A stretch of DNA of 64,000 bases. Origin: Amycolatopsis viridis (lineage in GTDB: Bacteria > Actinomycetota > Actinomycetes > Mycobacteriales > Pseudonocardiaceae). The stretch spans positions 2,976,001 to 3,040,000 of the forward strand of contig NZ_JAANOU010000001.1 of the NCBI RefSeq assembly GCF_011758765.1. Direction: 5' to 3'. The translations under genes were made by a program, and so were the position numbers. Positions within the stretch are counted from its first letter, which is position 1; each line of letters opens with the position of its first letter. This document shows positions 1 through 64,000 of this stretch, piece by piece. A model generated the notes under the pieces. It was not told the DNA's origin. It did not search any database and was given only the letters and a program-made list of their open reading frames with translations.

Positions 1-129
1 CGCGGGAGCCTCCGCATCGCGCACCAGTGCGTGCACGGTACGACCCCGCCGCAGCAGCTCCCGCGCCACCGCGCCGCCTTGCCGACCCGTGCCGCCGATC
101 ACCAGGATCGGCTCGTTGTTCTCCGACAT
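1..129 (-). CDS. NmrA-family NAD(P)-binding protein, N-terminal part
   Basis: The gene runs off the left edge, so only its first 43 codons are visible. The ATG at 129 opens a protein with the Rossmann fingerprint GGTGRQGG at about residues 12-19, followed by a basic helix and the strand HALVRD. This is the start typical of NmrA/atypical SDR nucleotide-sugar-epimerase-like proteins that sense or reduce with NAD(P)H. It is divergent from a MarR-type gene and shares with it an intergenic region holding a long inverted repeat, so the MarR protein probably controls it. The catalytic part and true function cannot be seen. Confidence 0.75.
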   Translation of the reverse strand, partial: MSENNEPILVIGGTGRQGGAVARELLRRGRTVHALVRDAEAPA

Positions 130-148
130 CACACGCCTCCTCGAGTTG

Positions 149-183
149 CTTGGTACGACAAGCATATTACTTGTTGTACCAAG
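149..183. promoter_or_regulatory. Long inverted repeat, probable MarR operator
   Basis: The arm CTTGGTACGACAAG (149-162) is repeated inverted as CTTGTTGTACCAAG (170-183) with one mismatch and a 7-bp spacer. Each arm is itself a CTTG-N6-CAAG dyad, as expected for two winged-helix dimers. It sits in the divergent region between the NmrA-type gene and the MarR gene. Binding by the MarR product is inferred from position and symmetry. Confidence 0.6.
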
Positions 184-226
184 TTTATGGATTGGGTGTG
201 ACGGAACACGGACTCCGACCGGTATG

Positions 227-240
227 GTTGTCGTGCCAAG
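227..240 (+). promoter_or_regulatory. Third copy of the MarR operator arm
   Basis: GTTGTCGTGCCAAG matches the 170-183 arm (CTTGTTGTACCAAG) at 11 of 14 positions and lies just upstream of the MarR ribosome binding site. This would fit autorepression. Confidence 0.4.
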
Positions 241-264
241 TAACGGGGGAGACGGGAGTTGCGC

Positions 265-711
265 GTGGTCGAACAGGGCGAAATCAGCCGCGGTATCGCG
301 GCCGTTGCCCGGGCACATCTCGCGGTGGCCGGGCGGCTCCTGCGGGAGTGTGGCCTCTACCCGGGGCAGGAGCTGCTGCTGATGCGGCTGTGGGAGAACG
401 ACCACCGGTCGCAGACCGAGCTCGCCCGGGCGCTCGACCTCGACCTGTCCACCGTGAGCCGGACCGTGCAGGCACTGGAGCGCAACGGATTCGTCGTCCG
501 CGGCTCGTCGCAGACCGATCGCCGGTCGGTGATCGTCTCGCTCACTCCGGCCGGTCGCGGGCTACGCCCGGCCGTCGAGCGGATGTGGGCCGCGCTGGAC
601 ACCGCCACGACCGCCGGACTGTCCGACCGTCAGCAGGCGGACCTGCTGCGCTTGCTGCGGCGCGTGGAACGCAACCTGCTCGACGCCGACAGCGCGTCCG
701 CCGGCACCTGA
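265..711 (+). CDS. MarR-family transcriptional regulator
   Basis: This 148-residue protein has MarR architecture: N- and C-terminal dimerisation helices around a winged helix-turn-helix (about residues 48-100). The recognition-helix region is LSTVSRTVQALERNGFV and the wing holds the SQTDRRS signature. I chose the GTG at 265 over a TTG at 259 because the purine-rich GACGGGAG (251-258) is about 6 bp from the GTG but touches the TTG. It likely represses the divergent NmrA-type gene and itself through the 149-240 repeats. The ligand is unknown, since MarR ligands cannot be read from sequence. Its stop is 15 bp from the stop of the convergent kinase gene. Confidence 0.85.
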   Translation: MVEQGEISRGIAAVARAHLAVAGRLLRECGLYPGQELLLMRLWENDHRSQTELARALDLDLSTVSRTVQALERNGFVVRGSSQTDRRSVIVSLTPAGRGLRPAVERMWAALDTATTAGLSDRQQADLLRLLRRVERNLLDADSASAGT

Positions 712-726
712 CCGCCGGCCTCCTGC

Positions 727-1629
727 CTACCTCAGGCCGTCTTGCACGACACGTTCGAGCGCTGCCCGGCCCGCTGGGCCCCACGCCGGTTTGCCGCCGG
801 GCAGGCCGCGGTCTCCGTTCTGGCCCATGAGCATGAGGAACAGGCATTTCAGAGCAGCCACGCCGCGAGCGCGCCGGATCGTCGCCGCGTCCACCCGTGC
901 GTACACGTCGAAGAACCGTGAGGCGGTGCCCGCGGGAAGGACCACCCAGGCGGCCGCGAGGTCCCACGCCGGGTCTCCGGCGAACATGTCACCGAAGTCG
1001 ATCACGCCCGACAGCGTCCCGTCCGAGACGATCACATTGGCGGGATGGAGGTCACCGTGCACCCAGACCGGCGGCCCGTCCCACTCGGGCGCGGCGATCG
1101 CGTCCTCCCAGACGGCCCGGACCCGGTCGGCAACGGCGCCCGGGGAAACGGCTTGGAAGAAGTGATCGAAGCCGTCGGTGGACGCCCTGGGGTGAGCGCC
1201 GCGGTCCGGACTGACCGGCGCCTCAACCGGCGCCTCCACGTGCAGCGCCCGGAGGAAGCGGGCCAGGGTGTCGGCCGAGTGATCGGCGCGGGTGAGGGGA
1301 GTGGAGTCGAGTGGCTCGCCGGGAACCCACGTCATGATGGTCCAGGGTTTCGGGAAGCGCGTGGACGGTACGCCGGTGCGCACCGGGTTCGGGACCGGGA
1401 GCGGCAGGCGCGGGGCCAGGACAGGCAGCCACCGGCGCTCTTTGCGCTGGAGCTCCGGAGCACGTTCGGTACGCGGCAGGCGCACGACCAAGTGGTCCCC
1501 GAGGCGCCACTGCTGGTTGTCCCATCCGCCCGCTACTTCGCGGACGGTCAGCCCGGCGAGGTCTGGATGCTGCTCCTGAAGCAGCTCACGAACCAGGTCT
1601 GCGGTGGTCTCAATCCCGGCGGAAGCCAT
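727..1629 (-). CDS. Aminoglycoside phosphotransferase (APH)-fold kinase
   Basis: The protein has 300 residues, the usual size for single-domain APH/choline-kinase-like enzymes. The Brenner catalytic loop HGDLHPANV lies near residues 191-199 (catalytic Asp about 193), followed by the metal-binding DFGD near 210-213. It probably transfers phosphate from a nucleoside triphosphate to a hydroxyl on a small molecule. Resistance to an aminoglycoside or macrolide is only one possibility, because most family members in actinomycetes have unknown substrates. The ATG at 1629 has no clear Shine-Dalgarno sequence, so the start is uncertain by a few codons. It stands alone, convergent with the MarR gene. 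Confidence 0.8.
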   Translation of the reverse strand: MASAGIETTADLVRELLQEQHPDLAGLTVREVAGGWDNQQWRLGDHLVVRLPRTERAPELQRKERRWLPVLAPRLPLPVPNPVRTGVPSTRFPKPWTIMTWVPGEPLDSTPLTRADHSADTLARFLRALHVEAPVEAPVSPDRGAHPRASTDGFDHFFQAVSPGAVADRVRAVWEDAIAAPEWDGPPVWVHGDLHPANVIVSDGTLSGVIDFGDMFAGDPAWDLAAAWVVLPAGTASRFFDVYARVDAATIRRARGVAALKCLFLMLMGQNGDRGLPGGKPAWGPAGRAALERVVQDGLR

Positions 1630-1830
1630 GCGAAGTGACAGTACAAGCTCCGGTGTGGACGGCGGGCCCGGCGTCCGGCTGCGAGGCGTCTCCAGCGCCA
1701 CAGCAAGCCATCGGGTTGGGTGGTCGTGACCCGATGATCGGTCAGGTCACGCCGTCCTCGGCGAACAACCACGCCGACCTGGCCCGCGCCGACCTGGTCG
1801 CAGCGGCCGGCCGGGGCACCGGACGCGCAA

Positions 1831-1852
1831 GGACTTCAACATGTGAAAGTCC
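1831..1852. promoter_or_regulatory. 22-bp palindrome upstream of oxidoreductase
   Basis: The site reads GGACTT-CA-ACATGT-GA-AAGTCC: an ACATGT core flanked by matching GGACTT/AAGTCC arms, with 18 of 22 positions symmetric. It is about 64 bp upstream of the preferred start at 1916 and suits a dimeric repressor of HxlR or TetR type. No regulator gene is adjacent, so the binding protein is unknown. Confidence 0.5.
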
Positions 1853-1915
1853 CGCACTGTGACCGAGTTCGCGATGGATCGCCGGTGTCCCGGCACCATC
1901 GCTAGCTTCGTGGAC

Positions 1916-2908
1916 ATGACAACGATGGTGGCGGTGGTGCACGAAGGTGAGACGGGGCTGACGGGTGTCCGGGCGGCCGAGGTCCCGGCACCGGAGCCGG
2001 GAGCGGGGGAGGTGGTGGTCGCGGTGCGCGCCGCCGGGCTCAACCACCGCGACCTGTTCCTCGTCGGCGCCCGCGAACCCGGCGACGCGCGCGTGGTGCT
2101 GGGTTCCGACGGAGCCGGGGTGGTCGTCGCCGCGGGCCCAGGTGCGGCCGTCGCCCCCGGCACCGAGGTCGTCATCAACCCGTCGCTGGACTGGGAGGAG
2201 CCCGACGAGGTCCCGGACGTGCCGGCGATCCTCGGCGTGCCGACCGACGGCACGTTCGCCGAGTACGTCGTCGTGCCGGCGCGCAACGTGGCGCCGAAAC
2301 CGGCGCACCTGGACTGGGCCGAAGCGGCGGCTCTCCCGCTGGCCGCGCTGACGGCCTACCGGGCGCTGTTCACGCGCGGCGGGTTGCGTCCGGGCGCCCA
2401 CGTGCTGCTGCCTGGCATTGGCAGCGGAGTGGCCACCTTCGCCCTGGCGATGGCCAAGGCGGTGGGGGCCACGGTCACCGTCACCTCACGCAGCGCCGAG
2501 AAGTGCCGGCAGGCCCGGGAACTGGGGGCGGACCACGCGATCGGCAGCGCGGAGGACTGGACCAGTGCGGTGTCCGAGCCGGTGGATCTCGTCGTCGACA
2601 GCGTCGGTTCCGCCACGTTCGGCAAGTGCGTCTCGGTGCTGCGCCCGGGTGGACGGCTGGTGTCGCTCGGTGCGACGACGGGACCGGACGTGCAGCTGTC
2701 GTTGCGGGACATGTTCTTCCGGCAGATCAGCCTGCTGGGCACCTCGATGGGCAGTGCGCGGGGGTTCGAGCGGATGCTCGCCCTGGTGGCCGAGCACCGG
2801 ATCCGGCCGGTGGTCCACCGCACCTTCCCGCTGCCGGACGGTCCGCGTGCGCTTGCCGAACTGGCCAGGGGCGACCAGTTCGGCAAGCTGGTGCTGACCG
2901 TGGACTAG
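1916..2908 (+). CDS. Zinc-free MDR-family NADPH:quinone oxidoreductase-like protein
   Basis: This 330-residue protein follows the medium-chain dehydrogenase/reductase layout: a GroES-like N-terminal half (EVPAPEPGAGEVVV, then AAGLNHRD) and a Rossmann C-terminal half with the LLPGIGSGVATFALAMAKAVGA nucleotide-binding turn. No Cys cluster for structural zinc is present, which places it with the quinone-reductase/enoyl-reductase branch. It probably uses NAD(P)H to reduce an enone or quinone. The ATG at 1916 (MTTMVAVVHEG) was chosen because homology normally begins there; the frame stays open to 1859. Its TAG stop shares the CTAG at 2905-2908 with the convergent PLP enzyme. Confidence 0.8.
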   Translation: MTTMVAVVHEGETGLTGVRAAEVPAPEPGAGEVVVAVRAAGLNHRDLFLVGAREPGDARVVLGSDGAGVVVAAGPGAAVAPGTEVVINPSLDWEEPDEVPDVPAILGVPTDGTFAEYVVVPARNVAPKPAHLDWAEAAALPLAALTAYRALFTRGGLRPGAHVLLPGIGSGVATFALAMAKAVGATVTVTSRSAEKCRQARELGADHAIGSAEDWTSAVSEPVDLVVDSVGSATFGKCVSVLRPGGRLVSLGATTGPDVQLSLRDMFFRQISLLGTSMGSARGFERMLALVAEHRIRPVVHRTFPLPDGPRALAELARGDQFGKLVLTVD

Positions 2909-4011
2909 GACGAGCCGTGTCCGGTCGCGGCCGCGAGTGCGCGGACCGCGGCCGCGACGTCGGACTCGTCGTTGAAGTAGTGGAAACCGAACCGGACCCG
3001 GTCGCCGAGCGCAGTGGCGCGCACCCCGTGATCAGCCAGCGACCGCGCGATCCGGTTCGCGTTCGCGGTGGCCAGGACCACGATGTGCGAGCCCGGTCCA
3101 CCGAGGACCCGGCGCAGGCCGAGCGCCGCCGCCTCGCCGGTGAGGAGCCCGGCCAGGCCGAGCACGTGCCGCTCCACCCGGGCCGGATCCACGGCGTGGA
3201 ACAGGCGCAGCGCCGCGCCCGCACCGAGCCACGAGAACCAGGCCGGGGAGGCGTCGCACCGGGCGGCGTCCGGCGCCAGGTCGAGGGTCCCGCCGAAGTA
3301 GCCGTGCGGGGCGGCCGTCGACTTCCACCCCGGCGCCAGGGGCCGCAGGCCGGGTACCCGGTCCGGTCGCGTCACCAGCCACGCCGCGCCGCGCGGGCAC
3401 AGCAGCCACTTGTAACCGTGCACCGCGAGGTAGTCCGGGCGCACGGCGGCGAGGTCGAACCGCAGAGCCCCGAGCGACTGGGTCAGGTTGACGAACAGGC
3501 GGGCGCCGACCCGGTCGGTCGCGGCGCGCAGCGCAACGAGGTCGAGCCGCTGCCCTTCCCGGCTGGTCACCTCGCTCACCGCGAGCAGCACCACCTCGTC
3601 GTCCAGGGCCGCGATCAGGTCCTCGACCCGGGTGGCGCCGTCGTCCCGCGCCGGCACGCTCACCACGTCGTGCCCGGCCAGCCACGGAAAGCGGTTGCTG
3701 CGGAAGTCCTGCTCGGCCACCACGACCCGGCCCCGGGGCAGCGACGCGGCCACCGTCGCGGCAGCTTCGGCCAGCGACGACATCGTGGTGACCGTGCCCG
3801 CGGGCACGCCGACGAGGTCCGCGAACAGCTGCCGCGCCCGCGCCGCGGCCCCGTCCCAGTCGAGCCAGTCGAACGCGCCGGACGACCAGCCCTCCAGCGC
3901 CTCCCGCATCACGGTCACCACGGGCTCGGCTCCCGGCGGCGCTCCCGGGGTGTCCAGCCACACCTGCTCGCGCAGCGCCGGGAACAGGCCCCGGAACTCC
4001 TCCGGTGTCAT
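2905..4011 (-). CDS. Class V aminotransferase-fold PLP enzyme with unusual PLP pocket
   Basis: The 368-residue protein has the fold-type I, class V layout related to cysteine desulfurases, kynureninases and isopenicillin N epimerase. The PLP lysine is K201 in HGYKWLLCPRG. The residue that normally contacts the PLP ring nitrogen is Asp in a V-D-x-x-Q motif, but here it reads V-N-L-T-Q with N175. The enzyme might therefore be tuned to a racemase, lyase or elimination reaction rather than transamination, or be weakly active. It starts within the stop of the RidA-like gene (ATGA at 4008-4011), so it is the third gene of the minus-strand operon. The substrate is unknown. Confidence 0.75.
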   Translation of the reverse strand: MTPEEFRGLFPALREQVWLDTPGAPPGAEPVVTVMREALEGWSSGAFDWLDWDGAAARARQLFADLVGVPAGTVTTMSSLAEAAATVAASLPRGRVVVAEQDFRSNRFPWLAGHDVVSVPARDDGATRVEDLIAALDDEVVLLAVSEVTSREGQRLDLVALRAATDRVGARLFVNLTQSLGALRFDLAAVRPDYLAVHGYKWLLCPRGAAWLVTRPDRVPGLRPLAPGWKSTAAPHGYFGGTLDLAPDAARCDASPAWFSWLGAGAALRLFHAVDPARVERHVLGLAGLLTGEAAALGLRRVLGGPGSHIVVLATANANRIARSLADHGVRATALGDRVRFGFHYFNDESDVAAAVRALAAATGHGSS

Positions 4012-4415
4012 CGGGGCACCGCGGCCATCGCCTCGACCTCCACCAGGATGTCCGGCCTGGCCAGCGCGGCCGCCACGATCAGCGACTGGGCCGGCCAGTC
4101 ACCGCCGGGGAACCAGCGGGTGAAGGTCTGTTTCACCACCGAGCGGAAACCGGGCAGGTGCTCGGTGCCGGCCACCATGCTGAACACCTTCACCAGGTGC
4201 TGCGGTCCTGCACCGGCCTGCGCGAGCAGCTGCTCCAGGTTGGCGAACACAGCCTCGGTCTGGGCCGCGGCGTCCTCGCCCGCCAGCGTGCCGTCCGGCT
4301 GCGCGCCGACTTGCCCGGAGATCACCACGAGCTCGTGGCCGGCCGGCACCTGAGCCAGGTGGCTGTACATGCCGATGGGTGCGGCGACGGTGCCCGGGGT
4401 CCAGCGCCGGATCAT
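4008..4415 (-). CDS. RidA/YjgF-family protein lacking the catalytic arginine
   Basis: At 135 residues this is a standard single RidA domain (chorismate-mutase-like trimer). It has the family landmarks ISGQVG, a Q-x-x-x-v-F-x-N-L helix and the C-terminal LVEVEAMAAV strand. RidA proteins hydrolyse reactive 2-aminoacrylate-type enamines and imines formed by PLP enzymes, using an Arg in a P-A-R motif. Here that motif is P-A-Q (Q110), so classical imine hydrolase activity is doubtful and it may act on another substrate or as a ligand-binding partner. It overlaps PLP-enzyme genes by 4 bp on both sides (4412-4415 and 4008-4011), which ties it to their chemistry. Confidence 0.85.
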   Translation of the reverse strand: MIRRWTPGTVAAPIGMYSHLAQVPAGHELVVISGQVGAQPDGTLAGEDAAAQTEAVFANLEQLLAQAGAGPQHLVKVFSMVAGTEHLPGFRSVVKQTFTRWFPGGDWPAQSLIVAAALARPDILVEVEAMAAVPR

Positions 4416-5746
4416 GCGTTCTCCTCGGTGTGTTCGGCAGCGGTGTTCGCCGTGGTCACGGTGTTCACGGTGGTGAGGACGTCGCGCAGCACGGCGAGAG
4501 CTTCGTCCGCCTCGGCGACGGTGACGGTCATCGGCGGGGTGACGCGCAGGACGTTGCCGTGCAGGCCACCGCGCCCGATGAGCAGGCCGCGGTCCCGCGC
4601 GGCGTCGAGCACGCCGAGGGTGGCGGCGACGGCGGGCTCACGGGTGCCGGGTACGACGAGTTCCACCCCGATCATCAGCCCCATTCCGCGGACTTCGCCG
4701 ATCAGTGGGCAGTCTTCCGCGATCCGGCGCAGGCCCGCCATCAGGTGGTCGCCGACCTTGTCCGCGTTGGCCTGCAGGTCGTGCGAGAGCAAGTAATCGA
4801 GTGTGGCGACCCCGGCCGTTGTGGCCAGCGGGTTGCCGCCGGCGGTGGAGATCGAGTTCGCGCCAAGGCAGTCCATCAGCCCGGCCGGGGCGACGACTCC
4901 ACCGATCGCGATGCCGTTGCCGAGGCCCTTGGCGAAGGTGATGGCGTCGGGAGTGGCGCCGAACCCGGGCATGGCGAAGAACGACCGGCCGGTGCGTCCC
5001 CATCCGGACTGGACCTCATCGGAGATCAGCAGGATGCCGTAGTCGTCGAGCACGTCCTTCATGGCGGGGAAGAAGCCGTCGGGCGGGGTGGCGAACCCGC
5101 CCGCGCCCTGCACCGGTTCGGCGAGCAGGCAGGCCACGTCCCCGGCGGTCGAGGTCTCGATGATCGTGCGCAGCTCCTCCGCGCACGCCGCGACGAACCC
5201 GGCGTCGTCGAGGTGGCCGAAAGGGCTGCGGTAGCGGTAGCCGCTGTGCACGTAGGTGACGGCGAGCGGGCTGAGCGCGGTGGCCGACCAGCCGCGGATG
5301 CCGGTGGCGGCGACTGTGCCGAACGAGCGGCCGTGGTAGCTGCCGCGCAGGGCGAGGACCTGGTTGGACCGGCGGTGCTGGGTGGCCAGCAGCAGCGCCG
5401 TCTCGACGGCCTCGGTGCCGGAGTTGACGAAGAAGACCTTCGGATCGTCCAGGCCGGACAGCTTCGCGATCCGCTCGGCGAGTTCGACCTGGCTGCGGAT
5501 CAGGTAGAGCGTGGACGAGTGCAGCAGACGTCCCGCCTGCGCCTGGATCGCCTCGGTGATCTCCGGGATGTCGTGGCCGACCATGGTCGCCAGCAGGCCG
5601 CCGAAGAAGTCCAGGTACTCGCGGCCTTCGCCGTCGGTCACGCGCCGCCCCTCGCCGCGGACCAGTTCGATCGGCTCGTCGTAGTAGAGCTGCATCCAGG
5701 CGGGCATGACCCGCTGATGTCGTTGCCACAGCTCGGCGTGGGACAC
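4412..5746 (-). CDS. Class III aminotransferase (PLP, omega-amino acid type)
   Basis: The 444-residue product is a full-length class III (fold-type I) aminotransferase. It shows the phosphate-binding NSGTEAVETALLLA stretch (109-122), the GSYHGRSFG aromatic-stacking loop (135-143), the PLP aspartate in ISDEVQSGWGR (D243) and the Schiff-base lysine in FAKGLGNG (K273). It resembles 4-aminobutyrate and alanine-glyoxylate (AGXT2-type) transaminases, so an omega- or beta-amino acid or amine donor is likely. The GTG at 5746 follows GAGGAGGAACC, a strong ribosome binding site; the frame upstream lacks homology. It is the first gene of the operon and is divergent from the M20 hydrolase gene 170 bp away. 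Confidence 0.85.
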   Translation of the reverse strand: MSHAELWQRHQRVMPAWMQLYYDEPIELVRGEGRRVTDGEGREYLDFFGGLLATMVGHDIPEITEAIQAQAGRLLHSSTLYLIRSQVELAERIAKLSGLDDPKVFFVNSGTEAVETALLLATQHRRSNQVLALRGSYHGRSFGTVAATGIRGWSATALSPLAVTYVHSGYRYRSPFGHLDDAGFVAACAEELRTIIETSTAGDVACLLAEPVQGAGGFATPPDGFFPAMKDVLDDYGILLISDEVQSGWGRTGRSFFAMPGFGATPDAITFAKGLGNGIAIGGVVAPAGLMDCLGANSISTAGGNPLATTAGVATLDYLLSHDLQANADKVGDHLMAGLRRIAEDCPLIGEVRGMGLMIGVELVVPGTREPAVAATLGVLDAARDRGLLIGRGGLHGNVLRVTPPMTVTVAEADEALAVLRDVLTTVNTVTTANTAAEHTEENA

Positions 5747-5916
5747 GGTTCCTCCTCGGGAGACGGGGACGCCTGCGCACGCTAGGTCGGGGCGCGGACC
5801 GATCCCACCGGCCCCACGGCCGAATTTCAGATAGTCCAAAAACGGGTTCAGTCTGATGCAATGGTCGCGGCCGAAGCCGCAGAGTGTCGGACCAGCCGAC
5901 GAACAGGAGGTGACCA

Positions 5917-7164
5917 ATGCCGCGACCGACCGACGCGCAGGTACTGGCCCGGGTCGACGCCGTGGCCGAGGACATGCTGTCGTTCCTCGCCGCCACCGTC
6001 CGCGAGCCCAGCGAGAGCGGGTGGGAGGACCGGGTGACCGGCCGGTACGCCGACTGGTTCGCCGCGCGTGGCTGGCCGCTGGTGCGGCAGCCCCTCGAGC
6101 CCACCGGGCTCGCCGCCGGCGAGCCGCGGCCGGCGGACCGGGAGAACCTGATCGTCTGGTACCCGCGGCGCCGCGGGCTGCCGTGCCTGGTCCTCAACGG
6201 GCACGTCGACGTGGTGCCGGCCGGTGACGAGCAGGCGTGGTCGCGCCCGCCGCACTCCGGGGCCAGGGCCGGCGGCAAGGTGCACGGACGCGGTTCGGTC
6301 GACATGAAGGGCGGCATCGCGGCCGGGCTGTACGCGCTGGCCGCGCTCGAAGACCTCCGCGCGGACCTGCCGTTCGACGTCGCGGTGCAGCTCGTCGTGG
6401 CCGAGGAAACCACCGGGGTGGGCACACGGGCCGCCGCGCTCGAGGTGCCGGACCCGGCGGCCGCGCTGGTGCTGGAGCCGACCGGCGGCGCGATCGTGCC
6501 GATCAGCACCGGCCTGTTGTTCTTCACCGTCGACGTCACCGGCGTCGCGGCGCACACCTCCGCCCCGTGGCGCGGGGTGGACGCGTTCGACAAACTGATC
6601 CGCGTGCGCGAGGCGCTGGCCGAGCTGGCCCGCAAACGCGGCGCGGCCTACCGGCACCCGCTGTTCGCCGACGTGCCCACCGCGATCCCCTTCGCGATCG
6701 GTACCGCCCGGGCGGGCAGCTGGCGCGCCGCGGTGCCCGACCACGCGACGATGTCCGGCCGGATCGGGCTCGTCCCGGGGGAGGCCCCGGCCGAGCTGCG
6801 GCAGGAGGTCGAGCGGGTGCTCGCCGAGGTCGCCGCCACCGACGACTGGCTGCGGGACCACCCGCCCGCCGTGCGCTGGGACCACGAGGGCCTGCCCGGC
6901 TGGGAGACGCCCACCGACCACGAGCTGGTCGCCGCGCTGCGGTCGGCGCAACGGGCCGCCACGGGGGAGGAGACCCTGACCGGCTTCACGGCCGGCTCCG
7001 ACGCCGCCTTCTTCGGAGCGCGGGGGGTGCCGACTGCGATCTTCGGTCCGGGTGACGTCACGCTGGCGCACGCGCCGGACGAGTGCGTCGCCGAGGCGGA
7101 CGTCGTGCGGGCGGCGAAGGTGCTCGCGCTGGCGCTGACCAGGATGGTGGTGCGCGGTGGGTGA
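5917..7164 (+). CDS. M20-family zinc amidohydrolase/peptidase
   Basis: This 415-residue enzyme carries the M20 (ArgE/DapE/CPG2) di-metal site: GHVD at 95-98, D129 in GRGSVDMKGG, and the catalytic pair E163-E164 in VVAEETTGVG. A lid/dimerisation domain sits in the middle (about 200-310). It should hydrolyse an amide bond in an N-acyl amino acid, dipeptide or related compound in the cytoplasm. A good AGGAGGTG site precedes the ATG. It heads the plus-strand operon and ends inside the start of the IclR gene (7157-7164 overlap). Its position suggests that it performs the first, deacylating step of the local pathway. Confidence 0.85.
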   Translation: MPRPTDAQVLARVDAVAEDMLSFLAATVREPSESGWEDRVTGRYADWFAARGWPLVRQPLEPTGLAAGEPRPADRENLIVWYPRRRGLPCLVLNGHVDVVPAGDEQAWSRPPHSGARAGGKVHGRGSVDMKGGIAAGLYALAALEDLRADLPFDVAVQLVVAEETTGVGTRAAALEVPDPAAALVLEPTGGAIVPISTGLLFFTVDVTGVAAHTSAPWRGVDAFDKLIRVREALAELARKRGAAYRHPLFADVPTAIPFAIGTARAGSWRAAVPDHATMSGRIGLVPGEAPAELRQEVERVLAEVAATDDWLRDHPPAVRWDHEGLPGWETPTDHELVAALRSAQRAATGEETLTGFTAGSDAAFFGARGVPTAIFGPGDVTLAHAPDECVAEADVVRAAKVLALALTRMVVRGG

Positions 7165-7972
7165 GCAGCGCACCACGGTCCTGCACACGCTGGAGCGCGG
7201 GCTCCAGGTGCTGGAGGCGGTCGCCGCGGCCGACGGCGGCGCCACGGCGAAGGTGCTCGGGCGGCAGCTCGGCATCAAGATCGGCACCTGCTACCACCTG
7301 CTGCGGACGCTGGTCGCGAGCGGCCACGTGATCCGGCTGCCCGGCGGCTACTACGACGTCGGCCCGAAGGCCGCCTCGCTGAGCAGGCACCTGCAGCGGC
7401 GCTCCGGGCCCTCGCCCGAGCTCGCGGTCGTCCTGACCCGGTTGCACAACAAGACACGCGAGACGTCCTACATCTCGGGCTGGAACCACGGGACGCTGAT
7501 CCTGCAGCACTACCTCGCCGGCCTGCACACCTTGTCGGTCGGCAACCTCGACGTCGGCTACACCGGCCACCTGCACGCGCGCGCGTCGTGCAAGGCCGTG
7601 CTGGCGTTCCTGCCGGAGGAGCAGGTCGCGGCGATGTTCGACGGCGTTCCGCTGGAGGCCGTCACGCCCTCCACCATCACCGACTTCGACGCGCTGACCG
7701 TGGACCTGGCCACGACCCGCAGACGTGGCTACGCCCTGGACCTCGAGGAGTTCAGCGCTGGCGTCTGTTGCGTGTCGGCGCCGTTCTTCGACGAGCACGG
7801 CACGCCGGCCGGGGCGTTCACGGTGTCCGTGCCGCAGCCGCGCTTCGTCGAGCGCCGGTCGTGGCTGATCGCGGAGGTGCGGGAGGCCGCGGCGATGGCG
7901 ACCGGGTTGCTGCGCACCGGCCGGCTCACCGTGCCCTCGCCGGAGCCGCGGACGAACCGGGAGGTGTCATGA
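7157..7972 (+). CDS. IclR-family transcriptional regulator
   Basis: The 271-residue protein begins with an IclR winged helix-turn-helix (about 1-70, KVLGRQLGIKIGTCYHLLRT). It continues with the GAF-like effector domain, including the landmarks GHLHARASCKAVLAF and the DLEEFSAGVCCVSAPF stretch that forms the ligand pocket. IclR proteins usually control aromatic or short-chain acid catabolism and respond to a pathway intermediate. Its start (GTG) lies within the M20 gene and its stop overlaps the SDR start, so it is co-transcribed with the operon it probably regulates. The divergent region 5747-5916 is its likely target. Confidence 0.85.
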   Translation: MGEQRTTVLHTLERGLQVLEAVAAADGGATAKVLGRQLGIKIGTCYHLLRTLVASGHVIRLPGGYYDVGPKAASLSRHLQRRSGPSPELAVVLTRLHNKTRETSYISGWNHGTLILQHYLAGLHTLSVGNLDVGYTGHLHARASCKAVLAFLPEEQVAAMFDGVPLEAVTPSTITDFDALTVDLATTRRRGYALDLEEFSAGVCCVSAPFFDEHGTPAGAFTVSVPQPRFVERRSWLIAEVREAAAMATGLLRTGRLTVPSPEPRTNREVS

Positions 7973-8757
7973 GGACCCTGGAGCGGGCGCGGGCGGTGGT
8001 CACCGGAGCGGGCCGCGGGATCGGGCGTTCGATCGCGGTGCGGCTCGCCGCTGCGGGCGCATCGGTCGCCGTCGTGGACACCAACCCCGGAACCGACAGC
8101 AGCGACAGCACCGACAGCGCTGGCGGGGCGGTCGCGGGACCGGTGGTTCCGGAGATCGCCGCTCACGGCGTGGACGCCATGGCCCTGCGGTGCGACGTCA
8201 CCGATCCCGGGGCGGTCGAGGCCGCGGTGGGTGCGGTGATCGCCGCCTGGGGCGGGGTGGACGTGCTGGTCTGCAACGCCGGTGGCGGCACCGGTCCCAT
8301 CCACGGCAACCGGGCGTCCGAAGTGGAGCTCGCCGAGCTGGAGAAGGTGCTGCGGCTGAACCTGTTCGGCACCGTCCACTGCTGCCGCGCGGTCGCCGGG
8401 CCGATGCGGCGGCAGCGGCACGGCAGCATCGTGACGATGAGCTCGGTCAACGGGCTGGCGGCCACCGCGGACGGCGGTTACGCGCACTACGGCGTCGCCA
8501 AGGCCGCGGTCGTGCAGTACACCCGCTACCTGGCGCGCGACCTCGGGCCGCACGGCATCCGCGTCAACGCGGTCGCCCCGGGACCGATCCGCACGGCCCG
8601 CCTGCAGGCCCGGTACGCCGAGGCGGGCGAAGACCTCGCTGGCGCCGGTGAACCCGATGACGTCGCCGCCGTCGTGGAATTCCTGGCCGGGCCCGGCGCC
8701 CGGCACGTCAGCGGACAGGTCGTCACCGTCGACGGCGGCCTGCCCCACTACGCCTGA
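7969..8757 (+). CDS. Short-chain dehydrogenase/reductase
   Basis: This is a classical SDR of 262 residues with TGAGRGIG (12-19) for NAD(P) binding, NAG at 103-105, the active-site serine in TMSSVNG (158-159) and Y174-x3-K178. It most likely oxidises or reduces a secondary alcohol/ketone in the catabolic pathway. A Ser/Asp/Gly-rich stretch, DTNPGTDSSDSTDSAGG (37-53), extends the loop after the second beta strand. The acidic Asp at the end of that strand (VVDT) favours NAD over NADP. The ATG at 7969 overlaps the IclR stop by 4 bp. Confidence 0.88.
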   Translation: MRTLERARAVVTGAGRGIGRSIAVRLAAAGASVAVVDTNPGTDSSDSTDSAGGAVAGPVVPEIAAHGVDAMALRCDVTDPGAVEAAVGAVIAAWGGVDVLVCNAGGGTGPIHGNRASEVELAELEKVLRLNLFGTVHCCRAVAGPMRRQRHGSIVTMSSVNGLAATADGGYAHYGVAKAAVVQYTRYLARDLGPHGIRVNAVAPGPIRTARLQARYAEAGEDLAGAGEPDDVAAVVEFLAGPGARHVSGQVVTVDGGLPHYA

Positions 8758-8799
8758 ACCTCGATTTTCCCCTGTGCGAAAAGGAGAGTGGGTACCCCC

Positions 8800-9756
8800 A
8801 TGCCCGAAACAGCGGCACTGCTCGCCCATCTGGAGTCGATGCGGCGGATCCGGTCCTTCGAGGAGGAGGTGACCCGCCTGCGTGCGACCGGCGACATCGT
8901 CGGATCGGTCCACCTGTGCAACGGCCAGGAAGCGATCTACGTCGGCGCCTGCGCCGCGCTCGATCTCAGCCGCGACGCCGTGTTCCCCACCTACCGCGGT
9001 CACGGCTGGACGCTCGCCTGCGGAGCGCCGCCGCACGCGCTGTTCGCCGAGCTCCTCGGCCGCGCCACCGGGATCAACGGTGGCCGCGGCGGATCGGCCT
9101 ACCTCTCCGCGCCCGAGTACGGGATGTACGGGGAGAACTCGATCGTGGGTGCCGGCGCCCCGATCGCGGCGGGCGCCGCTCTGGCCGCCACCTTCGACGG
9201 ATCGGGCCGCGTGGCGCTCGCCGCGTTCGGGGACGGCGCGATGAACCAGGGCGCGGTGCACGAGGCGATGAACTTCGCCGCGGTCCGTGCGCTGCCCGTG
9301 ATCTTCCTCGTCGAGAACAACCACTACTCCGAACTCACCCCGATCGCCGACATGGTGCGCGTCGACCGGTTGTTCAAGCGGGCCTCCGCCTACGGGATGC
9401 CGGGCGCGCGCATCGACGGCAACGACCCGGAGGCGGTGCGCCAGGCCGTCGCGGAGGCCGTCCGCCGGGCTCGTTCCGGCGCGGGCCCGGTGCTGCTGGA
9501 GGCGATGACCCAGCGGATCGTCGGGCACTACATCGGCGACGCACAGCACTACCGGCCCTCCGGCGACCTGGACGCGGCGCTCGCCGCGGAACCGATCGGA
9601 CGGCTCGCCCGGGAGCTGCTCGGCCTCGGCGTCGCACAGTCCGAACTGGACGAACTCGAAGCGCGGGTGGCCCGCGAGATCGCCGATGCCTCCGCCCGCG
9701 CGCTGGCCGATCCCGTCGCCGACCCCACGACCGTTCTGGAGCACCTGTATGCCTGA
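8800..9756 (+). CDS. Thiamine-PP-dependent 2-oxo acid/acetoin dehydrogenase E1 alpha subunit
   Basis: The 318-residue protein holds the thiamine-diphosphate motif GDG (144-146) through ENN (172-174), with FGDGAMNQGAVHEAMNF between. It also has the E1 alpha landmark RGHGW near 66-70 and a GGRGGS phosphate loop. Paired with E1 beta, it decarboxylates a 2-oxo acid or cleaves an acetoin-like ketol to an enamine-ThDP intermediate. The ATG at 8800 was chosen over the GTG at 8788, which directly abuts the AAGGAGA box (8781-8787). No E2 lipoyl transferase or E3 gene follows, so the acyl acceptor must be encoded elsewhere or the reaction is non-oxidative. Confidence 0.85.
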   Translation: MPETAALLAHLESMRRIRSFEEEVTRLRATGDIVGSVHLCNGQEAIYVGACAALDLSRDAVFPTYRGHGWTLACGAPPHALFAELLGRATGINGGRGGSAYLSAPEYGMYGENSIVGAGAPIAAGAALAATFDGSGRVALAAFGDGAMNQGAVHEAMNFAAVRALPVIFLVENNHYSELTPIADMVRVDRLFKRASAYGMPGARIDGNDPEAVRQAVAEAVRRARSGAGPVLLEAMTQRIVGHYIGDAQHYRPSGDLDAALAAEPIGRLARELLGLGVAQSELDELEARVAREIADASARALADPVADPTTVLEHLYA

Positions 9757-10732
9757 GACGAAGAACCTGTCCTACGCCGAGTCGGTCAACGCGGCGCTGC
9801 GCCGCGCTCTCGCCGAACGCCCGGAGGCGCTGCTGTTCGGGGAGGACGTCGCCGCACCCGGCGGGGTGTTCGGCGTGACGAAGGGCCTGCGCAGGGAATT
9901 CGGCGACCGCGTGTTCGACACCCCGATCTCGGAATCGGCCATCCTCGGCGGCGCGGTCGGCGCCGCGATGTTCGGTCGCCGGCCGATCGCCGAGATCATG
10001 TGGGCCGACTTCTCCCTGGTCGCCCTGGACCAGCTCGTCAACCAGGCCGCCAACGTCCGCTACGTGTCCCGCGGGTCGCTGTCGGCGCCGCTGACCGTGC
10101 GCACCCAGCAGGGCAACGCGCCCGGGGCGTGCGCCCAGCACTCGCAGTCGCTGGAGGCGTTCTTCGCCCACGTGCCCGGGCTGCGGGTGTGCCTGCCCGC
10201 CACGCACCAGGACGCCTACGACCTGCTGCTGTCGGCGATCTGGTGCAACGACCCGGTGATCGTGATCGAGAACCGCACCCTGTACCACGCGGGCAAGCAG
10301 CAGGTCCAGCTCGGCGGGGACGTGCAGCCGGTGGGGGGTGCGGCGGTGCGGCGTCCGGGCCGCGACGTCACGGTGCTCACCTGGGGTGCGCTGCAGCACC
10401 GGGTGCTGGAGGCGGCCGGCCGGCTCGCCGGGGACGGGATCGAGGCCGAGGTGCTGGACGCCCGCTGGGTGCGCCCGCTCGACCTGGAGGCCGTGCTGGC
10501 AAGCGTGCGCCGCACCGGACGGCTGGTGGTCGCCCACGAAGCGCACACGGTCGGCGGGGTCGGTGGCGAGGTGCTCGCCGCCGTCGCCGAAGCCGGGCTG
10601 CCGCTGCGCTGCCCGCCGGTGCGGATCGGTGCGCCGGACACCCGCATCCCGGCCGCGCCGGGGCTCGCCGCGGCCGTCATCCCCTCCACCGAGGTGATCG
10701 CCGAGGCGATCACCAAGTCCGTCCGAGCCTAG
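9749..10732 (+). CDS. Thiamine-PP-dependent dehydrogenase E1 beta subunit
   Basis: This 327-residue partner of E1 alpha starts with ATG 8 bp inside the alpha gene and shows the E1 beta signatures: YAESVNAALR, LLFGEDVAAPGGVFGVTKGL, the DTPISESAILGGAVGAAM loop carrying the conserved glutamate that activates thiamine, and the AQHSQSLEAFFAHVPGL segment. The C-terminal transketolase domain includes TWGALQHRVLEAA and AHEAHTVGGVGGEV. Together the two subunits would form the usual alpha2beta2 E1. The short overlap implies translational coupling and one-to-one production. Confidence 0.85.
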   Translation: MPETKNLSYAESVNAALRRALAERPEALLFGEDVAAPGGVFGVTKGLRREFGDRVFDTPISESAILGGAVGAAMFGRRPIAEIMWADFSLVALDQLVNQAANVRYVSRGSLSAPLTVRTQQGNAPGACAQHSQSLEAFFAHVPGLRVCLPATHQDAYDLLLSAIWCNDPVIVIENRTLYHAGKQQVQLGGDVQPVGGAAVRRPGRDVTVLTWGALQHRVLEAAGRLAGDGIEAEVLDARWVRPLDLEAVLASVRRTGRLVVAHEAHTVGGVGGEVLAAVAEAGLPLRCPPVRIGAPDTRIPAAPGLAAAVIPSTEVIAEAITKSVRA

Positions 10733-10740
10733 GAGGATCC

Positions 10741-11547
10741 GTGACCGAACCCGTCGTCGCGATGCCCCCGTTCGCGCCGCTGTACGGCGTGGGCACCGAG
10801 ACCGTGCAGCTGCGCTGGCTCACCGTCGAGTACCGCACCGACCCGGAGGTGCTGGCACGGCTGCTGCCCGCTCCGCTGGCGCCGGCGCCGGATCCGCTCG
10901 TCGCCATCTGGGTGGCCGAGTTCCTCGGGGCCGGGTTCCACCTGCCCGACGGCACCGTCGAACAGCGGCCGCCGTACCTGCAGGCCGGGATCAGCGTGCA
11001 GTGCCGCCGCCAGGACGAGGTGGGCGCCTATCCGCTCACCTTCTTCATCGAGGGCCTCAACCACGGCACTCTCGGGCGGGAGATCTTCGGGCTGCCCAAG
11101 AAACAGGCCCGCGCGGTCACCCTCACCGAGGACGGTGACGAGGTGACCGGCCGTATCGTCACCGCCAACGACATCGAGATCGTCACCGTGCGGGCCCGGG
11201 CCGCCACGCCCGGCGCCGCGCTCGACCCGATCCCGGAGTGGTTCGGCCACCACTTCGCGCTGAAGCTGATCCCGAGCGCGGAGGGCACCGGCTACGACAT
11301 CAGCAGGCTGGTGCGCATCCCGTTCCGCACCTCCCGGCCGACCGGTGGGTGGGACGGCACAGCGGAGGTGACCGTGCGGCCGTCCGCCGCCGATCCCGTC
11401 CACCTGCTGCCGTGCCTCGAGGTCACCTCCGCCCGCTATGGCGGGATCCGCCTCGACATCGGTTTCGGCACCTATCTCGACCACGTCGACCACGTCCCCG
11501 TCGCGGGGACACCGGACTGGGGCAGCGTCGCCCCGTCAGGAAGGTGA
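10741..11547 (+). CDS. Acetoacetate decarboxylase (ADC)-superfamily enzyme
   Basis: The 268-residue protein contains GREIFGLPKKQA at about 112-123. By comparison with clostridial ADC, K120 would form the Schiff base and K121 would lower its pKa. An AGGAGG box lies 3 bp upstream of the GTG at 10741. Family members either decarboxylate beta-keto acids or, in the aldolase-dehydratase branch, condense pyruvate with aldehydes through the same lysine. It could act on a beta-keto acid made by the SDR, or supply or consume the E1 substrate. The exact reaction cannot be read from sequence. Confidence 0.8.
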   Translation: MTEPVVAMPPFAPLYGVGTETVQLRWLTVEYRTDPEVLARLLPAPLAPAPDPLVAIWVAEFLGAGFHLPDGTVEQRPPYLQAGISVQCRRQDEVGAYPLTFFIEGLNHGTLGREIFGLPKKQARAVTLTEDGDEVTGRIVTANDIEIVTVRARAATPGAALDPIPEWFGHHFALKLIPSAEGTGYDISRLVRIPFRTSRPTGGWDGTAEVTVRPSAADPVHLLPCLEVTSARYGGIRLDIGFGTYLDHVDHVPVAGTPDWGSVAPSGR

Positions 11548-11552
11548 ACACC

Positions 11553-12857
11553 ATGACCGTCCAGACCCAGCCGGCCACCGGCGCCCGGCACCGCATCACC
11601 TCGGTGCAGCGCAAGTCGATCGTGGCCGCCTGCATCGGCAACTTCATCGAGTGGTACGAGTTCGTCCTCTACGGGTACTTCGCGTCGACGATCGCGAAGC
11701 TGTTCTTCCCGGCCGGGGACCCGACGGCCGCGTTGCTGCTGACGTTCGCGCTCTTCGGGGTGAGTTTCGTGGTGCGACCGCTCGGCGGGGTGGTGTTCGG
11801 CTACATCGGCGACCGGCACGGCAGGCGCGCCGCGCTGTCGGCGATCATCCTGCTGATCTCGCTGGGCACCGCGCTGATGGCGCTCGTGCCGTCGTACGCG
11901 TCGATCGGTGTCGCCGCGCCGGTGCTCATCCTGGTGCTGCGGCTGGCGCAGGGCGTGTCGGCGGGCGGTGAGTGGACCGGTGCCGTGGCGTACGTGATCG
12001 AGACGGCACCGGCCGGCAGGCGGGCGTACTACGGCAGCTGGCAAACGATCACGATCGTGCTCGGCATGATGGTGGCGAGCCTGTCCGCGCTGCTGTTCAG
12101 CGAGGTGCTCCCGCCGGCCGCGCTGGAGTCGTGGGGCTGGCGGATCCCGTTCGTGGTCGCGCTGCCGCTGGGCCTGATCGGGCTGTACATGCGGTTGCGG
12201 CTGGACGAGACGCCCGAGTTCGCCCGGGTGGCCGCCACGGAGGGGCACGAACGGGCTCCGCTGCGCTCGACGCTGCGGCACGACTGGCGGTCGATCCTGC
12301 GCGTGGCCGGGCTGGTGTGCTCGCCGACCATGTGCACCTACGTGCTGCTGGTGTACGGCCCCACCTTCCTGGTGACCGAGCTGTCGGTGCCGCCGGCGCG
12401 GGCGAAGCTCGCCGGGTTCGGCGCGATGGTGGTCATGATGGTGCTGACCGTGGTGTTCGCCCGGGTGTGCGACCGGGTGGGGCGCAAGCCGTTCCTGATC
12501 GCCGGGGCCATCTGGGTGCTGGTGACCGCGCCGCTCGGGTTCCTGTTGCTGCACCGGTTGTCCTTCGGGTTCCTGGTGGGCGGTCTCGCCCTGGTGGTGA
12601 TCGGCGAGGCGATGATGCTGGCGCCGCAGCCGGCGATCTTCGCCGAGCTGTTCCCGACCGCCCGCCGGTACAGCGGGGTCGGCATCGGCTACAACATCGG
12701 CGTGGTGCTCTTCGGCGGCGCCGGGCCGCTGGTGGCCACCGCCGTCGTGGAGGCCACGCGAAGCACCTACGCACCCGCGGGTTACCTGATGTGCGGCGCG
12801 CTGATCAGCCTGGTCGCCGCGTTCGTCACCCCGGAGACCCTGCGCGCCCGCTCCTGA
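11553..12857 (+). CDS. MHS-family (metabolite:H+ symporter) MFS permease
   Basis: The 434-residue protein has about 12 hydrophobic segments. The MHS signature is present: NFIEWYEFVLYGYFAS at the first helix, GYIGDRHGRR in loop 2-3, and the second-half counterpart RVCDRVGRKP. These permeases import organic acids, betaines and aromatic acids with protons. As the last gene of the plus-strand operon (5 bp after the ADC-like gene, AGGAAGGTG as ribosome binding site), it probably takes up the pathway substrate. A strong hairpin follows at 12867. Confidence 0.88.
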   Translation: MTVQTQPATGARHRITSVQRKSIVAACIGNFIEWYEFVLYGYFASTIAKLFFPAGDPTAALLLTFALFGVSFVVRPLGGVVFGYIGDRHGRRAALSAIILLISLGTALMALVPSYASIGVAAPVLILVLRLAQGVSAGGEWTGAVAYVIETAPAGRRAYYGSWQTITIVLGMMVASLSALLFSEVLPPAALESWGWRIPFVVALPLGLIGLYMRLRLDETPEFARVAATEGHERAPLRSTLRHDWRSILRVAGLVCSPTMCTYVLLVYGPTFLVTELSVPPARAKLAGFGAMVVMMVLTVVFARVCDRVGRKPFLIAGAIWVLVTAPLGFLLLHRLSFGFLVGGLALVVIGEAMMLAPQPAIFAELFPTARRYSGVGIGYNIGVVLFGGAGPLVATAVVEATRSTYAPAGYLMCGALISLVAAFVTPETLRARS

Positions 12858-12866
12858 CCGCACAAC

Positions 12867-12901
12867 GCCGGGCACCGGCCGGCCGCGCGCCGGTGCCCGG
12901 C
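12867..12901 (+). terminator. Hairpin terminator of the catabolic operon
   Basis: GCCGGGCACCGGC (12867-12879) pairs perfectly with GCCGGTGCCCGGC (12889-12901) across a 9-nt loop, 10 bp after the permease stop. There is no T-tract, as is common in actinomycetes. Part of this sequence recurs at 14907-14942. Confidence 0.65.
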
Positions 12902-13005
12902 ATTCGCCGTACCCCCGCCGTCGAACAGATGCAGAAGCCCATGTTCATCGTGATCACGGCCGGGCAGCGCGGTTCGCTACGAGGCGACCGTCCTCGTTGC
13001 CGCCC

Positions 13006-13548
13006 TCAACGAGTGGTTCTGACGTACCGATTCGACGACAACTCGAACACCCGCACTCGCCGGCCGCCGGTGGGATTGACGGTCTCGCCGACCGGATGCA
13101 TCCCCAGTTTGGTCGTGATCCGTTCGGAGGCGTCGTTGCCCACTTGGATGATGCTGACGATCCGCTCCAGCCCTCGCTCTTCGAACCCGAACCGTGCAGC
13201 GGCCGCAGCGGCCTCGGTGGCCAAGCCCTGCCCCCAGTGCGACCGTCCCAGCCGCCAACCGATCTCGACCGCCGGCAGTACCTCCGGCAAGTAGGCGGGC
13301 ACCGAAAGGCCGGTGAACCCGGCCAGCTCGCCGGTGGACCTGATCTCCACGGCGAACAGGCCGAAGCCCTGTGACTCCCATTCGCTCTCCCACGCCAGGA
13401 TCCCGTCGCGAGTTTGCTTCTCGTCACGGACACTGCCGTCGCGGATCCACCGCATGACCTCGGGATCGGCATTGACGGCAGCCATGGGCGCAACGTCTTC
13501 CTCGCGCCAGCGACGCAGGATCAACCGGGGAGTCTCCAGCGTGACCAT
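13006..13548 (-). CDS. GNAT-family (RimJ/RimL-type) N-acetyltransferase
   Basis: The 180-residue protein begins with the RimJ/RimL-like LETPRLILRRWREEDVAPM. It has a V-E-I-G-W-R-L strand followed by the acetyl-CoA-binding motif SHWGQGLATEAAAAAARFGFEE and the N-D-A-S-E-R...KLGM segment. It transfers acetyl from acetyl-CoA to an amine; the acceptor is unknown, with ribosomal or small-molecule amines both possible. The ATG at 13548 gives the canonical family start; an upstream extension to 13590 lacks homology. It stands alone. Confidence 0.8.
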   Translation of the reverse strand: MVTLETPRLILRRWREEDVAPMAAVNADPEVMRWIRDGSVRDEKQTRDGILAWESEWESQGFGLFAVEIRSTGELAGFTGLSVPAYLPEVLPAVEIGWRLGRSHWGQGLATEAAAAAARFGFEERGLERIVSIIQVGNDASERITTKLGMHPVGETVNPTGGRRVRVFELSSNRYVRTTR

Positions 13549-13587
13549 CCGATCATTCTGGATGACAACGGGCTCCCTGCCATCCTG

Positions 13588-13613
13588 CACTTGGCACCTT
13601 CACTTGGCACCTT
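13588..13613. repeat. Two perfect tandem 13-mers
   Basis: CACTTGGCACCTT occurs twice in direct succession (13588-13600 and 13601-13613), upstream of the acetyltransferase gene. TTGGCAC spaced by 13 bp could be a regulatory direct repeat or a replication-slippage product. Confidence 0.5.
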
Positions 13614-13751
13614 CGAAACCCCCGAAGCGCCACACGGCTGGGCATGGCCCGCGTCGGATTCCGCACGTGCCGGTGTGCGACCCGGATGACGCCAGCGACC
13701 AGCGGTCGCGGAACGTAGGAAATCCCGTGGCCCGCCGCAAGAGTGAGGTCG

Positions 13752-14705
13752 TCAGGGCAGCAGGATGACTTTGCCGAACTTGCCCGGGCCGGCCAGGCGG
13801 GCGTAGGCGTCAGCGAACTGGTCGAGTGGGAAGGCCGCGTCGATGGGTACCCGCAACCTCCCCTGCGCCAGCAAGGGCACCACGGACGTCCGGACGGTGT
13901 CGGCGAGGAGCGCCTTCTCGGCGTGTGAGCGCCCGCGGATGGTGGTGCCGATCAGCTGGGCGCGCGCGAGCATGAGATCGAACATTCGCAGCGGCGCCGT
14001 GGTGCCGGCCTGGACCCCGACGACGAGGACCTTGCCCCGGCTGCGGAGCAAGGCGACCCGCTGCAGGCAGTCCTGTCCGCCGACCAGTTCCACGATCACG
14101 TCGTACGGTGCGTGCGCGGTTTCCTGGTCGGGGGTTACGACGTCGATCCGGCCATCCGGGGCGAGTGCCTTCACGCGGTCATGGAGTTCGGGCCGGCGCA
14201 CGCTGGCCACGGTGTGCGCGCCGGAGACCGCGGAGACCTGCACCATGGCCGTGCCCACCCCGCCCGCCGCGCCGCTGACCAGCACCCGGTCGCCGGCGCG
14301 GATCCCGGCCTGGGTGACCAGGGCGTCCCAGGCGGTGCTGAACGCCTCCGGGAAACCGGCGGCCTCCTGCCAGGGCAAACCGTCCGGCACCGGCAGCAGA
14401 AGATCGGCGGGGATGGCGATCCGCTCGGCGTGGCCGCCACCCCCGACCAGTGCCATCACCCGGTCTCCCGGTACGACCCCCGTGACCCCGGATCCGACCT
14501 GCTCGACCTCGCCGGCGACCTCCAGGCCGGGCACGTCGGCCGGCCACCCCGGTGGCGCCGGGTAGTCCCCCCGTGCCTGCTGCAGGTCAGCGGCGTTGAG
14601 TCCAGCGGCCCGCACCCGGACGACCACGGCCCCCGGTCCAGCGACCGGCTCTGGACGCTGCTCCAGCTGGAAGGTCTGTCGGGAATTGATCACTACGGTT
14701 CGCAT
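13752..14705 (-). CDS. NADPH:quinone oxidoreductase-like MDR protein
   Basis: At 317 residues this matches the PIG3/quinone-reductase branch of the MDR superfamily. Landmarks are an N-terminal GroES-like domain with VRVRAAGLNAADLQQARGDYP, the substrate-side LPWQEAAGFPEAFSTAWDAL segment and the cofactor turn SGAAGGVGTAMVQ. It lacks zinc ligands, so it probably reduces quinones or alpha,beta-unsaturated carbonyls with NADPH. No regulator gene is attached. It is one of four MDR paralogues in the window (others near 1916, 42673 and 51377). The region upstream of its start carries the MHS relic. Confidence 0.85.
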   Translation of the reverse strand: MRTVVINSRQTFQLEQRPEPVAGPGAVVVRVRAAGLNAADLQQARGDYPAPPGWPADVPGLEVAGEVEQVGSGVTGVVPGDRVMALVGGGGHAERIAIPADLLLPVPDGLPWQEAAGFPEAFSTAWDALVTQAGIRAGDRVLVSGAAGGVGTAMVQVSAVSGAHTVASVRRPELHDRVKALAPDGRIDVVTPDQETAHAPYDVIVELVGGQDCLQRVALLRSRGKVLVVGVQAGTTAPLRMFDLMLARAQLIGTTIRGRSHAEKALLADTVRTSVVPLLAQGRLRVPIDAAFPLDQFADAYARLAGPGKFGKVILLP

Positions 14706-14853
14706 GATCGCAATGTAGGCCCGCGGTGAGGCTGCCTGCGCCGGTGGTGGTCCACAGATCGCCCGTGGTGTCGATCACGAACGCCCACCAACTCGACAGG
14801 CAGTGGGCCAGGCGCCGATCGCACCGGGGGTACGGGCTCGCGGGACCGAGCGG

Positions 14854-14942
14854 GTGTTCGCGCGGCTGCGCGACCGCGTGGGCCGCAAGCCGTGCCTGAT
14901 CGCCGGCGGCCGGCCGCGCGCCGGTGCCCGGCATCCGTCGTA
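14854..14942 (+). pseudogene. Deleted relic of an MHS permease gene plus its terminator
   Basis: Bases 14854-14906 match 12453-12505 inside the MHS permease gene at 47 of 53 positions and would encode VFARLRDRVGRKPCLIAG. Bases 14907-14942 then match 12876-12911, the terminator region downstream of that gene, at 34 of 36. The two segments are contiguous here but lie 370 bp apart in the intact copy. This is what remains of a second, paralogous permease gene after an internal deletion. No start or long frame survives. Confidence 0.7.
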
Positions 14943-14986
14943 CGCTGCGGGTAACGTCCGGGCAGGACCGTGGACGGGGGTGACGG

Positions 14987-15217
14987 GTGCGGGCGAAGGA
15001 TCAGCTCAGCCTCTTCGAGGCGCTGCCGTGGTTCGTGCCCGACGTGCCGGCGCCCTTTGCCGACGAGCGGCGAGCGCACCTGTTCGCCGATGAGCAGCCG
15101 TACCTGGGTTACCGGATCGCGCGCTGCGGCGAGCGCCGCCGCATCTGGACGGCGATCGAGCACGTGCCCGGTGGGGCTGCGGTTCCGCGCTGCGCCGACT
15201 GTCTCGCGGTGTCCTGA
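14987..15217 (+). CDS. Small protein of unknown function
   Basis: The frame encodes 76 residues beginning MRAKDQLSLFEALPWFVPDVPAPF. It contains RIARCGERRRIW and a C-terminal CADCLAVS, so there are three cysteines but no complete zinc knuckle. A purine-rich GGGGGTGACG precedes the GTG at 14987. Codon use looks like genuine high-GC coding sequence, and it lies 45 bp upstream of the TRIC-like gene in the same direction. I do not recognise the family. Confidence 0.5.
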   Translation: MRAKDQLSLFEALPWFVPDVPAPFADERRAHLFADEQPYLGYRIARCGERRRIWTAIEHVPGGAAVPRCADCLAVS

Positions 15218-15262
15218 TCGTCCGTCCACTGCGGAGTCCCCGGGCGGTTTAAGGTGCCCGGT

Positions 15263-15970
15263 ATGGCGAGTGGGACAGCGGTCGAAACGATCAACCAGAT
15301 CACGCGCTACCTCGACCTGGCGGGTGTGTTCGCCTGCGCGATCCTCGGTGGCGCGGTGGCCCGCAGCGAGCGGCTGGACCTGTTCGGGTTCCTCGTCGTG
15401 GGCAGCGTGTCCGGCCTGGGCGGCGGGGTCATCCGGGACACGCTGCTGCAGCACGGCACTCCCGTCGCCCTGACCGACTACGCCTACCTGCCCACGGCGC
15501 TGGCGGGTGCGCTGCTGTCGTTCGTGATCTCGATCAGCGAAAGCGCGTGGGACAAGTTGTTCACCGCGCTGGACGCGGCGGTCATCGGGTTCTGGGCGGT
15601 GACCGGGGCGCAGAAGACGCTGGCCACCGGCCTGGGCTGGTTGCCGGCGATCCTGCTGGGCACCACCACCGCGGTCGGCGGCGGGGCCCTGCGTGACGTC
15701 CTGCTGCGCCGGGTGCCGGCCGTGTTCGGCGGCAACGCCCTATATGGGACGGTGGCCGCCGCAGTGGCGGCGACCATGGTGGTCTGCAACTACCTGGGCG
15801 CGCCGCTGGTGGGGCTCGTTGCGGGGATCGTCGGGGCGCTGCTCTTCCGGGTCGCGGCGGTCAAGTTCGGCTGGAACCTGCCCAACGGCCTGGAGTGGCA
15901 ACCGCACTCGCGGCTCGCCAGCGCGTGGCGCAGCCGGCGCCGGCGCCGCAACGCGCGCGCGGGCCGGTAA
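15263..15970 (+). CDS. TRIC/YadS-family (UPF0126) membrane channel
   Basis: The 235-residue protein is built of about seven hydrophobic helices arranged as two homologous halves. Each half has the family glycine motif: GSVSGLGGGVIRDTLL near 54-69 and TTTAVGGGALRDVLLRRVP further on. Bacterial TRIC homologues form trimeric monovalent-cation channels, and some paralogues are linked to glycine transport. The ATG at 15263 was preferred over the GTG at 15254 because AAGGTG (15251-15256) is 6 bp upstream. The tail is very Arg-rich (SRRRRRNARAGR), consistent with a cytoplasmic C-terminus. Confidence 0.85.
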   Translation: MASGTAVETINQITRYLDLAGVFACAILGGAVARSERLDLFGFLVVGSVSGLGGGVIRDTLLQHGTPVALTDYAYLPTALAGALLSFVISISESAWDKLFTALDAAVIGFWAVTGAQKTLATGLGWLPAILLGTTTAVGGGALRDVLLRRVPAVFGGNALYGTVAAAVAATMVVCNYLGAPLVGLVAGIVGALLFRVAAVKFGWNLPNGLEWQPHSRLASAWRSRRRRRNARAGR

Positions 15971-15975
15971 CGCGG

Positions 15976-16836
15976 CTACAGGCCGAGCGCCGCCAGCGTG
16001 GCGGTGACCTCGCGCAGCGTGTCCCCGTCGAGTTCACGCAGTGGACGGGGCAGGACCCGGTTCCCGGTGAGGCCGGCACGGGTGGCCGCGGCGGCGAGGA
16101 CGCGGATGGTGCCGTAGCGGGCGAACACGTCCCACAGCGGCTGCAGCCGCTCCGACTCGCCCGGGTCCCGCATGATCGCCTGCGCGATGTGCGGGAACAG
16201 CCCGGCGACCGCGGAGTACCAGGCGTCGCAGCCCGCGGCCAGCCCGGTGGCGGCCAGTGCGTCACCGCTGACGCCGATGGTCACGGTGTCCGGGATCAGC
16301 GCCCGCAACCGGTCGATGCGGGCCGTCGCCTCAGCCGGGTCTGCGGGCACACCGGGGATCTTGATGGACGCCACGCCCGGCAGGCAGGCGATCCGGCCGT
16401 GCAGCTCGTCGCTGAAGCGGAAGTGGGTGGTGCGCGGGTTGTCGTACACGCACAGCGGCACCGACAGTTCGCGCGTGACCTCCTCGTAGAGTGCGTACAC
16501 CTCGTCGTCGTCGAGGACCTGGTAGCTCAGCGGTGCGAGCAGGACCGCGGCGACACCCGCGTTCTGGGCGTCCTCGGCCAGCGCGAGCACGTCCCGCGTG
16601 GCCAGCGCCCCGATGCCCGCCAGGACCGGGGTGCCGGCGGCCGCGTCGACGGCGATCTTCGCCGCCTCGGCCCGTTGCTGCCGCGTGAGGTACGGGGAGG
16701 CGCCGGTGGAGCCGAGGGCGCCGATCGAATCCACGCCGGCGTCCGCGAGCCGCGCGACGAGCCGCTCGTAGGCGGCCGTGTCGAGACTGTCGCCGGTGAC
16801 CGGGGTGAGGGGGAAGGCGGACAGGCCGGTGAACAT
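15976..16836 (-). CDS. DapA-family (DHDPS/NAL-type) aldolase/lyase
   Basis: This 286-residue TIM-barrel protein has the Schiff-base lysine K159 in ASIKIPG, the conserved Y131 in CVYDNPRTT and a GSTG phosphate/carboxylate loop at 42-45. These are the hallmarks of the class I aldolase family with dihydrodipicolinate synthase and N-acetylneuraminate lyase. The loop reads GSTGASPYL rather than the GTTGE of true DapA, so it is probably a catabolic 2-keto-3-deoxy acid or 4-hydroxy-2-oxo acid lyase. It lies downstream of and in the same direction as a LysR gene, which may regulate it. Confidence 0.8.
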   Translation of the reverse strand: MFTGLSAFPLTPVTGDSLDTAAYERLVARLADAGVDSIGALGSTGASPYLTRQQRAEAAKIAVDAAAGTPVLAGIGALATRDVLALAEDAQNAGVAAVLLAPLSYQVLDDDEVYALYEEVTRELSVPLCVYDNPRTTHFRFSDELHGRIACLPGVASIKIPGVPADPAEATARIDRLRALIPDTVTIGVSGDALAATGLAAGCDAWYSAVAGLFPHIAQAIMRDPGESERLQPLWDVFARYGTIRVLAAAATRAGLTGNRVLPRPLRELDGDTLREVTATLAALGL

Positions 16837-16952
16837 GGGCGTCCTCTCACAGGCGGATGGCGGTCCACCCCGGCGGGCGAGGCGGGTGCCGGTCAGGCAT
16901 CGCGTCCCACCCTAGCCACTGCAGCGGTGGGAGATCGGGTTTGCCACGTGCG

Positions 16953-17831
16953 TCAGCGCAGGCGGGCACGCGCGTGGTTGAGGAAGACCCGCGCCGCGGG
17001 GCTGACCGGGCCGTCGGCACGCCACAGCAGCGCCAGGCTGCCCCGCAGCGGCGGATCGGTGATCGCGACGGCGTGCAGGTCGGACCGCCCGGCGGGCACG
17101 GATGCCGGCAGGATCGCCACACCCAGCCCGCGGGCGGCGAGGTCGCCGAGGACGGTGGGGTGGCCGGCCTCGAACCCGATCCGCGGCGCGAAGCCACGCG
17201 CCGCGCACGCTTCGTCCAGGCGGGCCCGCAGCCCGGTGCCGGGTGGCAGGCTGACCAGCCGGCGGTCGCGCAGCGCCTCGAGCGGAACGCTGTCGCGCCC
17301 CGCCCACTCGTCGTCCTGGCCGACCGCCGCAACGATCGCCTCGTCGGTGAGGACCAGCACGTTCAGGCCGGGTGGCTGCTCGCCGGTGGCCAGGCTGGCG
17401 ATGGCGGCGTCGAGCCGGCCGCCGCGGACGTCGCCGGTCAGCTGCTCGGAGCGGGCCTCGACGAGCGTGATCTCCACGCCCGGGTAGGCGTCGTGGAACG
17501 CCGCGAGCAGGCCGGGCACGTCGAAGCTGTGCGAGGTGACCATGCCGAACGCGATCCGCCCCCGGACCAGGCCGCGGAACTCGTCGGCCACGAGCCGGGC
17601 CCCGGCGACCGCGGCCAGCGCGGCGCGGGCGTAGGGCAGGACGGCGGCACCGACCTCGGTCAGCCGCACGGTGCGCCCGGACCGGTCCAGCAGCTCATGG
17701 CCGAGCTCCCGTTCCAGCCGGCGGACCTGCGCCGACACCCCCGGCTGGGCCACGTGCACGCGTTCGGCGGCACGCGTGAAGTTGCCTTCCTCGGCGACGG
17801 TCACGAAGTACTCGAGCTGCCGCAGTTCCAT
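16953..17831 (-). CDS. LysR-family transcriptional regulator
   Basis: The 292-residue protein starts with the canonical LysR helix-turn-helix, MELRQLEYFVTVAEEGNFTRAAERVHVAQPGVSAQVRRLE (about 1-40), followed by a periplasmic-binding-like effector domain. The ATG at 17831 gives this exact family start; a longer frame to 17918 is unsupported. It is followed by the DapA-like gene on the same strand after 116 bp and is divergent from the NTF2-like gene at 17921, so either could be its target. Its effector is unknown. Confidence 0.88.
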   Translation of the reverse strand: MELRQLEYFVTVAEEGNFTRAAERVHVAQPGVSAQVRRLERELGHELLDRSGRTVRLTEVGAAVLPYARAALAAVAGARLVADEFRGLVRGRIAFGMVTSHSFDVPGLLAAFHDAYPGVEITLVEARSEQLTGDVRGGRLDAAIASLATGEQPPGLNVLVLTDEAIVAAVGQDDEWAGRDSVPLEALRDRRLVSLPPGTGLRARLDEACAARGFAPRIGFEAGHPTVLGDLAARGLGVAILPASVPAGRSDLHAVAITDPPLRGSLALLWRADGPVSPAARVFLNHARARLR

Positions 17832-17920
17832 AACCGCTGATTCTAGCGGCGAGACCGAGCAGCTCTTGGACTTCTCGTTCGAGCTGGGCGAACCTGGACG
17901 TGCTGGAAAGGAGAGCAACC

Positions 17921-18277
17921 ATGATCGAGAAGGCCACCAAGCCGGAAGACCTCGCCGTGATGTTCGTCGAGCGCGCCAACGCCCGCGACGCCGAGGCGCT
18001 GTCGGAGCTCTACGCCGAGGACGCCGTGCTGGCGTTCCCGCCCGGTTCGCAGACCGTGGGCCGGGACGCGATCCGGAAGGTGCTCGAGCAGATGCTGGAG
18101 CAGGCGGGCGAGTTCGTCGCCGAGGAACCGATGCCCACCGTCTACCACGGCGACCTCGCCCTGACTTCCACCCGTCCCGCGGACGGCACGGGTGGCCGGG
18201 TGCAGGTGGCGCGACGGCAACCGGACGGCACCTGGCTGCGGATCATCGACCGCCCGGAGATCCGCAGCCCGCGGTGA
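17921..18277 (+). CDS. NTF2-like (SnoaL/DUF4440-type) protein
   Basis: The 118-residue protein fits a single cone-shaped NTF2-like domain: an N-terminal helix (DLAVMFVERANARDAEALSELYAEDAVL), the substrate-cavity strand AFPPGSQTVGRDAIRKVLEQML and a C-terminal beta sheet with GRVQVARRQPDGTWLRIIDRPE. Such proteins act as small hydrolases, isomerases or ligand binders. The ATG at 17921 follows GGAAAGGAGAGCAACC. It is divergent from the LysR gene with an 89-bp gap, a typical arrangement for a LysR target. Confidence 0.8.
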   Translation: MIEKATKPEDLAVMFVERANARDAEALSELYAEDAVLAFPPGSQTVGRDAIRKVLEQMLEQAGEFVAEEPMPTVYHGDLALTSTRPADGTGGRVQVARRQPDGTWLRIIDRPEIRSPR

Positions 18278-18330
18278 CGCCTGCGGGCGGTGCACTAGGG
18301 TCTCGATGTCCGGCACGCCGAGGAGAGGAG

Positions 18331-18384
18331 GTGGGTCCCGTTTCCGCCGTCGTCATCCGGGTGCTCGCCTCCGATTGCCGGTGA
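18331..18384 (+). CDS. Possible 17-residue leader peptide
   Basis: A GTG at 18331 directly follows the very strong GAGGAGAGGAGG and opens a 17-codon frame, MGPVSAVVIRVLASDCR, that ends 36 bp before the methyltransferase start. The quality of the ribosome binding site for so short a frame suggests a translated leader, perhaps for attenuation or translational coupling. The alternative is that the purine run is incidental. There is no run of a single amino acid. Confidence 0.35.
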   Translation: MGPVSAVVIRVLASDCR

Positions 18385-18420
18385 GGTCCGAGCGCCCGTT
18401 CTCCCCGTGAAAGGCGCTCC

Positions 18421-19209
18421 ATGTCCACCGACACCGAAACCATCCTCGCCGGCCGGCTGCGGGCCGCCGGTTGCGTCTTCGCCGAAGACGAGGCCCGCCT
18501 CCTGCTGGCCGCCGCGCGCACGCCCGCCGAGCTCGAGGCCCTCACCGCCCGGCGGATCGACGGCGAACCCCTCGAGCAGGTCCTGGGCTGGGCTGCGTTC
18601 CGCGGTCTGCGGGTGCACGTCGAGCCCGGCGTGTTCGTGCCCCGGCGGCGCACCGAACTGCTCGTCGAGCAGGCGGCCCGGCTCGCCCCGGCCCGGGCGG
18701 TCGCCGTCGATCTGTGCTGCGGCTCCGGGGCGGTCGGCGCGGCGCTGGCCGCGGAAGCCGACCTCGCCGAGCTGCACGCCGCCGACCTCGACCCGGCGGC
18801 CGTGCGCTGCGCCCGCCACAACATCCCCGGCGAGGTCCACGAAGGCGACCTCTTCGACGCGTTGCCCGCGGAGCTGCGCGGCCGGGTGGACATCCTGGTC
18901 GCCAACGCCCCGTACGTGCCCAGCGACGCGGTCGGGCTGATGCCGCCGGAAGCCCGGCTGCACGAACCCCGGCTGGCGCTGGACGGCGGGGCCGACGGGC
19001 TCGACCTCGCGCGGCGGGTGATGGCCGGTGCGCCCGGCTGGCTCGCCCCGGGCGGGTGGGTGCTCGTCGAGACCAGCGAGCGCCAGGCGCCGGCGCTGCT
19101 GCGCGCCGCCAGTGGCGCGGGGCTCGCCGCGCAGGTCGTGAGCTCGGCGGAGCTGGACGCGACGGCCGTCGTGGGCCGCCTGGTCACTCGGGCTGACCGA
19201 GCGGGGTGA
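18421..19209 (+). CDS. PrmC/HemK-related N5-glutamine methyltransferase-like protein
   Basis: The 262-residue protein has the PrmC layout: an N-terminal helical domain (about 1-85) and a SAM-binding Rossmann domain with DLCCGSGAVG at 97-106. The catalytic N-P-P-Y motif is replaced by NAPY (162-165, VANAPYVPS), which is characteristic of the actinobacterial PrmC-related group rather than true PrmC. It may methylate Gln in a protein other than release factors or act on a small molecule. Its 3' end overlaps the convergent GntR gene by 26 bp. Confidence 0.8.
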   Translation: MSTDTETILAGRLRAAGCVFAEDEARLLLAAARTPAELEALTARRIDGEPLEQVLGWAAFRGLRVHVEPGVFVPRRRTELLVEQAARLAPARAVAVDLCCGSGAVGAALAAEADLAELHAADLDPAAVRCARHNIPGEVHEGDLFDALPAELRGRVDILVANAPYVPSDAVGLMPPEARLHEPRLALDGGADGLDLARRVMAGAPGWLAPGGWVLVETSERQAPALLRAASGAGLAAQVVSSAELDATAVVGRLVTRADRAG

Positions 19210-19891
19210 GGGTGACGGCGGTGCGGACGCCGCACAGGACGGGGTCGAGGTTGGCGACCGTGGCGGCGACGGCCGCGTCGGGATCCCGCCGTTCCAGCGC
19301 GTCCAGGAGGTCGGCGTGGGCGGGGGAGGAGTCCGGCAGGTGGGTTTCGTGACGCACCAGGTCGGTGAGGATTTCCCGCAGTACCGGCTCCGCGGCGGTG
19401 AACAGGGTCAGCAGCAGGGCGTTGCCGGACAGCTCGACGACCGCGCGGTGGAAGGCGAGGTCGGCGTCGACGAACACCGCCGGGTCGCTGTCCCGCTCGT
19501 CCTGACGTTTCCGCAGGTCCTCCCGCAGGCGCGCGACGTCCTCGGGCCGCACCCGCTGGGCGGCGAGCCGGGCGGCCTCCACCTCCAGCGCGCGGCGCAC
19601 CTCGTAGACCTCGAGCAGGCGGGCGCGGCGCACCAGCTGCCGCACATCACGGGTGGCGGGCGGCTCCCCGGTGGCGACGAAGGTGCCGGAGCCGTGGCGG
19701 ACGTCCAGCAGGCCGTCCTGAACCAGCAACCGGACCGCCTCGCGCACCGACGACCGTCCCACGCCGAACTCGGCCGCCAGCCGCACCTCGTTGGGCAGCC
19801 GGTCACCGGGCCGCCAGTCGCCGCGGCGCAGGCGCTGCCGCAGCAGGCCCGCCACCTGGGGCACTACCGGTCCACGCCGCAGCTCCGTCAC
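19184..19891 (-). CDS. GntR-family (FadR-type) transcriptional regulator
   Basis: This 235-residue regulator has an N-terminal GntR winged helix (about 10-75: LRRGDWRPGDRLPNEVRLAAEFGVGRSSVREAVRLL) and an all-helical FCD ligand domain. The FCD metal-type residues include D-x3-H in ADLAFHRAVVELSGN and a later H in SSPAHADLLDAL. FadR-type proteins usually sense carboxylic acids. It is not linked to an obvious metabolic operon, so its target is unclear. Confidence 0.85.
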   Translation of the reverse strand: MTELRRGPVVPQVAGLLRQRLRRGDWRPGDRLPNEVRLAAEFGVGRSSVREAVRLLVQDGLLDVRHGSGTFVATGEPPATRDVRQLVRRARLLEVYEVRRALEVEAARLAAQRVRPEDVARLREDLRKRQDERDSDPAVFVDADLAFHRAVVELSGNALLLTLFTAAEPVLREILTDLVRHETHLPDSSPAHADLLDALERRDPDAAVAATVANLDPVLCGVRTAVTLTPLGQPE

Positions 19892-19930
19892 GGCCGCACC
19901 GTAGCACCGCAGACGTCCGAGGACCGCCGG

Positions 19931-20419
19931 TCACAGGGCCTGGAGGTAGCGGTTCGTCATCACACCCTCGGCGAGGTGTGCCACCGGCCCGGCCAGCCGG
20001 GTCAGCAGCGACGCCGGCCGCGAGAAGGCGGTGATCCGGAAGGTCACGGTCCCGGCAAGACCGAGCTCCACCACGAAGGCTTCCTCGCCCGATTCGGGGT
20101 GCCCCGGCAGCGTCCCGTACCCGAATCCGCGCCGCCGGTCCTCGTCCAGCACGTAGACGACGCGGACCGGCGCGGTCATGCGCAGCGGGCGGGGTCCCAG
20201 CCGCAGGTGCGCGACCGCGCCCTCGGTGACGGTGTCGGCCGCGGTGTCCACCCGCAGCCCGGCGCGCTTCTGCACCTCCCAGTGCAGCAACGCGGCTGCC
20301 GCCTCCTCGAACCGGTCCCGCCCCTGGCCGAGCACGCGGTGCCGCCGCAGGTGGCGGTAGCCCGCCGGCAGTGCGCCGCGGGTACCGCCCACCTCGGCGT
20401 AGGTGAACTCCGGAGGCAT
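19931..20419 (-). CDS. DUF1990-family protein
   Basis: The 162-residue protein starts MPPEFTYAEVGGTRGALPAGYRHLRR and contains the family features F-E-x-A-x-x-x-L-x-x-W-E-V-Q-K-R-A-G and FGYGTLPGHPESGEEAFVVEL. It is probably a START/Bet v1-like ligand-binding fold of unknown ligand. The ATG at 20419 is the family start; a frame open to 20656 is the shadow of the cupin gene. It lies 16 bp downstream of the cupin stop in the same direction, so the two are likely co-transcribed. Confidence 0.75.
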   Translation of the reverse strand: MPPEFTYAEVGGTRGALPAGYRHLRRHRVLGQGRDRFEEAAAALLHWEVQKRAGLRVDTAADTVTEGAVAHLRLGPRPLRMTAPVRVVYVLDEDRRRGFGYGTLPGHPESGEEAFVVELGLAGTVTFRITAFSRPASLLTRLAGPVAHLAEGVMTNRYLQAL

Positions 20420-20435
20420 CACCCGACGATAACCC

Positions 20436-20771
20436 CTACCCCTCCGGGTAGAAGAGGAACAGCGTGCAGCCGCTGCTCGTCGCGGGGACGTGCCAGGTGC
20501 CGGCGGGGGCGTGCAGGAACGTGCCGGCGGGGTAGTCGCGGGCGCCGTCGTTGAACACGCCCGACACCACGTAGACCTCCTCCGGGCCGGGTTCGTGGAC
20601 GTCGCGGCGCGGCCAGGACGAGCCCGCGTCCATCTCCAGGATGTTGGCGTGCGCACCGTTCACGCCCTTCCACAGTGGACGCAGCCGGATCCCGGGGAAC
20701 ACGTCGACGACGGGTGCTTCACTGACGGAGACGGAGGTGTAGCCCTCCTGGTCGAGGATTTCGGGATGCAT
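20436..20771 (-). CDS. Small single-domain cupin
   Basis: The 111-residue protein is a one-domain beta barrel of ChrR/cupin_7 type with the motif HEPGPEEVYVVSGVFNDG followed by YPAGTFLHAPAGTWHVP. The histidines and glutamates could bind one divalent metal. The ATG at 20771 gives the conserved MHPEILDQEGYTSV start. It is divergent from the AraC-type regulator at 20842 (70-bp gap) and precedes the DUF1990 gene. The AraC protein probably controls this pair. Confidence 0.75.
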   Translation of the reverse strand: MHPEILDQEGYTSVSVSEAPVVDVFPGIRLRPLWKGVNGAHANILEMDAGSSWPRRDVHEPGPEEVYVVSGVFNDGARDYPAGTFLHAPAGTWHVPATSSGCTLFLFYPEG

Positions 20772-20841
20772 ACCCACACTGTGGCGTGGCAGGTCCGGCC
20801 GTCCCAGCGCCAGGAACGACACGATGGGGTACTTTCTTGCC

Positions 20842-21792
20842 ATGCATCGCGTGGTGGCCCTGGTGCGCCCCGTCCAGTCGACGTTCGAGCTCGGCTGCGC
20901 CTCCGAGGTCTTCGGGCTGGTGCGGCGCGGCATCCCGCAGCACTACCAGTTCGACGTCTGCACCGAGCACCCCGGCCCGGTGGCCACCACCGCCGGCTAC
21001 GCGATGCACGTGTCCCGCGGGCTGTCCGCGCTCGAGGACGCCGACACCGTCATCATCCCCGGCTGGTCCCCGGTGGAGGCACCGCTGTCCGGGCGAGTGC
21101 GCCGCGCGCTGCTGCGCGCACACGCCCGCGGGGCGCGGCTCGTCACGATCTGCGCCGGCGTGTTCGCCCTCGCGCGCACCGGGCTGCTCAACGGCCGCTC
21201 CGCCACCACCCACTGGGAGCGCGCCGACCAGCTGCAGCGGGAGTTCCCGCAGATCAAGGTCGAGCTGGACGTGCTCTACGTCGACCACGGCGACGTCGCC
21301 ACCAGCGCCGGTGCCGGGGCGGGCGTCGACCTGTGCCTGCACCTCGTCCGCAAGGACCACGGCGCCGAGTACGCGGCCCTGATCGCGCGCCACATGGTCA
21401 TGCCGCCGCACCGCGACGGCGGCCAGGCGCAGTTCGTGCCGCCCGCCCCGCCGGAGGACGACCTCGACGGGCTGCTGGAGTGGGCCGGCGAGCGCCTCGG
21501 CACGCCGTTGTCGGTCGCGGATCTGGCCGCGCACCTCAACGTCTCGCCACGCACGCTGGCCCGGCGCTTCGCCGAACAACTCGGCACCAGCCCCGGCGCC
21601 TGGCTGCTGTCGCGCCGGGTGGCCGAAGCCCGCGGCTTGCTGGAGGAGACCGAGCTGCCGGTGGAGGCCATCGCGGCCCGCGTCGGCCTCGTCTCCGCGG
21701 TCAACCTGCGCCGCCGCTTCCGCGCCCACGTCGGCACCACCCCTGGCGCCTACCGGCGGGCGTTCCGGGTCGCGTTCCGCGCGGCGTCCTGA
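20842..21792 (+). CDS. DJ-1/PfpI-AraC fusion regulator (GlxA-like)
   Basis: The 316-residue protein joins an N-terminal DJ-1/PfpI-like domain (about 1-185, nucleophile-elbow cysteine C104 in VTICAGVFALA) to a C-terminal AraC double helix-turn-helix (about 215-310: LSVADLAAHLNVSPRTLARRF and LPVEAIAARVGLVSAVNLRRRF). GlxA-type activators sense small amines or oxidised metabolites. The ATG at 20842 was chosen because homology begins at MHRVVALVRP; an ATG at 20824 is possible. It is divergent from the cupin/DUF1990 pair. Confidence 0.85.
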   Translation: MHRVVALVRPVQSTFELGCASEVFGLVRRGIPQHYQFDVCTEHPGPVATTAGYAMHVSRGLSALEDADTVIIPGWSPVEAPLSGRVRRALLRAHARGARLVTICAGVFALARTGLLNGRSATTHWERADQLQREFPQIKVELDVLYVDHGDVATSAGAGAGVDLCLHLVRKDHGAEYAALIARHMVMPPHRDGGQAQFVPPAPPEDDLDGLLEWAGERLGTPLSVADLAAHLNVSPRTLARRFAEQLGTSPGAWLLSRRVAEARGLLEETELPVEAIAARVGLVSAVNLRRRFRAHVGTTPGAYRRAFRVAFRAAS

Positions 21793-21852
21793 CGTTCCAG
21801 GAGTGGGACCGGAATACGCCAGAAGCGGTCCGCGGACTTCAGCAGTTGCTGG

Positions 21853-22090
21853 TCAGCCGCGTCGACGTGGGCCGGACAGCGTCTCGGTGGCCTCGTGCAC
21901 GGCGGCGGGGCCAGGTTTGACGTAGCGCCGGACTGACCGCACGGACCTGTGCCCGCTTTCGTCATGACGACGTTGGCGGAGACGTTGGCCTCGCCGAGAT
22001 GCGTGGCCGAGGAGGGCCGGAGCTGGTGTAGTCGGAGCCCGTCGGCGTCGTGGGCGAGCAGGATGCGGCCCGGGCGCGGCCGGTCTCCGG
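21853..22090 (-). pseudogene. Tyrosine recombinase (integrase) C-terminal relic
   Basis: Reading the minus strand from about 22055 gives LLAHDADGLRLHQLRPSSA and then THLGEANVSANVVMTK, followed after a 1-nt frameshift by HRSVRSVRRYVKPGPAAV and a stop at 21855-21853. These are integrase boxes: H-x-L-R for the catalytic His/Arg (here H-Q-L-R-P-S-S where H-S-S is expected), then the G-H-R-S and R-Y tyrosine region. The frameshift falls at the G/H of box III. The N-terminal half is missing. This fills most of the gene-free stretch 21793-22159. Confidence 0.65.
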
Positions 22091-22159
22091 GCAGATGTCC
22101 TTGGGGTCGGTGGTGGTCAGGCGGTGCGGGCCGGTGCTCCGACAGGAACCGTAGGTCGG

Positions 22160-22201
22160 CGCCATAACGACCCGGTACTCGAGTCCCGGGTCGTTATGGC
22201 G
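22160..22201. terminator. Perfect 16-bp inverted repeat
   Basis: CGCCATAACGACCCGG (22160-22175) pairs exactly with CCGGGTCGTTATGGCG (22186-22201) across a 10-nt loop containing CTCGAG. It overlaps the stop codon of the HxlR gene and so could terminate that transcript. It also borders the integrase relic, so a mobile-element end is an alternative reading. Confidence 0.55.
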
Positions 22202-22577
22202 TTGTTGACGGGCCGGTGAGTTCTGCTTGGTTGTCGGCTGCCCACTGCGCGAGCTGCGCCAGGGGCCCGTTCGCGAAAGACTCGCCGAGCGGGGTGAGCT
22301 GGTAGATCGCTCCGGTCTGCGGTGCCGGTCGCTCTGTATTGCGGGCTTTGGTGACGAGCCCGCACGCTTCGAGGCGTTGGAGCGCCTGTGTGAGGACCTT
22401 GTCGCTGACCCCTGCGACGCGGATGAGTAGCTCGTTACGTCGCGTTGGCCCCATGCGGAGGGCCGACAGGATGACCGAGTCCCAAGCGTGCCTGATGAGC
22501 TCAATCGCCGTGCGCACATGGCAGTCGGAAACGAAGGTTTGGCAGGACCCATCGATCACGAGCCGAGTCTCGCACAC
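22194..22577 (-). CDS. HxlR-family transcriptional regulator
   Basis: The protein (127 residues from the GTG at 22577) is a minimal HxlR winged helix. It has the family start CHVRTAIELIRHAWDSVILSALRMGPTRRNELLIRVAGVS, the recognition helix DKVLTQALQRLEACGLV and a C-terminal dimerisation helix. A TTG at 22589 lies inside the operator, so the GTG 4 codons later, with GGTAGG about 4 bp upstream, is preferred. It is divergent from the F420/NADPH-type dehydrogenase gene and probably represses it through the 22582-22597 palindrome in response to quinone or aldehyde stress. Confidence 0.8.
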   Translation of the reverse strand: MCETRLVIDGSCQTFVSDCHVRTAIELIRHAWDSVILSALRMGPTRRNELLIRVAGVSDKVLTQALQRLEACGLVTKARNTERPAPQTGAIYQLTPLGESFANGPLAQLAQWAADNQAELTGPSTTP

Positions 22578-22581
22578 GTCG

Positions 22582-22597
22582 CCTACCAAACGGTAGG
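22582..22597. promoter_or_regulatory. Palindromic operator between HxlR and oxidoreductase genes
   Basis: CCTACCAAACGGTAGG is a 6-bp perfect dyad with a 4-bp spacer, placed just upstream of the HxlR start and about 50 bp from the start of the divergent gene. The HxlR dimer is the obvious candidate to bind it. Confidence 0.55.
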
Positions 22598-22645
22598 AAC
22601 CTGGCTCGTAGCGTTCCCAAGGACACCTACCCGAAGGAGATCGTT

Positions 22646-23311
22646 GTGAACGTGGGCATCTTGGGCACCGGGAACCTGGCCGTGACGCTTGGCCGCGCGT
22701 GGGCGCTGGCCGGCCATTCGCTGTTGGTCACCGGGCGCAACCCGCTGCACGCCAGTGAGGCCGCCGCCCAGATGGGCGATGCGGCAAGTGCCGTCGACCC
22801 CGTCGACTTCGCGGGCAGGGCCGACGTGGTCGTAGCCGCGATCGCCTGGGAAGGGCTCGAGGGGGCCGTTTCTCTCGTCGGAGGTGCCCAGGGGTCCTTG
22901 GCCGGCAAGACCGTGATCGACTGCACCAATGCGGTGGACTATGCGACCGGTGAACTGAAGCCTGCGTCCGGCTCGGCGGCTGACCTCGTGGCTCGCTCGG
23001 CGCCCGGAGCGTCCGTGGTCAAGGCGCTCCACCTGTTCGCCGGAGCTTCCTGGCCCTACGTGGGACCGAAGGAGACGGCGCCGGTCGTGGCGATCTGCGG
23101 TGACGCGCAAAGTGCCCTTGATCTCGCCGCGGCGCTGATCGGGGACCTCGGCGGGCAGACCGCCGTGGTCGGAGGGCTCGCCAGCGCCCGGCAACTGGAG
23201 GAAGCCGCAGGATTCGTCATGCGGGTCGTGGCGGCGGGCCACAACCCGAGGCTCGCTGTGCCCGACGTGGACCCGGCGTCGCTCAGCGCAGCAGGCACCA
23301 CGAGCAACTGA
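22646..23311 (+). CDS. NADPH-dependent F420 reductase-like (CoF420_oxidored) protein
   Basis: The 221-residue protein opens with the Rossmann turn VGILGTGNLAVTLGRAWALAGH and keeps the NADP-phosphate contact TGRNP at about 31-35. Family landmarks include the KTVIDCTNAVDYATGEL strand and KALHLFAGASWPY. It is the NAD(P)-binding half shared by F420:NADP reductases and related dinucleotide-binding proteins. The GTG at 22646 follows GAAGGAGA. Its regulation by the divergent HxlR protein suggests a stress-induced redox role. A hairpin at 23328 ends the transcript. Confidence 0.8.
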   Translation: MNVGILGTGNLAVTLGRAWALAGHSLLVTGRNPLHASEAAAQMGDAASAVDPVDFAGRADVVVAAIAWEGLEGAVSLVGGAQGSLAGKTVIDCTNAVDYATGELKPASGSAADLVARSAPGASVVKALHLFAGASWPYVGPKETAPVVAICGDAQSALDLAAALIGDLGGQTAVVGGLASARQLEEAAGFVMRVVAAGHNPRLAVPDVDPASLSAAGTTSN

Positions 23312-23327
23312 GCCACCAGGACCGTGC

Positions 23328-23362
23328 GGAGAGGGCCTTGATCCGACGTCATGGCCCTCTCC
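23328..23362 (+). terminator. Hairpin terminator
   Basis: GGAGAGGGCC (23328-23337) pairs perfectly with GGCCCTCTCC (23353-23362) around a 15-nt loop, 16 bp after the preceding stop codon. Confidence 0.6.
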
Positions 23363-23433
23363 TCGCCGCTTATCTGGAAAGACTCACCGCAACGCTCCTC
23401 CGCGGGGTTGAGGGCCGATCCTTTCCGGCCCGT

Positions 23434-23775
23434 CTACATCCGCTCGTCGCGGGGGAGATGCGTGCTGTGCGCGTCGAACGCGCGCTGCCGCTCCCAGTCG
23501 CTCAGCAGGAACAGGAACGGACGGCCCGCGCACCGCGGGCACACCGTCGCGCACGCCACGTCGTAGCCGTCCGTCCGGGAGAACACCGACGTGACCACGC
23601 GCAGATCATCGGCGGCGCCGCAGCCCTCGCACTGCGTGCCGAGCGGGCAGTCCCGGTGCCCGGCCAGGCTCTCCCGCGGCGCGTCGAAGGCGAGGTTGTC
23701 CAGGTCGTCGGCGTCCTGCCACACCGGACGGTGCTCGCGGAGGCGCCGCAGGCGGCTGCGGAGCTTGGTCACCAT
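23434..23775 (-). CDS. Small putative zinc-binding protein of unknown function
   Basis: The 113-residue frame has a basic N-terminus (MVTKLRSRLRRLREHRPVW) and two Cys groups, CPLGTQCEGCG and CATVCPRC, that could form a zinc ribbon. The C-terminus is FLLSDWERQRAFDAHSTHLP. The regular codon bias supports a real gene. I do not recognise the family. It is convergent with the F420-reductase-like gene and divergent from the VOC gene at 23970. Confidence 0.6.
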   Translation of the reverse strand: MVTKLRSRLRRLREHRPVWQDADDLDNLAFDAPRESLAGHRDCPLGTQCEGCGAADDLRVVTSVFSRTDGYDVACATVCPRCAGRPFLFLLSDWERQRAFDAHSTHLPRDERM

Positions 23776-23969
23776 CGCGCTCGTCCCTTCCCGCCGTCGT
23801 CACGTCCGGTCCCATGGTCGACCGGCCGGCGACCGACGGCGGGCACAACACCCGGCCGTGCCGGCGAAACGACCTGACCGGGTGACCGCGGGACCAAATG
23901 CTCTGGCCCGGCTCAGGGCCCGTGGCTAGCGTCGGTTGTTCCCTCATCGGCCAACCGCAGGAGGCGGGA

Positions 23970-24359
23970 ATGAGTGGCAAGATCGTGCACTTCGAGATCC
24001 CGTTCGACGACGGCGAGCGCGCTCGTGGCTTCTACCGCGAGGCGTTCGGGTGGAACGTGATGGTGATGCCCGAGATGGACTACACCATCGTCACCACGGG
24101 CCCCACCTCGGAGCAGGGCATGCCCGCCGAACCCGGGTTCATCAACGGCGGCATGTTCACCCGCGCCGAGTCCGCCCCGAAGAACCCGGTGCTCACGATC
24201 GACGTACCCGGCATCGACGCCGCACTGGAAAAGATCGAACGGCTCGGCGGGTCGAAGCTGGTGGGGCGCACCGAAATCCCGGACATGGGCTACTACGCGT
24301 ACTTCACCGACAGCGAGGGCAACGTCCTGGGCCTGTGGGAGAACAAGCCGCAGAGCTAG
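23970..24359 (+). CDS. VOC/glyoxalase-superfamily protein
   Basis: The 129-residue protein is a single VOC unit of two beta-alpha-beta-beta-beta modules: KIVHFEIPFDDGERARGFYREAFGWNV and then PVLTIDVPGIDAALEKIERLGGS. It ends in the DSEGNVLGLWE strand that usually supplies the metal glutamate. Such proteins are dimeric dioxygenases, glyoxalases or binding proteins. The ATG at 23970 follows GGAGGCGGG. Its TAG stop shares the CTAG at 24356-24359 with the convergent sigma-factor gene. Confidence 0.8.
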   Translation: MSGKIVHFEIPFDDGERARGFYREAFGWNVMVMPEMDYTIVTTGPTSEQGMPAEPGFINGGMFTRAESAPKNPVLTIDVPGIDAALEKIERLGGSKLVGRTEIPDMGYYAYFTDSEGNVLGLWENKPQS

Positions 24360-25504
24360 CCGCGCGCGTTGAGCCGGGCCGCCTGCCGCACGAGGTGGTC
24401 GCGCTCGGCCAGCGTCGGCGCCTGCCGCGCGGCCTCGGCGTAGAGCACGGCCGCCCGGCTCAGGTCGCCGTCCCGTTCGTGCAGGTACGCGGCCACCGCC
24501 GGGTACCGCGGCAGGCCCGGGTCGAGCTGGGCGAGCTCGGCGAGCCCGGCCCGTGCGCCGTCGGCCTCGCCGACCGCCACCGCACGGTTGAGCCGGACGA
24601 CCGGGCTGCCGGTCAGCCGCACCAGCTCGTCGTACCACTCGACGATCTGCACCCAGTCGGTCTCGGCCGCGGTCGGCGCGTCGGCGTGCAGGGCCGCGAT
24701 CGCGGCCTGCGCCTGGAACTCGCCCAGCTGGTCCCGGGCGAGCGCCGCCTGCAGGATCTCGACACCCTCGGCGATCAGGCGCGTGTCCCAGCGGGCGCGG
24801 TCCTGCTCGGCCAGTGGCACCAGGCTCCCGTCGGCCGCGGTCCGGCTCGCCCGCCGCGCGTGGTGGAGCAACATCAGCGCGAGCAACCCCGCCACCTCCG
24901 GGTGGTCGATCACGGCCGCCAGCTGCCGCGTCAGCCGGATCGCCTCGGCCGCGAGGTCGACGTCGCCGGAATAGCCCTCGTTGAACACCAGGTACAGCAC
25001 CCGCAGCACGGTCGCCACATCACCCGGCTGGTCGAACCGCACCCGGGACACGGTCCGCTTGGCGCGGCTGATGCGCTGCGCCATCGTCGCCTCGGGCACC
25101 AGGTACGCCTGCGCGATCTGACGGGTGGTGAGCCCGCCGACGGCCCGCAGCGTGAGCGCGACCGCGGACGACGGCGTCAGCGACGGGTGCGCGCACAGGA
25201 AGTACAGGTGCAGGGTGTCGTCCACCGCGACAGCATCGGGCACCGGCTCGTCGGCGACGGCCTCCTCCCGCCGCCGTCGCGCGGCCTCCGCCCGGGTGGC
25301 GTCCAGGAACTTCCGCCACGCGACGGTGACCAGCCACCCTTTCGGGTCACGCGGCGGGTCGGCCGGCCACACCCGCAGCGCCTCCACCAGGGCGTCCTGC
25401 ACGGCGTCCTCGGCCGCCGCGAACTCGGCTCCCCGGCGGACGAGGATCCCGAGCACTCCGGGCGTGAGGCTGCGGAGCAGCGTCTCGTCCATCAGCGTGG
25501 TCAT
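24356..25504 (-). CDS. ECF42-type RNA polymerase sigma factor with TPR-like C-terminal domain
   Basis: The 382-residue protein has sigma region 2 (AAAEDAVQDALVEALRVWP), sigma region 4 (GGLTTRQIAQAYLVPEATMAQRISRAKRTV) and an approximately 200-residue helical extension of TPR type (for example EAIRLTRQLAAVI and LDPGLPRYPAVAAYLHERDGD). That extension defines the ECF42 group. ECF42 members have no classical anti-sigma factor; the C-terminal domain is thought to control activity, and their targets are adjacent DGPF genes. The ATG at 25504 overlaps the DGPF stop by 4 bp, so the sigma gene is second in its own operon. A matching promoter lies at 25970-25996. Confidence 0.88.
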   Translation of the reverse strand: MTTLMDETLLRSLTPGVLGILVRRGAEFAAAEDAVQDALVEALRVWPADPPRDPKGWLVTVAWRKFLDATRAEAARRRREEAVADEPVPDAVAVDDTLHLYFLCAHPSLTPSSAVALTLRAVGGLTTRQIAQAYLVPEATMAQRISRAKRTVSRVRFDQPGDVATVLRVLYLVFNEGYSGDVDLAAEAIRLTRQLAAVIDHPEVAGLLALMLLHHARRASRTAADGSLVPLAEQDRARWDTRLIAEGVEILQAALARDQLGEFQAQAAIAALHADAPTAAETDWVQIVEWYDELVRLTGSPVVRLNRAVAVGEADGARAGLAELAQLDPGLPRYPAVAAYLHERDGDLSRAAVLYAEAARQAPTLAERDHLVRQAARLNARG

Positions 25505-25908
25505 TCGCCGACGGTGGGCGGCTCGGTCAGGAGGGGCCGCAGTTCGAGCCATTCGTGGATCGGCTTGCCGTCCGCGCCCGGTGCCGCGGACAGCTCGCCG
25601 GCCAGTTCGAGGGCGCGGTCGTAGCTGTCGACGTCGATCACCATCCAGCCCGCGATGAGGTCCTTGGTCTCGGCGAACGGGCCGTCGGTGACCGGCGGGC
25701 GGCCCTCGCCGTCGTAGCGGACCCAGGTGCCCTCCGGTGCCAGCGCCAGCTCGCCGGCGAACTCGCCGGTCGCCTCCAGACGGTTGGCGAAGTCGCGCAT
25801 GTACTGCACGTGCGCCGAGAACTCGTCCCGGGTCCACTGGTCCATCGGCACGTTGTTGACCGGAGCCGGCGCGCCGCGGTAGTGCTTGAGCAACAGGTAC
25901 TTGGCCAT
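25501..25908 (-). CDS. DGPF-motif (YCII-related) protein, ECF42 partner
   Basis: The 135-residue YCII-like ferredoxin-fold protein has the signature VTDGPFAETKD with DGPF at 75-78, followed by AGWMVIDVDSYDRALELA. DGPF proteins are the conserved genomic partners and regulon members of ECF42 sigma factors; their biochemical role is unknown. It is the first gene of the sigma operon, and its stop overlaps the sigma start. Confidence 0.88.
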   Translation of the reverse strand: MAKYLLLKHYRGAPAPVNNVPMDQWTRDEFSAHVQYMRDFANRLEATGEFAGELALAPEGTWVRYDGEGRPPVTDGPFAETKDLIAGWMVIDVDSYDRALELAGELSAAPGADGKPIHEWLELRPLLTEPPTVGE

Positions 25909-25969
25909 CGTGATCTCCGTGTTCTCCTCGATGCGGCCCGGCCCGGGGGTGGGCCGGTGTCACCGCGGG

Positions 25970-25996
25970 GACGGAGCCGGCGGCACGTTCTCGACA
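25970..25996 (-). promoter_or_regulatory. ECF42-type promoter of the DGPF-sigma operon
   Basis: On the minus strand TGTCGA (25996-25991) is followed after 17 bp by CGTC (25973-25970), about 60 bp before the DGPF start codon. TGTCGA in the -35 region and CG(A/T)C in the -10 region are the reported ECF42 target elements, so the sigma factor most likely drives its own operon. Confidence 0.65.
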
Positions 25997-26106
25997 TCCG
26001 CCGGGAGTGGTCCGGATGTTACCTGGGGCGGCACCGCGGGACGGGTGTCCGGATTTGAAAGAACCCGGTCATTGCCGCCATCGGCTCCGGCAGTCACGAT
26101 GGATGC

Positions 26107-27090
26107 ATGAGCCTCACCCGCCGCATCGTGATCGCGGTCTTCCCCGACGTCGACCTCCTCGACGTCACCGGCCCGGCCGAGGTGTTCGCGCTGGCCAACC
26201 GGGAGACCGGGGGCGCCGCGGGCTACCGCGTCCAGCTCGCCGGCCCGGTGGCCGGACCGGTCACCACCTCGGCCGGGGTGCGGCTGGTGACCGACCTCGC
26301 CTTCGCCGACGTCGACGGCGCGGTCGACACGCTCATCGTGCCGGGCGCGGTGGACCCGCACCCGGACGGGCCGGTCGCCCGGATCGACCAGGATGTGGTG
26401 ACCTGGGTGAAGGCCGCCGCCCCACTGGCCCGCCGGGTCGCCTCGGTGTGCGTGGGCGCGCACCTGCTGGCCGCGGCCGGGCTGCTGGACGGCCGCACCG
26501 CGACCACCCACTGGTCCACGGCGGCGCAACTGGCCGCCGACCACCCGTCCGTGCGCGTCGACCCCGATCCGATCTTCGTCCGGTCCGGCAACGTGTGGAC
26601 CGGCGCCGGGATCAGCGCCTGCATGGATCTCGCACTGGCGCTGGTGACCGAGGACCTGGGGGAGGAGGTCGCCCTGGCCGTGGCCCGCCAGCTGGTCGTC
26701 TACCTCAAACGGCAGGGCGGGCAGAGCCAGTTCTCGGTCCCGCTCAGCCGGCCGCCGTCGACGCGGCGGGACATCGACGAGCTGCGGATGTTCATCGCTG
26801 ACCACCTGGACGACGACCTGTCCAGCGCAGCGCTCGCTGCCCGCATGTGCCTGAGCGAGCGGCACTTCGCCCGCGTGTTCCGGCGCGAGACCGGCACCAC
26901 CCCGGCCGCCTACGTCGAAGCGGCACGGGTGGAGGCGGCCCGCCGCCTGCTGGAGAGCACCGACGAGCCGCTGGACCAGATCGCCGCGGCCTGCGGGCTC
27001 GGCTCGGTGGAAACCCTGCACCGGGCGCTGCGCAAGCAGATCGGCACCACCCCGGCGGCCTACCGCCGCCGCTTCCGCACCACAGCCTGA
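26107..27090 (+). CDS. DJ-1/PfpI-AraC fusion regulator
   Basis: The 327-residue protein has the same architecture as the 20842 gene. An N-terminal DJ-1/PfpI domain carries VFPDVDLLDVTGPAEVF and the cysteine C115 in VASVCVGAHLLAAAG. The C-terminal AraC DNA-binding domain (about 230-320) contains LSSAALAARMCLSERHFARVF and LDQIAAACGLGSVETLHRALR. It precedes the isochorismatase-like gene by 84 bp on the same strand, a recurrent pairing in actinomycetes, and probably activates it. Confidence 0.85.
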   Translation: MSLTRRIVIAVFPDVDLLDVTGPAEVFALANRETGGAAGYRVQLAGPVAGPVTTSAGVRLVTDLAFADVDGAVDTLIVPGAVDPHPDGPVARIDQDVVTWVKAAAPLARRVASVCVGAHLLAAAGLLDGRTATTHWSTAAQLAADHPSVRVDPDPIFVRSGNVWTGAGISACMDLALALVTEDLGEEVALAVARQLVVYLKRQGGQSQFSVPLSRPPSTRRDIDELRMFIADHLDDDLSSAALAARMCLSERHFARVFRRETGTTPAAYVEAARVEAARRLLESTDEPLDQIAAACGLGSVETLHRALRKQIGTTPAAYRRRFRTTA

Positions 27091-27173
27091 ACACACCTGG
27101 TGTTCACCCCAGGGCGCGGCACCCGCCGCGTCCGTGCTGTCCCGTTTTCCCGCAACCGAACAGGAGTTCCGTC

Positions 27174-27776
27174 ATGCCCGTTTCCGCCACCCTGCGCGAG
27201 GTTTCCGGCCTCGGCACCGAGCTGCCGCGCCTCGCCGACGCCACGCTCATCATGATCGACTACCAGAACACCTACCGCACGGGTGTGATGACCCTCGAGG
27301 GAGCCGAACCCGCCGTCGCCGCCGGTGCCCGGCTGCTCGCCGCCGCCCGCGCCGTCGGCACACCGGTCGTCCACATCGTCAACGACGGCGGCCCCGGCAC
27401 CCCGTACGACATCCGGGCCGAGATCGGTGCGATCAGCCCCGAGGTCGCCCCGCTCGACGGGGAACCGGTGGTGGTCAAGCAGGTCCCCAACGCCTTCCAC
27501 GACACCACCCTGGAGAAGGTGCTGCGCGACCTGGGCGCCGGCCCCGACCTGGTGCTGGCCGGGTTCATGACCAACATGTGCGTTCTGTTCACCGCCCAGG
27601 GCGCCTTCAACCTCGGCTACCGGCCGACCGTCGTCGCCGAGGCCAGCGCCACGCGGTCCCTCCCGGCACCCGACGGCAGGCCCGTGGCCGCCGACGCGCT
27701 GCACACCGCGGCGCTGACGACCATCGGCGACCTGTTCGGCACGGTCGCTCCCACGGTGGCCGACCTGACCGCCTGA
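27174..27776 (+). CDS. Isochorismatase-like cysteine hydrolase
   Basis: The 200-residue enzyme carries the family catalytic triad: D29 in IMIDYQNTY, K102 in VVKQVPNAF and C136 in TNMCVLFTAQGAFNLGY, with a cis-peptide region before the Cys. It probably hydrolyses an amide, as nicotinamidase and N-carbamoylsarcosine amidohydrolase do, or a vinyl ether. CAGGAG precedes the ATG at 27174. It is transcribed behind the DJ-1/AraC regulator and is followed by a bidirectional terminator. Confidence 0.85.
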   Translation: MPVSATLREVSGLGTELPRLADATLIMIDYQNTYRTGVMTLEGAEPAVAAGARLLAAARAVGTPVVHIVNDGGPGTPYDIRAEIGAISPEVAPLDGEPVVVKQVPNAFHDTTLEKVLRDLGAGPDLVLAGFMTNMCVLFTAQGAFNLGYRPTVVAEASATRSLPAPDGRPVAADALHTAALTTIGDLFGTVAPTVADLTA

Positions 27777-27787
27777 CCGGGCGCCGT

Positions 27788-27820
27788 GGTGGTGCGGCAT
27801 CGGCCCGATGCCGCACCACC
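27788..27820. terminator. Bidirectional hairpin terminator
   Basis: GGTGGTGCGGCATCG (27788-27802) pairs perfectly with CGATGCCGCACCACC (27806-27820) across a 3-nt loop. It sits between the convergent hydrolase and ABC ATPase genes and can serve both. Confidence 0.75.
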
Positions 27821-27852
27821 GCCTGCCCGGCTGCGCAGCGGTGTGACGGAGA

Positions 27853-28536
27853 TCAGCGGGCTCCGGCGGGCACTTGGAGGCGCCCGTCGCCGATTTCGGC
27901 GACCTGGTCGACGGCCGTCAGGTGGCCGCGGTCGTGGGTGACCAGCACAGTGGCGGTGGCCCGCTGGTGGGTGAGGCGGATGATCAGGTCGATCACGGCG
28001 GCGCCTCGTTCGTGGTCGAGGGCACTGGTGGGCTCGTCGACCAGCAGGACGGTCGGGTCGTTCATCAGGGCGCGGGCGATGTTGACGCGCTGGCGCTGGC
28101 CGCCGGAGAGCTGGTGCGGCCGGCGGCCGGCCTGGTCCGCGAGGCCGACCGCGTCGAGAAGTTCCCTCGCTCGGTCCCGCGCGGTGCGGGGGTTGCGGCC
28201 GGCTATCTGGGCCATGACCTGGAGTTGTTCGACTGCGGTGAGTGAGGGCAGCAGGTTGGGCTGCTGGAAGACGACGCCGATCTTGTCGCGCCGTAGTTCG
28301 GCGAGTTTGGCGCGGCTGAGACCGGTGGTGGTCCGGCCGTCGATGGTGACGGTACCGGCGTCGGGGGTGACCAGGGTGGCGGCGACCGCGAGGAGGCTGG
28401 ACTTGCCCGACCCGGAGGGACCGACCACGGCAGTCAGAGTGCCCTTGGTGACCTCCAGGCTGACCTGGTCCAAGGCGGTCAGGCGAGCCTCGCCGTCGGC
28501 GTAGGTGAGCGTGATTCCGGTCAGGTGCAGGCTCAT
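27853..28536 (-). CDS. ABC transporter ATP-binding protein (MacB/LolD type)
   Basis: The 227-residue ATPase has Walker A GPSGSGKSS (39-47), a Q-loop at VVFQQPNLLPSLT, signature LSGGQRQR (143-150), Walker B VLLVDEPTSALD (163-174) and the H-loop VTHDRGH. These features place it with the MacB/LolD/FtsE group that pairs with MacB/FtsX-type permeases. Its ATG overlaps the permease stop by 4 bp. It is divergent, as part of the operon, from the NarL-type two-component system, which probably controls it; efflux of an antimicrobial or membrane-active compound is likely. Confidence 0.9.
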   Translation of the reverse strand: MSLHLTGITLTYADGEARLTALDQVSLEVTKGTLTAVVGPSGSGKSSLLAVAATLVTPDAGTVTIDGRTTTGLSRAKLAELRRDKIGVVFQQPNLLPSLTAVEQLQVMAQIAGRNPRTARDRARELLDAVGLADQAGRRPHQLSGGQRQRVNIARALMNDPTVLLVDEPTSALDHERGAAVIDLIIRLTHQRATATVLVTHDRGHLTAVDQVAEIGDGRLQVPAGAR

Positions 28537-29621
28537 CGCACGCTCCCCAGGGCGGTCAGAGGGTCGACAGAGGTGATCCGGCGAATCGACAGGACGGCTC
28601 CAAGAACGCCGAGGAGGACCATCACCGCGGCCGGGAGCACGACGGTGGCGGGGGCGAGGAGGAACGGCACGGCGGAGCCGGACACGAGCGCGCCCACGGC
28701 GGCGGCGATGCCGGTGCCGACCGAGGCGCACCCGACGAGCAGGACGACGGCCTGTCCGAGAGCGTCCTTGAGGAGACTCCCGGTGGAGGCGCCGAGCGCC
28801 TTGAGGACAGCGACGTCACCGCTGCGCTGGATGGTCCAGACCGTGAAGAAGGCCCCGACGACGAGGGCGGAGATGGCGAACAGGAAGCCGCGCATCAGCT
28901 GCAAGGAGCCGTTCTCGGAGGAGTAGGAGCCGATTGCGGACAGCGAGTCCTCGGTCGCGACCGTCGTGGTGCCGGCCTGGCGATCCGTGAGCGCCGTATC
29001 GGCCTGGGAGGTGGTCTGCAGGGCGATGACGGTGGCCCGCGGGCCCAGCTCGCTGCCGGTGGGCGGTGCGGTCTTCTGCCAGGTGTCCAAACTGGTCCAG
29101 ATCACCGGGAGGTGGCTGAAGTGCCCGTCGCCGCCGACCGCGGCCACCTCCAGTTGCCGGCCGGACAGCGTGAGGGAGTCGCCGGGCTGCACGCCGAGGT
29201 CGGCGGCGGCCGCGGTGGACAGCACCGTCGCGCTGCTGGTGATCTTGTCGCTGTGCGGGGCCAGGCGGGAGCCGGGCCCGACGCCGAAGGCCGACACCCC
29301 GGTGCTCCTGTCCCCGGCGGTGGCCTTGGTAGTGGTGATTCCCAGCGGCTCGGCGTGCTCGACACCGGGCGCCGCGGACCACTGTTGCCACTGCCGCTCG
29401 GTGACGGTGGAGTTGGAATACGACAGCTCCTGCCCGCCGCCCGGCGCCTGGAAGGCGATCTTGTCGGCGGGCAGGTCGGTGATCGCGGAGACGTTCTGCC
29501 GGCCCAGTCCTGCCGTCAGTCCGGACAGCAGCCCGACCAGCAGCGTGATCAGCACGATGACGGACGCCATCAGGGCGAAGCGCCCTTTGGCGAATTTGAG
29601 GTCTCTCCAGGCGACGAACAC
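28533..29621 (-). CDS. MacB/FtsX-family ABC transporter permease
   Basis: The 362-residue protein has one N-terminal membrane helix (FALMASVIVLITLLVGLLSG), a large extracytoplasmic domain (about 45-240) and three C-terminal helices in the FtsX domain, ending IRRITSVDPLTALGSVR. This topology is typical of MacB-like exporters that use a mechanotransmission cycle. The start is the GTG at 29621, which gives the expected VFVAWRDLKFAKGRFAL. It is the first gene of the ABC operon, 172 bp from the divergent histidine-kinase gene. Confidence 0.85.
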   Translation of the reverse strand: MFVAWRDLKFAKGRFALMASVIVLITLLVGLLSGLTAGLGRQNVSAITDLPADKIAFQAPGGGQELSYSNSTVTERQWQQWSAAPGVEHAEPLGITTTKATAGDRSTGVSAFGVGPGSRLAPHSDKITSSATVLSTAAAADLGVQPGDSLTLSGRQLEVAAVGGDGHFSHLPVIWTSLDTWQKTAPPTGSELGPRATVIALQTTSQADTALTDRQAGTTTVATEDSLSAIGSYSSENGSLQLMRGFLFAISALVVGAFFTVWTIQRSGDVAVLKALGASTGSLLKDALGQAVVLLVGCASVGTGIAAAVGALVSGSAVPFLLAPATVVLPAAVMVLLGVLGAVLSIRRITSVDPLTALGSVR

Positions 29622-29793
29622 AGCCTTGGCCTGTCCTTTCCGGTGGGGAAGCGGTATCAACCCCACCGTCGCCGCCGGCCCCCGGTGCGCGCATCCGACG
29701 CCGGACCGCACTTCGCGGGCCGGAAGGTGGCACCGTGGTTCCAACTTCCGATAGAGGCCCCGGGGGGCCGGTCTCCGTAGTCTGGAACGCACT

Positions 29794-31014
29794 GTGAACA
29801 CCGCTGCTCCTGTCCTGACCCCGACCAGCCGGGCCCTCGCCTGGTGCCTGCACCTGCTGGTCATCGGCCTGCTCGCGCTGGCCGTCGGCCGGGCTGTCTC
29901 CGCCGGCGGCCCGCATGCCGCGTGGATCGTCGCCGCGTCGGCGGCGTGCTGCGTGATGTACTCGTTCGGACCGGCGCTGCCCGGCATCCGCCGCTCGCGG
30001 GGGGCCGCCGCGCTGTGGCTGGCCGCCGTCGGCGCCTGCTGGCTGGTGCTGCTCGCGCTGTCTCCCGACGCCGTGTGGGTGGCCTTCCCGCTGTACTTCC
30101 TGCAGCTGCACCTCTTGCCGTGGCGCGCCGGTCTGGCGGCTGTGATCGCGACGGCCTTCGCGGCCATCGGGGGATTTGCCGCCCATCAGCACGATTTCAG
30201 TCCCGCCATGGTCGTGGGTCCCGCGCTCGGCGCGGCGGTGGCGGTCGCGGTGGTGTGGGGGTACCAAACGCTGTACCGGGAGAGCGAACACCGCCGCAGG
30301 CTGATCGAGGAGCTCACCGCCACCCGCGCCGAGCTGGCTGCCGCCCAGCACACCGCCGGTGTCCTGGCCGAACGCGACCGCCTGGCCCGCGAAATCCACG
30401 ACACCCTCGCCCAGGGCCTCTCGAGCATCCAGTTGCTGCTGCGCGCCGCGGAACGGGCTCTGCCCCAGGCACCGCAGACCGCGGCCCGCCACGTGGACCA
30501 GGCACGGCAGGCCGCCATCGACAACCTCGCCGAGGCCCGCCGCTTCGTCGCCGCCCTCACCCCGCCCACCCTGGAAGGCACCACCTTGGCCGGCGCGCTG
30601 GAACGCGTGTGCGCCACCACCAGCACCCGGCACCGGCTCACCACACGCTTCCACCTCACCGGCGACCCCGCCCCGCTCGCCACCGCGCACGAGACCGCCT
30701 TGCTGCGCATCGCCCAGTCCGCGTTGGCCAACATCGTCCGACATGCCGGCGCCACCACCGCCGAGATCACCCTCAGCTACCTCGGCGACCACGTCGCCCT
30801 CGACGTCGTCGACGACGGACGCGGTTTCGAGCCCGACCGCCTGCCCGCCCCCGACCCGGAATCCGGCGGGTTCGGACTGGCGGCCATGCGTGCCCGCGCG
30901 AAGGCACTCGGAGGCACGCTGACCGTCGAATCCGCCCCCGGCCGGGGCACCGCCCTGGCCGCTCAGCTGCCACTCACCCCGCCGGCCGAGACCGAACCCG
31001 GGGCCCGGCCGTGA
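29794..31014 (+). CDS. NarL-type sensor histidine kinase
   Basis: The 406-residue kinase has about five N-terminal transmembrane segments (to about residue 160), a short coiled linker, a HisKA_3 dimerisation domain with phospho-acceptor H202 in REIHDTLAQGLSSIQ, and an HATPase domain with N- and G-boxes (ALANIVRHAG, DDGRGF, GGFGLAAMRARA). With little extracytoplasmic sequence it fits intramembrane-sensing kinases linked to ABC exporters. It overlaps the response-regulator gene by 4 bp and is divergent from the ABC operon. Confidence 0.9.
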   Translation: MNTAAPVLTPTSRALAWCLHLLVIGLLALAVGRAVSAGGPHAAWIVAASAACCVMYSFGPALPGIRRSRGAAALWLAAVGACWLVLLALSPDAVWVAFPLYFLQLHLLPWRAGLAAVIATAFAAIGGFAAHQHDFSPAMVVGPALGAAVAVAVVWGYQTLYRESEHRRRLIEELTATRAELAAAQHTAGVLAERDRLAREIHDTLAQGLSSIQLLLRAAERALPQAPQTAARHVDQARQAAIDNLAEARRFVAALTPPTLEGTTLAGALERVCATTSTRHRLTTRFHLTGDPAPLATAHETALLRIAQSALANIVRHAGATTAEITLSYLGDHVALDVVDDGRGFEPDRLPAPDPESGGFGLAAMRARAKALGGTLTVESAPGRGTALAAQLPLTPPAETEPGARP

Positions 31015-31646
31015 CCGACACCCCCATTCGCCTGCTCCTGGCCGACGATCACCCCGTCGTACGGGCCGGGCTGCGCGCCGTGCTGGAGACCGAGCCCGGC
31101 CTCGTCGTCGTGGCCGAAGCCGCAACCGCCGAGGACGCCGTCGCCCGCGCCGGCGGAGGCGACATCGACGTCGTGTTGATGGATCTGCAGTTCGGCGCGG
31201 GCATGGGCGGTGCCGAAGCCACCGCCCGGATAACCGCCTTGCCGCGAGCACCCAGGGTGCTGGTCGTCACCACCTACGACTCGGACGCCGACACCCTGCC
31301 CGCCATCGAAGCGGGTGCCACCGGCTATCTCCTCAAAGATGCCCCACCCGAAGACCTCGCCGCCGCCGTGCGCACCGCAGCGGCCGGGCGCACCACGCTG
31401 GCGCCCACTGTCGCGGACCGGCTGATGAACCGGCTGCGCACCCCGGGCACCGCCTTGACCCGGCGCGAGATCGAAGTCCTCGCCCTGGTCGCCGAAGGCC
31501 TGTCCAACCAGGCGATCGGCGCACGCCTCCATCTGACCGAGGGCACCGTCAAGTCTCATCTGGCCCGCATCTACGTCAAGCTCGGCGTCGAGTCGCGCAC
31601 CGCCGCCGTGGCGACCGCCACCGATCTCGGCCTCATCCGCCGCTGA
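31011..31646 (+). CDS. NarL/LuxR-type response regulator
   Basis: The 211-residue regulator has a receiver domain with the acidic pair DD (12-13), phospho-acceptor D58 in VVLMDLQFG and the lysine in YLLKDAPPED. Its C-terminal LuxR/GerE helix-turn-helix reads LTRREIEVLALVAEGLSNQAIGARL. It is translationally coupled to the kinase and probably binds the 29622-29793 region to switch on the divergent ABC exporter. Confidence 0.92.
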   Translation: MTDTPIRLLLADDHPVVRAGLRAVLETEPGLVVVAEAATAEDAVARAGGGDIDVVLMDLQFGAGMGGAEATARITALPRAPRVLVVTTYDSDADTLPAIEAGATGYLLKDAPPEDLAAAVRTAAAGRTTLAPTVADRLMNRLRTPGTALTRREIEVLALVAEGLSNQAIGARLHLTEGTVKSHLARIYVKLGVESRTAAVATATDLGLIRR

Positions 31647-31718
31647 CGGGCGTGGTGGATGTCAGCCACCGTCCCCGCATCAGCGGGTTCGGTTCGAGCC
31701 GGAAAGCTCGGCGGATGC

Positions 31719-32231
31719 TCAACCGTGACGCCGGGCGTGAGCGGCGACCCGGGCGCGGTTGCCGCAGATCCGGCTGTCGCACCAGCGGCGGTGCGCGCGC
31801 GTGGAGACGAAGACCTTGTGGCAGCCCTCGCCCTGGCACCGTCGCAGCTGCTCGGCCTGCTGACCGAGGAGGAAATCGACGAGCGCCCGGCCGAGCAGGT
31901 GCTGCACGGCCTCCGGGCCGGTCCCGTCCAGTGCGACGCCGCCGGGGACGGGCCGTATCCGGAAGCCGGCAGGGGAGAGGCCGGGACCGGTGGCGAAGTC
32001 GAGTTCCTCCGCCGGTGGCCGCTCGCCGGCCGCGATGCGGTGCAGGACGAGCTGGGTGGCGTCCCGGTGTGCGAGGACGTCCGGCAGATGGTCCGACCGC
32101 AGCTCGGCGGCGCAACCCGCCAGGGCGGGCCACGGCCGGGCCCAGGCCCGGAACCGCTCGAGGGTCGCGATGCGGTCGCGCTCACGGGAGGACCGGGTGT
32201 TGGCGAACGCCAGGGCCAGTGGCTCGGTCAT
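31719..32231 (-). CDS. CGNR zinc-finger (ABATE-domain) regulator
   Basis: The 170-residue protein has an N-terminal ABATE-type stress-sensing domain (LALAFANTRSSRERDRIATL) and the C-terminal CGNR motif C-x4-C...C-x3-C: RCQGEGCHKVFVSTRAHRRWCD followed by SRICGNRARVAAH. The latter is a zinc-stabilised DNA-binding unit. It is divergent from the 32295 gene, and a perfect palindrome lies between them at 32248-32271, so autorepression together with control of the neighbour is likely. Confidence 0.85.
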   Translation of the reverse strand: MTEPLALAFANTRSSRERDRIATLERFRAWARPWPALAGCAAELRSDHLPDVLAHRDATQLVLHRIAAGERPPAEELDFATGPGLSPAGFRIRPVPGGVALDGTGPEAVQHLLGRALVDFLLGQQAEQLRRCQGEGCHKVFVSTRAHRRWCDSRICGNRARVAAHARRHG

Positions 32232-32247
32232 GCTCCGGACTCTAACA

Positions 32248-32271
32248 AACTAATGGGTTGACCCATTAGTT
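32248..32271. promoter_or_regulatory. Perfect 10-bp inverted repeat, likely CGNR operator
   Basis: AACTAATGGG (32248-32257) and CCCATTAGTT (32262-32271) are exact inverted repeats with a TTGA spacer. The site is AT-rich against a GC-rich background and lies 17 bp from the CGNR start and 24 bp from the divergent start. Confidence 0.65.
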
Positions 32272-32294
32272 CTCCTCGTGCCAGGCTGCCACTC

Positions 32295-33035
32295 ATGGTG
32301 TCGATCTCCCGGGAAACGGGTGCCCAAACCGAAGCCCGGCTGCGCAGGGTGTTCCGCACGTCTGCCATCGAGTGGCTGGACGGAGCGTGGACCTTCGTCG
32401 AAGGTGCCGACGCGGCGCGCCGCGATGACGCGATCGCGCTCATCCGCGACGAGGGACGGTCGAGCGCGCTCTGCCCGGCCACCGGGGACGGGGAGCGGTT
32501 CGCCGTGTTCCGCGTGGTGCTCCCACGCGGTGCCGACGACAGCGGGTTCGTCGGCTGGCTGGCGTCCCGGGTCAAGGCGTCGACCGGAAGCGGGCTGTTC
32601 GTGATCTGCGGGCAGGACAGCGACCGTGGCGGGATCTTCGACTACTACGGTGTGCCCGAGGCCGCGGCCGGGGAGGTCCGGCAGGTGCTCGATCGCCTGT
32701 CGCGCACCGAGGGCCTCGACGGCGTCGTGTTGCGCACCGTGGCGACGGCGGACAACTCCGCCCTGGGCCCGGACACCGTGTTCTGCTTCGAGCAGCGCGG
32801 TGACGCGATCACCGCGCGCTACGGCGGCAGCGGGATCACCGACGGCTGGCTCGCCGGCACCGTCGACGGCACACAGGTCCAGTTCCACTACCTGCAGGTG
32901 CAGGCCGACGGAACCGTCGACAGCGGCCGGTCGGCGGGCGAGGTGACCCGGCTGCCCGACGGGCGGTGGAGCCTCACCGAACACTTCACGTGGGCGAGCC
33001 GGGAGGGCAGCGGCACCAACCGCTTCGAGGAGTAG
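32295..33035 (+). CDS. Two-domain protein: DUF6196-like N-terminus, NAGS-annotated C-terminus
   Basis: The 246-residue protein appears to be a fusion. The first part (about 1-150) starts MVSISRETGAQTEARLRRVF and ends near LSRTEGLDGVVLRTVATADN. The second part (about 155-246), FEQRGDAITARYGGSGITDGWLAG to FTWASREGSGTNRFEE, resembles a small beta-rich domain often labelled N-acetylglutamate synthase in genomes, although it is unrelated to real NAGS. Neither function is established. It is divergent from the CGNR gene and probably under its control through the 32248 palindrome. Confidence 0.6.
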   Translation: MVSISRETGAQTEARLRRVFRTSAIEWLDGAWTFVEGADAARRDDAIALIRDEGRSSALCPATGDGERFAVFRVVLPRGADDSGFVGWLASRVKASTGSGLFVICGQDSDRGGIFDYYGVPEAAAGEVRQVLDRLSRTEGLDGVVLRTVATADNSALGPDTVFCFEQRGDAITARYGGSGITDGWLAGTVDGTQVQFHYLQVQADGTVDSGRSAGEVTRLPDGRWSLTEHFTWASREGSGTNRFEE

Positions 33036-33305
33036 CACGACGCACTACTTGACATAATGTGCATTATCGGCGCATTGATCAGGCGGCCCGGCGGCGTGCC
33101 TGGGATCTCGGGAAACCGCTGGAAACACCGCGCCGAGCTCACAGTTTGGCGCGGCGACGGTGCGTGCTTGTGCTGCTGGAGCGTGTAAAACCGTCCGGCC
33201 GTTCGACGGCCAGCGCCCGTCCGGCCCAGCTCCTGACACGATGGCGCCGCCGCGCCGGCGGAAAGCAGCCCGCCGACCGACGCGAGGTCGCCCGATCGCC
33301 CGTTT
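33036..33305. other. Gene-free stretch with one palindrome
   Basis: No convincing gene was seen here; open frames on both strands are rich in Arg/Pro/Ser and lack ribosome binding sites. The only clear structure is ATAATGTGCATTAT at 33054-33067, a 6-bp perfect dyad overlapping a TTGACA at 33049-33054. It could be an operator over a weak promoter whose downstream product is not visible. Confidence 0.4.
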
Positions 33306-33348
33306 CCGGGTGGCCCGCCGGACCACCCGGAAAACGTCACGTGACGTT

Positions 33349-33349
<1 letters not shown>
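33306..33349 (-). terminator. Double hairpin after the UvrA-like gene
   Basis: An 18-bp perfect palindrome, AAACGTCACGTGACGTTT (33332-33349), abuts the stop codon of the UvrA-like gene. A second hairpin, CCGGGTGG/CCACCCGG (33306-33313 and 33323-33330), lies directly downstream. Together they are likely to terminate the minus-strand transcript. Confidence 0.6.
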
Positions 33350-35733
<2,384 letters not shown>

Positions 35734-35794
35734 CGGGTCTCCCTGTCAGGTCGGGCGCTGGTGGCGGCGGGCGGGCCGCCACCAGCGTCGCGGG

Positions 35795-36202
35795 TCAGCG
35801 CAGTTCCTGGATGCGGATCATGTTGCCCGCCGGGTCGCGGAAGGCGCAGTCGCGCACCCCGTAGGGCTGCTCGGTCGGCTCCTGGACGACCTCGGCGTCG
35901 GTCGCCTGCAGCCGCTCGAAGGTGCCGTCGAGGTCCTTGGTGGCGAGCAGGAGCGAGCCGAAGGTGCCCTTGGCCATCATCTCGGTGATGGCCTTGCGTT
36001 CGTCGTCGGTCAGGCCGGGTGTGGCTTCCGGCGGGTACAGCACGATGGAGGTGTTCTGGCCGGGCGGGCCGACGGTGATCCAGTGCATGCCGTTGAAGCC
36101 GACGTCGTTGCGCACCTCGAAGCCGAGGACGTCGCGGTAGAAGGCGATGGCGGTGTCGTGGTCGTTGTGCGGCAGGAAGCTCGAGTGAATGGTGATGTCC
36201 AT
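35795..36202 (-). CDS. VOC-family (glyoxalase/bleomycin-resistance fold) protein
   Basis: The protein (134-137 residues) is a single VOC unit: HSSFLPHNDHDTAIAFYRDVLGFEVRND, then GSLLLATKDLDGTFERLQATDAEVV and the ending RDPAGNMIRIQELR. The first-half H and the last E are in metal-ligand positions. ATG 36202 is reported; a GTG 3 codons upstream (36211) with GGAAA in front is equally possible. It follows the AraC stop directly and lies 61 bp before the UvrA-like gene, so the three are probably co-transcribed. A drug-binding or glyoxalase role is plausible. Confidence 0.8.
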   Translation of the reverse strand: MDITIHSSFLPHNDHDTAIAFYRDVLGFEVRNDVGFNGMHWITVGPPGQNTSIVLYPPEATPGLTDDERKAITEMMAKGTFGSLLLATKDLDGTFERLQATDAEVVQEPTEQPYGVRDCAFRDPAGNMIRIQELR

Positions 36203-36212
36203 GCGGTTCACA

Positions 36213-36656
36213 CTATTTCCGGCCGGGGGGCCACGCTTCTCGATTCCTGATCGGTCTGGTGACCTGTTTCGCGACGCACGGCGGCATGCCGGCGGTGGCG
36301 TTCGCGGCCTGGGCGCGGTAGGCGCTGGGCGGCACGCCGACCAGTTCGGTGAAGCGGGTGCTGAAGGTGCCCAGGGACGAGGAGCCGACGGCGAAGCAGA
36401 CCTCGGTGACGCTCAGGTCGCCGCGGCGCAGCAGTGCCATGGCCCGTTCGATGCGGCGGGTCATCAGGTAGGAGTAGGGCGACTCGCCGAAGGCCCGTTT
36501 GAACTCCCGGCTGAGGTGCCCGGCGGACATGTTCACGCCGCGGGCGAGCGCTTCGACGTCCAGCGGCTGCGCGTACTCCCGGTCGATGCGGTCGCGGACG
36601 CGGCGCAGCAGGGCGAGGTCGCGCAGCCGCGCTGCTCCGGCGGAACTAGCGGTCAC
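36213..36656 (-). CDS. AraC-family regulator (short, DNA-binding domain only)
   Basis: From the GTG at 36656 the protein has 147 residues and is almost entirely the AraC double helix-turn-helix: LDVEALARGVNMSAGHLSREFKRAFGESPYSYL and LSVTEVCFAVGSSSLGTFSTRFTELVG. It lacks a separate sensor domain, as in SoxS/MarA-like activators. It lies upstream of the VOC and UvrA-like genes on the same strand and is the likely activator of that group. The start is uncertain; a frame remains open to 36713. Confidence 0.8.
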   Translation of the reverse strand: MTASSAGAARLRDLALLRRVRDRIDREYAQPLDVEALARGVNMSAGHLSREFKRAFGESPYSYLMTRRIERAMALLRRGDLSVTEVCFAVGSSSLGTFSTRFTELVGVPPSAYRAQAANATAGMPPCVAKQVTRPIRNREAWPPGRK

Positions 36657-36747
36657 CTGCGGAATCGTGCCACACCGGCCGCTGCGGCGGCACGGGCCGG
36701 CGGGAAAGGCCATCCGGCGCTACCGGCCGCGATGGCCGGCGCGGGGG

Positions 36748-37125
36748 TCAGCGCAGCCGTTCCAGCTCGCGGGCGGTCTCGGCCAGTTCGAGGGCCATCC
36801 GGCGGAGCTCGCCGGCGTCGGCTCCGTCGTCGGCGGCGGTGACCACGTCCTCGGCCGCGCAGCGCAGCTGGAACAGGCGGTCCTGCAGCGCGGTCAGCTC
36901 GGTGTCGGACAGCACGACGGCGTCCTCGGGCAGGCCGCCGCGCTGGACGGCGAGGCGCCGTTCGTAGGCCCGTTGCCGGCACGACTGGCCGCAGTAACGC
37001 CGTCGCCGGCCGGTGCTGCCCTGCTCGATCCGCCGGCCACACCACCCGCAGTGCAGGACGGCGCGCTCCCGCCGGTGCGGCGGCACGCCACGGGACGCTG
37101 CGATCTGGTCCACCTGTGCGCTCAC
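36748..37125 (-). CDS. Putative zinc-ribbon protein of unknown function
   Basis: The 125-residue protein has an N-terminal Cys4 knuckle, CGWCGRRIEQ followed by RRRRYCGQSCRQRAYERR (about 25-57), which resembles the short zinc ribbons found in phage- and mobile-element-derived DNA-binding proteins. A helical C-terminal half is rich in Glu, Leu and Arg (DTELTALQDRLFQLRCAAEDVV) and may form a coiled coil. The GTG at 37125 is preferred. It is divergent from the GDPD gene. Function is unknown; DNA binding is an inference. Confidence 0.65.
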   Translation of the reverse strand: MSAQVDQIAASRGVPPHRRERAVLHCGWCGRRIEQGSTGRRRRYCGQSCRQRAYERRLAVQRGGLPEDAVVLSDTELTALQDRLFQLRCAAEDVVTAADDGADAGELRRMALELAETARELERLR

Positions 37126-37191
37126 GCAGCAGACCCTAACCGGCCATCCCGAACTCGTGCCGCGGCCACGCCGATACCGCAGACTGGTGGG

Positions 37192-37977
37192 GTGCAGATC
37201 AACCACCCGTACCTGAGCGGCACCCGGCCTCGCGCGTTCGCCCACCGCGGGTGGCACCTGGACGACCTCGACGGGCTGGAGAACTCGCTGCCGTCCTTCC
37301 AGCGTGCGGCCGCCGAGGGCTACGCCTACGTGGAGACCGACGTGCACACCACGGCCGACGGCGTGGTCGTGGTGCACCACGACGCCCTGCTCGACCGCAC
37401 CACCGACAGGCACGGCCCGATCGCCAAGCAGACGTGGTCAGCGGTGCGGCAGGCCAAGATCGGTGGCCGCACCCCGGTGCCCCGGCTGGAGGACGTCCTG
37501 GAGGAGCTCCCCGAGATCCGGTTCAACATCGACGTCAAGACCAGCCGGGCGATCGTGCCGTTCGTGCGCACCATCGAGCGGATGGGCGCCTTCGACCGGG
37601 TTGCGGCGGCGGCGTTCTCCGACGCGCGGCTGGCGGCGATCCGCAAGCTGGCCGGGCCGAAGCTGATCACGTCGATGGGCCCGCGCTCGGCCGCGGTGCT
37701 GTGGGCTCGCGGCTGGCTGCCGTGGGTGCGGCGGAACTTCCGGCACCGGGGTGAGATGGCCCAGGTGCCGTCCCGGCAGGGCGCGATGACGGTCATCGAC
37801 CCCCGGTTCGTGCGCAGCGCGGAGCGTGCCGGTGCCGAGGTGCACGCGTGGACGATCAACGACCGGGCACACATGGAACGGCTGCTCGACCTGGGCGTGC
37901 ACGGCATCGTGACGGACCGGCCGGACGTGTTGCGCGAGGTGCTGGCCGCGCGGGGCGCGTGGCCGCCCACCAAGTAG
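37192..37977 (+). CDS. Glycerophosphodiester phosphodiesterase (GDPD)
   Basis: The 261-residue protein has the GDPD TIM-barrel signatures: HRG at 18-20, E30-N31 in LENSLPSF, the metal-binding ETDVHTTADGVVVVHHD (48-64), a lysine in FNIDVKTS, and W-T-I-N-D near the C-terminus. It should hydrolyse glycerophosphodiesters to glycerol-3-phosphate and an alcohol. No signal peptide is visible, so it is probably cytoplasmic. The GTG at 37192 gives the expected start. It is convergent with the Rpf-like gene, 9 bp apart. Confidence 0.88.
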   Translation: MQINHPYLSGTRPRAFAHRGWHLDDLDGLENSLPSFQRAAAEGYAYVETDVHTTADGVVVVHHDALLDRTTDRHGPIAKQTWSAVRQAKIGGRTPVPRLEDVLEELPEIRFNIDVKTSRAIVPFVRTIERMGAFDRVAAAAFSDARLAAIRKLAGPKLITSMGPRSAAVLWARGWLPWVRRNFRHRGEMAQVPSRQGAMTVIDPRFVRSAERAGAEVHAWTINDRAHMERLLDLGVHGIVTDRPDVLREVLAARGAWPPTK

Positions 37978-37986
37978 CGGCCGTCG

Positions 37987-38658
37987 TCAGCGTGGCCGGG
38001 TGCCCGACCAGGCGGCTTTCCACGTCTTGGGGCCCAGGCGCCCGGAGTCGTTGATGCCGTTGGCGCGTTGCAGGTCGAGCACGGCCTGGCGGGTCTTGTC
38101 GTAGTAGCAGCCGGTGCCGGTGAAGCCGTAGCCGAAGGCGTTCATGCGCAGCTGGAAGGTCTTCAGCGCCTCGGCGCAGTCGCCGTAGGAGTAGACGGCG
38201 CCGGGCCAGGCGGGGGCCGCAACGGGCACCGGGGCCGGGGCGTGGCCGCCGCCGATGTAGGCGCTCTCGGCGTAGGTGGGCACCCGTTTGCTGCGGGCGT
38301 CCTTGTCCTCGCGCAGGCCGAGCATGCCGGCGCACTCCCAGGGCTGCCAGCCGCGCATCCGGTAGAGGTAGAGCGCGCGGTAGTCCTGCTCGACGGGGCT
38401 GGCGAGGTCGGGGCGGCCCTGGCCGCCGACGCTGCGCCAGGTGGGCAGGTCGAACTGGTAGGCGCCGTAGTAGCCGTTGCCGGTGTTGACCGTGTAGCGG
38501 TTGCTGGACTCGCACATGCGCAGCTTCAGCCAGGTCGCCGCGCTCGGGTCGGCGCCGGCGGGTGCGGCGGCGACCAGCTGGACCCCCAGCGCCAGGAGCG
38601 CCGCGAGGACGAGTCCGGTTGCCGCGCGGACCGAGGGTCTCCACCGGTGCTTGCTCAT
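37987..38658 (-). CDS. Rpf-like secreted transglycosylase with peptidoglycan-binding domain
   Basis: The 223-residue protein has a signal peptide (basic MSKHRWRPSVR, hydrophobic VLAALLALGVQLVAAAPAGA, cleavage near 36). A resuscitation-promoting-factor-like domain follows, with catalytic E50 in LKLRMCESSNRY and GNGYYGAYQFDLPTWRSVGG. A C-terminal peptidoglycan-binding-like domain holds LQRANGINDSGRLGPKTWKA. It should cleave peptidoglycan glycan strands outside the cell during growth or spore germination. The 230-bp region upstream is shared with the divergent thymidine kinase gene. Confidence 0.85.
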   Translation of the reverse strand: MSKHRWRPSVRAATGLVLAALLALGVQLVAAAPAGADPSAATWLKLRMCESSNRYTVNTGNGYYGAYQFDLPTWRSVGGQGRPDLASPVEQDYRALYLYRMRGWQPWECAGMLGLREDKDARSKRVPTYAESAYIGGGHAPAPVPVAAPAWPGAVYSYGDCAEALKTFQLRMNAFGYGFTGTGCYYDKTRQAVLDLQRANGINDSGRLGPKTWKAAWSGTRPR

Positions 38659-38888
38659 GCCCGCACGGTAAGTGGGCACCTCATTGATCACAACTTTCAC
38701 ACCAAACCCATCAGGATCACATGCACCACCCGTCAGCCAGCGCCGCGACACGCCGGTGGACCTGCGGAAGATCGCGGAGAACCGGACAAATCGCACCACT
38801 CCCCCGTGATCGGCAGCGGGTGGCCGGACCTGCGCTGTTTTCACCCGATCAAGGGAGCTCCGGTCGTGGCTGGATAGGGTCGTCCGTC

Positions 38889-39644
38889 GTGACCACCCTT
38901 GGTGATTCCGACCCGGACCCGACCGACGCGCTGTCCCCGCTGCCCTCGCGCAGCGCGACGGGCACGCCGGTGCGGGGCAGGCTGCGGTTCTGCTACGGCC
39001 CGATGGACTGCGGGAAGTCCACGCTGGCGTTGCAGATCGACCACAACCACGCGCGGCAAGGGCGGCGCGGGTTGCTGCTGGTCCGGCACGACCGCTCGGG
39101 CGAGCCGCGGATCAGCAGCCGGATCGGGATCACGCGGCAGGCGACCGAGGTGGGCGAGGACACCGACCTGCGTCAGCTGATCCGCCGCGAGTGGGTCGCC
39201 GGGCGGCACCTGGACTACTTGATCGTGGACGAGGCGCAGTTCCTGTCCCCGGCGCAGGTCGAGCAGCTGGCCGAGCTGGCGGACGAGGTGGCGCTGGACG
39301 TGTACTGCTTCGGCATCGCCACCGATTTCCGCAGCCGGCTCTTCCCCGGGGCGCGGCGGTTGTTCGAGCTGGCCGACGAGCTGCAGCCGGTCCAGGTGGA
39401 GGTGCTGTGCTGGTGCGGCGTGCCGGGGCGGTTCAACGCCCGGGTGGCTGACGGCGAGGTCCTCCGTGAGGGGGACACGGTGGCCGTCGCGGATACCTTT
39501 TCGGGGGTAGTTGAAAAGAAAAATTCACCACCCTCGGAGACGGAATCGACTACGATCCGTTATCAAGTATTATGCCGCCGCCATTTCCGCCTGGGTGATC
39601 TGGGTCCCGCGACACCCCGGCACGGCCAGCTGCGGCTGACCTGA
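38889..39644 (+). CDS. tdk: Thymidine kinase (type II) with altered C-terminus
   Basis: The 251-residue enzyme has the P-loop GPMDCGKST (37-45), the catalytic/base segment IVDEAQFLSPAQVEQL and zinc ligands in VEVLCWCG and VLCRRH, as in tetrameric type II kinases. It phosphorylates thymidine for salvage. The GTG at 38889 lies about 9 bp after a TAGGGT -10-like box, so a leaderless mRNA is possible. Between GDTVAVADT and the last zinc pair there is a Ser/Lys/Glu-rich insertion (about 200-225) encoded by noticeably AT-richer DNA (39490-39575), unlike the rest of the gene. Confidence 0.85.
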   Translation: MTTLGDSDPDPTDALSPLPSRSATGTPVRGRLRFCYGPMDCGKSTLALQIDHNHARQGRRGLLLVRHDRSGEPRISSRIGITRQATEVGEDTDLRQLIRREWVAGRHLDYLIVDEAQFLSPAQVEQLAELADEVALDVYCFGIATDFRSRLFPGARRLFELADELQPVQVEVLCWCGVPGRFNARVADGEVLREGDTVAVADTFSGVVEKKNSPPSETESTTIRYQVLCRRHFRLGDLGPATPRHGQLRLT

Positions 39645-39788
39645 ACGGCCCAGCCGCTCCCCCGCATGGGGGAATATCCCCAGAAGAACGAGCCATCCGC
39701 GTCACGTCGTGCCGCGAATTCCCTCTCAACAGAGGAAGCTGTTGCCGAGGGGTGAGCCAGCTCATCGTGAGCGACGACATGGCGCTGT

Positions 39789-39815
39789 GGGAATTCCCAG
39801 TTGCCAGTACCCGTT
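39789..39815 (+). promoter_or_regulatory. SigR/SigH-type promoter of rbpA
   Basis: GGGAAT (39789-39794) and GTT (39813-39815) are separated by exactly 18 bp, which is the SigR/SigH thiol-stress consensus GGAAT-N18-GTT. It lies about 58 bp upstream of rbpA, a known SigR target in Streptomyces. Confidence 0.75.
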
Positions 39816-39872
39816 GCATAGGGTGAGCATCACCCTGGCTCTAGACCCGGAGCCGACTGAAAGGACGTCATC

Positions 39873-40220
39873 ATGGCCGACCGTGTTCTCCGTGGAAGCC
39901 GGCTGGGAGCGGTCAGCTACGAGACCGACCGCAATCACGATCTGGCCCCGCGCCGTACGGTGCGTTACGCGTGTCCGAAGAACCACGAGTTCGAGGTGCC
40001 CTTCTCCGACGACGCCGAGATCCCCTCGGTGTGGGAGTGCCGCCTGCACGGCAGCGAGTCCGAGATCGTCGATGGTGCGCAGCCCGAGCAGAAGAAGGTC
40101 AAGCCGCCGCGTACGCACTGGGACATGCTGCTCGAGCGGCGGAGCATTCCCGAGCTCGAGGAACTGCTGAACGAGCGTCTCGCTGAGCTGAAGGGACGGC
40201 GTACGTCCAAGTCGGCGTAA
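39873..40220 (+). CDS. rbpA: RNA polymerase-binding protein RbpA
   Basis: The 115-residue protein matches RbpA throughout: MADRVLRGSRLGAVSYETDRN, the core zinc-type fold starting RRTVRYACPKNHEFEVPFSDDAEIP and containing WECRLHG, then the basic linker KKVKPPRTHWDMLLERRS and the sigma-interacting helix IPELEELLNERLAELK. RbpA binds RNA polymerase holoenzyme, contacts sigma region 2 and stabilises open complexes; it is limited to actinobacteria. AAAGGACG precedes the ATG. A strong terminator follows, and a SigR-type promoter lies upstream. Confidence 0.97.
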   Translation: MADRVLRGSRLGAVSYETDRNHDLAPRRTVRYACPKNHEFEVPFSDDAEIPSVWECRLHGSESEIVDGAQPEQKKVKPPRTHWDMLLERRSIPELEELLNERLAELKGRRTSKSA

Positions 40221-40241
40221 CGCTGCGACCCTCCCACGACC

Positions 40242-40276
40242 GAAGGCCCCCGTGTCCTCCCGCCACGGGGGCCTTC
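40242..40276 (+). terminator. rbpA terminator
   Basis: GAAGGCCCCCGTG (40242-40254) pairs perfectly with CACGGGGGCCTTC (40264-40276) around a 9-nt loop, 21 bp after the rbpA stop. Confidence 0.8.
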
Positions 40277-40500
40277 CGCTGTCCGCGGGCGGCCTCTCGG
40301 CGCCGACGGTCGTGCCTGTCGTCGTCGCGGTCCTCAGCCGCTGCCGGGTCGTGGAGGTGGCGATCCCGCGGGTTGACGAGCATCGGAGGGAAATCCGCGC
40401 TGGCGGACCGATGGGGCTGACGTGGCCGATGCGTGGGGTCTGATCCATCTTCAGTTCGGTGCGGTAGTGCGCGGTCCAACCCGAACGAGGTCACAGCCGT

Positions 40501-41115
40501 TCAGCGTTCGCCCCTCAGAAGCCTGGTCAGCGTCGCGACATCCTGGATTGCCGACGCCCGTATGCCTGTTTGGACCACGAGCGTGGGTACGCCACGGATG
40601 CCGCGTTCGTCAGCACGGCGTTCGTCAGCGCGGACGGTGTCGGCGAACGCGTCGCTGTGCAGGAGTTTGTCGGTCTGCGCGGGATCCAGTCCGGCTTCGG
40701 TGGCAAGGGTCTCCAGCACATCGGGGTCGGCGATGTTGCGTCCTTCGGTGTGGTAGCCGTGCATGAGTCGTTCGAGGACTTGATCGGCCAGCCCGCACGA
40801 GGCAGCCAGCTGGACCAGCCGATGGGCGTCGAAGGAGTTGACCGGCCTGGCCTTGTCCAGATTCAGCGTCAGGCCCTCGGCGGCGCCCAGGGCCTGGATC
40901 CGGGCGACGCGGGCGGCGGCCTGCGCGCGGTCGGGCTGGTGGGCGCTGATGACTTCGGCGGCCGTGGGCCCGGGAACGGACGAGCCCTCCGGGTCGAGCT
41001 CGCGGCTGCGCCAGAGGAGCTCGGTTCCGGGAGCGCCGCGCAGTGCAGCGGTGAGCCGTCGCTTGCCGATGTAGCACCAGGGACACAAGACATCGAAGTA
41101 GACCTCGGCTCGCAT
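40501..41115 (-). CDS. DsbA/FrnE-like thioredoxin-fold oxidoreductase
   Basis: From the ATG at 41115 the 204-residue protein starts MRAEVYFDVLCPWCYIGKRRL with the redox pair C11-P-W-C14 and ends with the cis-proline region RGIRGVPTLVVQTG. The helical insertion and cytoplasmic location fit the FrnE/2-hydroxychromene-2-carboxylate-isomerase-like branch, associated with polyketide and aromatic modification or thiol stress. AAGGGA is 9 bp upstream of this ATG; another ATG at 41133 overlaps the MFS stop. It is the last gene of the TetR-linked minus-strand operon. Confidence 0.85.
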   Translation of the reverse strand: MRAEVYFDVLCPWCYIGKRRLTAALRGAPGTELLWRSRELDPEGSSVPGPTAAEVISAHQPDRAQAAARVARIQALGAAEGLTLNLDKARPVNSFDAHRLVQLAASCGLADQVLERLMHGYHTEGRNIADPDVLETLATEAGLDPAQTDKLLHSDAFADTVRADERRADERGIRGVPTLVVQTGIRASAIQDVATLTRLLRGER

Positions 41116-41129
41116 TGACGGTGTTCCCT

Positions 41130-42671
41130 TCATTCGGTGTGGGCGGGAGGGGTCCCGTCCCGCTGCGCGGGTTCGCGGCAGAACGTGATGGTCAGGATGG
41201 CGAGGACCGCCAGGAGCGGGATGAGGATGATCGCGTGAACGTGCAGGCTGTGCGCGAAGGCGTCCCGAGCGGCCTCGGTCAACGTGACACCCAGCTCATG
41301 GGGAAGTCGGCTCGCCACCTCCAGTGCGGCCGGCAGCGTTTCGCGGGCGGTCGCCACGATGTCGGTGGGGACGTCCGCGGGCAGGTGCTCGGTCAGGTGA
41401 CGGCCGTAGACGGCGGTCGCCACACTGCCCAGCACGGCGATGCCGAGAGCGCCGCCGAGTTCCGCGCCGGTCTCGGAGATCGCCGACGCGGCGCCGGCGC
41501 GTTCGGGTGGTGCGGAGTTCAAGATCAGGCCGCTTCCCAGGGACATGAACGGCGTCAGCCCGGCGAACAGCACGACCGAGCCGCCCACCAGGACCAGCGG
41601 GCCCCGGTTCACCTGGGTGAGCAGGACCGGGCCGAGGATCGCCAGGGCCGCTCCGGCGCTCATCAGCACGGCAGGCCGGAAACGTGCGGCTAGGCCGGAG
41701 ACCACCAGAGCAGTCACGGTGCTGAACACCGCCGAGGGCAGTTGCCACAATCCGGCCTGCAGGGGGCTGAAGCCGAGGACCAGTTGCAGGTACTGCGAGG
41801 TGAGCAGGCTCGTCCCGAACAGCAGGAACCCCACCAGCGTCATGCCACCGGCCGCCACGGCGAAGGCGGGCACGTGGAAGAGGCCGAGATCCAGGAACGG
41901 GACGGACAACTGCCGCTGGCGGCGTGCGAAGAACACTCCCGCCAGCACCCCCACCGCCAGCGTGCCGAGACCCGGCAGGCTCAAGCCCTGCACGGCGAGC
42001 TCCTTGATCGCATACACGGCCACCAGCGGCGTCACCAGTGACAGCGCGACGCTGGCGGCGTCCGGCCGCGCCGCGCCGGAGCGGGGTGTCTCGGGCAGCA
42101 GGAACGGCGCGCAGACCAGCAGTACCACCATGGTCGGGACGGCGGTCAGGAACATCGAGCCCCACCAGAAGTACTCCAGGAGCACTCCCCCGATCAGCGG
42201 GCCGAGCGCCCCGCCGCCCATGAAGCTCAGCATCCAGATCGTGATGGCGAGGGTGCGCTGCCGCTCATCGCGGAACATCGTGCGAATCAGCGACAGCGAG
42301 GAGGGTGCCAGGCATGCGGCGGCGATCCCCTGAACGGCGCGCGCTGCGACGAGCCAGGCGGCTCCGGGCGCGAAGGCAGCCAGGACCGAGGCGACGGCGA
42401 AGGCCACCGCGCCGGCCACCAGGACCCGGCGGTGTCCGAGCCGGTCGCCGAGTGTTCCCAGGGTGACGAGGAAACCGGCGACCATGAAGCCGTAGACATC
42501 GATGATCCACAGCAGTTGCGGGCCCGTCGGGTGCAGGTCCGCGCTGAGGCCGGGCAGTGCCAGGTACAGCATCGACATGTTCATCATGACCAGCACGGCC
42601 GGAACGCCCAGTACGGCTAGTGCGATCCATTCCCGGCGCCCGGCGGTGGCCGTCGGCTGAGGAGCGGGCAC
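41130..42671 (-). CDS. DHA2-family MFS drug exporter (14 TM)
   Basis: The 513-residue protein has about 14 hydrophobic segments. It carries the DHA2/EmrB signatures: LWIIDVYGFMVAGFLVTLGTLGDRLGHRR, VQGIAAACLAPSSLSLI, GGALGPLIGGVLLEYFWW, and the motif around RAGAASAISETGAELGGALG in the second half. It probably exports hydrophobic drugs or dyes with proton antiport. GGGAGGGGTGAC precedes the GTG at 42671. It lies 1 bp downstream of the oxidoreductase stop in an operon divergent from tetR, a classic TetR-regulated efflux arrangement. Confidence 0.88.
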   Translation of the reverse strand: MPAPQPTATAGRREWIALAVLGVPAVLVMMNMSMLYLALPGLSADLHPTGPQLLWIIDVYGFMVAGFLVTLGTLGDRLGHRRVLVAGAVAFAVASVLAAFAPGAAWLVAARAVQGIAAACLAPSSLSLIRTMFRDERQRTLAITIWMLSFMGGGALGPLIGGVLLEYFWWGSMFLTAVPTMVVLLVCAPFLLPETPRSGAARPDAASVALSLVTPLVAVYAIKELAVQGLSLPGLGTLAVGVLAGVFFARRQRQLSVPFLDLGLFHVPAFAVAAGGMTLVGFLLFGTSLLTSQYLQLVLGFSPLQAGLWQLPSAVFSTVTALVVSGLAARFRPAVLMSAGAALAILGPVLLTQVNRGPLVLVGGSVVLFAGLTPFMSLGSGLILNSAPPERAGAASAISETGAELGGALGIAVLGSVATAVYGRHLTEHLPADVPTDIVATARETLPAALEVASRLPHELGVTLTEAARDAFAHSLHVHAIILIPLLAVLAILTITFCREPAQRDGTPPAHTE

Positions 42672-42672
42672 G

Positions 42673-43845
42673 TCACCCCTCCCGCGCGTTGTCGACGGTC
42701 AGCAGGGTCTTGCCCAGTGTGGTGCGGGCCTCGATCGCGCGTTGTGCCGCGGCGGCCTCGTCCAGGCGGAAGGTCTGCCCGATGAGCGGCCGCAACGTTC
42801 CGGCGGCGTTCATCTCCAGCGCATCGGCGATGAGGGCGCGGGCCTCGGCGGGGCTCGGCGCGGAGGTGAGGCCGATGACCTCGATCGAGCGGGCGCGCAG
42901 TTCGGCCGGATCGTGCTCGGCGTCCGTCCCGCTCGCCATCCCGTACACGCTGACACGTCCGCCGTCGCGCAGCGCGCGAACGGCCTGGGTGCCGACGGCT
43001 CCGCCGACGCCGTCGAAGACCAGGTCGAGACCCTTGCCCCCGGTGACGGCGCGGACCCGGTCCAGCCATCCGGGCCGGGAGTAGTCGACAACGGCGGCGG
43101 CTCCCAGGCCCATGACCGGTTCCGCCTTCCACGCGCCCCGGGCCGCGCCGATGACGCGGGCCCCGTCGGCTGAGGCGAGCTGCACCAGCAGGCTGCCCAC
43201 ACCGCCGGCCGCTGCTTCCACCAGCACGTGCTCGTCCCGGTGCACGTTCGCCTGCCGGTACAACCACAACGCGGTGTGTCCGTCGGCGAGCAGCGCGACA
43301 GCGTCCCCGAGCGCCACCCCTTCCGGAACCGGAACGAGGTCCTGGGCCCGAGCCGTCGCCAGCTCGGCGTAACCGCCCTCACCACCGGTCGTGGTGACCA
43401 CGATCGTCCCCACCAGCACCGGGTCCACGCCGGAACCGACCGCGACGACGCGCCCGCCCACGCCGTTGCCCGGCACACGGGGCAGACCGGGCCTGCTGAA
43501 CGGCCCGCGGCCCGACCGCACCTGCGTCTCGACGAAGGTGATGCTGGCGTAGGCCACCGCGACCACCACCTGTCCGGGTTGGGGCTCAGGGTCGGGGACC
43601 TCCCGTATCCGCAGCACCTCCGGCCCGCCGCCGTCGTCGACCTGGATCGGCATGAGCCGCGGCGCCATCTCGACCACGTGCGGGGACAGGCCCATTCGCG
43701 GCCGTGCCCGGCCTGGATCTCGGTGATCCGGCGGGCAACGATGGGCGCCAAGCTGATCCCGAAGGACCGCATCCTGTCCGGTGAGGCGCTGGCCGAGCTG
43801 CCGCAGGACAAGCCCGCCGAACTCCTCCATCACCACGGCACGCAT
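42673..43845 (-). CDS. MDR-family quinone oxidoreductase-like protein with duplicated N-terminus
   Basis: The conserved MDR protein begins near the ATG at 43653 (MPIQVDDGGGPEVLRIREVPDPEP) and continues through ASITFVETQVRSGRGPFSRPGLPRVPGN and the cofactor turn EAAAGGVGSLLVQLASA. However, the best translation start is the ATG at 43845, which has GGAGG 4 bp upstream and also reads like an MDR start (MRAVVMEEFGG). About 53 unrelated residues separate the two. Either the gene has an insertion after a first N-terminus or two genes were fused. It is the first gene of the operon and is controlled by the divergent TetR. Confidence 0.7.
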   Translation of the reverse strand: MRAVVMEEFGGLVLRQLGQRLTGQDAVLRDQLGAHRCPPDHRDPGRARPRMGLSPHVVEMAPRLMPIQVDDGGGPEVLRIREVPDPEPQPGQVVVAVAYASITFVETQVRSGRGPFSRPGLPRVPGNGVGGRVVAVGSGVDPVLVGTIVVTTTGGEGGYAELATARAQDLVPVPEGVALGDAVALLADGHTALWLYRQANVHRDEHVLVEAAAGGVGSLLVQLASADGARVIGAARGAWKAEPVMGLGAAAVVDYSRPGWLDRVRAVTGGKGLDLVFDGVGGAVGTQAVRALRDGGRVSVYGMASGTDAEHDPAELRARSIEVIGLTSAPSPAEARALIADALEMNAAGTLRPLIGQTFRLDEAAAAQRAIEARTTLGKTLLTVDNAREG

Positions 43846-43854
43846 GAGTCCTCC

Positions 43855-43916
43855 AAACGGATAGAAACCCTCTCGTTTGATCTGCACTATAACGGATAGA
43901 ACCACTTCGTTTGAGC
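43855..43916. promoter_or_regulatory. Two direct copies of a TetR-type operator
   Basis: Two near-identical 27-bp units share AACGGATAGAA and TCGTTTGA: the first spans 43855-43882, the second 43890-43916, 35 bp apart. Each is an inverted repeat of the form (A)AACG-N-CGTTT. They lie between the oxidoreductase and TetR genes and would cover both promoters. Confidence 0.65.
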
Positions 43917-43930
43917 GCTAGACTGGCGCC

Positions 43931-44635
43931 ATGGCACGCAAAGCCGCGCGGCACGCCGAGGCCGAACGCAATGACCGGGCCCTGTTGGAAGCCGCGAAGA
44001 AGGTCCTGTCCAGGGACGGCGCACATGCGTCGATGGCGAAGGTCGCGGCCGAAGCCGGAGTGGGGATCGCCACTGTCTACCGTCGCTACCGCACCAAGGA
44101 CGAGCTGTTCCAGCACATGTGCGCGCTGTCCCTCGACCAGTGGATCGACGCCGCCGAACAAGGGCTCCGGCACGACGATCCCTGGGAGGGACTCGTCCAC
44201 TACGCGACGACCGCCGTCGAGTTCAGCGGAGGTTCGCTCGGATCGCTGGCGGGCACGATCGCCATCACCGACGACATGGCCCGCAAGTTCACGCGTGCGG
44301 AGGAGCTGATGGCCGAACTGGTCGCTCGAGCGCACGCCGCCGGGGTCCTCAGGAGCGACGCCACACCCCTGGACATCGCACTGCTGATCGAGCAACTCGG
44401 CAAGTCACCCCTGGTCGACCAGCTCGAACGGCAGGGCCGCACCGACCTCACCGACGCGGCGGCCAACGCCCGTGGCCGCGTGATCGCCATCGCCCTCGAC
44501 GGCCTGCGCGCCGGGAACCCGCCCTTGCCGGGGACCGCTCCGACGCCTGACCTCTTCTCCGGTCGCTGGGAACACGACCCCACGACCCAGGCCCCGTCGG
44601 CCACCACGAGGCGAAACCCTGCTCACTCCGGGTGA
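43931..44635 (+). CDS. TetR-family transcriptional regulator
   Basis: The 234-residue repressor has the TetR helix-turn-helix at about 15-60 (LLEAAKKVLSRDGAHASMAKVAAEAGVGIATVYRRYRTKDELF), followed by an all-helical ligand domain. The C-terminal 35 residues are Pro/Thr/Ser-rich and look unstructured (PTPDLFSGRWEHDPTTQAPS). It is divergent from the oxidoreductase-MFS-DsbA operon and probably represses it and itself at the 43855-43916 repeats, releasing on an exported drug or quinone. Confidence 0.9.
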   Translation: MARKAARHAEAERNDRALLEAAKKVLSRDGAHASMAKVAAEAGVGIATVYRRYRTKDELFQHMCALSLDQWIDAAEQGLRHDDPWEGLVHYATTAVEFSGGSLGSLAGTIAITDDMARKFTRAEELMAELVARAHAAGVLRSDATPLDIALLIEQLGKSPLVDQLERQGRTDLTDAAANARGRVIAIALDGLRAGNPPLPGTAPTPDLFSGRWEHDPTTQAPSATTRRNPAHSG

Positions 44636-44684
44636 TCACCACGCGTCTCGCGCTGACGGCCGAAGCGCTCTGCGGGCGTGCGCC

Positions 44685-44945
44685 TCAGTCGAACGCCGCA
44701 CCACAGTGGATCAGCGGGGCACCGGCGGCCGCCGTGCCGGGCTCGGTCACCAGCGCGTACCCGGTGTTGAGCGCCCGGAAGTCAGGCAGGCCGCCACCGA
44801 CATGTCGAAGTCGGCCAGCTTGCTGGTGCCGCCGGCGACTGAGATGAACGCCTGCTCGAATCCCCCGGCCCGGCCCGGCAGCGCGGTCAGCGTGGCCACC
44901 GGAAGACGGCCCTGCTCATCGACGCTCAGCCCGCCCTCGCGGTGC
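44685..44945 (-). pseudogene. Frameshifted gene relic, family unknown
   Basis: On the minus strand, GGLSVDEQGRLPVATLTALP leads to FEQAFISVAGGTSKLADFDM and SVAA, then after a 1-nt shift LPDFRALNTGYALVTEPG and APLIHCGAAFD, ending at a TGA (44687-44685). Both parts have strong coding character and are in the same order, so this looks like the frameshifted 3' end of a real gene. I do not recognise the protein. It lies in the 542-bp gene-free stretch 44636-45177. Confidence 0.4.
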
Positions 44946-45137
44946 CCCGGCCAGCAGCTCCGCGCGTGGGTCGCGCCGCCGCGCCGACGCCTGGGCGGGT
45001 TGGCCTCGGTCCGCCGCTACCGCCGCCGTCTGCTGCCGCCCGGTGTAAGCCTCGACCACCGACACATCAGCGATTCCGAGCTGGCCCGCCAGGTAGTCCG
45101 CCACCTCGACCGGGACGTCCAGCGGATCGGATTCTCG
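44916..45137 (-). pseudogene. Tn3-family transposase N-terminal relic (DUF4158-like)
   Basis: The minus strand reads RESDPLDVPVEVADYLAGQL and GIADVSVVEAYTGRQQT from about 45135 to 45027. This resembles the DUF4158 region at the start of Tn3 TnpA, where D-P-L-D-V-P, a V-x-Y-L-A-x-Q-L-G-I stretch and K/E-A-Y motifs occur. The rest of the transposase is absent. It lies beside the ppm gene, at the edge of the block that separates rbpA from ppm. Confidence 0.55.
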
Positions 45138-45177
45138 TTCCGAGGCTGGTCGGACCCGATCCCCCGCCGGTGATCCC

Positions 45178-45942
45178 TCAGCGGCGCAGTAGCGCCCGCA
45201 GCTGGCCGGCTCGGTAGCGGGCGCCCCACACGCCGACGCGCAGCAGCGCCTCGCGGATGATGGTGCCGCTCATCTTGGACTGGCCGATCTCGCGTTCGGT
45301 GAAGGTGATCGGCACCTCGGCCACGTCGAAGCCGGCACGGACCGTGCGCCAGGCGAGGTCGATCTGGAAGCAGTAGCCGCGGGAGGCGATCTCCTCCAGC
45401 GGCAGCTGCTCCAGCACCTCGCGGCGGTAGGCGCGGAACCCGGCGGTGACGTCCTTGATCCGCACCCCGAGTGCGAGCCGCGCGTAGAGGTTGGCGCCGC
45501 GGGAGAGCAGTTCCCGGTGGCGGGGCCAGTTCACCAGGCTGCCGCCCGGCACGTACCGCGAGCCGAGCACCAGGTCGGTGTCGCCGAGTGCTTCGAGCAT
45601 GCGGGGCAGGTCCTCGGGGGCGTGCGAGCCGTCGGCGTCCATCTCGACGATCGTGCGGTAGTCGCGCGCCAGGCCCCAGTGGAAACCGGCGACGTAGGCG
45701 GCGCCGAGGCCGGCCTTCGCACTGCGGTTGAGCACGTGGACGCGGTCGTCGCCGGCGGCGATCTTGTCCGCCAGCTCGCCGGTGCCGTCCGGACTGCCGT
45801 CGTCGACCACGAGGGCGTGCACCGCGGGCAGGGCCCGCTGCAGCCGGTCCAGGATGAGCGGCAGGTTGTCCCGTTCGTTGTAGGTCGGGATCACCACCAG
45901 CACCGGATCGATCGGTCGGGCCACCCGTGGCGCGTGCGCCAT
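45178..45942 (-). CDS. ppm1: Polyprenyl-phosphate mannosyltransferase (dolichol-phosphate mannose synthase-like)
   Basis: The 254-residue GT2 enzyme has [15 protein letters not shown] (17-31), DDGS (47-50), the metal-binding D-A-D in [15 protein letters not shown] (102-104), [15 protein letters not shown] and [12 protein letters not shown]. It transfers mannose from GDP-mannose to polyprenyl phosphate at the inner membrane, feeding lipoglycan and glycoprotein mannosylation. It has no membrane helices of its own; in M. tuberculosis the synthase is fused to a Lnt-like domain, and here that partner is the separate gene 26 bp upstream. GGGGGAGGAACAAGGGG precedes the ATG. Confidence 0.93.
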
Positions 45943-45968
45943 CCCCTTGTTCCTCCCCCGCGGAGCGA

Positions 45969-47558
45969 TCACTCCGCCCTGGTCGCCGTCGTGCTTGTCG
46001 CCCAGGTGCGGGCACGCAGCACGAGCCCGGTCAGGATCGCGGCGACCGCCACGCCGACCAGCCCGTACTCCGTCCACGCCCCCAGTCGATCCGACAGCGT
46101 AGCCTGCGTGCGCAGCGGCACGGTGCCGACCAGGGATGCCGGGGTGAACTGGCCGGTGGACTGCGTCACCGTGCCGTCCGGCTCGACCAGCGCGCTGACC
46201 CCGGTGGTCGAGGACACCACCACCGCCCGGCCGTGCTCGACGGCACGCAGCCGGGCCATGGCCAGCTGCTGGTAGGACATCTCGCTGCGCCCGAACCAGC
46301 CGTTGTTGGTGGGCAGCACGATCAGCTGGGCGCCGTCGCGCACCGCGTCACGGGGAACGTAGTCGTAGGCGATCTCGTAGCAGATCGGCACGGCCACGCG
46401 GGTGCCGGCGACGTCGAGCACCGCGGGTGCGGTGCCGGCCCCCATGTCGCCGGTGTCGTCGACGAACGGGGTGAACCAGCGGGCGATCGCGCGGGCCGGG
46501 ACGAACTCGGCGAAGGGCACGAGTTCTTGTTTGCTGTAGCTCGCGCCGCGGCCGGTCACCGGGTTCCACACGAACTCGGTGTTCTGCGTGGGCTGCCCGG
46601 GTGCCCGGTACCGGGCACCGATGAGGGTGGGCACGCCGAGGTCGCGCACCGCCTGGTCCACGGCGGGATCGGCTCCGGTGAGGTCGGTGGCGGTTTCCGG
46701 CCAGACGACCAGGTCCGGGCCGGGCACGGCGCCGGTGCGGATCTGCCCGGCCAGCACTTCGCTCTGCGTCAAGTGGTTCGCGCGCAGCGTGGGAGCTTCG
46801 TTCATCAGGTCGAGGCCGACGTCGGGCGCGTTGCCCTGCACGATCGCGACGGTGCGGGTGCCGGCCTGTGCCCCGGTGCCGATCGTGGGCCACAGCGCCA
46901 GTCCGGCGACGACCGGCACGACGGTAGCGACCACGGGCAGCCGCAGCCCCCGCCAGTCGCGGCGGGCGGCGCCGGCGAGCAGCGCGGCCAGGCCGAACCC
47001 GGTGACGACCACGGCGAACCCGACCAAGGGCGCGCCGCCGATCGAGGCGAGCGGGGTGAACGCTCCCCCGGGCTGGCTGAACGCGACCCGCCCCCAGGGG
47101 AACCCGCCGAGGGGCCACCAGGTGCGCGGTGTTTCGCTGGCGATCACGACCGCCGCCATCCACACCGGGCCGCCGGGCAGCCGCGCGACGACGGTGCAGC
47201 AGGCGGCGGCGAGCCCGAGGTAGGCGGCCAGCGCGCCGGACAGCGCACCCCAGGGCGCGGGGCCGAACCCGCGGCCGAGGAAGTCCTGCAGCCACAGCAG
47301 CAGCGGCAGGTACACGCCGAGCCCGAACACGAAGCCGTAGCCCAGGCCACCCCAGAACCGGCGCCCGCGCAGCACGAAGCCGAGCCCGGCGAACCCGAGC
47401 GGCGCGAGCCACCACAGGTCACGGGGCGCGAAGCTGAGGTAGAACACGAACCCCGACGCCGCCGCGAGCGCGAGCCGCAGCAGCCAGGAGCGCCAGTTCC
47501 GCTTCGTCCGGGCGGGGGGCGCCGCGGGGGCGGCGGACTCGGCCACTGGTGCTGCCAT
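45969..47558 (-). CDS. lnt: Apolipoprotein N-acyltransferase
   Basis: The 529-residue protein has about 6-7 N-terminal membrane helices (30-225), a nitrilase-like catalytic domain (about 235-490) and a final helix. The catalytic triad is E288 in [12 protein letters not shown]343 in [13 protein letters not shown] and C393 in [10 protein letters not shown]. It adds the third acyl chain to the N-terminal Cys of lipoproteins. It is the unfused counterpart of the N-terminal half of mycobacterial Ppm1, transcribed just before the mannosyltransferase, which it may also anchor to the membrane. Confidence 0.93.
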
Positions 47559-47568
47559 GCGAGCAACC

Positions 47569-49179
47569 TTAGGCCGCGGAGGTGAACGCGTCGTAGAGCA
47601 CCTGACCCGCGCGGACGGTCCGCAGGCAGGTGGGCAGTGGCGCGCCGGGGTCGAGCGGCGGCAGCGCCGGCACCCGGGAGCGCGGGTCGGTGGACCAGCG
47701 CTGGACGCGCGAGTCGGACGCGGCGACGACGAGGTCGGCGGCGTCCCAGATGGCGTAGTGGGCGGGAGCGCCGGGGACCAGGCTGCCGGTCCGGCCGTCG
47801 TGGACACCGGCGGCGCGGTGCCCGCCGCGGGTGTGGGCGGTGAACGCGGCACGCGCGGACAGGCCGGAGCCGGGAGTGCGGTGGTGGACGGCGGCGCGCA
47901 CGGCTTCCCACGGCTGCAACGGGGTGACCGGGCAGTCGGAGCCGAAGGCGAGCAGGACCCCTTCGGCGGCGAGCATCGCGAACGGGTTCATCCGCGCGGC
48001 CCGCTCGGCGCCCAGCCGCTGGGCGTACATGCCCTCGGTCCCGCCCCACAGGGCGTCGAACCGGGGCTGCACCGACCCGGTGACGCCCCAGCCGGCCAGT
48101 GCCCTGGCCTGATCGGCGTCGATCATCTCGAGGTGTTCGAGGCGGTGGTGGCCGCCGGCGAGGGCGCGTTGCCCGACGGTCTTCTCGGCGAGCTGGAAAC
48201 CGCGGACGACCTCGGCGACGCCGGCGTCGCCGATGACGTGGAAACCGGCCTGGAGCCCGGCTTCGGTGCAGGTGACCAGGTGCGCGGCGATGGCGTCCGC
48301 GTCGAGGTAGCGGGCGCCGGCCGAGCCGGGCTCGTCGAGGTAGGGCTCCGCCAGCGCGGCGGTGCGGGAGCCGAGGGCGCCGTCGACGAACAGGTCACCG
48401 GCCAGGCCGCGCAGACCGAGGCGGCGGGCGACGTCGACGGCTCCGGGCTCGCCCCAGTAGCCGACGACCTCGGGGTGACCGGGTTCGGCGGCCAGGGCGA
48501 GCAGGTCGGCGAGGTCCTCCTCGCCGGAGATGTCGGGGCCGGCGCACTCGTGGACGCTGACGATGCCGCGTGCGGCGGCCAGCCGGAGGAACGCCTGCTG
48601 GGCGCGGCGGCGCTGCTCGCGGGTGAGCGCGGCCCGGACGGCGGCGCGGACGTGGTGGTGGGCGTCGCGGGTCAGCGGCCCGTCTGCGGACCATCCGGCG
48701 GCGTCGCGGGCGGTTGGCGCGAGGTCCACCAGGGCGGTGGACACCAGTGCGGAGTGGACGTCGACGCGGCTGAGGTAGACGGGCACGCCGCCGGCGGCCT
48801 CGTCGATCTCGGCGCGGCTGGGCAGCCGTTGCGCGGTCCAGGTGGTCTCGTCCCAGCCGTGGGCGATGAGGACCTCGCCGGGGCGGGCGGCGGCCCGGAC
48901 CGCGGCCAGCAGCCCGGCGGCGTCGGTGACCCCGCCGAGGTCGACCCCGGCCAGGTGCAGGCCGGTGGCGGTGGCGTGCACGTGGGCGTCGACGAAACCG
49001 GGGGCGACGAAGGCGCCGTCGAGGTCGTGGATCTCGGCATCCGGGTGCAGCGCGCGGCCGGGGCCGTCCTGGCCGACCCAGACGATCGTGCCGCCGGTGA
49101 CGGCCATCGCGGTCGCGTCGGGGTTGCTGGGCGAGTGGATTCGCCCGCCCAGCAGGAGCGTGGTGCTGTCGTCGGTCAC
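47569..49179 (-). CDS. YtcJ-like metal-dependent amidohydrolase
   Basis: The 536-residue protein belongs to the amidohydrolase superfamily branch of YtcJ/imidazolonepropionase-like enzymes. It has the metal motif DAHVH (64-68), later barrel residues in VSVHECAGPD, GFHVIGDAGV and HHRLEHLEM, and the final Asp in FGSDCPVTPLQPWEAV. It should hydrolyse a C-N bond in a cyclic amide or formamide; the substrate is unknown. The GTG at 49179 was chosen as the conserved start; the frame is open to 49239. It ends 10 bp upstream of lnt, and the three may be co-transcribed. Confidence 0.82.
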   Translation of the reverse strand: MTDDSTTLLLGGRIHSPSNPDATAMAVTGGTIVWVGQDGPGRALHPDAEIHDLDGAFVAPGFVDAHVHATATGLHLAGVDLGGVTDAAGLLAAVRAAARPGEVLIAHGWDETTWTAQRLPSRAEIDEAAGGVPVYLSRVDVHSALVSTALVDLAPTARDAAGWSADGPLTRDAHHHVRAAVRAALTREQRRRAQQAFLRLAAARGIVSVHECAGPDISGEEDLADLLALAAEPGHPEVVGYWGEPGAVDVARRLGLRGLAGDLFVDGALGSRTAALAEPYLDEPGSAGARYLDADAIAAHLVTCTEAGLQAGFHVIGDAGVAEVVRGFQLAEKTVGQRALAGGHHRLEHLEMIDADQARALAGWGVTGSVQPRFDALWGGTEGMYAQRLGAERAARMNPFAMLAAEGVLLAFGSDCPVTPLQPWEAVRAAVHHRTPGSGLSARAAFTAHTRGGHRAAGVHDGRTGSLVPGAPAHYAIWDAADLVVAASDSRVQRWSTDPRSRVPALPPLDPGAPLPTCLRTVRAGQVLYDAFTSAA

Positions 49180-49277
49180 GTGTCGAGTGTGCACGATGGG
49201 GTCGCGACGAAAGCTTTTCCGTCGTATTGTCGTTTTCACCGTAGATTTTGACGCCTGATGGCCGACGAGGAGCAGAG

Positions 49278-50672
49278 ATGACTGCGATCCAGGAAGTCTC
49301 CCCCGCCGAGAGCACCGACAGCGCCACCGATGCCACCGATGCCACCGGACAGCCCTACGCCTACCGCCGCACGGAGCTGGTCGAACCGGACTGGCGCCGC
49401 TTCCCCGGCTGGCGGGAGGTGACCGAGGCGCAGTGGCGGGACGCGCAGTGGCAGCGGGTGCACTGCGTACGCAACATCAAGCAGCTGCGCGCGGTGCTCG
49501 GCGACCTCGTCGGCGAGCGCTTCTACGACGACCTGGCCGCCGACCAGCGCGAGCTGGCAACGATGTCGATGCTGGTGCCGCCGCAGATGCTCAACACCAT
49601 GTCGGTGGACTCGACCGACGCCTTCTACGCCGACCCGGTCCGCCGCTACATGCTGCCGGTGCGCAGCGACCGCGACCGGGACTGGCCCAGTCACCCGCAC
49701 TCGGCGCGCGACTCGCTGCACGAGGCGGAGATGTGGGTGGTGGAGGGCCTGACCCACCGCTACCCCACCAAGGTGCTGGCCGAACTGCTGTCGACGTGCC
49801 CGCAGTACTGCGGGCACTGCACCCGGATGGACCTGGTGGGCAACTCGACCGACCAGGTGGTCAAGCACAAGCTGGACCTCAAGCCGGCAGACCGCCAGGA
49901 CGCGATGATCGACTACCTGCGCCGCACGCCCGGGGTGCGGGACGTGGTGGTGTCCGGCGGTGACGTGGCGAACGTGCCGTGGCACCAGCTGGAGTCGTTC
50001 CTGATGCGGCTGCTGGACATCGAGACCGTGCGCGACGTCCGGCTGGCCACCAAAGCGCTGGCCGGGCTGCCGCAGCACTGGTTGCAGCCCCGGATCGTGG
50101 AGGGGCTGGAGCGGGTGGCCGGCACGGCGCGGCGACGCGGCGTGAATCTGGCGATCCACACGCACGTCAACCACGTCCAGTCGGTGACGCCGCTGGTCGC
50201 CGAGGCGGCGCGGACCGCGCTGGAGGTCGGCGTGCGGGACGTGCGCAACCAGGGTGTGCTGATGCGCGGGGTGAACGCCACCCCGGCGGCACTGCTGGAC
50301 CTGTGCTTCGCGTTGCAGGGCGAGGCGAACATCCTGCCGTACTACTTCTACCTGTGCGACATGATCCCCAACGCCGAGCACTGGCGGCTGGCGGTGTGGG
50401 AGGCGCAGGAGCTGCAGCACGCCATCATGGGATACCTCCCGGGTTACGCCACCCCGCGCATCGTGTGCGACGTGCCGTACGTCGGCAAGCGCTGGGTGCA
50501 CCAGCTCGCCGAGTACGACCGGGAGCGCGGCATCTCCTACTGGACCAAGAACTACCGTACCGGGATCGAGCACTCCGATCCGGAGGCGTTGCGCCGCCAC
50601 TACCCCTACTACGACCCGATCCGCACGCTTCCCGCGGACGGGCGGGCGTGGTGGGCGCAGCAGGCGAGCTGA
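49278..50672 (+). CDS. KamA-family radical SAM enzyme (lysine 2,3-aminomutase-like)
   Basis: The 464-residue protein has the radical SAM cluster C174-x3-C178-x2-C181 in LSTCPQYCGHCTRMDLVG, the SAM-binding VVVSGGDV (223-230), HVNHVQSVTPLV and the substrate-binding YYFYLCDMIPNAEHWR (D361). The PLP lysine region, normally D-A-P-G-G-G-G-K, reads D-V-P-Y-V-G-K (K404), so the PLP loop is altered although the lysine is present. It may make beta-lysine or another beta-amino acid. The first 25 residues are Asp/Thr/Ala-rich and outside the family. GAGGAGCAGAG precedes the ATG. It stands alone with its own terminator. Confidence 0.85.
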   Translation: MTAIQEVSPAESTDSATDATDATGQPYAYRRTELVEPDWRRFPGWREVTEAQWRDAQWQRVHCVRNIKQLRAVLGDLVGERFYDDLAADQRELATMSMLVPPQMLNTMSVDSTDAFYADPVRRYMLPVRSDRDRDWPSHPHSARDSLHEAEMWVVEGLTHRYPTKVLAELLSTCPQYCGHCTRMDLVGNSTDQVVKHKLDLKPADRQDAMIDYLRRTPGVRDVVVSGGDVANVPWHQLESFLMRLLDIETVRDVRLATKALAGLPQHWLQPRIVEGLERVAGTARRRGVNLAIHTHVNHVQSVTPLVAEAARTALEVGVRDVRNQGVLMRGVNATPAALLDLCFALQGEANILPYYFYLCDMIPNAEHWRLAVWEAQELQHAIMGYLPGYATPRIVCDVPYVGKRWVHQLAEYDRERGISYWTKNYRTGIEHSDPEALRRHYPYYDPIRTLPADGRAWWAQQAS

Positions 50673-50686
50673 CCCCCACGCCCGAC

Positions 50687-50730
50687 GATCCGGCCCCGGC
50701 GCTCTTCCGACAGCGCGCCGGGGCCGGATC
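50687..50730 (+). terminator. Terminator of the KamA-like gene
   Basis: GATCCGGCCCCGGCGC (50687-50702) pairs perfectly with GCGCCGGGGCCGGATC (50715-50730) around a 12-nt loop, 14 bp after the stop. Confidence 0.8.
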
Positions 50731-50764
50731 GCGTCGAGCGTCACACACCCCGAGATGTATGCGC

Positions 50765-50810
50765 TTGCATCAACTTGCCGAACGTGTATAGTTGGTTTTG
50801 TCAAACCAAC
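50765..50810 (+). promoter_or_regulatory. Housekeeping promoter overlapped by MarR operator
   Basis: TTGCAT (50765-50770) and TATAGT (50787-50792) are spaced 16 bp apart, like a sigma-70 class promoter. The perfect dyad GTTGGTTTTGTCAAACCAAC (50791-50810) starts at the -10 box, where a bound MarR dimer would block transcription. It reads toward the MarR gene and its operon. Confidence 0.7.
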
Positions 50811-50831
50811 CTTTCGGGACGGGGTGTGCAG

Positions 50832-51317
50832 ATGGACCAGGTACCGGCCGGTGCGAACGGCCTGTCCCGTCCCCAGCATGAGGCCGTCGACGGAGTGGCG
50901 GCCGCCCTGGCCACGGTGGGCAACTGGATGTTCGCCCCGGCCACGCGGCGCAAGATCATGGCCGCGTCCGGGCTGGACCTGTCACTGGGCGACTACACCC
51001 TGCTGGCCCAGGTGTCGCTGCACGCGCCGGTGCGGCTGTCGGTCCTGGCGGAGCTGATGGAGGTGGACAAGTCCACCCTGTCCCCGCCGGCCAAACGCCT
51101 GGAGTCGCGCGGATTCATCGAGCGCCGTCCCGATCCGGCCGACGCGCGCGCCCAGCTGGTGAGCGTCACCCGGGCCGGGAAACTCGCCATCGGCAAGCTC
51201 TGGAAGGCGCGTGCCACCGCGGTTGCCGCCCTGCTCGCGGACTGGGACACGGCCGATGTCGAACAACTGGCCGTGAGCCTCGGCGCGCTCAGCGAAGCGA
51301 TCAAGAGAGGGCGCTGA
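50832..51317 (+). CDS. MarR-family transcriptional regulator
   Basis: The 161-residue protein has the MarR winged helix at about 50-115: VRLSVLAELMEVDKSTLSPPAKRLESRGFIERRPDPADARAQLVSVTRAG. The ATG at 50832 was chosen because GGGACGGGG lies about 7 bp upstream; a GTG at 50826 is possible. It probably represses its own promoter and, through it, the downstream oxidoreductase and NmrA-type genes (59-bp gap), by binding the 50791 palindrome. Oxidants, quinones or phenolic ligands are likely inducers. Confidence 0.85.
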   Translation: MDQVPAGANGLSRPQHEAVDGVAAALATVGNWMFAPATRRKIMAASGLDLSLGDYTLLAQVSLHAPVRLSVLAELMEVDKSTLSPPAKRLESRGFIERRPDPADARAQLVSVTRAGKLAIGKLWKARATAVAALLADWDTADVEQLAVSLGALSEAIKRGR

Positions 51318-51376
51318 GCCCCACCCGGCTGCCACACACCCCGCACAAGCTTTCGCACATCAAGGAAGTGAGTCAC

Positions 51377-52357
51377 ATGCGTGCCGTTCTGCTGCACGAA
51401 TTCGGGCCGCCGGCCCAGCTGCGCATCGCGGACGTGCCCACGCCGGAACCGGCGGCGGGCGAGGTCGCGGTGCAGGTCGCCGCGGCCGGAATCCAGTTCC
51501 TGGAGACGCAGGTCCGTGCCGGGACCATGCGCGGCGTGCTCGGTGGCGCGCCGCTGCCGGTGATCCTCGGCAAGGAGATCGCCGGCGTGGTCACCGAGGT
51601 CGGTCCCGGTGGCGACCCCGGCCTGATCGGCACCCGGGTCCTGGCCAGCACCACGGGCCTGGGCGGGTACGCCGAGACCGCCGTCGTCCCGGCCGACAGC
51701 CTCGTTCCGGTGCACGACGGGGTGGAGCTGCCCGAAGCCGTCGCCCTCTACCGGTACGGCGTCACCGCCCAGGGCCTGGTCAGGGCGGCCCGCGTCACCT
51801 CCGGTGACCGGGTCCTGGTGCTGGCGGCCGCCGGTGCGGTCGGCACCATCCTGGTGCAGCTGCTCAAACGGGCCGGGGCCACCGTCGTCGCGGCCGCCCG
51901 CGGGGAGCGCAAGCTCGCGTTGCTCGGCGAGCTGCAGGCCGACCACGTGGTGGACTACTCACTCCCCCACTGGACGGCCCGCGTCCGGGACGCCCTCGGC
52001 GGGCCCGTGGACGTCGTGTACGACCACGTCGGCGGAGCGCTCGGGCGCGCGGCGTTCGAGCTGCTCACCCCGGGCGTGGGGCGTCAGATCACGTTCGGCT
52101 TCTCCAGCGGCACGCCGCTGGAGGTGCGGCCCATGGAACTGCTCGGCCGCAGCCTGACCCTGACCGGGTTCAGCGCCGGTTCCCTCTGGAGCCGGCCCGA
52201 ACTGGCCCGCGACCTGGCGACCGAGGTCCTGGAACTCGCTGCGGCCGGCCAGATCCGGCCGGTCGTCGGCCAGCGTTTCCCGCTCGAGCGGGCAGCCGAC
52301 GCACACGCCGCGATCGAGGCGCGCGACACCGTCGGCAAGACCCTCCTCATCCCCTGA
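51377..52357 (+). CDS. Zinc-free MDR oxidoreductase (quinone reductase-like)
   Basis: The 326-residue protein has the MDR N-terminal domain (VPTPEPAAGEVAVQVAAAGIQFLETQVRAG), LPVILGKEIAGVV and the cofactor turn LAAAGAVGTILVQLLKRAGA. The phrase FLETQVRAG parallels FVETQVRSG in the 42673 gene, so the two belong to the same subfamily, both under separate xenobiotic-type repressors. AAGGAAGTGA precedes the ATG at 51377. It lies between the MarR and NmrA genes in one operon. Confidence 0.85.
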   Translation: MRAVLLHEFGPPAQLRIADVPTPEPAAGEVAVQVAAAGIQFLETQVRAGTMRGVLGGAPLPVILGKEIAGVVTEVGPGGDPGLIGTRVLASTTGLGGYAETAVVPADSLVPVHDGVELPEAVALYRYGVTAQGLVRAARVTSGDRVLVLAAAGAVGTILVQLLKRAGATVVAAARGERKLALLGELQADHVVDYSLPHWTARVRDALGGPVDVVYDHVGGALGRAAFELLTPGVGRQITFGFSSGTPLEVRPMELLGRSLTLTGFSAGSLWSRPELARDLATEVLELAAAGQIRPVVGQRFPLERAADAHAAIEARDTVGKTLLIP

Positions 52358-52423
52358 CCGGCCAGAAACGCCCGCGGACCCGCGGGTGCACGTCAACATT
52401 CAGCACGAAGGAGTTCACACCTC

Positions 52424-53329
52424 ATGTCCGCTTCCCCCAAGATCTTCGTGGCCGGTGCCACCGGACTGCTCGGCGGCCAGATCGTCCAGGCCCTGCTCGA
52501 CCAGGGTGCTTCCGTCCGGGCGCTGGTCCGGCCGGGGACCAGTGACGAGAAGAAGCGTTCCCTGACCGCCGGCTCCGGCGACGTGGAGCTGGTCGAGGGT
52601 GACATCACCGCTCCGGTCGAGCGCCTGGCCGAAGCGATCGGCGACGCCACCACCGTGGTCTCGGCCGTGCAGGGCGGCCCCGACGTCGTCGTGGACGGGC
52701 AGGCCAACCTCCTGCGCGCCGCGGAGAAGGCCGGCGCCCGGCGGTTCATCCCGTCCGACTTCGCCATCGACATCAACAAGCTCGACGACGGCGACAACTT
52801 CATGATCGACTGGCGTCGGAAGGCCGCCGCCGAGCGCACCGGCACCGACATCGAGGTGGTGTCCGTGCTCAACGGGGCCTTCTACGAGGTGATGGTCGGC
52901 TTCATGGGGATCGTCGACTGGGAGCAGGGCACCCTGTCCCACTGGGGCGACCCCGACCAGCCGCTCGACCTGACCTCGGTGGCCGACACCGCGGCCTACA
53001 CCGCCGCCGTCGCCCTCGACCCGTCGGCCACCGGCACCCTGCGCTTCGCCGGTGACGTCGTCTCGATGCGCGAGTTCCACGAGGCGGTCCAGCGCGGCTC
53101 CGGCCGCACCCTGCAACTGCGTCACCTCGGCAGCGCCGACGACCTGCGTGCGGAGATCACCCGGCAGGCGGCGGTCGCCGAGAACCCGTTCGACTACGTG
53201 GCGCTCCAGTACCAGTGGTGCATGGTCAGTGGCAAGGGCAAGTTCGACCAGCTGGACAACGACCGGTACCCGCACGTCAAGCCCCAGTCGGTGGCCGACT
53301 TCGTCGCCGCCAACCCGCCGGCGAACTGA
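52424..53329 (+). CDS. NmrA/isoflavone-reductase-like NAD(P)H oxidoreductase
   Basis: The 301-residue atypical SDR begins KIFVAGATGLLGGQIVQALLDQG (NAD(P)-binding G-A-T-G-L-L-G-G) and continues with VRALVRPG, VEGDITAP and ARRFIPSDFAID, typical of NmrA-like and phenylcoumaran/isoflavone reductases. It probably reduces a quinone-like or unsaturated compound or senses NADPH. GAAGGAG precedes the ATG. It is the third gene of the MarR operon; the opposite end of the window starts with another NmrA/MarR pair. Confidence 0.82.
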   Translation: MSASPKIFVAGATGLLGGQIVQALLDQGASVRALVRPGTSDEKKRSLTAGSGDVELVEGDITAPVERLAEAIGDATTVVSAVQGGPDVVVDGQANLLRAAEKAGARRFIPSDFAIDINKLDDGDNFMIDWRRKAAAERTGTDIEVVSVLNGAFYEVMVGFMGIVDWEQGTLSHWGDPDQPLDLTSVADTAAYTAAVALDPSATGTLRFAGDVVSMREFHEAVQRGSGRTLQLRHLGSADDLRAEITRQAAVAENPFDYVALQYQWCMVSGKGKFDQLDNDRYPHVKPQSVADFVAANPPAN

Positions 53330-53382
53330 CGGGGAAGTCCGGTGAGCCGCGCACCGGCTCACCGGACCACCCGCCCGGGTCC

Positions 53383-53712
53383 TCAGACGTGCCGCAACAC
53401 CTCGTTGAGCAGGTTTCCGCCGCGATCGAGGCAGTCGTCGCAGATGACGGCGCCGGTCTGGCGGCAGCTCATCCGCCGCAACGACCGGGTGAACCCGAAA
53501 AATCCGCGGCGGTCGCTGCGGTCGCAGAACTCGCACGGCTGCCCGCCGCCGCGGACGCGTTCCAGTTCGGTGCCACCGCGGCTGACGCGGGGATGCCCGT
53601 CGCGGACCAGGCCGAGCCCGGCCTCCACGCAGCGCGCGCAGATGGGACCGGCCGGGCCGGGAACCCGCCGCTCACCGGCCGTGGGCGGGGTGTCGCAGAA
53701 CCTGCACCGCAT
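53383..53712 (-). CDS. Stand-alone protein with two ClpX-type zinc fingers
   Basis: The 109-residue protein has two C4 fingers in tandem. The first is CRFCDTPPTAGERRVPGPAG with PICARCVEAG (about 3-32). The second is CEFCDRSDRRGFFG through AVICDDCLDRGGNLL (about 60-102). Each resembles the N-terminal zf-C4 domain of ClpX, which dimerises and docks substrates or adaptors, but there is no AAA+ domain. It might act as an adaptor or antagonist for ClpX or other zf-C4 partners. The ATG at 53712 is preferred over the adjoining GTG. It is convergent with the NmrA-type gene and divergent from the DoxX-like gene. Confidence 0.65.
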   Translation of the reverse strand: MRCRFCDTPPTAGERRVPGPAGPICARCVEAGLGLVRDGHPRVSRGGTELERVRGGGQPCEFCDRSDRRGFFGFTRSLRRMSCRQTGAVICDDCLDRGGNLLNEVLRHV

Positions 53713-53813
53713 CACCCGGTTTTCCCCACCCGGTCGCGCCGGAAACCCGCGCGACCGCGGTGGACCGCGCGTAGCGTGGAACCGGGAGCCAGCTCACCAA
53801 CGGAGGTGAACAG

Positions 53814-54263
53814 ATGCGCAGGAAGCGCCGCGCCCAGTGGGTGCGGATCGAACCGTGGCACATCCCGGTCCGGCTGGTCACCGGTGCCTTCATCCTGAAC
53901 TCCGGCCTGACCAAGCAGACCGCGGACGAGACCGGCGCCACCCAGTTGCACGGCTTCGCCGCCGGCGCCTACCCGCCGGTGAAACAGATCCCGCCACAGC
54001 GGTTCGTGCAGATGCTCTCCGCCGGGGAGATCACGCTGGGCGCTGCGCTGTTGATCCCCGCCGTGCCGCCGCTGGTTGCCGGGGCGGGACTCGCCGCGTT
54101 CTCCGCCGGACTGCTCGGCCTCTACGCCCGCACGCCCGGCATGCGCAAGGAGCGGTCGGTGCGCCCCACCGAGCAGGGCACCGGGCTGGCCAAGGACGTG
54201 TGGATGTTCGGCATCGGCACGGCCCTGGTGCTCGACCACTTCCTGGGTGCGCACCGCCGCTAG
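53814..54263 (+). CDS. DoxX-like small membrane protein
   Basis: The 149-residue protein has about four hydrophobic segments, including PVRLVTGAFILNSGLTKQ, ITLGAALLIPAVPPLVAGAGLAAFSAGLLGLYA and VWMFGIGTALVLDHFLG. It also has the DoxX-like G-x-L-x-x-N-S-G start and a basic N-terminus. Function is unknown; some relatives support quinone or thiosulfate redox processes. GGAGGTGAACAG precedes the ATG. Its TAG stop shares CTAG (54260-54263) with the convergent glycosyltransferase. Confidence 0.75.
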   Translation: MRRKRRAQWVRIEPWHIPVRLVTGAFILNSGLTKQTADETGATQLHGFAAGAYPPVKQIPPQRFVQMLSAGEITLGAALLIPAVPPLVAGAGLAAFSAGLLGLYARTPGMRKERSVRPTEQGTGLAKDVWMFGIGTALVLDHFLGAHRR

Positions 54264-55360
54264 ACGGGCTGTCCGGCGAGGGCGCGCAGTGCGTCGTCGA
54301 GGTCCCCGGCCGACTCCAGGTGCCGCGCCGCGGCCTCCGTCATCGTCTTGGCCAGCCCCGGGGTGTCGATCAGCTGCCGGACGGCCGCGGTGAGCTCACC
54401 GTCGGCCTCGCACACCATCGCCAGCCCGGCTTCGGCCATCAGCCGGGCGTTGGCGCGGCCGTGCGCGGCGATCGGGCGGTGCATCAGCACCGGACGGGCA
54501 CACGCGAGAGCCTCCAGGCCGGTCGCGCCGCCGGCGTTGGTGACCACCACGTCCGCGGCGACGGTGAACCCGGCCATGTCGTCGGTCCAGCCCAGCACCC
54601 GCAGACGCGGATCGCTCAGCCGCCGCAGCACACGCGCCAGGCGCTCGTTGCGACCGCACACCACCACCGGCACCACCGACGAGTGGGCGGCCAGCAGCTC
54701 CCGCGCCGCGGCCTCCACCTGCCCGAACCCGAGCGAGCCGCACGACACCAGCGCCACGAACGCCTCCGCCGGAAGGCCGAGCCTACGGCGGGCGCCCTCC
54801 CGGTCGCCGGGGCGGAACACCTCCCGCACCGGCGGCGCGGACACCGCCACCGGCGCGTCCGGCACGCACCGCACAGCGGGCGGGATCGCCACCGGGTGCA
54901 TCACCAGGTTGCGGTCGATGCGCCCGTACACCCAGAACGGGTGCGGTGCGAAATCGGAGATCCAGGCGCCCACCGGGGCCGGCAGCCGGCCGCGCCGGCG
55001 CAACCACTCCAGCCCCGCCGTCCCCAGCGGGTAGGTGGACAGCACCAGATCCGGCTGCCCGAGAACCCGTGCGAGCCGCCGCCCGCACCACGCGCCGGTG
55101 AAGCGCTTGGAGGCGGCGGCGAACCACCGCCACCGCCACAGCGCCCAGTAGAAGAACTCGTACAGCCACGGGGTGCGCCGCACGTTGGTGACGTAGATCT
55201 GCCGGAACAGCGGTCCCACGCCCGGGCCCATCACGTCCAGCGCGTCGAGCCAGCGGATCTCCGCGTCCGGCCACAACCGGTGCACGGCCTCGGCGAGGGC
55301 ACGGCCGGTGGCGTTGTGGCCTTCACCCATCGTCGCGGACAGCACCAGGACCTGCTTCAC
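54260..55360 (-). CDS. MGDG synthase/MurG-like glycosyltransferase (GT28 fold)
   Basis: The 366-residue protein begins KQVLVLSATMGEGHNATGRALAEAV with the G-E-G-H loop of monogalactosyldiacylglycerol-synthase-type enzymes. Further landmarks are ISDFAPHPFWVYGRIDRNLV, SCGSLGFGQVE and the nucleotide-sugar site VVVTNAGGATGLEALACARPVLMHRPIAAHG. It probably glycosylates a diacylglycerol or other lipid at the inner membrane. The GTG at 55360 follows GAGGAG and overlaps the DMT transporter stop by 4 bp, suggesting a functional link such as lipid or sugar export. Confidence 0.85.
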   Translation of the reverse strand: MKQVLVLSATMGEGHNATGRALAEAVHRLWPDAEIRWLDALDVMGPGVGPLFRQIYVTNVRRTPWLYEFFYWALWRWRWFAAASKRFTGAWCGRRLARVLGQPDLVLSTYPLGTAGLEWLRRRGRLPAPVGAWISDFAPHPFWVYGRIDRNLVMHPVAIPPAVRCVPDAPVAVSAPPVREVFRPGDREGARRRLGLPAEAFVALVSCGSLGFGQVEAAARELLAAHSSVVPVVVCGRNERLARVLRRLSDPRLRVLGWTDDMAGFTVAADVVVTNAGGATGLEALACARPVLMHRPIAAHGRANARLMAEAGLAMVCEADGELTAAVRQLIDTPGLAKTMTEAAARHLESAGDLDDALRALAGQPV

Positions 55361-56244
55361 CGGGACTCCTCGGGGGTCAGGCGCGCCGCACGGGCGGACA
55401 GCACCACGATGCCGGCGACGACGACCAGACCGGCCAGGCCGGCGCCGGCGAGCGCGCCCGGGTCGTGGTTGACGGTCTCCCCCAGCCACCACACGCCGAT
55501 CGCGACACCGACGAGCGGGTCGAGGGCGGTGATCACGGCCAGCGCCGGCGTGAGGAACTCGCCGCGCTGGAAGGCGTTCTGGCTCAACAGGAATCCGAGC
55601 GGGCCGACGATGCAGACGACGTAGAGCACGGGATGGGTGAACGGCTCGAGAAGGCTGTCGCGTGCCTGCCCGGCGACGACCTTCATCAACCCCGCCGTCA
55701 CGCCGTACAGCACGCCGGTGGCGACGGCGAGCCCGAGGACGCGCGACGCGCGGTGCCCCAGCACGGACACGGCGAGCCCGACCACGGTGAGCCCGCCGAG
55801 GGTCAGTGCGAGCACCACCGGCGCCGGCCCGGACACCGCGGGTGTGCCGTCCTCGCCGGGCTGCGTCAGCACCAGCACCGCGGCCAGCCCGGCCACGCAC
55901 ATCAGTGAACCGGCGCCGAGCACCGCGTCCGGGCGGCGGCGGTCCAGCCGGTCGGCGAACAACCCGGCGAAGACCAGGGAGGTGACCAGCAGTGGCTGCA
56001 CCACCAGCAGCGGCGCGAACGCCAGCGCCACCAGCTGCAGCGCCAGCCCGGCCACCGTGGCGACGATCCCGGCGAGCCACAGCGGGCGGTGCGCCAGGTG
56101 GGTCAGCAGCGACGGGTCGAGCGTGCGGGCGACCTCCACCTGTTTCGTGGCGCGCGCCTGTGCGGCGCTGGCCAAGCCCATCAGGGCCGCGCCGACCACG
56201 GCGGCCGGCACGGCCACCTCCAGCGCGCTCGGTCCGGTCGGCAC
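55357..56244 (-). CDS. DMT/EamA-superfamily transporter
   Basis: The 295-residue protein has about nine to ten membrane helices: VAVPAAVVGAALMGLASAAQ, PLWLAGIVATVAGLALQLVALAFAPLLVVQPLLVTSLVFAGLF, VVLALTLGGLTVVGLAVSVLG and LVVVAGIVVLSARA. Their arrangement follows the inverted repeat of EamA/NIPA-like DMT proteins. The substrate is unknown. The GTG at 56244 follows GGGGGTGAG. It is translationally coupled to the glycosyltransferase and divergent from the SGNH hydrolase. Confidence 0.8.
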   Translation of the reverse strand: MPTGPSALEVAVPAAVVGAALMGLASAAQARATKQVEVARTLDPSLLTHLAHRPLWLAGIVATVAGLALQLVALAFAPLLVVQPLLVTSLVFAGLFADRLDRRRPDAVLGAGSLMCVAGLAAVLVLTQPGEDGTPAVSGPAPVVLALTLGGLTVVGLAVSVLGHRASRVLGLAVATGVLYGVTAGLMKVVAGQARDSLLEPFTHPVLYVVCIVGPLGFLLSQNAFQRGEFLTPALAVITALDPLVGVAIGVWWLGETVNHDPGALAGAGLAGLVVVAGIVVLSARAARLTPEESR

Positions 56245-56341
56245 CTCACCCCCTCGGTTCTCCTCCGACGGTAGCCCGCAGCGACGATCACCGCAGCGGG
56301 TTTCACCTGGGCTTTGACCGCGCTTCTCTAGACTGCCACCG

Positions 56342-57418
56342 GTGCGGCGGTTTCGGTGGTGGATCGGTGGGGGCGTTTCGCTCCTCGTCCTGGTGCTGGT
56401 GGCGATCTTCGTGTTCACCGGGCCCGGCACACCACCTGGTCCGCTGCGCCGCCCCGGCCCGCCCGGCACCGGTCCGCTGACGATCGTGTCGATGGGCGAC
56501 AGCACCCTGTCCGGGGAGGGCGCCGGGGATTACACGGCGGACACCAACGGTGCCGGGGGCGACTGGTGTCACCGCTCCCCGCACGCCACCGTGACCAGGG
56601 TCGACGTGCCGGGCATCGTGGAGAAGGTCAACCTCGCCTGCTCGGGCGCACCATCGGCGCAGGTCGGGCTGGGCGAGGTGCGGCAGTGGACCGAGCCGTC
56701 GCAGGCCGCGCGGCTGGCGGAGCTGGTGAAGACCCACCGGGTCGCCGCGGTCGTGGTAGCCGTGGGCGCCAACGACGACCCGCACTTCTCGCAGCTGATC
56801 TCGCAGTGCTTCCAGGCGTGGTTCGTCGCCGGCAGCCCGCCCTGCCGCACCGCGATCGGCCCGGGCTGGCAGCAGCGCATCGACGCGATGGTACCGAAGG
56901 TGGTCTCGGCCCTGGGCGACATCAAGGCGGTGCTCGCCCGCGCCGGGTACCAGCCGGAGGACTACCAGCTGGTGCTCCAGTCCTACGCGGCGCCGATCGG
57001 GCCGGGGATCCCGGCGAATCTGCAGAACCTCAACGGCTGCCCGTTCCGCACCGAGGACCTGCACTGGGTGGTCGAGGAGGGGGTGCCGGTGCTCTCGCGC
57101 GGGCTCGCGGCGGCCGCCGCGCAGGCCGGCGCGCGGTTCCTGGACCTGTCCCGGGCGGGACTGGGGCACGAGGCGTGCAGCGGCGGCCCCGATGCCTCGA
57201 CGGAATGGTTCAGCCGCCTGACGCTGCAACTGAACGACCTCGCCGACGCCGACCGGGCCAGTCATGCCATTCAGGAATCGTTCCATCCCAACGCGAACGG
57301 GCACGCCGAGTTCGGCCGCTGCCTGAGCGAATTCCTGGTGACCGACGGCCCCCGGGCCGCCTGCCTCGCCGGGCAGGACGGGCACCTCCACCCGGCGGCA
57401 CCGGTCACCGCGGGCTGA
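56342..57418 (+). CDS. Exported SGNH/GDSL hydrolase
   Basis: The 358-residue protein has an N-terminal signal or anchor helix (RRFRWWIGGGVSLLVLVLVAIFVF), a Pro/Gly linker, and an SGNH domain with block I VSMGDSTLSGEG (S54), block III VVAVGANDDP and block V ESFHPNANGHAEF. Four or more Cys residues in the domain suggest disulphides, consistent with an extracytoplasmic location. It should be an esterase or lipase acting on cell-envelope or external esters. The GTG at 56342 starts the basic n-region. Confidence 0.85.
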   Translation: MRRFRWWIGGGVSLLVLVLVAIFVFTGPGTPPGPLRRPGPPGTGPLTIVSMGDSTLSGEGAGDYTADTNGAGGDWCHRSPHATVTRVDVPGIVEKVNLACSGAPSAQVGLGEVRQWTEPSQAARLAELVKTHRVAAVVVAVGANDDPHFSQLISQCFQAWFVAGSPPCRTAIGPGWQQRIDAMVPKVVSALGDIKAVLARAGYQPEDYQLVLQSYAAPIGPGIPANLQNLNGCPFRTEDLHWVVEEGVPVLSRGLAAAAAQAGARFLDLSRAGLGHEACSGGPDASTEWFSRLTLQLNDLADADRASHAIQESFHPNANGHAEFGRCLSEFLVTDGPRAACLAGQDGHLHPAAPVTAG

Positions 57419-57431
57419 CGGCCACCCGGGG

Positions 57432-58445
57432 TCAGTCCGCAGATCCCCGCTCGAGCACGTCCACGAGAGCCGAGGCGACCAGGGCGACCGACCGATCGCC
57501 GTCGCCGGCCAGACGGCGCAGCGCGCCCTGGGCGATGGTCCGCGGCATCTCCGCCAGTGCCTGGGCCACGCGTATCCGCACGGCGGCGTCCGTGGGATGC
57601 GCGTCCAGCTCGCCGGTCAGCGCGGTCATGATCCGGTCCGCGCACCCGGAATCCCTGGCCAGCGCGCCCAGGACCTCGGACGCCTCGACGTCGCTCGTGC
57701 CCGCGACCACCATGCCGACGAGCGCCGGCACGGCCGCGGTCACGCCCCGCGCCCCCAAGGCGAGAGCGGCGTACTTGCGCACCGTCACATCCGGATCCGC
57801 GAGCGCGTCCGTGAGCACCGCGGCACCCTCCTCACCGGGCGTCTCCGCGATCGCCAGGACCGCGCGGCGACGGACCTCGACGTCCGCCGCACGCGCACCG
57901 GCGGCCAGGCGCGCGACGACGTCGCCGCCCGCCCGCGCCAGGGCCCAGCGCAGGGCGCCGGCGACGTTCAGATCGGATTCGGCGAGGACCGCCTCGGCCA
58001 GCACCTCGGCGGGAACCGGCATGTCCTCGGCCGGCGCCAGGACGGTCTGCTGACGTCGCGCGCCACTGGCCGAGGTGAGCCCATGCAGCAGCTCGACGAT
58101 ACGCAGGACCTCCGGCCAGCTCGCAGGCGCCGAGGCGTCGACCGCGCGGAGCCGTTCGAGGAGCTCCTGCTCCCGCTCCAGCCGCTCTTCGGTCCGCCGG
58201 ATCAGGTCGGCGACCAGTGCGGACGGCGCGAAGGCCGGATCATCCAGCACACGCCCGATCTCCCGCAGGGACAACCCCAGCGACCGGAGGCTCTCCACGT
58301 GGAAGATCCGCCGGATGTCCGCGGCGGAGTACTCGCGGTAGCCGCCCACGGTGCGACCGGTGGGGCGCACCAGCCCGAGAGTGTCGTAATGCCGCAGCAT
58401 CCGCGTGCTCACCCCCGAGCGGCGCGCCACCTCGCCGATCAGCAC
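57432..58445 (-). CDS. MerR-family regulator with C-terminal HEAT repeats
   Basis: The 337-residue protein has a MerR DNA-binding domain (1-75: LIGEVARRSGVSTRMLRHYDTLGLVRP, then GGYREYSAADIRRI) and a coiled-coil dimerisation helix (about 80-105). From about 150 to the end, degenerate HEAT/ARM-type repeats follow, for example VEVRRRAVLAIAETPGEEGAAVLTDALADPDVTVRKYAALALG. A MerR with a helical-repeat sensor would respond to a protein or peptide rather than a metal. It overlaps the upstream HEAT-only gene by 7 bp and probably activates the promoter at 59137-59167. Confidence 0.85.
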   Translation of the reverse strand: MLIGEVARRSGVSTRMLRHYDTLGLVRPTGRTVGGYREYSAADIRRIFHVESLRSLGLSLREIGRVLDDPAFAPSALVADLIRRTEERLEREQELLERLRAVDASAPASWPEVLRIVELLHGLTSASGARRQQTVLAPAEDMPVPAEVLAEAVLAESDLNVAGALRWALARAGGDVVARLAAGARAADVEVRRRAVLAIAETPGEEGAAVLTDALADPDVTVRKYAALALGARGVTAAVPALVGMVVAGTSDVEASEVLGALARDSGCADRIMTALTGELDAHPTDAAVRIRVAQALAEMPRTIAQGALRRLAGDGDRSVALVASALVDVLERGSAD

Positions 58446-59116
58446 GCTGCTTCCCCGGCCCGTTCCGGTCCGAGCGCGACGACCCGTTTCGCCTCCTCCA
58501 GAGCCGGCTCGAAACCGGCGTCCGGGTCCCGCAGGAGCCGCTCTGTCGCGTGGGCGTGCACACGCACCGTCTCATCGGCACTCGCCCGTGCCGCCCGCAG
58601 CACCGGCTCGATCACGTCCCCGAGCGCGACGAGCGCGCGGCTCAGGCTCGCCTGCACGGTCCGGTCACCGCGACCGAGCTGGGCCGCCAGATCCGCGGCG
58701 AGCCCGCTTTCCTGCCCCGCGGGCACGAGGACGACGGCAGCGCGCCACGCGCTGCGCGCCACCTCGTCGTCGGCGTCACCCAGCAACGCGCGGGTCAGCG
58801 CCGGCCACGCGCTCTGGTCCCCGATCTTGGACAGGGTGTGCAACGCCTGACTCCGCGCCTGCGCGCGCTGCGACCCGAGCTCGGCCAGCAGCCCCGGGAC
58901 CGTGATCTCCCGTGGGTGCCGGGTGAGCGCCCAGGTGAGCATGTCGCGGACGAACAAGTCCGGCTCGACCGCGCAGCGCGCCACGAGCGGCTCGACGAGA
59001 GCGGCGTCCGGATGCGTGCCCGCCGCCAGTGCGGCCTGCAGCCGCGTCGAGGAGTCCGCGGCGGCCAGCGCGTCGAGCAGGCCCGGGATCGGTGGGTTCC
59101 TGGATGCCGCGTTCAT
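58439..59116 (-). CDS. HEAT-repeat protein, partner of MerR regulator
   Basis: The 225-residue protein is made of helical repeats from end to end: LLDALAAADSSTRLQAALAAG, ALVEPLVARCAVEPDLFVRDMLTWAL, TVPGLLAELGSQRAQARSQALHTLSKIGD, SAWPALTRALLGDADDEVARSAWRAAVVL. They resemble the C-terminal repeats of the adjacent MerR, so the two may bind each other or the same partner. GGAGGTGATC precedes the ATG at 59116. It is the first gene of the operon driven by the MerR-type promoter. Confidence 0.8.
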   Translation of the reverse strand: MNAASRNPPIPGLLDALAAADSSTRLQAALAAGTHPDAALVEPLVARCAVEPDLFVRDMLTWALTRHPREITVPGLLAELGSQRAQARSQALHTLSKIGDQSAWPALTRALLGDADDEVARSAWRAAVVLVPAGQESGLAADLAAQLGRGDRTVQASLSRALVALGDVIEPVLRAARASADETVRVHAHATERLLRDPDAGFEPALEEAKRVVALGPERAGEAAC

Positions 59117-59136
59117 GACGATCACCTCCACCACCC

Positions 59137-59167
59137 AGTGCACTCCTTGTCACGGTGTCAAGGTCAA
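59137..59167 (-). promoter_or_regulatory. MerR-type promoter with 19-bp spacer and palindrome
   Basis: On the minus strand TTGACC (59167-59162) and TGCACT (59142-59137) are 19 bp apart, the over-long spacing typical of MerR-activated promoters. The spacer region holds the near-palindrome CCTTGTCACGGTGTCAAGG (59145-59163, read on plus). The HEAT-gene start lies 20 bp downstream. Confidence 0.7.
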
Positions 59168-59184
59168 GGGCGCGGGGGCTTCGT

Positions 59185-59484
59185 TCACAGATCGAGCGCG
59201 GCGCGGAGCGCGATGTCCACCTGTTCCTGCGTCTGCTGGTCGATCTCGGCGATGCGTTCGACGAGCCAGCCGCGGTAGAGGCGGGTCAGGAACAGCGTGG
59301 AGATCCAGAACCGGCTGTCCAGGGCGACGCCGAGGATGTCCTGCGGATCGTCCTCGAGCAGCTCGGTGCCGATGAGCCAGGGGCGTTCCGATTCGTTCAC
59401 CCCGTCGGAGGACAGCAGCAGCACGGTCCGTTCCCGCGCGGGCTGGGTGGGCGGCTTGTACGCCCAGATCTCGCCCTTACGCAC
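59185..59484 (-). CDS. PemK/MazF-like toxin
   Basis: The 99-residue protein starts MRKGEIWAYKPPTQPARERTVLLLSSDGVN, the SH3-like start of PemK/MazF endoribonuclease toxins (R-x-G-E-I-W). It continues with a degenerate C-terminal half that ends in a long helix (LVERIAEIDQQTQEQVDIALRAALDL). The usual catalytic Arg/Thr positions are only partly recognisable, so activity is uncertain. The GTG at 59484 overlaps the RHH antitoxin gene by 8 bp, the standard order of antitoxin then toxin. Confidence 0.7.
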   Translation of the reverse strand: MRKGEIWAYKPPTQPARERTVLLLSSDGVNESERPWLIGTELLEDDPQDILGVALDSRFWISTLFLTRLYRGWLVERIAEIDQQTQEQVDIALRAALDL

Positions 59485-59698
59485 CCAGGTCCCGTTCCGC
59501 CGCGGTCAGCTCCGCCTCGTCCGCCGCCGCGAGTGCCTCCGCGTCGTGCGGCCGCGCGCGGTAGCCGGTGCGGACCGCCTCCCGCCGTGCGGCGCGGGAC
59601 AACCACGCCGACAGCGAGATGCCGTGCGCCTTGGCCGCGCGCTCGGCATATTCGATGGCCGCCGTGTCCAGCGAGAGCGTCACCTTACGTGTTGCCAT
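59477..59698 (-). CDS. RHH/MazE-like antitoxin
   Basis: The 73-residue protein has a ribbon-helix-helix start, ATRKVTLSLDTAAIEYAERAAKAHGISLSAWLSRAARREA (2-41), for DNA binding and dimerisation. An acidic, probably disordered tail (HDAEALAAADEAELTAAERD) would wrap the toxin. It is the first gene of the pair, and the toxin start overlaps its end. It presumably represses the module from an operator just upstream of 59698. Confidence 0.75.
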   Translation of the reverse strand: MATRKVTLSLDTAAIEYAERAAKAHGISLSAWLSRAARREAVRTGYRARPHDAEALAAADEAELTAAERDLGA

Positions 59699-59729
59699 AC
59701 CTTTTATCGTACTCCTCGCCCGGCCGTTG

Positions 59730-60182
59730 TCACACCGTCGGCGGACGGCCTTCGAACGGGGTCGACAGCACCACCGTCGTGCGCGTCGACACCTTCGCCG
59801 CCTCCCGGATCCGGCGCAGCAGGTCCTCCAGGTCCCGCGGCGAGGCGACCCGCACCAGCAGGATGTAGGACTCGTCGCCGGCCACCGAGTAGCACGACTC
59901 GATCTCCCGGATGTGCTCGATCCGCTGCGGGTAGTCGTCCGGCGCCGCGGGATCGTTGGGCGTCAACGAGATCAGCGCGGTCAGCGGCAGGCCGATCTGC
60001 TCGCTGTCCAGCCGCGCCACGTACCCCTGGATCACGCCGCGCTGCTCCAGCCGCCGCACACGCTGGTGCACCGCCGACACCGACAACCCCACCCGCTCGG
60101 CCAGGTCGGTGAAGGAACAGCGGCCGTCGACCGCCAGCTCCCGCGCGATCGCCTGGTCCAGCTGCTCCAGCGGGCCGCTCAC
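59730..60182 (-). CDS. Lrp/AsnC-family regulator
   Basis: The 150-residue protein has an N-terminal helix-turn-helix (LDQAIARELAVDGRCSFTDLAERVGLSVSAVHQRVRRLEQRGVIQGYVARLD) and a C-terminal RAM/ACT-like ligand domain (PLTALISLTPNDPAAPDDY through SYILLVRVASPRDLEDLLRRI). Such proteins sense amino acids. The GTG at 60182 overlaps the stop of the M24 peptidase gene by 4 bp, so the two are translated from one mRNA; sensing of amino acids released by the peptidase is a reasonable guess. Confidence 0.9.
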   Translation of the reverse strand: MSGPLEQLDQAIARELAVDGRCSFTDLAERVGLSVSAVHQRVRRLEQRGVIQGYVARLDSEQIGLPLTALISLTPNDPAAPDDYPQRIEHIREIESCYSVAGDESYILLVRVASPRDLEDLLRRIREAAKVSTRTTVVLSTPFEGRPPTV

Positions 60183-61321
60183 GAGTCGAGCACGACGAGC
60201 TCGTGCGGGCGCTGGTTGAGTGCGTCGACCCCGTCCGCGGTGACCACCACGATGTCCTCGATCCGCGCACCCCACCGTCCCGGCTGGTAGATGCCCGGCT
60301 CGACGCTGAACGCCATGCCCGGCTCCAGCACCAGATCGTTGCCCTCGACGATGTAGGGCTCCTCGTGCACGTCCAGGCCGATGCCGTGCCCGGTGCGGTG
60401 GATGAAGAACTCCCCGTACCCGGCGTCGGCGATGATCTCCCGCGCGGCCGCGTCGATCGACTGGGCGGTGACCCCGGGCCGCACGGCCTCGACCGCGGCC
60501 CGCTGGGCGCGCTCGAGCACCGCGTACGTCCGCGCCACGTCGGCGTCCCGCGGCTCGCCGACCGCGTAGGTGCGGGTGGAGTCGGAGTTGTAGCCCTCCG
60601 GGAGCGGGCCGCCGATGTCCACCACGACCACGTCGCCGCGCTCGATGACCCGGTCGGACACGTCGTGGTGGGGGCTGGCGCCGTTCGGGCCGGAGCCGAC
60701 GATGACGAAGTCGGCGTGCAGATGCCCCTCGGCCACGATGGCGTCGGCGATGTCGGCGCCCACCTCCGCCTCGGTGCGGCCGGCGCGAAGCCACTCCCCG
60801 ACCCGCGCGTGCACCCGGTCGATCGCGGCACCGGCGCGGCGCAGCGCGTCGATCTCGGCGGTGTCCTTGCGCATCCGCAGTTCGCGGAGCACCGGCCCGG
60901 CCAGGGTCTGCTCGGCCGAGCCGAGCGCGGCGCGGAAGGCCAGCACGTGCAGCGCGATCAGCCCGTCGCTGACCGCCACCCGGCCCGGCTTGCCCAGCCG
61001 GTCGGCCACCATCCGGTACGGGTCCTCCCCGTCGACCCAGGTGACCACCTCGACACCGAGCGCGTCGGTGGGCACCGCCGTATAGCCGGGCGCCTCCAGT
61101 TTCGGCACCACGAGGGCCGGGGTGCCCTCGGCGGGCACCACGAGGGTCGTCAGCCGCTCGAAGGAACCACCGGCCGCACCGATCAGGTACCGCAAGTCCG
61201 AGCCCGGTGCGACGAGCAGGGCGTCGGTGCCGGCGGCCGCGGCGGCGGCGCGGGCGCGCTCCAGGCGGGCGCGCAGGGTGTCCGGGGCGAGGGCGGGGAT
61301 CTCGGGTGAACGGGAGGACAT
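60179..61321 (-). CDS. M24-family Xaa-Pro peptidase
   Basis: The 380-residue protein has a creatinase-like N-terminal domain and the pita-bread M24 domain with all five metal ligands: D in VVVDIGGPLPEGYNSD, D in DSTRTYAVG, H in HRTGHGIGLDVHEEP, E in SVEPGIY and E in ARIEDIVVV. It should cleave N-terminal Xaa-Pro bonds or proline dipeptides in the cytoplasm. The ATG at 61321 gives the family start. It is followed by the Lrp gene and divergent from the exonuclease gene. Confidence 0.9.
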   Translation of the reverse strand: MSSRSPEIPALAPDTLRARLERARAAAAAAGTDALLVAPGSDLRYLIGAAGGSFERLTTLVVPAEGTPALVVPKLEAPGYTAVPTDALGVEVVTWVDGEDPYRMVADRLGKPGRVAVSDGLIALHVLAFRAALGSAEQTLAGPVLRELRMRKDTAEIDALRRAGAAIDRVHARVGEWLRAGRTEAEVGADIADAIVAEGHLHADFVIVGSGPNGASPHHDVSDRVIERGDVVVVDIGGPLPEGYNSDSTRTYAVGEPRDADVARTYAVLERAQRAAVEAVRPGVTAQSIDAAAREIIADAGYGEFFIHRTGHGIGLDVHEEPYIVEGNDLVLEPGMAFSVEPGIYQPGRWGARIEDIVVVTADGVDALNQRPHELVVLDS

Positions 61322-61374
61322 GGCACGCAGCGTAGCTGGCCCGCGCCCGGAACGCGTCTGGCAGGCTGTGGTCC

Positions 61375-62310
61375 GTGACACTTGCCCTGCTGGACTCCGC
61401 GAGCCTGTACTTCCGCTCGTTCTACGCGCTTCCCGAGTCGATGACCGCACCGGACGGCACGCCGGTCAACGCGGTACGCGGGTTCACCGACACCCTGGCC
61501 CGCATCGTCACCGACCGGCGTCCCCGCCGGCTCGTCGCGTGCCTGGACGCGGACTGGCGCCCGAAGTTCCGCACCGATCTGCTGCCCAGCTACAAGGCGC
61601 ACCGGGTGGCCGACGCCGGAGCGAACGCCGAGGAGGTCCCGGACACCCTCACCCCGCAGGTGCCGATCATCCTGGAGCTGCTGGAGGCGTTCGGGTTCGC
61701 CACCGCGGAGGCGCCGGGGTACGAGGCCGACGACGTGATCGGTGCGCTGACCGCGCGGGAGGAACACGACCCGGTCGAGGTGATCACCGGGGACCGGGAC
61801 CTGTTCCAGCTGGTGCGCACCGAGCCGACGCCCGCCTCGGTGGTCTACGTGGGCAAGGGCTGGGCGAAGGCCGAGGTGCTGGGACCGGCCGAAATCGCCG
61901 GGCGCTACGACGTGCCGGTCGCCAACGCCGGCCCGGCCTACGCCGAGATGGCGGTGCTGCGCGGCGATCCGTCGGACGGGCTGCCCGGGGTGGCCGGGAT
62001 CGGCGAGAAGACCGCGGCGAAGCTGATCACCCGGTTCGGGTCGCTGGAGGGCCTGCTCACCGCGGCCGCGCAGGGCGACAAGGACGTGCCGCCGAAGACC
62101 CGGGCCAGGCTCGCCGAGGCGCAGGAGTACCTGCGGGTCGCGCCGACCGTCGTGAAAGTGGCCGTCGACGCGCCGGTGTCGGTGTCCGGGCCGGACGAGG
62201 TGCCCGCCGCCCCGGCCGATCCCGATCGGGTCCTGCAGCTGGCCGAACGGTGGAACCTGGGCAGTTCGGCCACCCGGCTGGTCAAGGCGCTCACCGCCGC
62301 GGCCCGCTGA
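61375..62310 (+). CDS. 5'-3' exonuclease (Pol I N-terminal-domain type)
   Basis: The 311-residue protein matches the separate 5'-nuclease of actinobacteria. Landmarks are LLDSASLYFRSFYALP, the acidic metal site in EADDVIGALTAREEHDPVEVITGDRDLFQLV, and the helix-3-turn/H2TH DNA-binding segment DGLPGVAGIGEKTAAKLI. It should remove flaps or RNA primers during replication and repair, in addition to the domain in Pol I. The GTG at 61375 is the start. Its stop abuts the GPP34 stop (62310/62311). Confidence 0.9.
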   Translation: MTLALLDSASLYFRSFYALPESMTAPDGTPVNAVRGFTDTLARIVTDRRPRRLVACLDADWRPKFRTDLLPSYKAHRVADAGANAEEVPDTLTPQVPIILELLEAFGFATAEAPGYEADDVIGALTAREEHDPVEVITGDRDLFQLVRTEPTPASVVYVGKGWAKAEVLGPAEIAGRYDVPVANAGPAYAEMAVLRGDPSDGLPGVAGIGEKTAAKLITRFGSLEGLLTAAAQGDKDVPPKTRARLAEAQEYLRVAPTVVKVAVDAPVSVSGPDEVPAAPADPDRVLQLAERWNLGSSATRLVKALTAAAR

Positions 62311-62949
62311 TCACCCGCCGGAGGCAACGGCTGCGCGCTGCGTCTGGATGGCCTTGCGCAGCGCCGTCACCACCGGCTCCACCGGGCGGCTCAGGTCGGC
62401 CAGCCGCGCCCGGTACTGGCGCCGTTCGCTCCGGCTGAGCACCGTGCGCAGCTCGGCGGTGCCCGCCAGTGCGCACAACGCACCCAGCCGCGCGTCGATC
62501 CGGGACGCGGGTGCCCCGCCGCGGATGACCCGCCGGACCTCCGCCGCCAGCCGGTTGACCTCCTGTGGCCGGCGCAGCGTGATCCGGTGCGCGGGGAACA
62601 GCCCGAGCACGCGGTGCGGCTCCACCCTGATGACCCGGTTGCCGGCGAGCTGGTCGCGCACTGCGGGCACCATGCGGCCGGCGCGGCGGGACACCCAGCG
62701 CCGCCACGACCGCGGCGACGCGGCGGTGATCTCCGTCAGAACGAGGTCGAGCACCGGGTCCAGCCGGGCGGCGGGGATAGCCGGGGCCGCCTTGCCGTGG
62801 TCGTCGGTGAGATGCCCGGCCAGCACCAGGTCGGCCAGTGCCGCGGCCCGCAGGGCGTAGCCCAGTTCGGACCGCGACACCAGGCGGTTCTTGTCCTTGT
62901 CGTAGGCCAGCAGGAAGAGCTGCGCGGCCAGGGAGTCAGGTCGGTGCAT
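62311..62949 (-). CDS. GPP34 (Golgi phosphoprotein 3)-family protein
   Basis: The 212-residue, largely helical protein starts [41 protein letters not shown], the GPP34 N-terminus, and keeps the PI4P-pocket-type basic residues in [20 protein letters not shown]. Bacterial GPP34 proteins are widespread in actinomycetes; their role is unclear, and membrane/phospholipid association is inferred from the eukaryotic family. Its start overlaps the RHH gene by 14 bp, so it is the third gene of the SPFH operon. Confidence 0.85.
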
Positions 62950-63151
62950 CGTCGTCCTCTTTCCGGGGGCGTCCCCGCGGGCGCATCCGGCCCACCTCAC
63001 GGGGCAGCCGGCCGGCGTCGGCGAGTGCCTTGCGCAGCAGGAACTCGATTTGCGCGTTGGTGCTGCGCAGCTCGTCCCCGGCCCAGCGCGCCAGCGCGTC
63101 GTGCACGGCCGGGTCGAGCCGCAGCAGGATCTTCTTCCGGTCGGCCGGCAT
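62936..63151 (-). CDS. Small ribbon-helix-helix protein
   Basis: The 71-residue protein reads [20 protein letters not shown] and [20 protein letters not shown], an Arc/MetJ-type ribbon-helix-helix, and ends with an Arg/Gly-rich and acidic tail ([15 protein letters not shown]). It overlaps GPP34 by 14 bp and follows the SPFH stop directly (63151/63152). It is probably a DNA-binding regulator of the operon; a TA antitoxin role is less likely since no toxin is adjacent. Confidence 0.8.
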
Positions 63152-64000
63152 CTACTGGTACAGCGTCCCGGTGTTGACCACCGGCTGCGCGTCGCGGTCA
63201 CCGACGAGGACGACGAGGAGGTTGCTCACCATCGTCGCCTTGCGTTCCTCGTCCAGGTCGACGACCTCGTGCTCGGCCAGCCGGTCCAGTGCCATCTCCA
63301 CCATCCCGACCGCGCCTTCCACGATGCGCTGGCGCGCGGCGACCACGGCCCCGGCCTGCTGGCGCCGCAGCATCGCCTGCGCGATCTCCGGGGCGTAGGC
63401 CAGGTGCGTGATCCGCGATTCGATGATCTTCACCCCGGCGGACGCGACACGGGCCGCGATCTCCGCGGACAGCTTCCCGGTGATCTCGTCCGCGTTGTCC
63501 CGCAACGACATCCGGTGGTCGTCCGGGGTGTCGTAGGGGTAGGCGTTGGCGATGTGCCGGACCGCGGTCTCGCTCTGGATGGCGACGAACTCCACGAAAT
63601 CGTCCACTTCGAACACCGCCTGGGCGGTGTCGGCGACCTGCCACACGACCACGGCAGCGATCTCGATCGGGTTGCCGTCGGCCTCGTTGACCTTGGCGAC
63701 ACCCGTCTCGTGATTGCGGATGCGGGTGGAGATCTTGCGCCGCTGGGTGAACGGGTTGACCCACTGCAGCCCGGCGGTGCGCAGCGTGCCGACGTAACGG
63801 CCGAGCAACTGCACCACACGCGCCTCTCCCGGCGCCACCGGCGTCAGACCGCAGAGCAGGATCACACCGGCGACCCCGGCGACGACCCCGCCGATCGTCA
63901 TGCCCACTGCCTTGCCGCTGGTGACGAGCAGGATCACGCCGGCAACCAGCAAGACCATCGCCAGCCCCAGCATCGCGAATCCGTTGAGCGCGTTCGCCGG
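63152..64000 (-). CDS. SPFH/prohibitin-domain membrane protein, N-terminus cut off
   Basis: The frame is open to the right edge (64000); an internal ATG at 63973 follows NALNGFA, so the true start is likely beyond the window. Two hydrophobic segments ([19 protein letters not shown] and [17 protein letters not shown]) precede the SPFH domain ([24 protein letters not shown] through [45 protein letters not shown]). SPFH proteins form membrane-associated oligomeric rings or cages that organise lipid microdomains. It heads the SPFH-RHH-GPP34 operon. Confidence 0.88.

Follow-up and report, generated by a model that had tools for sequence, protein, structure and literature searches.

Locus organization

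Do the close-packed, divergent genes described here encode a single catabolic pathway in Amycolatopsis viridis, and on what kind of compound would it act? The DNA studied was the 64,000-nt stretch from position 2,976,001 to 3,040,000 of the forward strand of contig NZ_JAANOU010000001.1 (assembly GCF_011758765.1), referred to below as the window, and genes were called from open reading frames and Pfam/NCBIfam profiles. An earlier sequence-only reading had described two operons diverging from 5747-5916, and all of its genes were recovered where it had placed them. The minus strand encodes a class V PLP enzyme (PLP5; 2905..4011, PF00266), a Rid-fold protein of the RidA/YjgF family (4008..4415, PF01042), and a class III aminotransferase (AT3; 4412..5746, PF00202) with a GTG start behind GAGGAGG. 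Beyond the divergent promoter region of 170 bp (5747..5916, no strand), the plus strand encodes an M20 ArgE/DapE-like amidohydrolase (5917..7164; TIGR01910, 231.3 bits with a cut-off of 217.6), an IclR-family regulator (7157..7972; PF01614, PF09339), an SDR oxidoreductase (7969..8757, PF13561), the alpha (8788..9756, PF00676) and beta (9749..10732, PF02779/PF02780) subunits of an E1-type ThDP enzyme, an acetoacetate-decarboxylase (ADC)-fold Schiff-base enzyme with Gln in place of Glu (10741..11547; PF06314 and fold match), and an MHS-family permease of the carboxylate/H+ symport type (11544..12857; TIGR00883, 378.5 bits, below the cut-off of 443.45). For the ADC-fold gene, the GTG at 10741, which lies behind AGGAGG and 8 bp after E1 beta, is the likelier start, with a TTG at 10729 as the alternative. 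The near-universal overlap or few-bp spacing reported earlier was seen again: junction overlaps are 4-8 bp, and the exceptions are the 30 bp between SDR and E1 alpha and the 170-bp divergent gap. All of the named genes were thus present, but the earlier set had left out an MDR/'zinc-binding' dehydrogenase without the C-x2-C motif (1859..2908, plus strand), which lies outside its coordinates and is a member of the set in many relatives.

Conservation and distribution

With the ADC-like gene as the sole scan seed, 24 loci were obtained, and the module was found in 20 of them, spread over several actinobacterial families. Genes for M20, IclR, E1 alpha, E1 beta, RidA, and PLP5 all lay within the 10-kb flanks in 19 loci, and a twentieth module (L033), containing AT3, M20, IclR, MDR, E1 alpha, E1 beta, and ADC, was recognized once its flank was extended; no PLP5, RidA, or MHS was found in that extended flank. 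The remaining four loci hold ADC with a distant MHS protein only, and an M20D amidohydrolase is near ADC and MHS in two other loci. Three pairs of loci share a contig (L042/L020, L025/L050, and L033/L159). Among plasmids, 20 records match ADC, 16 of them at 27-31% identity and four at 44-50%, and these four were examined. The module is present in all four of these closest matches, which include pRHL1 of Rhodococcus jostii RHA1, and is degraded in one. Its spread is patchy, covering scattered soil actinobacteria and their plasmids. That the genes are not kept together in other genomes is thereby excluded, chance clustering was rejected on the 20/24 count, and the earlier view that the genes make up one conserved, catabolic-looking module is borne out by these loci together with the four plasmids.

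Membership varies among the 19 modules delimited within the scan flanks. AT3 is absent from three and MHS from two, and a 56-57% AT3 homologue is encoded elsewhere in three genomes whose modules lack AT3. Two Microbacterium modules have no match for PLP5, RidA, or MHS, save a 41-residue RidA match, and in the plasmid-borne one of the two the annotation shows an ABC system of the sugar type, including a substrate-binding protein, apparently in place of the importer-type MHS permease. The SDR is an accessory gene (9/19). The MDR gene lies inside the locus in 11/19, though in one of these it is some 3.5 kb beyond MHS. It is also part of 4/4 plasmid modules, where it is split in one. Two genomes with no MDR nearby have a close orthologue on another contig (85% and 74%); a third (L030) has no close orthologue elsewhere, its best match being 38%. 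In one locus (L046), an L-piperidine-6-carboxylate dehydrogenase gene is probably an unrelated neighbour.

Predicted regulation

An operator-like box, AATTTCAGATAGTCCAAA, lies at 5823..5840 on the plus strand of the divergent region, as a putative IclR site. It was found in 20/20 of the gaps between AT3 and M20 that were examined, several of them near-copies of each other, and it travels with the genes in rearranged loci. The matrix was trained on 16 gaps; the independent sites are those of L020, L024, L030, L044, and L159 and the second sites of L022, L034, and L035. The box is the sole match of at least 10 bits in the 64-kb window, with five shuffles preserving single-base composition only as the control, and it is the only exact match in the genome. 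The conserved box and the genes probably constitute one IclR regulon, a prediction made from sequence.

Predicted amide hydrolysis and transamination

By short patterns, the M20 metal-ligand motifs are present as HxD in 23/24 relatives (the exception is a fragment), D-x-K in 24/24, and EE..G in 24/24; HxPxE was seen in 15/24, and the five exceptions inspected end in H-x3-E. A PF01425 amidase is also encoded in some relatives. The AT3 proteins match the class III aminotransferase pattern, with SDE[V/I]Q in 21/21 and FAKG in 15/21, the other six having LAKG. In a tree that leaves out the module rows L024 and L032 (coverage <90%), as does the residue comparison, the module AT3 proteins form their own clade (support 100/100), whose branching relative to the pyrimidine-linked rows is weakly supported. 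Among 30 non-module loci of this AT3 subfamily, 11 have a dihydropyrimidinase together with a beta-ureidopropionase-like nitrilase, and 18, many on short contigs, have neither; the A. viridis genome itself encodes an AT3 paralogue (64%) 4-6 kb from genes of these kinds. The nitrilase and hydantoinase probes were this genome's own genes, named via their L051 homologues, of which the dihydropyrimidinase scores over its cut-off and the N-carbamoylputrescine amidase below; we infer the beta-ureidopropionase label. Neither probe had a match in the 26 module loci (two being one contig) or in the window.

Because the subfamily is often found beside reductive pyrimidine genes, AT3 probably uses a beta-amino acid as amino donor and pyruvate as acceptor, and an alanine dehydrogenase gene adjoins AT3 in two loci. 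Residue 302, Phe in 20/20 of the other rows, is Ala in 11/11 of the module clade, which suggests a substrate bulkier than beta-alanine. Specificities of both M20 and AT3 are read from kinship and are to that extent predicted. The module resembles the actinobacterial reductive (beta-alanine) route of pyrimidine degradation in its class III aminotransferase subfamily and in placing amide hydrolysis before transamination, but it differs in its separate AT3 clade with Phe302Ala and in the extra E1, ADC, PLP5, Rid, IclR, and MHS genes. The sequence-only reading had envisaged that a beta- or omega-amino acid is taken up, released by amide hydrolysis, and transaminated, and these steps fit the evidence, the hydrolysis through the M20 motifs and the transamination through AT3 kinship, gene contexts, and the alanine dehydrogenase neighbours.

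The ADC-fold, Rid-fold, and class V PLP proteins

The ADC-fold protein has the fold and the adjacent Lys-Lys pair of the ADC superfamily (ADC, the Streptomyces bingchenggensis aldolase-dehydratase, and MppR). The motif GLPKKQ, which holds the Schiff-base Lys within the pair K124/K125, is conserved in 24/25 relatives (the exception is a fragment) and YxQxG in 25/25. The protein differs from that superfamily, to which it is 15-27% identical over 24 matches at E <= 0.001, in having Gln in 25/25 at the position of a Glu in 3bgt, 3c8w, and 3bh2, which we take to be E76 of the true ADC active site. At the column of R29, presumably the active-site Arg of true ADC, Leu or Val is found, but an invariant Arg follows one residue later. 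A true acetoacetate decarboxylase was rejected on the basis of the Glu-to-Gln change. The Schiff-base step proposed earlier is weakened: its lysine is kept, but plain decarboxylation of a beta-keto acid is not supported.

PLP5 matches class V PLP enzymes, with HGYKW (the Schiff-base Lys) in 22/23 and a fragment as the exception. Profile and fold matches place it close to cysteine desulfurases and C-S lyases, but cysteine desulfurase was rejected since the region matching the desulfurase catalytic loop contains no Cys; the matching Cys of CsdA is presumably catalytic. Gene contexts of distant PLP5 homologues are mixed.

The Rid protein shares with the RidA/YjgF imine deaminases a fold family and a position adjoining a PLP enzyme. 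Alignments showed PA[Q/H][S/T] in 23/23 relatives (PAQ in the window) and PAR in 0/23, so that the catalytic Arg of RidA is His or Gln in every aligned copy. According to passages of PMC4433059, this Arg is essential for imine hydrolysis in RidA and Rid1-3, Ser replaces it in about 10% of RidA, and Rid4-7, which the module protein resembles in this respect, also lack it and are called of unknown function there. An ordinary RidA imine deaminase was therefore rejected, and imine/enamine handling by this protein is not supported.

The thiamine-dependent E1

The E1 alpha sequences contain G-x-G-A-x-N and GHYIGD invariantly (16/16 aligned), with a ThDP motif of GDGxxN in 18/25 and GEGAMN in the other seven. 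E1 beta has HSQ in 22/25; the motif reads HAQ in L029, and in L032 and L050 the site looks disrupted. A tblastn search with the genome's own E2 proteins across the 26 loci and the window gave a single 47-residue match, in L034, outside the module genes; some of the six probes were in the wrong frame, but L101 and L103 were correct and, as a control, recovered every other E2 locus apart from L105. Because of the missing E2, a PDH or BCKDH operon was rejected. The module resembles systems with an acetoin/2-oxo-acid dehydrogenase E1 and a BDH-like oxidoreductase in having an E1 alpha/beta heterodimer beside MDR/SDR dehydrogenases, but differs from them in having no E2 gene. E1 alpha is 31-46% identical to the six other E1s of this genome that were compared. 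In the plasmid search, the nearest E1 relatives outside the module were in clusters of Rhodococcus USK10, WB1, and Streptomyces chartreusis (50-65% identical). Like the module, these have SDR or other dehydrogenases, with IclR in 2/3 (that of USK10 read by eye), but they have other transporters and dehydrogenases and, in two, a fused E1; AT3, M20, and ADC were not noted in them.

Proposed pathway

The reading favoured here, tentatively and at somewhat less than an even chance, is a catabolic module of patchy distribution, under IclR control, whose substrate would be a beta- (or short omega-) amino acid in amide linkage and larger than beta-alanine. MHS would import the compound and M20, with the PF01425 amidase in some relatives, would cleave the amide, after which AT3 would pass the amino group to pyruvate, giving alanine and a 3-oxo acid or semialdehyde. 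The ADC-fold enzyme may form a lysine Schiff base with the AT3 product or another keto intermediate, acting as an aldolase, dehydratase, or cyclase or in an unusual decarboxylation, and the Rid-fold protein may be linked to that step through a function distinct from imine hydrolysis. The MDR and SDR enzymes would set the alcohol/ketone state, and E1 alpha/beta would carry out thiamine-dependent C-C cleavage, with E2/E3 borrowed from another complex or the product freed without one; the target of PLP5 may be either a C-X bond or a second amino group. The usual annotations of the E1, Rid, and ADC-fold proteins are probably wrong here. A bolder form, doubtful but possible, is a new pathway for a bulky amide-linked beta-amino acid, in which the ADC- and Rid-fold proteins, co-varying with the importer, would perform new reactions, distinct from both beta-keto-acid decarboxylation and imine hydrolysis, and feed a C-C-cleaving E1 with no E2 of its own.

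Narrow term searches of an open-access collection found no described pathway with this gene combination, and within that scope the locus matches none gene for gene, as had been supposed. Sequence searches of the PDB turned up no near relative whose substrate is known. Routes for thiamine, ectoine, vitamin B6, ergothioneine, mycothiol conjugates, beta-lactams, and phosphonates were set aside on general knowledge, since their essential genes appeared to be missing or the match was poor. The pathway would be compact, transferable, and probably self-regulated, and it would provide roles for an E1 that is otherwise an orphan, for a Rid protein without the Arg, and for an ADC-fold enzyme of the Gln type. 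Since the module is present in the sequenced strain R. jostii RHA1 (pRHL1), its substrate could be identified through induction and deletion.

Alternative explanations

Alternatively, the substrate may be a mercapturate-like alpha-amino acid, N-acylated and bearing an S- or X-substituent, which M20 would deacylate and PLP5, as a C-S or C-X beta-lyase, would convert to 2-aminoacrylate, with the group set free broken down by the remaining enzymes. The profile matches of PLP5 to L-cysteine/cystine lyase as well as desulfurases, without the desulfurase Cys, point this way, as do the neighbouring PLP5 and RidA genes of the 19 scan modules and an M20, PLP5, and RidA trio annotated on a Rhodococcus erythropolis plasmid. 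The explanation is nevertheless unlikely: the Rid protein lacks the Arg for imine hydrolysis, the module has no obvious sulfur-handling gene, and a beta-alanine-type aminotransferase is left unexplained. Far less probable still is pantothenate or a relative. Its breakdown would release beta-alanine for AT3 and pantoate by amide cleavage, with the dehydrogenases and an ADC-fold aldolase acting on pantoate or ketopantoate and E1 on 2-oxoisovalerate. This would suit the kinship of AT3 to pyrimidine-linked aminotransferases, the carboxylate-type importer, and the kinship of E1 alpha/beta to 2-oxo-acid dehydrogenases, but would not account for PLP5, Rid, or the SnoaL-like proteins found in relatives, and the Phe-to-Ala change suggests a bulkier substrate than beta-alanine.

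That the genes instead build a small natural product or osmolyte, with MHS as an exporter, is very unlikely. A precedent exists in MppR, an ADC-fold enzyme that acts in a natural-product pathway according to passages of PMC10367076, and the patchy distribution would fit; against this stand IclR control, a hydrolase at the head of the operon, an importer-type permease whose place is apparently taken by an ABC system that includes a substrate-binding protein, and the lack of any assembly-line or ligase gene seen in the module. The favoured single catabolic pathway has also to be weighed against two pathways under one regulator, a rather improbable arrangement in which M20, IclR, E1 alpha/beta, and PLP5 would form one block and ADC, MHS, and RidA another, with AT3 between. 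Distance correlations, taken without a significance test, are 0.65-0.79 within ADC, MHS, and RidA and 0.03-0.32 between these and M20, IclR, and E1; this co-variation means that the module may comprise two sub-pathways, and ADC with MHS occurs without E1 or AT3 in 4/24 loci. Both blocks, however, lie in one operon in the window, the rearranged loci have shared boxes, and AT3 (0.33-0.72) and PLP5 (0.35-0.64) correlate with both blocks.

Organization and conservation of the module

The genes named in the sequence-only reading, with their coordinates, were all borne out by ORFs and family scans within the window, which spans bases 2976001-3040000 of the 5.68 Mb, one-contig host genome. A class V PLP enzyme (PLP5, 2905-4011), a RidA-like Rid-fold protein (4008-4415) and a class III aminotransferase (AT3, 4412-5746) on the reverse strand diverge from an M20 amidohydrolase (5917-7164), an IclR regulator (7157-7972), an SDR (7969-8757), E1 alpha (8788-9756), E1 beta (9749-10732), an acetoacetate-decarboxylase-like protein (ADC, 10741-11547) and an MHS permease (11544-12857) on the forward strand. 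Adjoining genes overlap by 4-8 bp, the exceptions being the 170-bp divergent region and a 30-bp gap upstream of E1 alpha. The most likely starts of AT3 and ADC are GTG 5746 and GTG 10741; a good ribosome-binding site precedes each. Flanking translations were read by eye as a MarR-like regulator (259-711), a phosphotransferase-like protein (727-1701), a GNAT-like acetyltransferase (13006-13590) and a quinone-oxidoreductase-like protein (13752-14705).

Conserved neighbourhoods, proposed earlier as a check, were sought using an ADC alignment (the window, Mycolicibacterium neoaurum L020 and three plasmids) as seed. The scan covered one genome for each of 84,980 species and returned 24 loci; L020 and L042 lie on the same M. 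neoaurum contig, and among named genomes the ADC was closest to Amycolatopsis (87% identity). The module was kept together in 20 of the 24 loci and on the four plasmids closest by ADC. M20, IclR, E1 alpha, E1 beta, RidA and PLP5 were complete in 19/24 loci, and these also carried AT3 (16/19), MHS (17/19), a 'zinc-binding' MDR dehydrogenase (11/19; 1859-2908, forward strand, in the window) and SDR (9/19); several genes were split in some, such as L032. The twentieth module, in Microbacterium psychrotolerans (L033/L159), has AT3, M20, IclR, MDR, E1 alpha, E1 beta and ADC, and PLP5, RidA and MHS were not found in its fetched stretches. The remaining four loci (L036, L037, L038 and L040) pair ADC with a more divergent MHS-type protein (34-36%), and neither E1 nor AT3 was found in them; an amidohydrolase of another M20 subfamily (M20D) lies near ADC in L036 and L040, and an AsnC-family regulator precedes ADC in L038, with look-alikes read by eye in L036 and L040. 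Two of the plasmid modules are in Rhodococcus (R. jostii RHA1 pRHL1 and Rhodococcus sp. JS3073); the others are in Streptomyces sp. NBC_00046, where AT3 spans two frames, and Microbacterium sp. NIBRBAC000506063 (several genes split; PLP5 and MHS not found). Close E1 alpha proteins (E <= 1e-120) occurred in 4/19 genomes of the genus and close ADC proteins (E <= 1e-60) in 3/298 of the order, host counted in both, with 17/298 at E <= 1e-10. This patchy distribution looks like that of a transferable accessory pathway.

The module is real, catabolic-looking and probably self-regulated. It is apparently undescribed so far: the earlier remark that no described pathway was known with this combination agrees with narrow term searches of an open-access literature library, which found none. 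Of the pathway proposed from the sequence, uptake, amide hydrolysis (deacylation) and transamination are plausible steps.

Operator-like box

A conserved box, consensus AATTTCAGATAGTCGAAA, was found in 20/20 AT3|M20 gaps examined, several of them near-copies. It is an imperfect palindrome, TTTC-N8-GAAA, with CAAA as the right half in the window (5823-5840). In the 64 kb window, a matrix built from 16 of the gaps gave a sole site of >=10 bits, which scores 35 bits and lies at 5823; five shuffled windows together gave one chance match, of 10.7 bits. Sites outside the training set included two copies that face outward at a divergent M20-ADC pair (L020, L024), one upstream of a separate MHS operon in Hoyosella (L034), and others in L030, L044 and L159. 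The exact pattern occurs once in the host genome, at the module, with one further site at a single mismatch. The MDR dehydrogenase genes of A. tucumanensis and Actinomadura roseirufa are unlinked to the module; a weak site (15.4 bits) lies upstream of the former, and none was found at the latter. We infer that the module IclR binds the box. Weaker matches at 262 and 9929 (-) in the USK10 E1 cluster (L100; 18.6 and 13.5 bits, one near E1 alpha) are perhaps a related IclR site.

Predicted functions of the enzymes

Close AT3 homologues (E <= 1e-120) were present in 85/396 genomes of the phylum. Among 30 non-module AT3 loci, the fetched stretch held both a beta-ureidopropionase-like nitrilase and a dihydropyrimidinase in 11, dihydropyrimidinase alone in 1, and neither in 18, many on short contigs; probes for both genes matched neither the window nor any of the 26 module loci, which lie on 25 distinct contigs. 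The host's own AT3 paralogue (64% identical; L090, G000:C1:4176432-4177709) is found 4-6 kb away from a nitrilase and a dihydropyrimidinase gene, a setting that is probably a reductive pyrimidine pathway. Module AT3 proteins form a single clade (100/100) on a long stem, whose position among other AT3 is weakly supported. Residue 302 is Ala in 20/20 module rows versus Phe in 11/11 pyrimidine-linked rows, and the module pocket is probably larger, since in the alignment with GABA aminotransferase this residue neighbours what we take to be the phosphate-binding Thr297. The Glu of the EPVQGEGG motif of wild-type GABA aminotransferase, presumably E211 and linked to 2-oxoglutarate use, aligns with Ala. 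An alanine dehydrogenase gene adjoins AT3 in Hoyosella, where TIGR00518 matches at 556 bits, and on the Microbacterium plasmid, where it is annotated as such. Taken together, the pyrimidine-linked kin, Ala302, the Glu-to-Ala change and the neighbouring alanine dehydrogenase favour a pyruvate-dependent AT3 whose substrate would be a beta- or omega-amino acid larger than beta-alanine. In the AT3-less modules L030, L044 and L049, homologues (56-57%) encoded elsewhere in each genome could stand in.

Judged by residues, the names of the RidA-like, ADC-like and PLP5 enzymes probably mislead. The Rid-fold protein has His or Gln in place of the RidA Arg in 23/23 relatives by pattern matching (in a 19-row alignment, His in 16 and Gln in 3, including the window). 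Arg occupies this position in RidA structure 2csl, which we take to be from T. thermophilus, and Asn in 5v4f, the top-scoring solved relative. According to Niehaus and colleagues (2015, PMC4433059), this Arg is essential to imine hydrolysis, and about 10% of RidA proteins carry Ser there; the Arg-less subfamilies Rid4-7, of unknown function, apparently lack imine-hydrolysing activity. The AlphaFold model of the ADC-like protein (pLDDT 81) has the ADC fold (Foldseek TM 0.71/0.79 to 3bgt), with matches to aldolase-dehydratase and MppR as well. Lys, Glu and Arg are catalytic in ADC. The Lys-Lys pair is kept in 24/25 relatives, the exception being a fragment; Gln replaces the Glu of three solved ADC entries in 25/25, and Leu/Val aligns with the Arg, an invariant Arg lying one residue further on. 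PLP5 is nearest by fold to cysteine desulfurases, and by profile to these and cysteine/cystine lyase; its Schiff-base Lys is present, and the CsdA Cys has no counterpart.

The E1 pair keeps its ThDP motif (GDGxxN 18/25, GEGAMN in the remaining 7), with GHxxxD in 25/25 and HSQ in 22/25. E2 was not found in the 26 module loci or the window, save for a weak 47-residue match (42.6%) in L034 at 17810-17950 (-), beyond the module genes. In the plasmid search, the nearest non-module E1s (50-59% for E1 alpha, 52-65% for E1 beta) belong to other actinobacterial clusters with dehydrogenases, in whose gene content no E2 was noted. The host genome carries E1-E2 sets elsewhere. The module E1 may be a free-standing C-C cleaving enzyme, or may borrow E2/E3. 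Four E1 alpha/beta clusters on actinobacterial plasmids (L100, L053, L054 and L055, three fused) carry SDR, Gfo/Idh or other oxidoreductases, with no E2 noted.

Covariation and extended clusters

Pairwise distances were correlated over 14 rows, as values without a significance test. ADC, MHS and RidA correlated mutually at 0.65-0.79 and at 0.03-0.32 with M20, IclR and E1, and M20, IclR, E1 alpha and E1 beta at 0.58-0.83 mutually; PLP5 followed chiefly the latter group (0.52-0.72), and AT3 was intermediate. These correlations, with the ADC-MHS loci devoid of E1 and AT3, suggest that the importer, ADC and Rid protein would act on one part of the substrate. M. neoaurum (L020) retains MHS, and its cluster is extended by a sugar-type ABC system, a PF01425 amidase and two SnoaL-like proteins; a similar set is annotated on the Microbacterium plasmid, which gave no MHS match, and ORF reading indicated a SnoaL-like and amidase-like arrangement in Hoyosella. 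On the R. erythropolis R138 plasmid (L088, 4781-7800), an annotated trio of M20, class V PLP and RidA proteins, with an MFS transporter nearby, is possibly a simpler related pathway.
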